From: Gracilaria vermiculophylla
Taxonomy: Eukaryota; Rhodophyta; Florideophyceae; Gracilariales; Gracilariaceae
Assembly: GCA_019155205.2 (NCBI GenBank)
Contig: JAHNZQ020000049.1
Location: 678,107-718,885, forward strand
Direction: 5' to 3'
DNA: 40,779 nucleotides
In this document: in pieces, positions 1-40,779 of the stretch
Layout: every line of letters starts with the position of its first letter
Position numbering within the stretch: position 1 is the stretch's first letter
Notes under the pieces: model-generated
What the model saw: only the letters and a program-made list of their open reading frames with translations
Databases searched by the model: none
Told to the model about the DNA's origin: nothing
Translations under genes and position numbers: made by a program

Positions 1-121
1 CGCTGGCTATGGATCACCTCTGGAACGTACATGGTAGCTCCCGACTTTAATTTTGTACCATGCTACAGTAAATGCTGAGCGCACATCGCAGAGTGCTGTC
101 TTCACCTTTCGTTGTTTGGCT

Positions 122-151
122 CCCTCGCGCGCACTATGAGCGCTGCGAGGG
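122..151 (-). terminator. Hairpin directly after the stop codon of the SANT/Myb-like gene
   Basis: Positions 122-128 pair with 145-151 (7 bp, CCCTCGC/GCGAGGG) and 129-132 with 140-143 (GCGC/GCGC), with one bulged T and a 7-base loop. The stem starts one base after the stop codon at 153-155 on the minus strand. A role in mRNA 3'-end formation or stability is inferred from position only. Confidence 0.4.
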
Positions 152-152
152 C

Positions 153-1055
153 CTAGTTTTCCACCGGAGCACTTTCGTTATCCGGGGCCTCTTCCTGTTT
201 TTCTTTTTCTTCTTGCCTTATGGAATTTAGAGCCCTCGAACGCATGATGCGAAAGTATTCCAATGATTCATTTTCATCGCAACCATCAGGAACACTGGTG
301 AAAAACGCGATTTCGTAATGGCGTTTGAGCACCACGTTTCGCTCCACCTGCGGCGCCACTGATTCCGAAGCCAACTTGAGTTTCTTCGCTGCTTCTTTTT
401 GCTTCTGCTGTTGCTCCTTCGCCCTCTTTCTCCCAACAGGTCTGCCACTGCCACCGGAACTAGACAGTTTGTCTGATTGTTGCACTACAACACCATTCTC
501 ATCATTTCCTCCCACCACTTCCGAACCAGCATCATGACCGTCATTGTTGAGTTTCGGTGTAATAGTCCAAGCAGACGTGAACTTTTCATGGTCTCGAAGA
601 ATATACCACGCTTTCAGAAAACGAAATGGTTTTCCGCAATCATCGGCAACACTCCGCATTTCCATATCATTTAATAAACCTGTTGCCATGTGAATGATAT
701 CATCTGAAGACACGCCGGTCGGTTTAGAACGTACGATGGGGGCATGGCACCTCGAGAACAACATACACTCTTTGTGTATAGCCTTGCACGGCGCTTTCAC
801 TGACTTAACAGTGCGCATCTCTCGATTGCTCGGTTTCAGCTTGTCGTTGTACAAGGTCGCGATAGAAGTAAAAAAATCGTTTCCTTTTTGCTCAGCTCCC
901 ACAATGGGGTTTTCAGAAACAGCGATCCAGGCTTTTGCCATCGCTGTGTCTTCGGCAGGAGTATAGCCAGATCCGCGTGGAGCCTTCTGTTTCTTGGTTT
1001 TGGGTGTAGTTGCTGTGGCCTCTATTGGGGTCTCGATGTCAATCACAGTTGCCAT
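153..1055 (-). CDS. SANT/Myb-like nuclear protein, NAM-associated-domain type (300 aa)
   Basis: One open frame of 300 codons with an ATG start and TAG stop. Residues about 25-125 resemble the SANT/Myb-like module of plant, fungal and oomycete proteins often misnamed 'glutathione S-transferase T3-like': RGSGYTPAEDTAMAKAW, then VSENPIVG and an aromatic GNDFF stretch. Residues about 205-235 are Gly/Ser- then Lys/Arg-rich (GRPVGRKRAKE followed by a Q/K/A-rich helix), as in No-apical-meristem-associated C-terminal domains. The tail has the KRHYEIAFF block followed by a charged coiled helix. The protein is probably nuclear and DNA-binding. Such proteins are common both as host genes and as accessory proteins of PIF/Harbinger transposons, but no transposase or terminal repeats are seen beside it. 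Codon use is balanced, unlike the GC-saturated gene at 2636. The family is fairly sure; the role is unknown. Confidence 0.75.
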   Translation of the reverse strand: MATVIDIETPIEATATTPKTKKQKAPRGSGYTPAEDTAMAKAWIAVSENPIVGAEQKGNDFFTSIATLYNDKLKPSNREMRTVKSVKAPCKAIHKECMLFSRCHAPIVRSKPTGVSSDDIIHMATGLLNDMEMRSVADDCGKPFRFLKAWYILRDHEKFTSAWTITPKLNNDGHDAGSEVVGGNDENGVVVQQSDKLSSSGGSGRPVGRKRAKEQQQKQKEAAKKLKLASESVAPQVERNVVLKRHYEIAFFTSVPDGCDENESLEYFRIMRSRALNSIRQEEKEKQEEAPDNESAPVEN

Positions 1056-1136
1056 ACTCGATCCGGGAAAAAGGGATGGGTGTGTAGCCGCCAGAAGAAT
1101 GGTATGCGAAAGGGTCTAGGAGTGTTTTTCATGGGT

Positions 1137-1144
1137 TTATATTG
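1137..1144 (-). promoter_or_regulatory. TATA-like box upstream of the SANT/Myb-like gene
   Basis: The minus strand reads AATATAAA about 82 bases upstream of the ATG at 1055. The distance suits a TATA box with a short 5' leader. It lies in a locally AT-rich spot, so chance is possible. Confidence 0.4.
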
Positions 1145-2635
1145 TGGAGCGAATAGCTAGTCTTGGATGCTGAGCGTTTGGGTTTGGCGCCATTTGTAGA
1201 CCAATTGTATTGCAGCAACTGTCCTAAAATATTCGCTCAAATAGCACTTGGGTTGAGGGCTACTTGAGCAAATCCGTTCGATTTGCTCCAGGCAATATGC
1301 ACAGTGTTATAATATTTGGCCCTTTTTTGGTCTGGTGGGGAAAGCAAACCTCTAGACAAATGAGCAAATCATCAAATTTGATCAAATTTGATAATTTACT
1401 CGTTTTTCTTCTTCAATCGGGGCGGCTACAGCGGCCGGAACGGTTGCGATGCTATCAGTGAAATGAATAGTAGGTAGACGGTAGGTTCAATAAAACTTTT
1501 CTTCTGTTGCCTGATGCTCTTTTTGATCGAGAGCACAACGCCTATATATAGACTTTAGATTTTCCCTCTTGGAAAAACCTAACACAAAGATTAAAGTTGT
1601 CCAGCACAGCAAGCTGAGCTGGACAACTTCCATACAGTTCTAGAGACGTCGATGAACTATCCTTCTACGTCACACTAAATAAATGAATTGTAGCTTGCAA
1701 TAGTTTGTCACATTGCAGCGCCTAAATAACTTTGAAGTGCAGCTATTGGCTACGCACAGACCAGAACAGGAGAATAAACATCCTGATATTTTCAGAACGT
1801 ATTTCTTACACCTCAAAAATAACCGATGCAAAGGCGCCTGCAGTCTACTTCTCGTCAGATTTGGTATCATGAAGAAGCAATGAAAGTACACAATATGTGA
1901 TGTCTGGTGCAGGAAGTTGATCTTTCTGCATAAATTATTTTTATCTGAATTGTTTTGCATATTTTTTATTGCCAAATAAAGTATTTCTATTACAGAGTAG
2001 TTTTTATTCAAATTATATCAAACCTTGTTGCATAAGGGCTCACAAAAATTGTAGTTACAGAGTAGTTGTCTGAAAGATCTACTGGACTGGGTTGAGCTGC
2101 GTTCCTCTTTTGTCATTGTGAATGAGTAAAAGCCCAAGTGTTTCTTTTCTCGAGTTTGAGGCTTTACCACAGTTGCCGGTATATCATCCTGTCAGTGGTA
2201 TATTAGTTTTAGTTTAACATCGCAATCGTGGAGACGATAAATGAGGTAAACAACGACCGTTATAGGATCAACGTCATGGCATGGATTCTATTTTGCACAT
2301 TTGCGTGCGGGATCACGCTTGTTGTACGAAGCAGATATGTTTAACGCGTGCATATACTTCAGTGCCGGCCATGTTGCTCTTGCCAGTTTGCCTCCTGCCG
2401 CCTCAACAGCTTCTTTTTCGCCTGTTCCCCCAGCCGCTGATATCTCAATACACGCCACAACACTCACGGGCAGTTTCGAGCTGAATCCTCCTCGCACTTG
2501 CGATAAGAACTCGAGTGATACCATCATCAGCTGCCCTCGCAACGAATGCAGACCTGAGCGTAACGATGCAAGCCACCGAAAAGTGTGCGCCAGTATCATA
2601 CATGACATACATGACCACAGGCAGGGCTACGGTTT
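1145..2635. other. Intergenic DNA between the first two genes
   Basis: AT-rich sequence with only short, unconvincing frames. The one notable structure is the hairpin at 1594-1629. From about 2350 to 2640 base composition rises toward that of the transporter gene, but I see no separate gene there. Confidence 0.5.
1594..1629. repeat. Strong 36-nt hairpin
   Basis: A perfect 12-bp inverted repeat (AAGTTGTCCAGC ... GCTGGACAACTT). Its interior, ACAGCAAGCTGA, can itself pair as CAGC/GCTG after an A/A mismatch, giving an almost continuous stem. It is far from any coding frame. Confidence 0.6.
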
Positions 2636-4318
2636 CTACACTGGGGAGACGGCCTTGATGCGCTCTACAAGCTGTTCAATGCCGGTGAGCGTGCGACGCC
2701 CTCGCGTCTCAATGCGCACGGCCCACGCCGCCCACACGGCAGCCAAGGCCGCGGCGGCAAACGCGCCGACGGCCGCCGCGGGCGACGCGCCCACGGCCCA
2801 CTGCGCCAGTGCAGGCGCGGCCATGAGCGCCGTACGCGCGGCGCCGGAGCATGCGCCCATGGCAGTGGCACGCACGCTGGCGGGGAACAGCTCGTTGGTG
2901 TACAGGTACGTGGCTTGGAACGCGCCCGCGCTGGCGCCGCGCCCGACGAAGAACAACGCCGTCTCGGCGCGGCGCCCCGCGCACGCCGCCAGCGCCGCCG
3001 CCGCCGCCGCCGTCGCGCCGAACGACCCCGCCAGCACCGCGCGCCGCCCCGCCGCCTCCACCAGTGCCAGGCACGCCACGATGCCCGGCAGCTCGCCCAG
3101 CGCGCCCCATAGCGACGCCACAAAGTCGGCGCGCCTCAGCCGGTTGGCGCACTGCGGCGCGCCGCGCGGAGCGGCGGACACAGCGCGCGCCATGGTGCAC
3201 GTGGCACGCCGCCACGCGCAGCGTGCGTCGGCAACGCACGAGCGCGGCGCGTCGAGCGCCGCGCACTCGGCGGCCGCGTAACCGCAGCGGCGGCCTGCGT
3301 TCTCCAGCGCTAGCAGCTCGGGCTGCAACATGACCAACCCGTAGTATGTGAAGGCGGCGGCCCACCACAGGAGGGCGACCTTGAGAGTGAGGGCGCGCAC
3401 GGGCGGCGAGAAGAGCTGGCGCATGCGCGACGGAGCGGCGTCGACGGCGGAGGCGGCGGTGGTGGTGGCGCCGACGGGGACGCTGGCGTCGTTGTTGTCG
3501 AGAACCGCTTCGCTGTCGATTTGACGGTCGTGGTCGGCGGGAGTTTTTTGGTCCGGGACGAGGGCAGCGCGCAGGGGGGGGCGGCCATGGGCAACGGCGA
3601 GCCAGGCGATGGCGGCGTGTGCGTCGGCGGTGCGGTGGTGCGCCATGAGCCAGCGCGGTGACTCGCGCAGCGGCCACGACAGCAGCAGTACGGCCAGCAG
3701 CGGGAGCGAGGAGGCGGCGATGAGGGCGCGCCAGCCAAACGACGGCAGCACTAACATGGCAAGCAGTGCCTCCAGCACGGCGCCCAGCGCCCAGAAGAGT
3801 GAGATGGCCATACCCCACGACCCGCGTGCGCGCACCGGCAGCCACTCCATAAGCAGCGAGAATGATACGGGCAGGCCGCCAACGGCGAAGCCGACCAGGG
3901 CGCGCGCCAGCAGCAGCGCGGGGTACGATGGCGCCATGGCCGATGCGATGCCGAAGGCGAATGTGCTGGCTGTGCACGCGAGAAAGGCGCTCTTGCGGCC
4001 GTGGCGGTCGGCCAGCGCGCCCCAGAACAGCGCGCCGCTGAGCATGCCCAGCCCGACGGCGGTGGTGATAAGCGCGGCGCTGGCATCAGAGATGCGCCAT
4101 TCGCACTGCAGCGGCTGCTTGATGAAAGACAGCAGCATCATCTCCATGGACTCGGCCGTCCAAGCAAGGCCGGTGAGCGCGATGAGGTAGTACTGGTAGC
4201 GCCCCATGGACGCCGCCTCGATGGCGTCGTCGACTGAGACGGCGGTGGCGCTGGGCGGCGGTGCGGCGGCTCGCAGCGGCGAGCGTTCCGATAGCGCGTT
4301 TTGCGGTGATTCGATCAT
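2636..4318 (-). CDS. SV2/SVOP-type major facilitator transporter with a cysteine-rich loop (560 aa)
   Basis: An intact 560-codon frame. It shows the 12-helix major facilitator pattern of the SV2/SVOP/organic-ion branch. TM1 has the AESMEMMLLSF motif. TM2-TM3 carry the motif-A loop ALADRHGRK (about 101-109). TM4 has RALVGFAVGGLPVSFSLLMEWLP (given in part). TM6 ends in the family signature LRESPRWLM (217-225). TM10 has TNELFPASVRATAMG (474-488). A hydrophilic loop (about 226-305) separates the halves. Between TM7 and TM8 (about 345-390) lies a loop with six cysteines (345, 352, 361, 367, 374, 390), PSI-like in spacing. This is where animal SV2 carries its large luminal domain. The substrate cannot be read from sequence; a small organic solute is likely for the family. 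Third codon positions are almost all G or C, and an alanine run near 435-445 is coded by GCC/GCG repeats. GC content contrasts sharply with the flanks. Confidence 0.85.
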   Translation of the reverse strand: MIESPQNALSERSPLRAAAPPPSATAVSVDDAIEAASMGRYQYYLIALTGLAWTAESMEMMLLSFIKQPLQCEWRISDASAALITTAVGLGMLSGALFWGALADRHGRKSAFLACTASTFAFGIASAMAPSYPALLLARALVGFAVGGLPVSFSLLMEWLPVRARGSWGMAISLFWALGAVLEALLAMLVLPSFGWRALIAASSLPLLAVLLLSWPLRESPRWLMAHHRTADAHAAIAWLAVAHGRPPLRAALVPDQKTPADHDRQIDSEAVLDNNDASVPVGATTTAASAVDAAPSRMRQLFSPPVRALTLKVALLWWAAAFTYYGLVMLQPELLALENAGRRCGYAAAECAALDAPRSCVADARCAWRRATCTMARAVSAAPRGAPQCANRLRRADFVASLWGALGELPGIVACLALVEAAGRRAVLAGSFGATAAAAAALAACAGRRAETALFFVGRGASAGAFQATYLYTNELFPASVRATAMGACSGAARTALMAAPALAQWAVGASPAAAVGAFAAAALAAVWAAWAVRIETRGRRTLTGIEQLVERIKAVSPV

Positions 4319-4431
4319 GGCGCCGCTGCCCGAGGTGAAGGCGCGTCGCGCGCACGCTCGGGCACCGCGCCCAAGGCGTCGGGAGGTGCTCCTGCTTACA
4401 GCGCGCGCGCCGTTGCATCATGAACGTGGCA

Positions 4432-4446
4432 CCGCCCAATGGGCGG
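4432..4446. promoter_or_regulatory. Palindromic GC-box/CCAAT-type site upstream of the transporter
   Basis: CCGCCCAATGGGCGG has two 7-base arms that mirror each other around the centre, with a CCAAT/ATTGG core and GC-box halves. It lies about 115 bases upstream of the transporter ATG (4318, minus). A promoter role is inferred from position and composition. Confidence 0.4.
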
Positions 4447-7160
4447 GGAGCGTCAGGCATCGTTACCGGCACGCCCCGCGCCCCGCGCCCCAAGTTCGGG
4501 ACGTTCGTGAAGCTCAAAGGTCATCGAGTGGAAGGACAACTGAGGGGCCTAACAGATGAACCTCTAAACGATTATCAATGTGACGAATGTCAAGCAAATA
4601 CCAGTGTTGCACCGTTGAGTTCTTTACTTCTGTGCCTCATTTCTGTTGTGCTACCGCTCATTGGCTCAGTATCTGTCCCCATCTTTTGAGAATAAAGGTC
4701 CAATCCGAAATATTAGAAGAGTTTGAATCTCGAGGTCTTCAAAGTCGAGACAAATAAATGCGCGGTAAGATTGATATTGTGCAGTAGCACAAATTCGGGA
4801 AACAGCAAGTCCGTCGACGCTCATTGTCTGCTCAAAACTGCATGATTTGGCAACAAAGATTAATCTCCAGCATGCCGCCAAATTGCTCTTGATTGCATAA
4901 ACTCGTGCCCCTTTTTGACAAATCGACAGTATCGAAGTTATTTTTATGATTATCAATGAGAGCATGAACACATTACGCTCGGAAAGTACTCACAAAAATG
5001 TAAGCTGTTCGACACAGTGCTTCCCCATAAGTCAATAAACAAAATGTTCTTTTATCTCAGTTCTTGGCTTAACTTCTGTATAGTGAAGAAGCTGGTAGAA
5101 TCTCCTTTACAATAATAGCATTCTTAAACAATGTGGAAGGTAGTACAAGTTTGTAAAGAAAACATACAAGGCATATGTAATGGTATACAATAGAAAATAT
5201 ATAGAACTCGATTACAGAACAGAAATGATATAAATCTCCGCAGAAGCATAATTCTAAGACTAAATTTGAAGAAACATACAAGTCAAGCCAAGATTTTGAG
5301 ATAATATATTACTGTGTTTATTCAAATCCGTGCACTGCTCAACCGACATTACTATATTTCGGCAAATTTCGAGTTAGGATTATTCTTGAACGGTGTTCTA
5401 TATCAATTCTACTATATTATCAAGTTCTGTATCTTGTCAATCATTTACCACAAATATGCACATCGTGTTATTTTATAGACACTTGTGGGATCTTCCAAAT
5501 CCAATGAGATTTCTATTGTTGTTGAAAAGCCTGTACCGGCTTCTTCGACATGTTCATTTGGCTTGAAGAAGCTCCATACAAAAACATATCTTGAAGATGT
5601 TATTCTCGATATGCTCTTCACCGGGCATCAATTCTAGCTCATCTAGTTCTACATACAGAATATTGATGACAAATAATCATCTCCAGAATTGGCAAAGGTA
5701 CAAATAGTAGAACAGAATGAGCGAACAGCAACGCTGTCCATCAGAGTGTGTATCACATCGGTTCGGCAGATGCGATACGAAGAGAAGCCTGGCTGATTCT
5801 CGTAGGAGAACAGCAGACTCTACGTCGTTATTAGTAGATGATGTATTGCGATCGCTAATTTAGTATAAACAGACAGTACCTTATTCGATTCAACACTCGA
5901 AGGCAGTGTAGCCTGAAGACTGTTTTCGAGACAATATTTGATGACAATGTAGTTTATAAACTGTCTCTGTGGTTCTGTGTGGCCCAATACTTCTATCTGT
6001 GATACAAAATGTGACCGTGGTGTGATATGTACAAAAAAGCAGCGCAGAGAGCGCCAGAGCTGCTCGACTGCTCGGTTAAGCACTTGTGTCTTTTTCTCAT
6101 GAATCCTTGTTGTTGTAGTGATGGTTCAGAATCTGTCAAAATTTTCTCCAAACTTCGTTTGCGCCATCAAGCATTGAGCATAGAGTACTTGTTTTCGTAG
6201 CTCGTTAGTTCTTATTTGGCTTCCCAAAAGCTTTGAAAAAATTGTATGACGTTCTTCTTTATTGTTCACGGATGCAGTATCTCTCAAAATTCGTTATGGT
6301 TAACAAACACAGATTGATAATTATGTATGGTAAGAAAGAATTCTTGCATTACAATAGCATATGTCGTTCGATATTCTGAATTTGGCTTGAAAACACCCAT
6401 TTCTTAATTACAAATCTGTTTTAAGATACATTATTTAACAGGACCATTGTAGAAGAGTATTAGAGAATTTTGCATTTCAAAAAAAAAAAAACTAAAATGA
6501 TCCTTCTTTCTTTTCATGTCTCGCAGGAAAAAACATTTTAAATATTATTATATCAAAAGCAATTGTTGGCCCTTGAAGAAGTCGTCCTATTAGGTCTTCC
6601 AAAACTCCAGATGAATTTATAACAACTTTTCAAAGTCGTTTTTTGGTATACAGATTGTGATATGTATTCCATTGCCTTCAAATTGTAGGAAATAAAAAAA
6701 TTCACGTCAGACTTGGTTCTTGTCTGGAGTAGCGATTTTTTTTCTACGTTTTTTTGGCATCTATGACATCCGATAAATTGCATTGATTGTGTATAGCATG
6801 GATGTAGCTCCTGAACTTGAGCAGAAGAAAAGGGTTTTGGTCTTTCCTCGTTGGCGGATGTGATTCGATCATGTCGGCAACTGCAGCTCTACAACCTTCA
6901 AGACTTTTAGAGGTCCCATGAAGTTTGGTTGGCGTTGTTGCGATACAAAGGCTCTGTCGAAAACGTCTGTGCCATTGTCGTGCTTGTGGAACTTGGCGTC
7001 AGTTTTGATCTTGTTCGCGTGGAACACATGTTATCTTGCTGTGCGCGAGAAGCGTTCGTGGGCCAATTATCAAAAGGCTGTGCTTTTCATGACATCTAAC
7101 GCTGCCTTTGGACAATTTTCCTCCAGCTGGTGTGTGATTCACGAGTGTGTACACGACTAT

Positions 7161-7198
7161 TGGCCTTATATGAGGTCATTTGGTCTCACATAAAGCCA
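7161..7198. repeat. Imperfect hairpin with a TATATGAGG core
   Basis: TGGCCTTATATGAG at the left pairs imperfectly (about 12 of 14) with CTCACATAAAGCCA at the right. The left arm is a near copy of the perfect palindrome at 7594-7613. Confidence 0.5.
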
Positions 7199-7593
7199 GT
7201 ATTGCTGGAGTTTGAAAACTGCAATAAACGGCATGAGTAATTCAGTACTTGATCACCTGGTGGTATCCACTTTCTTCTTGATTGCCATCAGCTAAGATAA
7301 GGAGTTTCTCAACCCATTGTTCCGTTTCATATTACTGGAACAATGAAAATACCTGTTCCAGCTCATAACCAAAGATTTTTGTAGATCTACTGATTGTCAC
7401 CTCAAAGCTTGTGCAAAGAATTGCTTGTGCTCTCTTAATAGTTTGCTATTCCACAAGATTTAGTGCCTAGATCTGCCGGCTTTTGTAATAAATTTAATAG
7501 TTCGAATATTTCTGGCTGAAATCTTTGCAATTTGAACACTATGGGGCTCTTTCTGAACATTAACAAGCTTTTTTCGAAAATGTTTCCTAAACA

Positions 7594-7613
7594 CTGGCCT
7601 CATATGAGGCCAG
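7594..7613. repeat. Perfect 20-bp palindrome
   Basis: CTGGCCTCATATGAGGCCAG equals its own reverse complement over all 20 bases. Related sites with the same CATATGAGG core are at 7161-7198 and 16148-16185. Confidence 0.8.
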
Positions 7614-8825
7614 AGCACTGGGCGTGTAGACAGGAGAGAATTTGGAACGATTTATGTGACATATCTCAATCTCGAAAAGTAAAAGAATGAATATTAGCGA
7701 GAAGGATACTTATCTTTTTTTTCATGTGAAAGAAATGAATATGCTTTTCGTCGTGCTGAATTTCAAATACAACCAGCGTTGACTCAGTTGTGAACCGTTT
7801 TATCACCTTTCATCAAGATCCCAGCAAAAGAGAGCACGTCAAATTTAGGAGCTTACTCATTTAAATGAAAAGAGAATTGAAGAACAATTGTACATCAAGG
7901 GACCCAGTACGTCTTTTTTGTTGTTGAATCCCGCAGGATCTATCCTTTTCTCTTGCATTTGAAGGATACTTCTTTTCAAACAGTCAAAGTATAAGTAGTA
8001 AGACAACGAAAGACACCGCACCTTGCCTCTCGGATTACAACAGTTGAACATATCCGATGCAAAGCGGATTTGGCAATGACTTAGTGTGATAGAAATGTGC
8101 GACAGGAAGGAGTGCTCCACCGAGAAGCGCGTAAAATCAAGGGAGTGACCCGTGGCCATTCGAAGAGCATAGACGGCCTGTCCAAGTACAGGTACAAACA
8201 CGCTACTCGCAGCGCACCCGTGTGCTCAAAGCCAATTCGCGCAATGAAAGCCTCTGCACACTACTTCAAACTCTGGCTCACGCGCGCATTACGTTACGCA
8301 TCCATACATTAATCTTGGTTTTGTGATATGCGCTCAAGACGCCTGGACAATACGTCTTAGACGCAACCTGAGTGGCACCATTGAGCACTGAAGCCCATCA
8401 AGTACGAGACAAGAATAGGCTTCAACTCGCGAGCAAGTCCGAGTCCGTTTACGTTCTTTTCTATCAAAGCGTTGGTAAAGTATTCTTAAATGCGTCCGGG
8501 CCCCGATCCCAGCTGTTACTATCATCGGCATCCACCGCGCACATGCCCTCTGATAGTTCATCACATCAGACGATGCAAAGCCACAGTGTGAAATCCGCTA
8601 GCACTTCCAACGGCGCCAACATCCATGAACCGCCAAAGATTGCCCAGCGGCAGTGCATCGCGGTGGTCATGCCCAACTTCGTTGAAGGCCGGCAGAGTAC
8701 GACCGTCCGAAGCCATGAGTGCCCCGATGCAAGCCAACGAAGGAGCAACCTAGCAGTTTTAGAGGTTGACGGCCACCGACCGTAGCAGAGTTCGCCCTGA
8801 ACGAGGGGTGGACGCGTCCTCACGC

Positions 8826-9026
8826 CTATGCGGTAGTCGTACCATTCAGTAAGGATTCCACAAACAACAGAAATTCAGCAAATGGCGCGTCAGAGGGCAC
8901 AGGCCCTGTGCCGGGCACCCCCGGGATTGTGAAGGGTATGTTGACCGGAAAAAATTGCTGGCGGTCTACGGGCGCGGCGGCAGCCGAGAGAACGAGCAGC
9001 GCAACCATAAGCGCAAGCATCTTCAT
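8826..9026 (-). CDS. Small secreted protein, 66 aa, family unknown
   Basis: The frame opens with a classical signal peptide: MKM, then a hydrophobic core of Leu/Ala/Val/Met, ending in SAAAA with likely cleavage before PVDRQQ. The mature part (about 48 residues) is rich in Pro, Gly and Phe (FFPVNIPFTIPGVPG), has an amphipathic FAEFLLFVESLL helix and a NGT glycosylation sequon near the C-terminus. It has no cysteines, so it is not a disulfide-knot toxin type. I chose the ATG at 9026 because the signal core starts right after it; the frame is open a few codons upstream but without an ATG. A consensus TATA box lies about 107 bases upstream. The gene is probably real and exported. I do not recognise a homologue. 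Confidence 0.6.
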   Translation of the reverse strand: MKMLALMVALLVLSAAAAPVDRQQFFPVNIPFTIPGVPGTGPVPSDAPFAEFLLFVESLLNGTTTA

Positions 9027-9132
9027 CGTGCGTGTGTGCAACAATCTCAGAGCGAATGTGCAGGCAGCAGGGCAATGCGGCTATGGGAAGTTAACTATGA
9101 CTAACGCCGCCGAAACAGACTGGTTCTAGCGG

Positions 9133-9139
9133 TTTTATA
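9133..9139 (-). promoter_or_regulatory. TATA box for the small secreted-protein gene
   Basis: The minus strand reads CTATAAAACC in otherwise GC-rich surroundings, about 107 bases before the ATG at 9026. A start site about 30 bases downstream would leave a 5' leader of about 75 bases. Confidence 0.55.
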
Positions 9140-9142
9140 GTC

Positions 9143-10611
9143 GCGCGCGAGCGGTGGCGGCTGCGAGCTCTAGGGGCGCGGCGGGCGTCGAAAAGCGGAT
9201 GCAAATTCGAGCGGCACCAAAGGGAACAATCGGGGCGACGGAGATGATGGTGGAAAGGGCCAGCACTGTCTTCCTGCGTTTGCCGATACGTTATATTTGC
9301 GTCCGATTATTGTAATTATCCGTATATGAGGTATACCAACAAGCCGTCTGAAAAATGAGCGGCGAAACAAATTCTGCGGCTGCGGTTTTAATGAGTGGGG
9401 CGGCCACGTAATGGGCACAGATGCGGGCGGTGGGCTCTGCGCAGGAGATGGGGCCGCCGGATATGAAGCTGCGACGCGAAACCCTTCGAGCACACGGTGA
9501 AACGAGACGTCCCGGGTGAGGAACGTAGAAAAGCGCTGTTTAAAGCGTCGGGAGCGCAAGCGCGAGGAACCGATGGACGGAGAGCAAGAGGGCAACTCAG
9601 AGTTTGGTCACTTGTTTCTCGCCGATCCATTTTGTTGATCGGCATGACTTGCGTTTATTGTTCCTTCTCACTGGTAGCGATCTCACAGTGTCCGCTGGTG
9701 TCCGCGAGAAAATAACCTTGTCCAGGTGAAAGTGTGCTACTGGTGTTGGTTTCGGGTGTACAGGTCCGGAGGATGTAAGCGGCTTCTCCACCACTTACAC
9801 TTTGCGGTAGAAGGGCGTTCCTCAAGGCTTTCAAAAAAAAGTTGCGCCCGGGGGTTGCGGCAGAAGAGCAAGCGCGCTCGGCGATTCGCGACGCCGGAAG
9901 CGGCTGAAGACGTTGAAATTGCGCGTGGTTCGGGGAGATGAGCGGCGACGCCGCGCAGCGAGCACCGTGCGAACGCGCGGGGCACCGGCCAAAATTCGAT
10001 GCGCCACGGAAAAGCGATGCGCTCCTTCGGCGATGGGCGATGTGAGCGTAGAGCGCCGCGCGCGTGCACAGGTGCGCGTGCGCGGCAGGGCGTGCAGGCT
10101 GTCGGCGGCGCGCGGCGAAGGTTGGGGGAGCGCGAGCTACGCTCCGCCGCCGTTCCTCAAACTGTGCCGCGTTGCGCTACGGCTACATTGCGCGAGCGGG
10201 CGAACGCCGAGCGCGACGAGCAGTGGCCGTCGCGCTTCTCGCGTTACGGGGGGTGCACTTGAGGCGCGTTCCGTCGCCGAAAGGTGCAACCACACTTTAT
10301 TGCTCAAACAGAACTCGTGTTTCGACTTGTTTTTCGCCGCGACGAGTATGTGCGCACGCAACCTTGTTTGCTCCTTGCTCTCTGTGTGTGCCAGCTTTTC
10401 GACCTTTCAAACTGCGCTCCAGTACTCTAATACGGCCGCCAAACGTGATCCCAATGTGCTGCTCACCGACGCTCAGGATAGCGCACGTTCCGTCCGCCAC
10501 CAATCTGCATTACACAACCATCATCCCGTCCCCGCAAACTTTGCCTTGTACTTGCTACCTGTTAACGTCATGTATAAGAGTGAAACCCATCATTACCAAG
10601 TGATGCCCTGA
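9143..10611. other. GC-rich island without a recognised gene
   Basis: GC- and CpG-rich sequence, densest at 9830-10260, upstream of the small secreted-protein gene. Several frames are open on both strands, the longest on plus at 9913-10611 (232 codons, no ATG at its left end). The predicted proteins are Arg/Ala-rich and low in complexity, as expected from composition alone. It could be a promoter island, a non-coding transcript or a decayed gene. Confidence 0.4.
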
Positions 10612-10907
10612 ATAACAATCGTAATTCTTGTTGCTAGTTTTGCAAAGCGTTTTTGAAAGCCACTGTATCCTTACTTAAAGTAGCAGCAAACTTTCTTGCA
10701 CTCACTTTGATGGCGAACTCTATCTCCGAATATTTATATTCAATAAGTACTCCTTTTGCGTGCATTATCGCGAATCATGCATAATATGGGTAACCGATGC
10801 ACTGGGTAGGTACTGAGCACTCTGCTTACATAGTAAGATATAATGTTGCTGCAGCAGCCGAAAAAAAAAATCATGATGCTATGAAAACGTCTTTAGTAAC
10901 TAAAGTA
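10612..10907. other. AT-rich spacer
   Basis: Ordinary AT-rich DNA between the GC island and the first Tc1 element, with a poly-A run at about 10860. No feature recognised. Confidence 0.4.
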
Positions 10908-11269
10908 CAGTGCGTTTCACATTCATATCAAGCCCAAAAAAGGCGCCAAAGTAGTACAGTCCGCAAAATCTGAATAAAGCCACCCCCTACTTTTACAGTT
11001 GTTGCTGAAAAACTTTTCTTTCCCGGAACACATTCTTTCATACGTAAAGTATAAGCGTGACATTCATAACCTATTTAAAGTCTGTTTCAAAAGTATAGGA
11101 CACCTGGCATTTTGATGCAAATAATCAATTTTAGTACTGTAGGCCTACGTTATGCAAACCATTTTTTGAAAAATGTTAAGTTAAAAAATCGTTTCAAAAT
11201 GATAGGACACTTTACTTCAAACGGTCATTATCTCTTGTTCAATAATTGATTTTTGCACCTTTTTGCTGG

Positions 11270-11693
11270 ATTACACTAATGCAACGCTTTGGTATTGAAT
11301 CTTTGTAAGAATCTATAGTTGAACTATTGATAGTTTACCAGCAATTTTCAATACAAGTTTTTAAATCAAAAACTTTATTAAACTGCCTGCCATGGCCATA
11401 AACAATCCTAGCCAATAAACTCCAGTCGTTTTCAATAGGGTTTAAATCCGGCGACCGCACTGGCCACTGCATGACATTCATGCCAAGCTCAGAGACCCCA
11501 ATCTTTCATGTACGTAGAAGTGTGTACTGCAGCGTTATCTTTCTGAAACACAAAATCATTTTCATGCAAGCAATATGCAAATGGTAACAAATGGTTGTAT
11601 AGAACATTTTAATAGCTTTCCAAAATTCATATTACCCTCAATAAAAGCAATATCAGTTGTACCTTTCTTAGAGATTTCAGCCCACACCATAAC
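11270..11693 (-). pseudogene. Tc1 transposase, C-terminal part (element A)
   Basis: The minus strand encodes the end of a DDE transposase: MQWPVRSPDLNPIEN, the conserved third-acid region with the glutamate present, then a DWSLLARIVYGHGRQF stretch. The frame stops at 11335-11337 inside the conserved C-terminus, which can be followed in the same frame to about 11270. The part upstream in the gene lies beyond the inserted solo LTR (12374-12911). Not functional. Confidence 0.75.
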
Positions 11694-11698
11694 AGAAT

Positions 11699-12368
11699 TG
11701 TGGTACTGTCAGCCCTCCTGTCGAGGTAGTAAAGCACAACGTCCGTTAGGAGTTTTTAGTGACTCCAAAGGCGCGTATTCCTAAAGGTGGTCTCCGGTAT
11801 TCGCTGTCGCGAGCCGGGGGAATTCCGAAAGGGATCCGCAAACACCAAGCGGAGGAGAAGGTTCACTGGGCGGGCAATGCTCCTACAGGCGCTGCTATGA
11901 TGCGTCCTGAGGATCGGCGGCTTAGAAACCTGCGTGAATAGACAAGAGACTCCCACCGGAAAATGTAGAAGAAGACTCAAGGGTGCTTGTCTTTACTTCC
12001 CCAGAGGTGGAGCTCTACCGGCAGCTTAAATATCTAGCCGAGAGCCCGCCTCGGCAGGTCGCACTACTGTGCTAATTACCTGCATAAAATATCTAAAATA
12101 AATAATAAATTCTACCGTACCTTAAGGATACTGTAGCGCACGCNNNNNNNNNNNNNNNNNNNNNNNNNNNNNNNNNNNNNNNNNNNNNNNNNNNNNNNNN
12201 NNNNNNNNNNNNNNNNNNNNNNNNNNNNNNNNNNNNNNNNNNNATACTGTAGCGCACGCGGGCAATATTATGCACCACGTGGCCCAGCTAATAAATTACG
12301 AACCCTCCTTAGGAATATTATGCCTTAAGGCCAAACCACCATATTTCCGTAGGAGCCACTGTACTACA
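11699..12368 (-). repeat. Solo LTR A1 of the element-2 family, with 5-bp target duplication
   Basis: On plus it starts TGTGGTAC and ends TACTACA, the same ends as the LTRs of element 2 (28248-28802 and 38132-38687); the sense strand is minus, set by pol of element 2. It is flanked by AGAAT at 11694-11698 and AGAAT at 12369-12373, an exact 5-bp duplication, so it inserted as an LTR element and recombined to a solo LTR. The apparent 670 bp includes a 100-N gap and a repeated 16-mer; without them it is 554 bp, matching the other copies (553, 555 and 556 bp). Confidence 0.9.
12144..12243. other. Assembly gap of exactly 100 N with identical flanks
   Basis: The 16 bases ATACTGTAGCGCACGC stand on both sides of the gap (12128-12143 and 12244-12259). 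The other three LTR copies have this motif once. The gap is most likely a placeholder between two contig ends that overlap by 16 bases. Confidence 0.85.
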
Positions 12369-12373
12369 AGAAT

Positions 12374-12911
12374 CTCCACCTTAATGCGTGGATGTTAAAG
12401 TTTTCTTTTCTTGTATTAGATCATGCCAATAATTTTTAAAGCAATCTGGTCCGTCTAAACTGAACTTCTTCTCATCTGAGAATATAATGTCTTTCCATTC
12501 ATTTTTTCAGCATTTCATCTGAGCACACCATGCAACGCGATTTGATCTATGACGGTCCCGCAAAACGAAGGTCGTCTTCATTCTGATGAATCGATATAAA
12601 CTTTTTTGCTTGATTGCTTGCCATGCGGTTGATTTTGAGACTTGTATAGGCAACCTTTTTGCAATTTTCGTGCACGAAGCCCTTCCATGCGAAAGTTCAC
12701 GCTTTCTATGCCTCTCATCAGCTGGTTTCAGAAGTTTAGGGCATCCAGTGAAACGTTTAGACACATATTTTGTCGGATTTGATAGAAAAGATGCTACAAC
12801 ATGACGCGAACGCCCGCGTTTTCTAACAATATCGAACACGTTGTGTTCTTCTCCTTTATATTTAAAGATTTTGTGCTGTTCTGTAAGCAAAAGAGGGCTT
12901 CCTCTCGCCAT
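12374..12911 (-). pseudogene. Tc1 transposase, N-terminal and first catalytic part (element A)
   Basis: An ATG at 12911 opens MARGSPLLLTEQHK, the usual start of Tc1 transposases. A helix-turn-helix region follows (VVASFLSNPTKY) with the GRP-like linker degenerated to TGCPKLL, then a second helix-turn-helix. The first 134 codons are open to 12507. After a frame disruption the strand still encodes [15 protein letters not shown] and NYWHDL, the first catalytic aspartate region. The frame is then cut by the solo LTR; the rest is at 11270-11693. It cannot make an active transposase. Confidence 0.8.
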
Positions 12912-13050
12912 AACTGTGGGATACTACAGAATGTCCTATACTTTTGAAAAGCGTTTTTGATGGTATTAACGAAGAAGGGTGGCTACAATATGCAAAAATC
13001 CATATTTTGGCGCGCCTTTTGCAGTGTTATATACTTTTGAAATGCACTAC

Positions 13051-13245
13051 GTCAAGGTACGGTATATTACAAAAATGTCTGTGGCCTCCAGTAACCTAAT
13101 CACAATCAAGACGGGCTAAATACAATTAAAGTCCAATTATGTTTTCTCTATCTCTTTCAAATAACCGCGCACAATGCATTAGTTTAAATACCAGGATCGT
13201 TCCATCTCAGTCTTCCTCACGTTTTTCAAACCATATTTAGAAGAA
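13051..13245. other. Spacer and left flank of Tc1 element B
   Basis: AT-rich DNA between element A and the transposase start of element B. The left terminal repeat of B should be here but I could not place it. Confidence 0.35.
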
Positions 13246-14775
13246 ATGGGACGTGGTAAACCCCTTTCCGATAAAGAGAAATGAATGATATTGGCTGCAA
13301 AGGCCCACTGTTGTTCGCAGAGAGAAATTGCTGACAGTCTCAATCGGTCTCGATCTGTTATGCAGAACTTTTTAAAGAATCCGGGGAAGTACGACATGCG
13401 TTTTAAGGGATCAAACAATAAAATTTTGTCCCTGACAGCCAAAAACGTTTTGCCTCGTGTGGTACTGTCAGCCCTCCTCTCGAGGTAGTAAAGCACAACA
13501 TCCATTAGGATTTTTTGTTGACTCCAGAGGTGCGTGTTCCTAAATGTGGTCTCCGGTATCTGCTGTCACGAGCCGGGGAAATTCTAAAAGGGATCCGCAA
13601 ACACCAAGCGGAGGGGGAGGTTCACTGGGCGGACAATGCTCCTATAGGCGCTGCTATGATGCGACCTGGGAATCGGTGGCTTAGAAACCTGAGTTGATCG
13701 ACGAGAGACTCCAACCCGAAAAGTAGATGAAGACTCAAGGGTGCTTGTCTTTACTTCCCCAGAGGTGGAGCTCAACCGGCAGATTAAGTATCGAGCCGAG
13801 AGACCGCCTCGGAAGGTGTCCCTACTGTAGTAATTACCTGCATATATTAACTAAAATAAATAATAATTCTACCGTCCCTCAAGGATACTGTAGCACACGC
13901 TGGCGGAATTATGCACCACGTGGCCCAGCTATTACAATAAGAGCCCTCCTTAGGAATATTATACCATAGGGCCACACCACCATTTTCTCCTTAGGAGCCA
14001 CTTTACTACACTTCGTGCAGTGTCAAATTCAAACCAGTCTGCTAGAGAGCTTCGAAACTCTCTTTCTTTACCCGTTTCGGTCTGTAAAGTGCAGTAAATT
14101 CTGAGAGAAGACCCGAATTTGATATATAAGAAAATGAAATCCGTAGCAATGAGGACGGAACGCCACAAAAAGAAATGGCGAATTTAGCATCGTCATAAAA
14201 TTACGTACTCATTGGAACAGTGGAAATAAATTATTTTTTCTGATGAGAAAAAGATTAATCTTGATGGTCCAGAAGGTTTTGCTTACTGTTAGCATGGCAA
14301 ACAGAAGAAAGAAGTTGTTTTATCAAAAAAACAAAATGGTGGGGATTCTATAATGTCATGGGGAGCATGTTTGTCCCGTGGTCTAAGCAAGCTAGTGGTT
14401 TGCAAAGAAAGTATGGACTCTAAGAATTATTGCGAGGTATTACTGAAGGAACTATTGCCGTTTGCAGCTGATACATTCAGAGAGTCGTTTACGTTTCAAC
14501 ACGATGGTGCCTCTACACATTGGTCCGTGTACATTACTAAGTGGTTAGAAGACCGCAACGTCGATTTGCTTTCATGGCCGGCAAACTCGCCAGACATCAA
14601 TATTATGAAGAACATTTGGGGGCTATGGGCTCACTGAGTGTACGCCAATCAGCGCCAATTTAAGCACGTTGGAACTTTGTTTGAAGTGGTGATTTATTAA
14701 TGGAACGAGCTAAAAAATGAATACTTAGAAACGCTGTATATGTCTCTACAAGAGCGTTGTATTACAGTGGTGTAA
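13246..14775 (+). pseudogene. Tc1 transposase of element B, split by a solo LTR
   Basis: The ATG at 13246 starts MGRGKPLSDKEK, followed by an in-frame TGA, then a helix-turn-helix region (CSQREIADSLNRSRSVMQNFLKN, given in part) up to the solo LTR at 13458. Beyond it the frame resumes. The first catalytic aspartate region FSDEKKINLDGPEG is present, but the next conserved tryptophan is a TAG stop (about 14289). From 14353 a clean 94-codon run includes FQHDGASTH (second aspartate) and SPDINIMKNIWG. Here the third catalytic residue, normally glutamate in the IEN motif, is lysine. A further stop follows before WNELKNEYL. Clearly dead. Confidence 0.8.
13458..14010 (-). repeat. Solo LTR A2, same family as A1, with near-exact target duplication
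   Basis: 553 bp, starting TGTGGTAC and ending TTACTACA on plus. The flanks are CCTCG (13453-13457) and CTTCG (14011-14015), a 5-bp target duplication with one change. It is closer to A1 than to the LTRs of element 2: A1 and A2 share GGAGCCACT near the end where the other two have GGATCCACT. It interrupts the transposase of element B. Confidence 0.88.
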
Positions 14776-14935
14776 AAAAGAGAGAAATGACAAAGTATTG
14801 AGTTAAGTAAACGTGTTTCATGTTTTGGATTTCAATTAGGTTTTGGCTTCTTTCCTATTTTTTCTATCACTAAACGCAGAAAGGAAATAGTTAGTGTTTC
14901 CCAAAGCCGTAGCGCCTTTTGCAGAGCATATAAGT

Positions 14936-16040
14936 AAAAATCGTTTCATAATCATAACTTTATATCAATAACATCCATCATAATTGCTCGAGGATCACAT
15001 TTTTCGCGCCTTGAACAGCTTGAAATCATATTATTGAAAGCTAGTGGAAAAAAACATGCTGAAATTGGCCGACGTTTATACCGGCATTCAGTCACAATTT
15101 TCCGCTTTCTCAAAAATCCAGCAACCTATGGAACTAGAAAACCTACAGGGCGTCCACATCTTTTGAGTCCTGCAGGTAAACACAGCAGAAAACAAATGCT
15201 GTTTCGAGAAAACGTTTCATGCAGTAAAATTGCAATCACGTTCAACCGCAATGTTTTTTAGTCAAAAATTTGGCGTTAAATCAATACAAAAAATTAGTTC
15301 AAGTATAAAAAATGAAAAAAACCTTTCCTTTTCTAAAAGATAATCACAATCAAAGAAGGATGTCTTGGTGTGCAAACATGGCAACTATTAAAAGCAATAG
15401 AACATAGTTATTGTTAATGACGAAAAAAATTCAACATGGATGGTCCAGATTAGTTTACATTTTATTGACAAGATCTTAGAAAAATACGTTCTACATTTTG
15501 TACCGGACACTCTAGAGTCGGTTCTGTGTTGGTACGGGCTGGCATGTGAAAATATGGAAAAACAGATGTATTGCATTTATTGATAGAAATATAGACTCCA
15601 TATGCTATCAAGAAGTTGTTTAAAACTGTATGCTTCCCTATAGATATTGTGTACACGGAGAAACTTTTCGGTATCAACAAGATAATGCACCGGTAGAAAA
15701 ATCTAAACTGTTGTCAGAATGGCCATAAGAAGCAATCATTATGATAATGGATTGGCCAGCACGCTTACCAGACTTTAACCACATTGAAAATGTATGGGGT
15801 TCGTTATCAAGAATGATTTGTGCCCATGCAAGGCATTTTGGAACAGTTTTTGATTTATAAAACTGTACTAAAAATTTGCCGGGACAGTATTTCAATTTCG
15901 ACAGTTAATAGCTACATTACTTCGATGCCCAAAGGCTGTATTATGTTACTGAGTAGGAAGGTGAATACGTTAGTTACTGATTTGCCAAAAGAGAATTTAA
16001 GTTGATAAAGCTGTTGTGATTTTGAAACGATTTTTAGATT
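14936..16040 (+). mobile_element. Tc1/mariner element C, degenerate
   Basis: Ends match as inverted repeats: AAAAATCGTTTCATAATCATAAC at about 14937 (in part) and GATTTTGAAACGATTTTTAG at about 16018. Inside is a transposase on plus in pieces. 15004-15261 gives the helix-turn-helix module with FLKNPATYGTRKPTGRPHLL (20 residues). Around 15410-15450 the remnant of the first aspartate region is NDEKN. At 15680-15810 come QDNAP and PDFNHIENVWG, where the second aspartate and the final glutamate survive. Several stops and frameshifts lie between. Confidence 0.75.
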
Positions 16041-16261
16041 TGAATTTATTTTAAATATTGTTTTTTTAGTCGTACAGCACCAAAATCAAAACTTTTGTAA
16101 TTTGACACCGACGTGGTACGATTTTGGAACAGACTGTATCTGGCATGAGACCTCATGTCAGGGCACATGATCTCATATGAGGTCAGTCTTAAATATTTTT
16201 GAACTATGCCAAAACATTGAAACTGTTATCAATTTTTTACCTGATACATTTATTTTTAATA
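16041..16261. other. Junction between Tc1 elements C and D, with hairpin
   Basis: AT-rich junction DNA containing the inverted repeat at 16148-16185 (GACCTCATG ... CATATGAGGTC). This shares its core with the palindromes at 7161 and 7594. Confidence 0.45.
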
Positions 16262-17110
16262 CAGTTTGTTTCACAAGTTAAAAACCGTGATAACGGAACT
16301 GTACGGCTAAAAAATCAAGTTTTGATATAACTTCAAATTCAAAAATCGTTTCAAAATCCTAGCATCTTTATCAACTTTAAGTCTCTTTTGGCGACTCAGG
16401 AACTAATGTTTTCTCCTTTACGTTTAACAACGCTAAAAAAGCGTTTTGGGTTCGATTCAATGCAGCCACTAGCAGGTGAAAGTGAATTATCATCTTTGCA
16501 ATTCTTAATACAGTTTCTCACGAAAAAGATTGTGTTAATCTGCCTTCCATGGCCATAAAACATTCTTGATAAAAATCTTTATACAACGACAATGAGATAT
16601 CTGTTTGTTGAGCGCGTTCCCCATTCTATTACCTTAATGTTTGCATATACTTGTCGCCTTGTCTCCCGTTTTTTACTTCTGTATCGGTGTATTGTTCGGC
16701 TGAAAAACAAAAAACGTCCATTAGTCTATAAATAAATGCAAAATTATTTCTCACATTTCGAAATACCAGCCAATAAAATTACAGACTCTCTTGCAGAGTG
16801 ATTCCTCCAAATTTCATGGGGTTCTTTCCTCCCAAAAGTTCAATAAGACGTATAGCAATCAGGACCATCCAAGTTAAAATATGTTTTTGGTCAGAAAGAG
16901 AGACAATTTCTGCTTGGTTTTTCTTGTTCGCTACATTTGCACAACAGATCAGCCTTTTATGTTCAAATTGACCATAAAGAACGCATTCTGAGTTCAATTT
17001 ATTAAATTAAAATAACTGTTACTTATTGATTTAACGCCATACTGTTGACTTTGATACATTGAAGTTTATGTTTTCAGAACTTTTTTCTGCACGAAATGTA
17101 TTTTTGTGGA
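16262..17110 (-). mobile_element. Tc1/mariner element D, fragment
   Basis: The minus strand keeps two conserved transposase blocks. At about 16780-16900 the first catalytic region reads LSDQKH, then LDGPDCY after a frameshift, then the FGRKEP region. At about 16490-16620 is the C-terminal block with a YGHGRQ-like stretch degraded to FMAMEGRLTQ. The helix-turn-helix part is missing or unrecognisable, so the element is truncated. Limits are approximate. Confidence 0.6.
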
Positions 17111-17136
17111 ATAATCAGAGTGTGTACAAACCAAAA

Positions 17137-17826
17137 TGTGTTCGTGTCGACGCGTGGCTAGGGAGCGCGAGGTATACACAATCTAGAAGGTGGGAAAAGG
17201 AAACCTGAGAGGTGTGCGGTAGCACACCCACTGGGGGTGCAAAATAGTGGGTGCGCAGAATGCACCTATACTGGCAGTGATAGAATGCAATGCACGGGTG
17301 CTAGTAGAACCGCCTAGTAACGGACAAACCGTAATGACGGACTGTAGAAACCGAAACGGCGATAGAGTTGTCCAAAAGGTGCTTACCTTTACATCTTGTG
17401 CCGCGGGTGGCTTGCACGGTGAGTATACTCACCGTGCGAGGCCTGCGGGTTGTCCGGGCCGGCCAAGCCACGTGGCTACCAGGAGTTGCACACGAAATGG
17501 ACCTCCGGTACCTTACTGTAAAATCAAAAATCACGTTAGCCATTAACACTACCTGTAGGGAGATCGCACGGCGACACGCAGTGCGTCCAGTTAACAACAC
17601 CCTTGATACATAGTCACGGTATTACTACCATACTCACTATACCACAGACCCGACTCCTACCGACAGGCACGCCCTATGGCTTTTCAGTTCGCCCGCAGCG
17701 GTTACATGGCCATGGTGCATCTGCCAGCAGGTGTACGTTCGCGCATCGCGCGGCAGGGGATGCCGGCTTAACCACCAAGGGACAACAGCGGAAGACGGCG
17801 TCGCTCCTTATCACATCGGTTCATCA
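17137..17826 (-). repeat. Candidate 3' LTR of element 1
   Basis: The stretch begins TGTG and ends TCATCA on plus, immediately beside the polypyrimidine run at 17830-17843, which is a polypurine tract on minus. The distance from this boundary to the antisense-frame ATG (374 bases) is close to that in element 2 (397 bases). No second copy is present for comparison, so the left limit is a guess from composition and the TG rule. Confidence 0.35.
17414..17437. repeat. Perfect 24-bp palindrome inside the candidate LTR
   Basis: Two 12-base arms mirror exactly (GCACGGTGAGTA / TACTCACCGTGC). A 24-bp perfect palindrome is unlikely by chance in an old insertion. It may be a dimer-protein binding site or a hairpin in the LTR transcript. 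Confidence 0.6.
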
Positions 17827-17829
17827 TTA

Positions 17830-17843
17830 CCCCTTCCCCGCCC
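17830..17843 (-). other. Candidate polypurine tract of element 1
   Basis: The minus strand reads GGGCGGGGAAGGGG, followed after TAA by TGATGA, the presumed LTR start. This is the expected place for plus-strand DNA priming in an LTR retrotransposon. Confidence 0.45.
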
Positions 17844-19606
17844 TGACGGTGTGGCGTCAGCCATTTTGGTGCTTATCTCGTCGCCACGCCCAACTGTGGC
17901 ACATCCTGAACGGTTTTCCCTTGTTGCGCTGGTTGTCTCAACCGGGCCTCGGGGGCACGAACTAGACGGTCAGCACAGTAGCAGCCCCGGCAAAGCATTC
18001 ACGAGCGGGGAGCGTGTGGGATTGCTGTAGCGGTCCGGGCGTGGCGCTCAGCGACTGTAAGCGCTCGTCCGTGTAGAGGAGAAACCAGTTGATGGGGTTC
18101 ATAGGCCGTGACCACTTGCTGGTGGTCTCGGGTAGTGAGTTGCATGGCAACTGAGGCGCGGCCTCCATCGGGGGAAGGACGTGACCCTTGCCACGCGAGA
18201 TGCTTGCTCCGTTGAGTGGCGCCCGCAATCAAGAAGAATGGGCGGAAAGGGCGCGCAACTTTGATGGTTGGAGCACACTCCGATACTCAGTAGACCTTGT
18301 CGAGATACCCGTTGGTGAAGACAACCTGTGGGTGGCGGATAATGTTTTGCCCGATCTCTTAGGTAATACCAACGTGCCAAGGAGAGGGTATGTAAGCCGG
18401 GGTCCGAAACCAATTTTGCGGTTTCTCCCTTGCATCTCTTCCATGACCATGTCGGGTTGCGGTACGTGAGGCACCTGCGGCATCTCGAAGCCACACACCC
18501 AAAGCCGGTCGCGGTCGTGGGTGCGTTCGTTGACAGTCCCACTGCCGTGTACGTCCGCCGCGGCCGACGTAGCGGCCGGTTACTCTCCTAGTCATAGTAT
18601 CCAAGATCGGTACCTGCTGGTTGCGGGCGCAGGCACTTCCAGTCCGTACGGCGTGACCGCGGCGGAGGTGCAATCGTTGACGTCGGAGGCAACGTCATGG
18701 CGGATCTCGGTGAGATCAAGCGCCCTCGGGGCGCACGTAAAGCATCCCGACTTTGCGTTATGCACCTCTTGGGTGCGGTGTGATAGCTATAGGTTGAAAG
18801 CAGTGCATAATAAGCCACCGTTGCGGGACAAGGAGAGCCAGGGGCGTCCTGGGCGGCAAGCCGGCTTCTCTCGTCGGCTGCAGCATCCACCATTCCGTTT
18901 TTTCATCCCAACCGTCATTCCAAGCAACTTGCCTCACCTTCGGTGTGCACCCGAGCTCCATGATTTCTGAAACATTGTGGATATCATGCACCAGCGTAGC
19001 GAATCGAACTCGGGGTTATCCATTCGTGGGAACCTGGTGGTTCTGGATACTCCATATGATCGGATTCACTGGACGGACCGAAGTCGGTGGGGAGCCGATG
19101 CCACTACTGAGGTACGTATCCGCTCTCGTAACACCGCGGTCTGGACCATGCAGGGTTTCTACTGTATCGCGTTCTTTTCACAGTCTTCCGCGGAGCATAG
19201 TCGCTGGTACATCCCGCGACCCAGTTGGTTGGACAAATTTGAAGTGCCCCAGTTGTTGTGTGTTCCGGACCCACCAGTCTTGGATTACTTCGGAATCTTC
19301 GTGGTCTGGAACTCGAAAGGCTATTATCATACACTGTGGAGCGTCGCCCTGTCAGAGTGGGCCGTTCTAGTGGCCATTTTGGCTCTATTTGCTGCCCAAG
19401 ACGGTATCACGTGGGACAGTCGCTGCTCAGACCAGAACATCAACAACTTTGGGTACCAGCCACCTGGTCAGTTATTTCGGCTCACTCCGGATACCATCGA
19501 CTTTATATACCGCATCGGTTTGGACAAGAAGGTTGACAGTCCCGAATTCACTGTTGATCAGTTGGAGGCTTATCTTACCGCATCGGCAAAGTTCAGGTGG
19601 AATTCC

Positions 19607-19917
19607 TGTTAGAAAACAGTTGAGCTATTTGCGCTATACTCTCTTTGTGACACAGGGCGCACAGTTCACCATTTGAACTATCAACACTCCCCCTCGCCCT
19701 GTACTTCCTTACAGAGCGGGACCTCAAGCTTACAGTAACCACTCTTGATCACTGCTGTACACATGTACAATTTCTCAGGCTAAGTTCACTTCTGGGAATT
19801 GAACCCAGGGTCCTAGCGTATAGCTGGGCCCATAACCTGTTAGAAAACAGTTGAGCTACTTGCGCTATACTCTCTTTGTGACACAGGGCACACAGTTCAC
19901 CATTTGAACTATCAACA
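19607..19917 (-). mobile_element. TRIM: 311-bp miniature LTR element with half-tRNA primer site
   Basis: Two direct 80-bp repeats (19607-19686 and 19838-19917, about 97% alike) start TGTTAG and end ATCAACA on plus. ATTCC flanks the unit on both sides (19602-19606, 19918-19922), an exact 5-bp target duplication. On minus, the base after the upstream LTR begins GGTTATGGGCCCAGC (19823-19837), complementary to the anticodon arm of initiator tRNA-Met. This is the same internal 'half-tRNA' primer site as Drosophila copia. Before the downstream LTR is a polypurine run GGGCGAGGGGGAG (19687-19699). The 151-bp interior cannot code, so the element must have moved with proteins of a copia-type partner. 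It interrupts the antisense frame of element 1 and so is younger. Confidence 0.9.
19792..19808 (-). other. tRNA T-arm/B-box-like hairpin inside the TRIM
   Basis: The minus strand reads CTGGGTTCAATTCCCAG, a perfect 5-bp stem with a 7-base loop fitting the TpsiC arm and Pol III B box. TAGCTCAACTG, an A-box-like string, lies 42 bases upstream within the LTR end. Cloverleaf pairing of the D and anticodon arms fails, so I do not call a tRNA gene. Confidence 0.5.
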
Positions 19918-20961
19918 ATTCCAACCAGTGCTGGGAAGCGTTAGACTTTGAGAGGTCATCCGTCACTTTGCAGCGCAGGTTTCATGGAGAGGTACCATCT
20001 GGTGAGGGCGCGCCACCGTTTTCTCATGAGGTGGACAATCCTGAGGAAGCTACTCCAATGGTGGCGCCTCCGGCTACCTCCCAAGCGGGTGCGAGTGTTC
20101 CGAGGATCCCGGTACCGTATTCGGTTCCACCGCCTCCCTTGGTGGGACCGTCATAGCCGCTGTCGTGGAACAGTTTAACCGTCGGTGGAGGGGAGCCATT
20201 GACTGCTTCGGACATCACTGGTGTGTTTCTGCTCATTAAGCGAGCATGCGCTACGTGGTTGAACCGTATTGGGGTTAGGAACTTGCGCAAGTCGCTCGCC
20301 TTCTCGGAGCACCTGATCCCTCGACACGCCGAGTATGTTGCTTCGTTAAAGCCTTTGGTGAGGTTTTGGAATGAGTGCCAGGCTGGGATGTATCACACTG
20401 TGACTGGGCAGGGGTCAAGCCCGAGTGAGAGCATGGAGCACACCGATACGGCTGGCGATCTACTACTTGGGAAGACGATGGGGCCCTTCTTGGGGTGCCA
20501 CGTTGTGTAACCCGTCGGTAATGATGCTGAGCTGCCATCGGTGCCTGTCACTCCCGCGGCTGTGTCTGGGTCTTCCGGGGGTCTCCCCTCGTTGCTGCCC
20601 AGTTCGCAGGGATCAAAACCGCATTGCTTCTCGGCTGGAAACTCCACGGCACGGACACCCTCTGGGCATCCCGGCACGGGGTCCAATCCCATGGCAGAAG
20701 ACATTCTTTATTAGGGGTCTTCACCTGTCTCGGTAGAGAGGGCCCCACATTGGCTGCAAATAAACCTTTTTTCTCCTTTCGGTAATCTTTGTCTTCTTCT
20801 ATTTTGCACCCTTGGGGTGTTCTGATAACCGTGTTGGGTGGTGTGAGCCAATTGCAGCTGGCTTCCCCTTCCCCATCCTTGGCCGACATGTCCCAAATGC
20901 GGCTTTAACCATCAAGCGCTAGCGATTTCTCGCCTTTGCGCTGGTACCGTACACGGAAGTT

Positions 20962-23400
20962 TCACAGACCGTAGCTGGGAGGCTCCATCGTATCGTGCTT
21001 GGGGCTCCGATCATACCACCAGATGCGGTCTCGTAGGTCGGTAGGGCTTAGGTCGTGGCCAAAGATGGTATCGATGGGGTATTGAGTCAGCTCTGGGACG
21101 AGATGGCCCATGTGGGCGTCCGCGTGGGGTGGAGAGCTCCATCCCGTACTGCTGAGTGAAACCGCAGCGGCAGGCAGCGCAACGAATACGGTCGCTGTGT
21201 CGGTGCCCGAAGGGCCGGACACGTGTCGAGATGGGTCTACCGAGATGCTGTCGACGAAGACGGTAGATTCCAACCCATCGATAAGTACCGTTACGGTTTG
21301 ATCGTTCGTGGTCACAACTCGATAGGGTCCAAAGTAATGGGGAAGGAGGTTTGACTGGATGTCGCGGTTGACATCGATATCGTCCTTTTGTTCCGCCATG
21401 GTCGGTCGACGACCACCGGGTGGTACGTCGATAAAAACGTATTCATCCTTATTCACCGTCATGGGGTTGGTAACCGATTGATCATGTTGGGCCTTGGAAC
21501 GGCGCTGGGCTTCCGTCAAGTGACTTATGGATGCCCGGAGGGTTAAACGAAGGTTTTAGAGGATGTAGGGTATTTTCTGGGCCAGCGTGAGCGCCTCCGG
21601 CGCTACCATGTTGCCGGGCTCCGGTTCAAAGGCAATACCATGAGGTGTTCGAGACAGGACGAGATCGAAGGGTGCGGTCTGGGTAGAGCGGTGAACCTGG
21701 AGGTTGAACGCGTATTTCAAGAGCTGCAAAAACTTGGCACGACCCGTCTGGTGGTCTTCGACATAGTGCCTTAAGCGAGCCACTAGGGTCTTGTTAAACC
21801 GTTCCACCTGTCCATTGGTTTGGGGGTGGTAGGTTATTGTGAGGTAGTGTGTCACAACAATCAGGGTGCACACCACTTTGAAGAACTTTGACGCCAGACT
21901 GAAACCGTTATCGGTCAGAAGGTAGATCGGGGCGCCATATGGGTACACCCAGCGGGTTCGGAAAATCTCAGCCAGTATCGCGGTTGTCTTTCGTTTTAAT
22001 GGGATGGCCCGCGTGAGTGTCGTGAACCGGCTAGTGATAACCATGACGAACTGATAACCATTCTCGGTTTTCGGAAGGGGCCCCAGGATATTGATAGCGG
22101 CGAGCTCTAGGAGTTCCGCCGCTGGGAAGAGTTGAAGATACTTTGGGTGCTTTTGGAGACCATCCCTGGTTTTCACTCACAAGGCGCACCGAGCCACGTA
22201 GGAGTAGACGTCGTGGGCCATGAGGGGCCAGCAGAATGACTTTCGTAATGTGTAGTACATCCTCGTGGCTTTGAGGTTGCCAGCAAACCATGGTAATGAG
22301 ACAGATACATCAATTTGTGGCGTAGAGATGCCGGCACCTCCTTCTGTCGGAAGCCATCTAAAGCAGGGTAGCGGGCGGTGTACCCCTGGTGGACAAGATC
22401 GAACGGCGATCCTTTCAGTCCCAATTGGTCGAGTAGGGTCTTGCAGTATGCATCAGTGCTTTGGAACTGCAATAACTCCTCGCGGGTGACCGGCGCGGTG
22501 TTATTCTCTTCTGTAGCGTTCACGATAGATAGTTTTTGATTTGCCTGGATGGTTTCCCGGTTCCGGGTCTCTTTCAGCTCCTTTCCATCACCCGTTTGTT
22601 TCCGTTGGAAGGTTAAGCAGGGAACATTGTCCCCAGCTGGCTGGTATTCAAGCCCCTCGGTATTCAGGCAAGATAGGGCGTCTGCGACATTATGCTTGAT
22701 GCCCGGAAGGTATTGGACCTTGTAGTCGAGCTCCATTAGCCGTACTTACCGTCAGGCTAATCATCCGGAGTCGATAGAAAGTCCAAGTATCCACCTCAGT
22801 GAGTCATTGTCCAATCCGAGCGTGAAACGTTCCCCGTAAAGGTAAGGTCGTAACATGAGCACATCCCTATACCACGGCTAGGCATTTGTTCTCGGTATTG
22901 TAACAGTTCTGCTTGGCGTTTTTGAGCGCTCGGCTGCAATAACCAATGGGTAGTTTCGCTCCGTCGTCCTGCTCCTGCATCAGGTAGCAACAAATTTGGG
23001 CATCTGATGCATCTGTTTCAAAGATGTACGGTCGGCCGCTTGGGGGTAGTGCCAGGATTCGAGGTGCTAGGAGCGCGGCTTTCAATTTCTGGAACGCTGC
23101 CACCTCGTCGGTGTCCAGTAAATAGAACCATGACGTTTTCTTTTATTGTGACTGTCGGTTCAAGGGGGCCGCAATAGTTGCGAATCTCTTGATGAACCTT
23201 CGGTAGACATTACACAGACCTATAAAAGACTGGGAATCGGTCTGGTATCGTGGGAGTCTCGCTTGGCTTACGTCTCGAATGTTGTGAGGGGACACCTCCA
23301 GCCTTCCGGAAAACCAAAGAGTCCTTTAATTCTGCCACTTTTCGTGCGTTACGATCGCGGGATCTGCTTCGAAAAACTTGAAATCTTCGTAGACTGATCC
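20962..23400 (-). pseudogene. Ty3/gypsy pol, element 1: RT end, RNase H, integrase, chromodomain
   Basis: Reading down the minus strand: about 23300-23150 has RT-connection motifs (SGRLEVSPHN and GLCNVYRRFI). 23103-22867 is the RNase H start (FETDASDAQICCYL, PIGYCSRAL). 22736 onward has the RNase H end YKVQYLPGIKHNVADALS and then an H2C2 integrase zinc-finger region (LSHYHGLLA). 22176-21556 is the integrase core; the first catalytic aspartate is replaced by Asn (NILGPLP), while LTDNG and NGQVERFN (second Asp, Glu) remain. 21519-20962 has the integrase C-terminus and a chromodomain ending WWYDRSPKHDTMEPP. Frameshifts separate the blocks. No protease, RT catalytic core or gag remains. The frame converges with the antisense ORF and does not overlap it. 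Confidence 0.88.
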
Positions 23401-23500
23401 CAATGGCCAGATATATTTTTTTGTTATGTCGGCATTCTAAGCTGTAGTCTTGCCAGAAACATACCCCGTGAGTCTCTATGGGCGTAGCAGTGCTCATCGG

Positions 23501-23880
23501 TTCTATGAAGCTGGATACCGTATCCTGCAGTCAAGGATAGACATAGAGCGCTCTTTAAGCATCTCTCTCTTGGAGAACGTGACCAAACTCGGGCGAAGAT
23601 TTTCTCAGTATCTTCTCTAAAAAAATTTCAGAAGAAATTCACTTTCTAAAACAAGATGTGAAATCCGTTCTAGGAGGCTCAAATGTAACAAGCGGATGTT
23701 CGTCGGAGTGCTGAAGATTTCTGAAAGACATGAAGACCCTATTTCTTCGTGTGACTCATCGTAGCGAAAATTTTGATACTCTTTTTTGAGAAGATTAGCA
23801 CCCTTTAAGTGCTAGAAAATTCGAGAAAGTTGCTACTAATCATCTTTCTAAAATTTTCCGCGGTTGTAAAAAGAAAGCTT
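23501..23880. other. Junction between elements 1 and 3
   Basis: AT-rich DNA after the truncated 5' end of element 1. No motif recognised; probably the unrecognisable 5' part of element 3. Confidence 0.35.
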
Positions 23881-26460
23881 ACAGCTGTTTTTATTCGTCG
23901 GATTCCGACTTGGGCAGTAGTGGCTCGGTTGAAACGAGTAGTTCTTCGCTCAGAGAATCAGTAGGTAATGCGAAACGTTGCCGTGGCGAATCTGCTCAGG
24001 TCAGAACTTCCTATCTCTCTTACGATGTACTCCGGATGTAAAAGAAAGGGCGTAAAAATCTCGGCTCAGAAGAGTTGAAGACAACAAACCTTCCTTACAA
24101 AATTCTTTGTTATAACTCCATTATCGGGAAAACTATTTATAATTTAATCGCACAGCGAGAGGATCATGTCGTGTCAAGGACTAAATCAAAAGGATACATA
24201 ACCACTCTTTTGATTTATTCCTTTACAAGATGGATCCTGGCCTTTCTGTGTTGAATATGGACGCTTTAACTCGGGGTCCGTCAAGTACATGGATCCGATT
24301 CAACGTATGGACGAATACAAAATTTTCTTGAGAGAAGCTACAGTGCTCACCACACTCGATTCCAATCCCAAAATACTAACAGATTTCCAATAGGCACCTA
24401 GATTAAGATAAGACCTATGCTTTTTGTCACCAAAAATTGTACCATTTTAAGCATATGTTTTACGGTATGACGAACGCGCTCGCATCATCTCAGTGGCCTG
24501 TAGACATTCTCCACACGAGTTTCGGGCTTTAGCGCTTTTTTTCTTTACCAGGACGATATTATCGTACTCTCCGATAGTTTTCACGGGCATGTCTCTCATG
24601 CCCGAGATATTCTCCCAGTTGTACAAGATGTGTGAACAACGCTACATCTGAAGGGAAATGGTCTCTGTACCGACTCGGAGAAGTACTTGAGTCAAATCAG
24701 CTGCCTCAGAAAAAACTTCTCATTGATAGATTTGGATTATAGTCTTTCAGAAAGGTTACACTTCCGACTACTAAATTAATGCTAAGATCCGTTTCAAGAC
24801 TCAAAAATGTTTTGCGTCAATTTGTTCCGAACTTTACGGATCCCGCTACTCCACTTGTTGAAATCCATAAATATGAATACCAAGAACATCGGAAGCATTC
24901 GGAGACGCTAAAGCGCAGCCTCTGTCCCTCTCATTGAGCCTACTACACTTTCGCCGATCCTGGCGTTACCGTAGTCATAAGTACCTTTCGTATTAGCCAC
25001 TGACTGTAGAGCATAAAAAGTTCTATGCGCTTCACGAAAAACGTCGTTAGATGGTCAAAAACATCCAAACGGATAGTTTTCACGGTCGTTTAATGTTCAT
25101 AAAGGTAAGTACCCATTGACTCCACAAATATTTTTTGCTGTAGTCTGAGCTGTAAGCACTATACTCCTAAACAAAAAAATTGGGTAGCTAATTTAAGATG
25201 TCCAACGGTTTCTTAGCTCTTTGATGGCTTCTCCCAACTCCCGGTGTGTCGGATTGACTGCAGCAGTGGCATCTCCGATGTTCAAAATTCTATTTTATTG
25301 ACCTATACAAAATGAGAGCCTTGCACACGCACGTTGATATGCAGTACTGCTCAGGAACTGCCTCAGAAATGAAAGGGGAGGAAAATTTGATCTCACCGTG
25401 ATTTGAGGCAAGAGGAAAGATCCGAAAGACAGTCCAAATGGCATCACGGATGAACTCTGGAATGAAATCATCATGGCTGATTTTCTGCTCCTACGGAGAG
25501 TTGTTGTACACATGCGTCTCTTCAAGGGTCCACTCGGGAGAAAATTCAGGACCCACATTGTACGTAATTTGGCGCTCGTTTCAATGGAATACTAAGCAAC
25601 TCTTTTCTCCAGAACGACCAAGTATAACTCATCAAGTTGGTATCTAAAACTTCTCAGGTAGAAGTAACTCACTCGTTTCAACAGTGCATACTATACATGT
25701 CGCATTATGTAAAGCTCTAAGCTTATGCTGGAGGCGGAACGTTATATCTTAACCTCTGCAATGTAATTTAATAGCCTCCGATTGTGTACGATTGCTGTGC
25801 AACTCGTCTTTTGTGTACTGAGTGCTCAAAGAATAACATGGAGTTATGTAACGACTACAAAGCGCTATCCTTGCTCTCAGCTTAAGATTCCCTAGACTAC
25901 TTAGCAATTGATATCTTGAGAAAGGTCATTTAAAAAAGCAGAAAGATCCCCCTCTGTTGGAGATAACAGAAAGTTCCTCAACTTTAATGAGAGCTGTGCA
26001 GTTAAATTGAGTCACCTTCGCCGCTTTTCCGCAGGCATTTGTAAACCATCGGAGTTTCGTATATTTCCCACCGGTGTATTTGCAATCCGGCAACGAATCT
26101 GAATTTGCATCAAGGTTCATTCAAGATAGTTGCAGAATTCTTGAAATCAAAAATATGTTTTCTACAACCTATCACCTACAGTTTAACGGACAGGTGGAAC
26201 GATTTAATCGTGCTATGTTTAACGAGCTGTGTTCTAATGTTCCGGATCATCCTATGTATTGATATTTGTATATCGACGACATTGCATATGTGTAAAACAC
26301 CCAAATTCATCGTTCTACGAATTCATACCCGTTGTTCTTTGTTCTCTTTATTAAATTTCAGAAAGAAACAGGAACATTTGATGGAACAAAAAGAAACATC
26401 GCCAGCTCTGGCTTTGATTTACATGGAGGTGCCTCGACCACAACTTATATAGTGGTTCAG
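23881..26460 (+). pseudogene. Ty3/gypsy pol, element 3, AT-rich and heavily decayed
   Basis: The plus strand keeps scattered gypsy blocks in three frames. About 24350-24480 has TTLDSNPK, DKTYAF and FKHMFYGMTNALASSQW (RT fingers/palm). The RT catalytic box is YQDD at 24546-24557, followed by DIIVLSDSF. About 24830-25000 is the RT/RNase H junction. 25895-26460 is integrase: the first aspartate stands in LAIDIL, the second is lost (QSGN for SDNG), the glutamate is kept in NGQVERFN, and NTQIHRST follows. Stops are frequent. Composition (about 40% GC) differs from elements 1 and 2 (over 50%), so it is older or a different lineage. No LTRs were found. Confidence 0.8.
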
Positions 26461-26479
26461 TCGCGCAAACGTGGTCAGA

Positions 26480-26970
26480 GCAGAAAATTCACTACAAAGC
26501 AGAGGCGCTTAATATTTCCAACCATAATCTAAAATGACCTAGATGTGCTGGCCACAATTCATTATTGCTTACAACAGCAAGGCACAACAAGAAATTACAG
26601 TTACATGCACTCCCACGAGCATGACAGTGCACAAATTCACAAATTCTGCGTGTCACTGTAAACCGCCTATATGCGCCAGTGTCTCCCAAGTCACTTCACT
26701 CCACGTATGCACTCAGGCAGCAATCCAGGCTTCCATCAACACATTTAGCCAGCAATGTATTGAACTAGTATTGGCGTTCGCTAACAAGGAACATTTGGTT
26801 TTCCGTGACAGCAAAGGCATTTGCACCAACACTCTAACGGCAAGTGGTTTTCGTGGCAATCGACGTTCAACCGAGATAATTTTCCTTTCCATCTCTGAAG
26901 TTGCATCATGGTTCTTACAAACAATAGTTGACCAAAAGTATACTTGTCACCCATATTCCAATGAGTAAAT
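26480..26970 (-). pseudogene. Probable Ty1/copia fragment: gag end, protease, pre-integrase
   Basis: On minus, a Cys/His cluster (CLCCHGKPNVPC, about 26800) resembles a gag zinc knuckle. LGDTGAYRRF (about 26680) resembles the copia protease active site, and ELWPAHLGHF (about 26550) the pre-integrase LWHxRLGH motif. The three are in the right order. A 141-codon plus-strand frame covers the same bases (26543-26968) but shows no motif. The match is by eye and weak individually; the order is the main support. Confidence 0.45.
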
Positions 26971-27449
26971 TGCGAGCGACAAACAAAAGTAGCTTTCCTT
27001 CAAAGATACTCAAACCCTGTGCATCGGATAAAATAAGGAAATTTATTGCTCGGTTGTAATAATTTCTTTAATCCCGGCGCATAATAGCTTCAAAAGAACT
27101 CGTATATTGCAGATAGATGCTTCAATGTTATCGCTATCGCTCTCGCCACTATTGCCATCGAAATGAACGGTGAGCATGAGTGATTCTCATGTAGACGTGT
27201 TACACCGGCCTTCATCCCATATCGCATTTAAACCACTTCAATTTTTGCATCAACGAATATTTCAGTAACTTCGCGCATGGAAAATCTATTTAGTTAACTG
27301 TCAGTGCCATCTCAATCTGCTCGAGATTTATGGGACTCAGCGAAGCCTTTCAATCTATTGACGCTGCCAGTCCGCTCCGATACCCAGCTTCAGAGATGAT
27401 ATGCTGTTTTCAACCCAACCATTTGCGGTTCTCTCCGCCCCCGGATCTA
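26971..27449. other. Unassigned stretch before the antisense-ORF fragment
   Basis: AT-rich to 27300, then more balanced sequence. The frame from 27330 leads into the ATG at 27450 but shows no motif. Possibly leader DNA of a lost Ty3/gypsy copy. Confidence 0.35.
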
Positions 27450-28050
27450 ATGGACTTCAATCACTATCCTGAGAGGGAGCAGGGCCTGCCATCCGCCTCG
27501 CAATTAAAACCTACTAGTTTCAGGCAGGATCGCTCGAGAGAGTGGCGTCGGGTAGACGTGGAACTTTATGACGCTGGAAAACGAAATATTTGGCGACTTA
27601 CTGTTTAATGGAACCACGGATGGAAGTGTATATGCCTTTTTCAGAAAAATGAAGCCGTATCTTGCCTCGAGCGTAGCTGTGCTATACAACTATCACCAGG
27701 CGACCAAAAAGTTTTCAGCATACCCTTTTCTGTTACCATAATCCCACGTTGGTAGTGCAAATGAATTAACTGAAGAACCGGGAATAGTTTTGGTTGCTCA
27801 TGAGACGAAGAACTTACCCGAGATTATGACGTTTGACAAAACCGTAATTGATTGGAAGCGTGTGCACGCGCACGAGATATAAGCGCTAAATACAGCCTGC
27901 AAAGCCACTTATGGTCAATAAGGCCCCACAATCACGGGCATCAGGGAATATTATGGAAATACTAATGCTTTTTTGGCACCCGTACAGTGTACGCGCATCA
28001 CTTACGAGACTTTTGTCATTTTCGTCCAAGCATGATACATAGTACGTACT
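27450..28050 (+). pseudogene. Partial third copy of the antisense extra ORF
   Basis: An ATG at 27450 begins a plus-strand frame whose blocks align in order with elements 1 and 2. RRVDVELYDAG..NIWRL matches YSVDLVEIPVG..NLWVA of element 1. After a frameshift, DLLFNGTTDGSVY...KPYL matches DLLGNTNV..GYV...KPIL. LPEIMTFD...KRVHAHEI (to 27883) matches VPEVVWND...RLHAFCAHI of element 2. GPTITG then matches APITVG. The copy has a frameshift and stops, and fades toward the LTR of element 2 at 28248. Each match is short, but the order is kept. Its pol is absent. Confidence 0.45.
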
Positions 28051-28247
28051 GTGCGCCCAATCGTCGTATAATGATAATTCCATGATCGCACATTTTGCCT
28101 TCTTGTTCAAGATTCAGTATCGAGTTTTCCTTTTTGACAAGCTTAGTCACCCCTGACATTGGGGAAACTATCCTATGAAGAGTCGACGTCTTCAGCCAAA
28201 ACAACTCCCCAAGAAAATTAAAATTGAATGAAAAGAGTCGATACGAC

Positions 28248-28802
28248 TGTGGTACCTGCAGTTTTTCTTTCGAGGTAGGAGCACACGACGTCCGTTAGGA
28301 ATTTTTGATCACTCCAAAAGCGATAGTTCGTAAAGATGGTCTCCGCTAGTCACGATCACAAGCCGATTGAATTCTGAAAGGGGGTCCGCAAGCACCAAGC
28401 GGGGAAGGGGGTTTACTAGGCGGACAATGCTCCCTTAGGCGATGCTATGAGGCAACCTGGAGATCGGCGGCTTAGGAACCTGAATGCGTTAGACAGGAGT
28501 CTACAACCAGAAAAAGTAGAAGAAGACTCATTGGCATTTGGTTTGCTTCCTCGAGATGTGGAGCTCAACCAGCAGATTAACTACCGTACCGGAAGCCCTC
28601 CTCGACAGTTCTCGCTACTGTCATAATTATCCACACCAATTAAATCTAGTTTATCTACATTCTATAATTTTTCAGAAGTACTGTAGCGCACGTGGGCCAA
28701 AGAACACAACAAACGGTTCAGGTAATAAAGTACAAACTCTTCTTAGGAATATAAAGTCATAAATACACACGACAATGTCAACTTAGGATCCACTGTGCTA
28801 CA
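28248..28802 (-). repeat. 3' LTR of element 2 (LTR A3)
   Basis: 555 bp, TGTGGTAC ... GTGCTACA on plus. It shares the GGATCCACTG block and the TTCAGAAGTAC block with the other LTR of element 2 and is clearly related to the solo LTRs A1 and A2. Confidence 0.88.
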
Positions 28803-28804
28803 TA

Positions 28805-28815
28805 CCCCCGTTCCT
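28805..28815 (-). other. Polypurine tract of element 2
   Basis: The minus strand reads AGGAACGGGGG, then TA, then the 3' LTR beginning TGTAGC. Position and composition fit plus-strand priming. Confidence 0.6.
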
Positions 28816-29198
28816 GAATTGACCCACGTCCCCAAGGTGCATCTTTCCAAAGCTCGGTCCTGAAGCGGGTCCTAACGAGGTTGATGTCAGAGTGGCCTCC
28901 CGCGATGTCACAGATACTCTTTTCCAGTAATTACTCCGTATTTCCCCGTTTCCGTGTGGCTTACCCACTGCGGGCTCGTGCATCTGCGTTGCGGCGGTTC
29001 CAGGCTCTTAGCTTTTTCTCAAGTTAGACTTTTAACTCCTTCTTGGCGTACACCGCTGGTGTTAGAGCGCCTGGCATTCCGTGGTCATCCAGGTCCCCTG
29101 TCGGGGAGCTCCCAGCAGTAGCGTAGGCTTGTCCATTCTTATTGGAGACAAAACAGTCATACTTTCCGCTTTTGCCCTGCCGTCGGCCTTCACTCGCC

Positions 29199-31289
29199 AT
29201 GAACCCGTTCCCCACTAAGGTGCCCGTCTCTTTTCCTGTATCTCTTCGTTCGTCCTCTCAATTCAATCCTGGCCAGCGTCGTCACATGACGGCTTTCTGC
29301 GAGGGTTTCGTAACGCCGGGGCTCTCCCCTGGTGATATTTCGTTCAACTTCTCTGGTGCTAACACACATTCTGTCTTCATCTTGCCAACTACGTACACCT
29401 TCGGAATGCCTTCTCCGGTCCATACTTTAACGATTCCGTCCAATCCTGAGGTGTATCACACCTCCACTGCTGCGCCATTCCACCCGTAAAAGAATTTCGA
29501 CCATCGTGCTACACGGATCTTCGTGCCTTTTCATGACAGGCGCTCTGGACTCTCTTGCCTCAGGAAGGACAATATTCACTATTTCGGACTGTACCTTCAG
29601 TCGACCAGGTTCCGTGACGTACCAGAGGTCGTGTGGAACGATCAGAAGCGGAACCGGCTGCACGCGTTTTGCGCTCACATACTTCACACTCCGGTGCACA
29701 GTGACAACGCTCCGATCACGGTGGGACACTGTGACAGCCCTTACCGCAGGTGTGCCGAACAGTGCGAGATACAGGCTTGACGCCAACTACTCCTCCACAA
29801 CAAAAGCTCACACCAGCGAGCGGGGCATCCCGGATGCATCGCCGGTGGACGCTCTGCCCTTGCGGTGCTGCCCTTGAATCCCTCTTACGATCGAATCTTC
29901 TAGTTCAACTGCAATCGATGGGGGACGCACCTTACGGATGAGACCCGAGTGCGGAACGCCTTCGGATACTTCTATTTTCGGCGCAACGCGGAGCTTCATG
30001 AAATGCTTTCCAGGCAGCGTCCGAAGTATTCCCGCAAGGTGAGCGACTCCGAGAGGCACCATTGGGTCTTTCTGCACCTCTGTGTGGCCATGCCCATCTC
30101 GGTCGTGTATCACACCCCCGAGGTTCTAGATCTACATTACTCCTTAGAACGGTTCATCATGTTGATCCTCTCGACGGAATTCGCGGTCGGCATCCTAGTG
30201 GCTTATATCCAGACAGCGGACGAGAGCTTCACTTCCTACACTCAATGCCGGGACGGTCGCCTCTACTGAGATTCTTCGTCTTAGCCAACCGCCGGACGTT
30301 TGCTCTCCTTATCGGTGCCAATTGTCATGGTTCTACACTTTTTTGGAATGGAAAATGGGATCAAGTGCACCCCGTGGAGCGAGTCCGAGACGGAGAAACT
30401 GCTAAATTACAACCTAAAGGTTGTGGGTAATGAGACTTCGGGCTACCTTTGGTATAAGTAGGGCAAAGAAAAGTTTCACCTCATTGTGCATATTCCCAAT
30501 GGAGACGATGACGGGCGAGCCTACACGGCCTGTTCCCGCTTTGCCACTTATCTGTTTTTGCAGGTGCAACGGCTACGTATCCCCGATTATGATCAAATGG
30601 ATGAGAGTATGGCGATCCGCACCCCTCTTCCGTTACCCGCTCCATCCCAGGACGGGGATGCGTCTTCTGAGAATGGGACGCAGCCTCCATCATCGATGCC
30701 GGATCCTCCGGCAGTGGTGGCCGAGGTCTCCGATATCGAAGAGGACAAGATTACTCCCGTCCCGACTCCTTCGGCCCCGGTGGTGCATCGCTAACCACTC
30801 AGCTTCCTGGGATCGGTTATTAAGCCTTTCCTGAGAAGCGTACCAGTTCCTGTGCCACCCCCCCATCTGGTATCGGCTGTTCCATCCTTGGCCCTGCCCA
30901 TCTCCGCGGCATTGCCTGCAGAATCCGTTCGCGAGCCTACTGTCTCAGCCGGTCCGCCGTTTGCGCCTTCTTCTGTGGCAGTTTTTGTTCCGTTGACGCA
31001 GATTGCCGCTTTTGGTGTACCCTCGGACGGGCTAACCTCTGGTGATCTTGGTACTGCCTTCCAGGGATGGGTGCATGCTTGCCCGGTGACGGGCCGTCCT
31101 GCTCCTACTTTTCCTGTGGAGGCTCTGTGCAAGCCTAGCATCTTGTTACTATAGCTCCATAAGGCCCGGGAAGACCGAGCCTCGATGGCGGCAATCAAGG
31201 AGAACCTGGCGGAGGTACTTGAGAGCCAAGCGCTAACGGGGAAGGTTCGCCTGCAAGGGGAGCATGCGACGCGGTTTGGTGGCCTGTAG
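29199..31289 (+). pseudogene. Long antisense extra ORF of element 2 (about 697 codons)
   Basis: One plus-strand frame runs from an ATG at 29199 to 31289 and ends about 295 bases before the converging chromodomain of pol. In-frame stops are at 29487, 29778, 29901, 30267, 30282, 30459, 30792 and 31152; otherwise the frame never shifts. Blocks shared in order with element 1: PEVVWND, CDSPYR (29730), YDRI (29886), RWG (29916), RPKY, a hydrophobic stretch with SVVYH and VGILVAYIQTAD, GRLLSL (30294) with a following GMENG...PWSESETEKLL. The middle ends in an acidic Pro-rich tail (about 30600-30790). A Val/Pro/Ser-rich part and a short coiled helix (REDRASMAAIKENLAEVLES, 20 residues) close it. No known domain, signal peptide or zinc finger is seen. 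It is probably a retrotransposon accessory protein. Confidence 0.65.
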
Positions 31290-31582
31290 GCGTGAGATAC
31301 CCTGGCGATGGTAGTTAGTCCACGGAAGTGACGGAGTAAAATGTTCTTGAATTGGAGCAGAAGCTCCTTGAACGGTAATTTCGATACAAGTGGGCTCTGC
31401 CGGAGCGCCCAGGGACAAGAGGTGTCGCCGCGTAAGCGAACAACAAGAAGAAAACGGCGGTCTTGAGGCAAAAAGGAAACTCCAGGTGAGGTATGGATAT
31501 CAAAGAACGAAAACAAACTCCAGTTTGGGCTTCTGCTTTCATTCCTAAACAGAAACGCATTTTTGGAAATGTCTTTCTGCAC

Positions 31583-34500
31583 CAGATTGGCGTGGTATCT
31601 CCTGATGAAGTTCTTATGGATGTGTCCCGGAGGTTCTTCCGTGTCATGCTTTGCACTGTACAAGTACCATCGTGCGTGGTACAGTATCCCTTCAGGGTTT
31701 TCAATTTGAGAGAAAATATGGTCTACTGCATACAGGAAATCACATTGAGAAGTCATGATGGCGTCTGGAGCTTCCATCAATAGTTCAACGAGAGGTGTGA
31801 CGAGTTTTTTAGTATCCATTGGTGTCGTCACTCCTGAGATGGTCGGCGGAGGAATTTCCGCTTGTATCCCCTGAGGTGCGGTGACGGGCATTCCTGAGGG
31901 GCTAGGCATCGGAACTTTCGTCACTCGATCACGGGAAACGACGTCTTGAAGCCCGTCTACCTCGGTGACGACAGTGTTTCCGTAGGTTTCCAGGACTTTG
32001 TAAGGCCCCAAGGTATTCGGCTCTAATTTGCATGTGATGTCCGGCGGTTCATTAGATTTCTCTTTAGGTTTGTCGAGCAAAACCACGTCGCCTTCTTTCA
32101 TGTGACGGCTTTCTTTCAACTTGCGGTCAAAATCCGGTTTTCATCTTCTCTGCAGGGCGTTGAGTCCCTTCTTTTGAGAGAAAGGGTGCGTTTTCATAGC
32201 GCCTTAAGATAGATTGTTTGCTCGCGTCGCTGTTGGTACCTGTGGTTTATCCGTCGCGTGCGCAGTGGCACGTGCCACATTGAAGACATTAGGCGGGATT
32301 CAGGAGTGCACCAGATTGAAAGGAGCGGTTTCTGTAGAGCGGTGCACCTGCAGTCTGTTTGCATACGTGACCGGGCCCATGTATGCGTCCCAATACCTTC
32401 TGGTGATCCGCGACGCAGTGTTTCAAACTTAAGGCGATGGTTTTGTTAAACCTTTCCGCGTGTCCGTTAGTCTGGGTGTGACATGGAGTGGTAAACAACT
32501 GCTTCCTCCTCTGCATTCCGGAGATAGGGCTGAAGAGCTTCGCCGTAAACTGAGTTCTTTTGTCAGTAAATGGATACAACGAGATCTTATATGGGTAAAC
32601 CCAATTCTCTAGAAATGTGTCGGCAACTACTGCTAAAGTGGAGCTCCTGAGGGTATAGGCGCGCGTGACCTTCGAGAACCGATCGTTGATCATGAGAATA
32701 AATCCATGCCCTCTCTTCATCTTGAATAAAGGGCGCAAAATGCCCATTTCCGCGAGTTTCAAAGGTCCCGAAGGCGAGAACAAGGTGACCGGTGTTCAGT
32801 GTATGCGGATATTTTCCCACGCGGCGGCGCATGAATGACAGTCCCCCACCATTAGAAAGGCTTCCATAGTCATGTTTGGCCAATTAAACGCCATGTTCAT
32901 GGTAAAATATATGCAAGATCCACTGGAGTACCTGGCAAGGCGACGAAAGTGCGAGAGATACAGCATTATCGCCAGAAAGCTCATCGGAACCACCTTTTGA
33001 AGAGCTCCACCCAGGGGAACGCGGCGTACAAGTACGTCGTAGCGGTCCACATGAAATGGTGACGTTAGACTACGGACAGTGGCGGGGCCCTCCTTGCAGT
33101 ACGCATCCATACTCTTCTCCTTCAAGGACTCCACTATCGTGATGAGGAGAACTTCTTTCTCCCTCTCGACAAGGGCCATCACCTCAAAGAGCCCACTAAA
33201 CATGCCTCTGGGTTCACAACATTTCAAGAACACCCTTTCGGATATTTCCTTCCTGTCCGCGTCCTCGATGAATAGACACGGAATAGAGTCCTCCGAAGGT
33301 GTTTTGTATTCTCCCTCGGTAATGATTTGCGACAGTGCATCCACTCCCTGGTTTTTTATTCCAGGACAGTAGACAATGTCATATTCGAACTCCAGGAGGC
33401 GTGGCCTCCAACTCCCCAGGCGACCAGAAGCATCCGTCAAAGACGGTATCGAATTCAATGGTGTGGGGTTCGGCCTCAAAATGAAACGCACACCGTCCAG
33501 GTCCGGGCGTAAAAATCAACCTCGCCCATACGATTGCGAGACATTCGCGCTCCGATGTAGAATAATTCCGTTTGGTCGGAGGAAGGCTGCGAGTCCAGTA
33601 TCCTAAAGGTTGAAGTCCACTTTCCGGTTCTTGCTGCGGGAGGGTAAATACGACCTGACACGTACAGACGGCTGTGTACAGCACCATTCGGCCGTTTCGC
33701 TTCTGGAGAACTTAAATCGGTGGCTCCATTAGTCTCTTTTTCAAAGTGTGAAAGTCTTCGAACTATTTTCCCGTTTAGGAGGCCCCTTGCATAGGTATGT
33801 GTTTCTCCAAGAAGCGATTTAAAGTCGGCGCAATACAGGAGAAGTTCGGAACAAACCTCCGAAAAACATTATACAACCCCAGGAAGGAGCGGAGAATCTT
33901 CTGGCATGTGGGAGGGTGAGCTTCCTTGATGGCGTCCTGAGTCTTTGTGGAAACATGTAGGCGGCCGTGGAACACAACATTCACTACGTAATTCACCGAG
34001 TACTTGAAAATGAAACACTTATGCAGCTACATGGTGAGTCTAACATCCTTCAGGAGTTGGAGCACGTGCTTGGCATGCATAAAATGTTTCTCCACGCGGC
34101 GGGAGCATAAAATGACATCTTCAATATACATCACATCGCGTACTGCTACTTCATCTTTGAAAGGATTATATCCACCGCTCTATGGAACGTGGCGCGTGCA
34201 TTATTTAATCCAAATGGTATTCTTAGGAATCTGAAAATTCCATAGTATGAAGTGAACCTTGTCTTTTCCTTATAGGGATCATCCATCTCGATGTGCCAGT
34301 AATCACTATTGGCGTCCAGCGTAGGGAACATGGAAGAATTACCTAAGGAGTCAATTCATTAATCCATATGCGATTTCGGGTACGAAGGGCGTATCGTCAC
34401 CTCGTTGAGGCATCTATAGTCGATGAAGAACTTCAACGGGCCATATTTCTTCTTCATAAACATCATTGGAGAACCCCGTTCGGAATTTAAGGGCCCAGTA

Positions 34501-35555
34501 TCGCCTTTTTGTAGCATTCGGTGGACCTCATCGCGTTCGAACTCACGCGCATAAGGCCCTACCATCGTCGAAAGTAGGTACACCGGCTTTGCATCATATG
34601 TGAGCTGTATAAGGTACTTGGAAAGGCTGCTCTGGCCCAGCCGACATGACCAAATTTTCTCTAAGGCGGATAGCACCTCCACTATTCTATGACGAAAGTC
34701 TTCGAAATCTTTGCCAATTTGGTGCTTCTCCTGCTAAGTGACGGGGTTCTCTTCCTATGGAGTCGTGGATACCGCTTCGGGTCCTATGGTGGCAATAGCA
34801 TCGTTTTCATCCCGGCTCTTCATAAGAGGAAGATGAGAAAGTCCTACCTAGGCTAGTAATGACAATCCGACGACAGACCCTTTCTGGAGCCGTAAAGGCG
34901 AGTATTTCAGGTTAGCAAGTACTGGCCTGAAGGAAATGTTGGGATCTATTTCCGTAGCGCCATTAGCCATCATAATATGCTGTTTCGTCGTCAAATATGG
35001 ATTCCCCTGTAGGAATGAAAGGCCTGATGCAGAAGTCTGCACCCAACCTTCGGCCTGACTCCTCGTGGGAATTTCGATACTCTTCACCACCCGGAGCGTA
35101 TTTGATTGCGTCTCACATGGAAGATTACTCACGTGACGCGCGTTGCCATCCGGTACCGGAGTTGCGGTTAACATACCTACAGGGGCGGCGTCGTGAAACG
35201 TCACCTTCCGCAGGCGTGGGTGTATTGCACGTACATACCGATCAGCAAGGGGAGTTTCCAATAGGCATCGTGCTGATATGTTTGTCGCCACGAAAAACCA
35301 CACCTTCACCTATAAGCAGCTTAGTTGCAGATACAAGGGTAATGCTCCGAGGATTTTCAATGCTTGACGCAATGCGTCTCGCACCTTAGGAAGCTTGGCA
35401 GTCCTCAAGGAGCCGAGATCAGACCGCAGGTGCACGCTAGCGTGCACAAGGTTGACGCCGGCCTCGATGTCAAGGATAGTGCGCACCGTTATGGAGGCGA
35501 GTGGAAAACATCCTATAGAGGCAAACAACTTGTATTTCTCACGGTGAGTGTGCAA
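31583..35555 (-). pseudogene. Ty3/gypsy pol, element 2: protease to chromodomain
   Basis: Down the minus strand: 35555-35310 holds the protease site LDIEAGVNLV (Asp-Ile-Glu replaces Asp-Thr/Ser-Gly). 34682-34359 is the RT N-terminus (FERDEVHRML, SPMMFMKKKYG, FIDYRCLNE). 34331-34146 has TLDANSDYWHIEMDD and PFGLNNARATFHRAVDIIL. The RT catalytic box is YIED (34117-34128) instead of YxDD. 33996-33775 has FLGLYNVFRRFVPNF. 33687 onward is RNase H (PLGYWTRSLPPTKRNYSTSE), then YDIVYCPGIKNQGVDALS and the integrase zinc-finger region. 32783-32289 is the integrase core with the first aspartate lost (MGILRPL), FTDKRTQF and NGHAERFN kept. 32119-31583 has the integrase tail (LGPYKVLE) and a chromodomain (ARWYLYSAKHDTEEPP). 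Every catalytic centre but RNase H shows a damaging change. Confidence 0.9.
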
Positions 35556-35936
35556 AAATATTACTTAAAGATGACGAATGTGTTTCAATAGATTGTGGGG
35601 CCCGCCGATTCTGCGTCGCCGGTGTAGATGGCTTATCCCTCTTTCCTAAAGGCGACCTTCGTGGGACCAAGGCCCGACCGTTAGGAGCCCCGCAGAGTCT
35701 CTACGCGTGACCCTGAGAGTTTTTCTGGTTCGCAGGGATCTGAGGTCCAATACAGGACAGCTTCTGCAGTTGCGCGCTGGAATGCGTGGTGTTCATCGGA
35801 TATGAAACCAATTTGGGTGCCGGCTCCTGCACTGTCGGCGCAAGTGCACGTGGAACAGGCTGCATTCCAACTGGAGCGTGAGAACCGTAGTTTCCTTGAG
35901 GGGTAGCGGATATCGTTATACGCACATCCATGACTT
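35556..35936. other. Gag-pol linker of element 2
   Basis: A short minus-strand frame (35701-35940) is Pro/Gln/Ala-rich (PVPRALAPTVQEPAPK) and probably represents the gag C-terminus or the start of pol. Confidence 0.4.
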
Positions 35937-38010
35937 TCACCCTCCGTCTGCGTGTCTTATAGGTCTCGGAAACTCATCTCCCGTTCCTAAAGGATGGTGG
36001 CTCTCATTCCTGGGGTGAGAGTGGCACAGTATACTGGCTCTCGAGACAAGCAAATCTTGCAAATCGGTGGGTGGCCCAGTGGGTTTGCGAGTCGAAACAT
36101 CCTGTAGGATTCTGCCGAAGTACACGAGGAAGGAGACGAGAGTCTTCTCGTCTTAGACGGTGCTACCTGGGATGAGGCGTATGTAAGAGCAAGGGTCTCT
36201 TGCTCTCCCTCGAGCGGGAAATCGTCGACCTCCCCTAAGGTGCTGGAGTCCAACGTCAGGGCGGATGTTCGACAGTTCCTTAGGGCTGTTAGGTTGTCCG
36301 AAAGTAGAGGATGGCCTCGGCGGGGGACTCGGTGAGTATCCCCATAGGATTCCGCGAAACGTCTTAGCTCCGTATAGGTGGTCTTTGGGTGCGTTGTCAA
36401 GTGACTACGTACCCTGGTGCGGACCGAGGGAAGGAGTCCCTCGACAAACAACGACTTCAGCCGTCGTTCGGAGTACAAGTTCCCACATTGTAAGGCCTTT
36501 GTCCACAGCTTCTGTGAGAGCTCTGTTTCGATCATTACCGTACATTGCTTAATTGAGGTTACTTCAGCGTCAGCACTGGCTGTCACCTCTTCTGTTGCGT
36601 ACCTATTGAGGAGAAAACCTACCACCTTCGGGAACATCGTCAAGATCTTCGTTCCAGGATCATCCACAATGTTGCTCTCCCACTTGAGACACGGCTGCAT
36701 TAGGGATTGCACTTTGCCGGTGAGGGAGAACTAAAAGCACCGAAGGGTGGCACATTCTTGGGCACCATTGGTATTACACGCCGACCGGAAGCGTGTTAGA
36801 AAATTGAACACCGAGATGAGGTCTTTGTCTAAGAAAGAGTGCTCCTACACTTGAATATCTATGCGGTGCGAGATCTTCGTAAGTCGTTTCGCGACCGACG
36901 CATCGTAAAGGGGGCAGTAATCATTCCACAGGTAGGTGACATAATCCACCAGTTTAGCGAAGACGTAGATAATCGGGACGATCATCCTGACCCTTTCGCT
37001 ATCCTCCTTAGGAGTTATACTGTCCTCCGAGCTGGAACTGTTTACGGATTCAGAGTCTGAGTCTCTGCGAATCGGTGCCTAGCCATCTGCCTTTCTCCCT
37101 CCGTTTCTTTCAGCGTCTTTCTATGGGTTTTCAGAGTGCATGAGGATACCCCCGCTATAGCAATTTAGCAGAGAAGTATTCTGTCCTTCTCTCCGTGAGA
37201 GAATTTCTTCGCGACCGACATCCTGTTCTTTTTCGTGGGGCGACAGGTCCAGACAAATGATAGAAATATTTCTGATGTGTTCCCGTTTCCCTATTGAACT
37301 ATCCATTCCTTCTCTGGCGTACGGTGCGGCAGTATCCTATTCTTCTATGCCTGGGGTTACCCTAGGTGATGATAGAGGAAACCTCTCCTGTAAGAAGGAA
37401 TGACTTTGAGCGCCGCTGCGGGGAGCAGCTGCGTAGATTGGGAACAAACATCCGCATGGATAACATCTGAGATCACCTCTAAGAAAATGTCCGAATCCAG
37501 CAAGGCATCCACCGCCAGGTGAGCACTCTCCGATGCGAATTCCTCCTCAAGAGCGAGGCTGCGTGCTCCAAAATATGTCCCAACACCTGCAGGGATTCTT
37601 TCGACCGACTCTTGTGAGAACCAATCCGTATGGGGCGGGGCCTGTGACCTCAAGAGGGAGTTAGCCTCCGGGTGTTCCCGTCCCTGCAGCTCTTGAGGTG
37701 GCGGCTTCGATGCCGTGCGCGGTTCTTCATCGTCCACGTCGGCGATCTCCAGAGGTGCCGCGGTTGGTTCCGCTTGTCACAGATCATGCACCCTCCTAAG
37801 GCTCTTCTTGACAAGCTCCACAGAGCAGCCAGGATTCCTAAGGAGACTTTCAGGTTCCTCCAGTCTAACGGCAATCTCTTGGGAAGCGCTGCGCGTGCCG
37901 CGCCCATCAACGGAGCTCGTTGCTTGAGGGTCTTGGGGGAGGGGGGGGGGGTCCATTGAAGATTTCGAGGGGTCCGTGTAAGAGTAGCCCGTGGGTGATT
38001 TCCCTCCCAT
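35937..38010 (-). pseudogene. Ty3/gypsy gag, element 2
   Basis: The minus frame starts at 38010 (MGGKSPTGYSYTDPSKSS) and runs to 37357 with a single TGA near 37777. It is Pro/Glu-rich, with a helix region PGCSVELVKKSLRRVHDL. After a frameshift near 37350 the frame used by 37306-37121 and 36712-35987 continues. It carries the capsid-like retrotransposon gag motif SLFVEGLLPSVRTRVRSHL and TYTELRRFAESYGDTHR, typical of Ty3/gypsy gag. A degraded zinc-knuckle-like cluster (CKICLSREPVYC) is near the end, without the usual histidine. The length, about 690 codons, is normal to long for the group. Confidence 0.7.
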
Positions 38011-38116
38011 TCCGACTCCTCGTAAAAAGAAGTTCTACTGTTCGGTTCCGATCGTTGCAAACCAATATAACGTTTCTGTCGTGACTCTTGCGATTCCTTT
38101 AGGAAACTGAGCTTTT

Positions 38117-38129
38117 GAGTCAGAGACCA
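38117..38129 (-). other. Primer binding site of element 2
   Basis: On minus, two bases (AC) after the 5' LTR the sequence reads TGGTCTCTGACTC. It starts with TGG, the complement of a tRNA CCA end, with normal spacing. The matching tRNA 3' end would read GAGTCAGAGACCA; I cannot assign it to an amino acid. Confidence 0.5.
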
Positions 38130-38131
38130 GT

Positions 38132-38687
38132 TGTGGTACGTTCGATTCTTCTTTTGAGGTGGTAGTGCGCAACTACCTTAAGGAGTTTTTAATGACTCCA
38201 ACGGCGCAGGTTCCTAAATGTAGTCTGCGGTAATCACGGTCACGAGCCGAGGGTATCTTAAAAAGGAGTTTCGCAAGCACCAAGCGGACAAGAGGTTTCA
38301 TTGGGTGAACAATGCCCCTACGGGCGCTGCTCTGAGGTGATCTACGGATCGGTGGCATAGAAACCTTGAGGCGTTCGACAAGAGTCCCCAGCCGGAAGAA
38401 GTAGAGCAAGAATTAAGGACGCCTGGTTTTCTTCCCCCAGAGCTGGAGCTCAACCGGCAGATTAAATACCTTGCCGGGAGCCCGCCTCGACAGGTCTCGC
38501 TACTGTAAAAATTCCCCGCACAAATTAAATCTAATATATCTAAACTCTACAATTCCTCAGAAGTACCGTAGCACACGTGGGCCGAGTAATACACCACGCG
38601 GCTCAGTTAATAAAATACGAGCCCTCCTTAGGAATATCCCGTCATAAAGCCACACGACAATATCACCTTAGGATCCACTGTATTAAA
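38132..38687 (-). repeat. 5' LTR of element 2 (LTR A4)
   Basis: 556 bp, starting TGTGGTAC on plus; the other end has decayed to TATTAAA where the family has TACTACA. It is clearly but distantly similar to A3 (roughly 70-80% by eye), so the insertion is old. Confidence 0.85.
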
Positions 38688-39065
38688 CCCTTTAGCTGAA
38701 CTCACGGTATATTGCCAAGACCCCGGAACACACAAGCGTAAATTACAGCCGCTGGCGTTACTGTGCGCATCTTCGTTGTTTCCAGTAAACTAAAGGTATT
38801 TATATATTTTGTTAATACGGCCACTTTTGGCCCCAAGCATGGCATCCCAGCCGTTATGCTTGTTAATTCTGCGCAGGTGGGATAACTGGTCTTTACTTGC
38901 CGCCTACGCTAGAATCTCTCTCCACTCTTGGAGAAATACATCGTGGATCACGGAACCCGATTGCATGCATTACTAAAAAACGTATTTGGACCTCTTTTCT
39001 CTTCTTATAATCGCCCTCGCACAAGAACTTGACCCACAGTGTCAATAATCAACTATTTTTGCACT
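38688..39065. other. Flank of element 2, no gene recognised
   Basis: A mixed-composition stretch. A short plus-strand run around 38940-39000 (KYIVDHGTRLHALLKNVFG) is faintly like a Ty3/gypsy integrase second-aspartate region, but it is isolated. Confidence 0.3.
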
Positions 39066-39218
39066 ATGTCCACCAAACCGACAAACCGCGGCTTGCTCGA
39101 AGCGGTGCGAACCATTGTCTTACCGATTCACGGCGGCGAAGCCCAGTACCTACCGGGCTACGCCACAATAGATACGGATGATGATTGCGCTATAGAATCT
39201 GCACGGACTTCGGTTTGA
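39066..39218 (+). CDS. Small ORF, 50 aa, unrecognised
   Basis: An ATG at 39066 opens 50 codons ending TGA. The product starts MSTKPTNRGLLEAVRT and ends with an acidic IDTDDDCAIES part. A TATAAT-like string lies about 60 bases upstream. The sequence is locally better balanced than its AT-rich surroundings. It may be a small gene, a first exon or a transposon remnant. Confidence 0.2.
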   Translation: MSTKPTNRGLLEAVRTIVLPIHGGEAQYLPGYATIDTDDDCAIESARTSV

Positions 39219-40083
39219 CATCTGTTTTCTTTCCTGCACCCATTTCGACGGCTTAAATTCGGAGTTACGCCCGGTTCGTGTGCTTCGCTTGGGAGAAGCT
39301 CTGCCGCGGAGCCGCCCCGGAAGAGGAAGGTATTCAACTCCTTCGTGGTGCTAACCCTTGTGGAGATTTCACTACAAGAGATATTTAAAACCCTACTCAT
39401 TTGCAAATAATACTATTCAAAGAATGATATATAATATCCGTCAATAAATATCCCGATTGATATAACTGCTTCATTAAGAAAATTGCTAGCTATGACACTA
39501 TCAAAAAATACGCTTAAATAAGCCGGATGTACGTATTGAATACATTAATGGAATAGGAGAGGATTTTATAAAAAAAACTTATCCACGAGACGATCAGAAA
39601 TAGTTTTCAGAAATAAAAAATAAGCTCATGATCGGAGTTTTCAAACTTCAATGCAGTTTCCTAAGCAGAAAGTAACAGCCTGATATAAAACGTTCAAGAA
39701 TATTCCACTAATTATGATTATTAAAACGTTTCTCCAAGAAAATATAGTCAACGTTAAAAAAGGGAGGAAAAGCGATTCACATAGCTCCCAAAATATTGAT
39801 AGTATTAACGTTGCAAGTATTTTATTAACCATAGATTCTACATTGAAAAAAAATAATTTGTTTCTCATGGGATGTAAGATGTTGTAGGCATTTGATACTT
39901 CATTGCTACATAGATAAACGGAATACATTACGGAAAAAGATGATGAATGTTTGCAGAAGAAAACTATAAAAAACATGTTAAAAAATCAAGCATAAAAATA
40001 TCAATGTTTCCAAAGAGATGAATATTTCGATGGGAACAAATATGAATTTTAAACTCATGGAAAGTAAATACATGGATGAAAGG
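39219..40083. other. AT-rich DNA left of the copia end
   Basis: Very AT-rich from 39400. A 111-codon minus frame (39641-39976) encodes a Leu/Ile/Phe-rich protein with possible membrane helices, but such frames arise easily in AT-rich DNA and no family fits. Confidence 0.35.
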
Positions 40084-40216
40084 ATCGGCGGCTTGACTCC
40101 GGAGAGTCGGGCGGGACGGAATCGCCGGCCGTGTGTTTATTTTGCACTGTCGGGTGGAACGGGTGGATACTGTTGCCCGTTCCAGTGCGCGGCCAGCATC
40201 TGGTCATTCACCGTCC
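40084..40216. repeat. GC-rich island with two hairpins
   Basis: An abrupt GC-rich 130-bp block in AT-rich DNA. It contains GACTC-CGGA-GAGTC and a GGAACGGG ... CCCGTTCC stem with a 12-base loop. On minus, GAGGGACGG followed by TGAATGACC at its right edge could be a polypurine tract and LTR start for the copia element at 40445, and AAATAAAC further in could be a polyadenylation signal. Confidence 0.35.
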
Positions 40217-40444
40217 CTCGCAAATATAATACCTAATGCATGTGTTGCGTATAAACTACAATATTCAACGTAGCGTCTACCGTTAAAAACCTTTGTCGTG
40301 ATAAAACCCTTTGGGACAAAACTCATGACAGGAGGAAAAGGTATAGCGCTCAAAACAACTTAAAGACAAATGGATACACACAAAACAAAGATCTGTGAAA
40401 CGCATAATAATAGACAAAAACAAATATAGTTAGTACAAAAAACC
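40217..40444 (-). other. 3' untranslated stretch after copia pol
   Basis: AT-rich DNA between the pol stop at 40445 and the GC-rich block. It fits a copia 3' leader; no frame recognised. Confidence 0.35.
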
Positions 40445-40779
40445 TTAAGCTCTCAAGCCGCAAAGCAGACGGTATTTCTCAAGCTTATCAGCTTTCAAAG
40501 CTTTTGTCAACACATCGGCAAGTTGCAAAATCGTGTCGATCTTATTCAATCGCACAACGCCATTCCTCACCAGTTCTTTGACATGGTGGCACTTCAATGC
40601 TATATGTTTGTTCCTTTCAGAAGTCTTTGGCTTCGCAGCAATAGAGGCTGCTGTTGTGCTATCGCAATACAATGCGATTGGGTACATCCTAGGTTCACAT
40701 TCACTTAGCACTTCATCTGTGCGCATTTCGAAGAACAATCTTCGCAGCCAAGTTAACGTCTTACAACAATAGGAGAGCG
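40445..40779 (-). CDS. Ty1/copia pol, RNase H C-terminal end, partial (runs off the window)
   Basis: The minus frame is open from the window edge to a TAA at 40445 with no interruption. The motifs are those of copia RNase H: LTWLRRLFFEM, then CDSTTAASIAAKPKTSERNK (20 residues, with the catalytic aspartate), the HIALKCHH block, and the closing QLADVLTKAL...LLCGL. The start is outside the window. Unlike the other elements here it shows no decay, so it may belong to a young copy. It could have supplied proteins for a copia-type TRIM such as the one at 19607, but no shared LTR is visible. Confidence 0.85.
   Translation of the reverse strand, partial: LSYCCKTLTWLRRLFFEMRTDEVLSECEPRMYPIALYCDSTTAASIAAKPKTSERNKHIALKCHHVKELVRNGVVRLNKIDTILQLADVLTKALKADKLEKYRLLCGLRA

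What the first reader, a model, noticed from the sequence alone, without database searches (positions are those of the whole stretch)
18200..31289. Two Ty3/gypsy chromodomain elements share a previously unrecognised ~700-codon antisense ORF
Seen: in element 1 (18200-20714, plus) and element 2 (29199-31289, plus) a long frame lies opposite to pol, between the chromodomain end and the 3' LTR. Lengths are 733 codons (after removing the TRIM) and 697. Motifs are collinear: CDS-YR, YDRI followed ten residues later by RWG in both, then a G-x-L-x-x-L block 127 or 126 codons on, then acidic and Pro-rich tails. Both end 250-300 bases before the converging pol. Two decayed copies keeping the same order and spacing implies past selection on the protein. 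Known: some plant Tat-lineage gypsy elements have antisense extra ORFs in this place; I know of none for chromodomain elements. Inference: an accessory protein of a new lineage.
Basis: partly seen in the sequence, partly recalled or inferred. Interest (0 to 1): 0.88.

Follow-up and report, generated by a model that had tools for sequence, protein, structure and literature searches.

The report
Antisense accessory gene in algal retrotransposons
Two decayed jumping genes in this window, most likely from a red alga, carry the same extra protein gene written backwards against their other genes; it was once under selection, matched no known protein family in our searches, and resembles in position an unexplained backward gene of some plant retrotransposons.

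Summary
The antisense frame is real. Element 2 (29199-31289) is a decayed copy of a 696-aa ORF matched at 63 scored places of this genome; element 1 carries a diverged relative. Between the two window copies only a ~230-codon core aligns (20% identity, E 4e-6; 28%, E 1e-19 against an intact copy). The 'CDS-YR' motif is not the homologous block.

Among 20 family-A copies dN/dS is 0.37 in this frame (core 0.22; pol-end control 0.37), 1.0-1.3 in four other frames, 0.44 in the fifth. Shared changes pile up at third positions, private ones do not: a protein selected in source elements, then neutral decay. Of 100 pol ends, 42 have a listed convergent copy, none same-strand.

A derivative lacking the core has multiplied (34 of 40 scored hits span its junction), so the protein acts in trans or is dispensable.

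The host is most likely a red alga. One metagenomic fragment is the only outside relative found; Pfam, PDB and fold searches gave nothing of weight. Antisense ORFs in this slot are known from plant non-chromodomain Tat/Retand elements; this looks like a separate version in chromodomain elements. Function (trans-acting regulator) is inferred.

The parts
17105..17647 (-). 3' LTR of element 1 (family B); no partner 5' LTR found in the window
   Evidence: genome hits that begin near query 206 and end near 660 or 747, repeated across the genome (40 of 87 candidates scored); self-comparison of the window shows no pair
18200..19606 (+). element 1 antisense ORF, first piece (469 codons, 2 stops); core homology at about 18911-19603
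19607..19917 (+). TRIM-like insert splitting the ORF, 87-nt direct repeats, 5-bp target duplication 19602-19606 / 19918-19922
19923..20714 (+). element 1 antisense ORF, second piece (Pro-rich tail, 2 internal stops); matches family-B copies, no significant match to family A
20962..22745 (-). decayed end of element 1 pol (integrase rve, below cut-off, in 21556-22176)
28248..28796 (-). 3' LTR of element 2
   Evidence: 75.3% identical to 38132-38681, one gap
29199..31289 (+). element 2 antisense ORF (family A, 697 codons with stop, 8 internal stops); core homology to element 1 at about 29718-30419
30791..32140 (-). decayed end of element 2 pol, open frame with sub-threshold SH3_Tf2-1 and chromo matches; its open frame runs on over the end of the antisense ORF
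38132..38681 (-). 5' LTR of element 2

Best explanation
It is a protein-coding accessory gene of a group of Ty3/gypsy chromodomain retrotransposons, placed antisense between pol and the 3' LTR, in what is most likely a red alga. Shown by computation: two homologous families (A, with element 2; B, with element 1); at least one intact ORF of 696 aa; past purifying selection on the protein in family A; convergent placement, typically about 250 bases from pol; an amplified derivative that lacks the core. Inferred: the gene is transcribed from a promoter between the ORF and the 3' LTR or in that LTR. Its product has a constrained domain (residues ~100-430), a Pro-rich linker and a helical C-terminus. 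It acts in trans as a regulator of the element family, for example in LTR transcription or relief from silencing, and core-deleted elements use protein made by full ones.
For: Genome searches: 150 of 150 scored, of 352 candidates, E <= 3.2e-7; 63 of 63 scored, of 1115 candidates, 67-80% aa identity besides the query, most over nearly the full length; 4 of 63 without a stop in the matched part, one of them the query. Selection: dN 0.100, dS 0.295, mean ratio 0.37 in 20 copies; other frames 1.15, 1.30, 1.00, 0.44, 1.31. Core 0.22, Pro-rich part 0.62, C-terminus 0.38, pol-end control in 18 copies 0.37. In 19 copies shared variable sites by codon position are 184/167/320 (p 2e-14), private ones 258/206/201 (p 0.011, excess at position 1). 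The best 12 of 41 copies chosen by DNA give 0.54 in frame against 0.91 and 1.01. Placement: 42 of 100 pol ends have a listed convergent copy within 3 kb, 0 same-strand. Trans action or dispensability. Outside relative: P0121, E 6.9e-14, 48% over 128 aa.
Against: No transcript data, so antisense transcription is unproven. No family, fold or solved structure matches, so the regulatory role rests on analogy and the deletion derivative, and the derivative may instead mean that the protein is dispensable. Within family B selection is weak (0.69 against 0.76 and 0.98). The 20 copies were the best protein hits, which favours open frames; only one of them is intact from ATG to stop. One antisense frame also gives 0.44 because it shares third positions, but it carries 16-26 stops per copy.
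Confidence: 0.6

Rival explanations
1. Structural accessory protein: the ORF makes a second capsid-like or particle protein (or an envelope-like one), not a regulator, and core-deleted elements are packaged by it.
For: Size, the Pro-rich linker and the helical C-terminus (residues 651-708, ten-residue means of pLDDT 73-91) would suit an assembling protein; the deletion derivative also fits a protein supplied in trans.
Against: No similarity to the element's own gag region (best E 0.83); no gag, env or capsid family among the 7 weak Pfam matches of 44 members; no fold match of weight, though the models are poor.
Confidence: 0.15
2. Accessory gene that is now dispensable: it had a past role, but the core-deleted lineage shows that transposition does not need it in cis or in trans.
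For: 34 of 40 scored hits (query's own place included) span one core-deletion junction, at 72-94% identity to the query; of six unpaired pol ends examined, all keep aORF remnants and five show large deletions.
Against: Family-A copies show dN/dS 0.37, and 0.22 in the core; non-autonomous partners that live off full elements would look the same. That derivatives keep a working pol is not shown: the long pol frame listed beside L061 is mostly N.
Confidence: 0.2
3. Not a protein: a cis-acting or antisense-RNA region in which the open frame is a by-product of the opposite strand or of base composition.
For: One pol-strand frame shows dN/dS 0.44; antisense non-coding transcripts of retroelements are known (PMC7264820, passages seen).
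Against: That pol-strand frame has 16-26 stops per copy, the ORF frame 1-7. Families A and B align in the ORF frame at E 1e-19, the mirror frame only at 3e-5. ATG kept in 18 of 20 copies.
Confidence: 0.03

Closest known systems
Antisense additional ORFs of plant Tat/Retand Ty3/gypsy elements (Grande gene23, RIRE2, Retand)
   Same: Long ORF between pol and 3' LTR, antisense to gag-pol, kept in many copies, function unknown (PMC7264820 and PMC11963269, passages seen).
   Different: Retand is a non-chromovirus lineage, and 97% of recently active Retand clusters encode the TRP28 domain PF04195, said to be known only from flowering plants (PMC11963269). Here the elements carry a chromodomain, and PF04195 matches no listed aORF place.
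Ty3/gypsy chromoviruses
   Same: LTRs, aspartic protease, RT, RNase H, integrase, chromodomain at the integrase C-terminus. Chromoviruses are said to occur in red algae (PMC3605345, abstract start seen in the listing).
   Different: In the passages and listings seen here no antisense ORF in chromodomain elements was described.
Dasheng / RIRE2 non-autonomous and autonomous pair of rice (recalled; papers only listed)
   Same: An internally deleted element multiplies beside a full one that bears an antisense ORF.
   Different: Here the derivatives lack the aORF core and still have a pol end; whether their pol works is not known.
HTLV antisense genes such as HBZ (named in PMC11963269)
   Same: Protein gene antisense to the other viral genes.
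   Different: No sequence relation tested; retrovirus, not an algal retrotransposon.

Membership tests
Ty3/gypsy chromovirus | Two LTRs flanking a gag-PR-RT-RH-INT body | tested here: met
   LTR pair 90.7% identical around L031; PF13975 24.4 bits (below cut-off 28.2), RVT_1 95.8 bits, PF17917 30.5 bits, Integrase_H2C2 17 bits (below cut-off) in L056; rve 36.7 bits in another copy, L037. The gag region has no Pfam match
Ty3/gypsy chromovirus | Chromodomain at the integrase C-terminus | tested here: met
   PF00385 26.6 bits against cut-off 25.1 in L037; below cut-off in L018 (17.5), L049 (16.8) and window element 2 (11.7); none in the L012, L016 and element 1 pieces nor in the L031 pol end
Ty3/gypsy chromovirus | RT falls in the chromovirus clade of a tree | not tested
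   RT only compared by search; the species-named hits among the best 120 are red algal
Plant Tat/Retand elements with antisense ORF | Antisense ORF over 600 bp between pol and 3' LTR | tested here: met
   five of six sampled pol ends without a listed partner have large deletions in it
Plant Tat/Retand elements with antisense ORF | Non-chromovirus element | tested here: not met
   chromodomain in pol; definition from PMC11963269
Plant Tat/Retand elements with antisense ORF | TRP28 domain (PF04195) in the antisense protein | tested here: not met
   whole-genome search: 2 sub-threshold matches, neither at a listed aORF place; 0 of 44 members match it at E <= 10. The control genomes gave no match over the cut-off, so there was no positive control
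Antisense regulatory protein (works like) | Antisense transcript and nuclear or DNA-binding protein | not testable with these tools
   no expression data; models too poor to infer

The most novel reading that the evidence does not exclude
Red-algal chromodomain retrotransposons evolved, independently of plant Tat elements, a self-encoded antisense trans-acting factor (for example an anti-silencing or LTR-activating protein) of a new protein family. A core-deleted sister lineage has long parasitised it, so that the antisense slot before the 3' LTR is a recurrent evolutionary solution across deep eukaryote branches.
Probability: 0.3. Interest if true: 0.75.

Novelty: new variant of a known kind. 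Interest (0 to 1): 0.58.

Why it matters
The antisense ORFs of plant Tat elements have no known function. An apparently separate case in chromodomain elements of a distant lineage, with a large copy number, at least one intact frame, measurable constraint and a natural core-deleted counterpart, gives a comparative system for asking what such genes do and whether they act in trans.

Tried and rejected

Literature: searches listed no paper whose title or abstract start tells of an antisense ORF in chromodomain elements or in red algae. Only open-licence papers are held; passages of three papers were seen, the rest only as listings.

Full report
What was checked. The window is part of a 44.8-Mb, 27-contig genome. 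Pol fragments lie on the minus strand to their right. Element 2 is bounded by LTRs 28248-28796 and 38132-38681 (75.3%, one gap). Element 1 has a 3' LTR at 17105-17647, recognised because many genome hits share those ends, and no 5' LTR was found in the window.

Do the two ORFs match each other? Of all 36 frame pairs between element 2 and the first piece of element 1, the claimed pair is best: 20% identity over el.2 codons 174-407 and el.1 codons 238-464, E 4e-6. The second piece of element 1 has no significant match. An intact family-A ORF matches element 1 at 28%, E 1e-19, and element 2 at 56% over 659 codons. So one core of about 230 codons is shared; the tails differ in sequence but are alike in being Pro-rich. 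Family-B tails match one another at 58-60% (three pieces).

Genome-wide family. A search with the element-1 core scored 150 places out of 352 candidates, all at E <= 3.2e-7. A search with the 708-codon frame of L031 scored 63 of 1115 candidates, at 67-80% identity besides the query, most over nearly the full length; 4 of 63 lack any stop in the matched part, including the query. DNA searches gave 16 matches for element 1 and 41 for element 2. The union of the listed hits makes 175 distinct places. A Met at codon 13 of that frame is ATG in 18 of 20 copies, giving a 696-aa protein, the same length as element 2's frame. Of these 20 copies two have no internal stop: L036 (the same place as L031), which keeps the ATG, and L043, which has lost it. 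So one copy was verified intact from ATG to stop.

Selection. In 20 family-A copies mean dN is 0.100 and dS 0.295, mean ratio 0.37 (range 0.19-0.72). The other frames give 1.15, 1.30, 1.00, 0.44 and 1.31; the 0.44 frame shares third positions and has 16-26 stops per copy, against 1-7 in the ORF frame. By region (19 copies, L053 left out as incomplete) the ratio is 0.44 in residues 1-100, 0.22 in 101-430, 0.62 in 431-635 and 0.38 in 636-708; the pol end of 18 copies gives 0.37. Variable sites shared by copies favour third positions (184/167/320, p 2e-14), private ones do not (258/206/201, p 0.011, with the excess at position 1). The picture is a protein under constraint in the source elements, then neutral decay of each copy. 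These 20 copies were the best protein hits and so favour open frames. The best 12 of 41 copies chosen by DNA similarity to element 2 give 0.54 against 0.91 and 1.01 in the other two frames of that strand. Within family B (8 of 16 matches) the signal is weak (0.69 against 0.76 and 0.98).

Placement. The element around L031 has LTRs 90.7% identical and spans 10.5 kb, with protease, RT, RNase H and integrase signatures in order, the protease and integrase ones below cut-off. The integrase end carries a chromodomain over the Pfam cut-off in L037 and below it in L018, L049 and element 2; the L012, L016 and element 1 pieces and the L031 pol end had none. Of 100 pol-end hits, 42 have a listed aORF hit within 3 kb, all convergent; none has one on the same strand. 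In 29 pairs with copies the gap is 97-432 bases, 20 of them 245-253.

A core-deleted lineage. Six of the 58 pol ends without a listed partner were fetched. L060 holds a whole aORF that changes frame once. L059, L061 and L062 lack about residues 48-455, L063 lacks about 113-493, and L058 keeps only residues 658-705. A 191-base query across the L061 junction gave 40 scored hits of 166 candidates; 34 span the junction (the query's own place included), the others at 72-94% identity. Only L059, L061 and L062 of these were looked at in sequence. The breakpoints fall at an 11-base imperfect direct repeat 1.2 kb apart in L031 (read by eye). The most constrained part of the protein is therefore missing from a lineage that multiplied. 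Either the protein is supplied in trans, or it is not needed. Whether the derivatives have a working pol is not known: the long frame listed beside L061 is mostly N.

Host and outside relatives. The only species-named RT relatives among the best 120 of 1088 are Agarophyton chilense and Chondrus crispus; ten light-harvesting (PF00504) matches lie in the genome. The host is therefore most likely a red alga; no species was established. The full ORF found no protein at E <= 1 among 7991 candidates. A core alignment found one among 7257, P0121, a 133-aa metagenomic protein, E 6.9e-14, 48% identical over residues 302-429. The family thus probably exists outside this assembly. Pfam, PDB sequences and IMG/VR (close relatives only) gave no relative.

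Comparison with the known. [quoted passage not shown] Recently active Retand elements are non-chromoviruses, and 97% of the clusters have the TRP28 domain (PMC11963269, passages). Here the position is the same; chromodomain and protein family differ. No paper on an antisense ORF in chromodomain elements showed in the listings; only open-licence papers are held.

Mechanism. Shown: coding, constraint, convergent placement, an amplified core-deleted lineage. Inferred: a promoter near the 3' LTR, and a trans-acting regulatory role by analogy with plant and retroviral antisense genes. The structural and dispensable-gene rivals remain open.

Noticed in passing
window 19602-19922: TRIM-like 311-bp insert with 87-nt direct repeats and a 5-bp target duplication; 40 of 279 candidates scored genome-wide, 45 matches, 89-95% identity besides itself, some in overlapping tandem arrays, so far younger than the element it sits in. 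Its middle holds a tRNA B-box-like stretch (by eye; ARAGORN finds no tRNA).
   Followed up: partly
L001-L020; window 28248-28796 with 38132-38681: Very few indels for the amount of substitution: 5.9 and 6.5 gap events per pair against 374 and 579 substitutions, and one gap in a noncoding LTR pair at 75% identity. Transition/transversion about 1.3; no single change type dominates in family A. A host with a strong substitution-only decay?
   Followed up: partly
window 153-1115 (-): ORF of 320 aa with a NAM-associated domain (PF14303, 34.6 bits).
   Followed up: no
window 2636-4417 (-): Open frame of 593 aa, a sugar-transporter-like MFS protein.
   Followed up: no
window 11699-12368 and 13458-14011: Two further LTR-like copies of the element 2 family, 88.5% identical to each other; a 100-base N run lies in the first.
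   Followed up: no
L058, L063: Further, different deletions of the aORF that again spare its end next to pol; this end may hold a cis signal.
   Followed up: no
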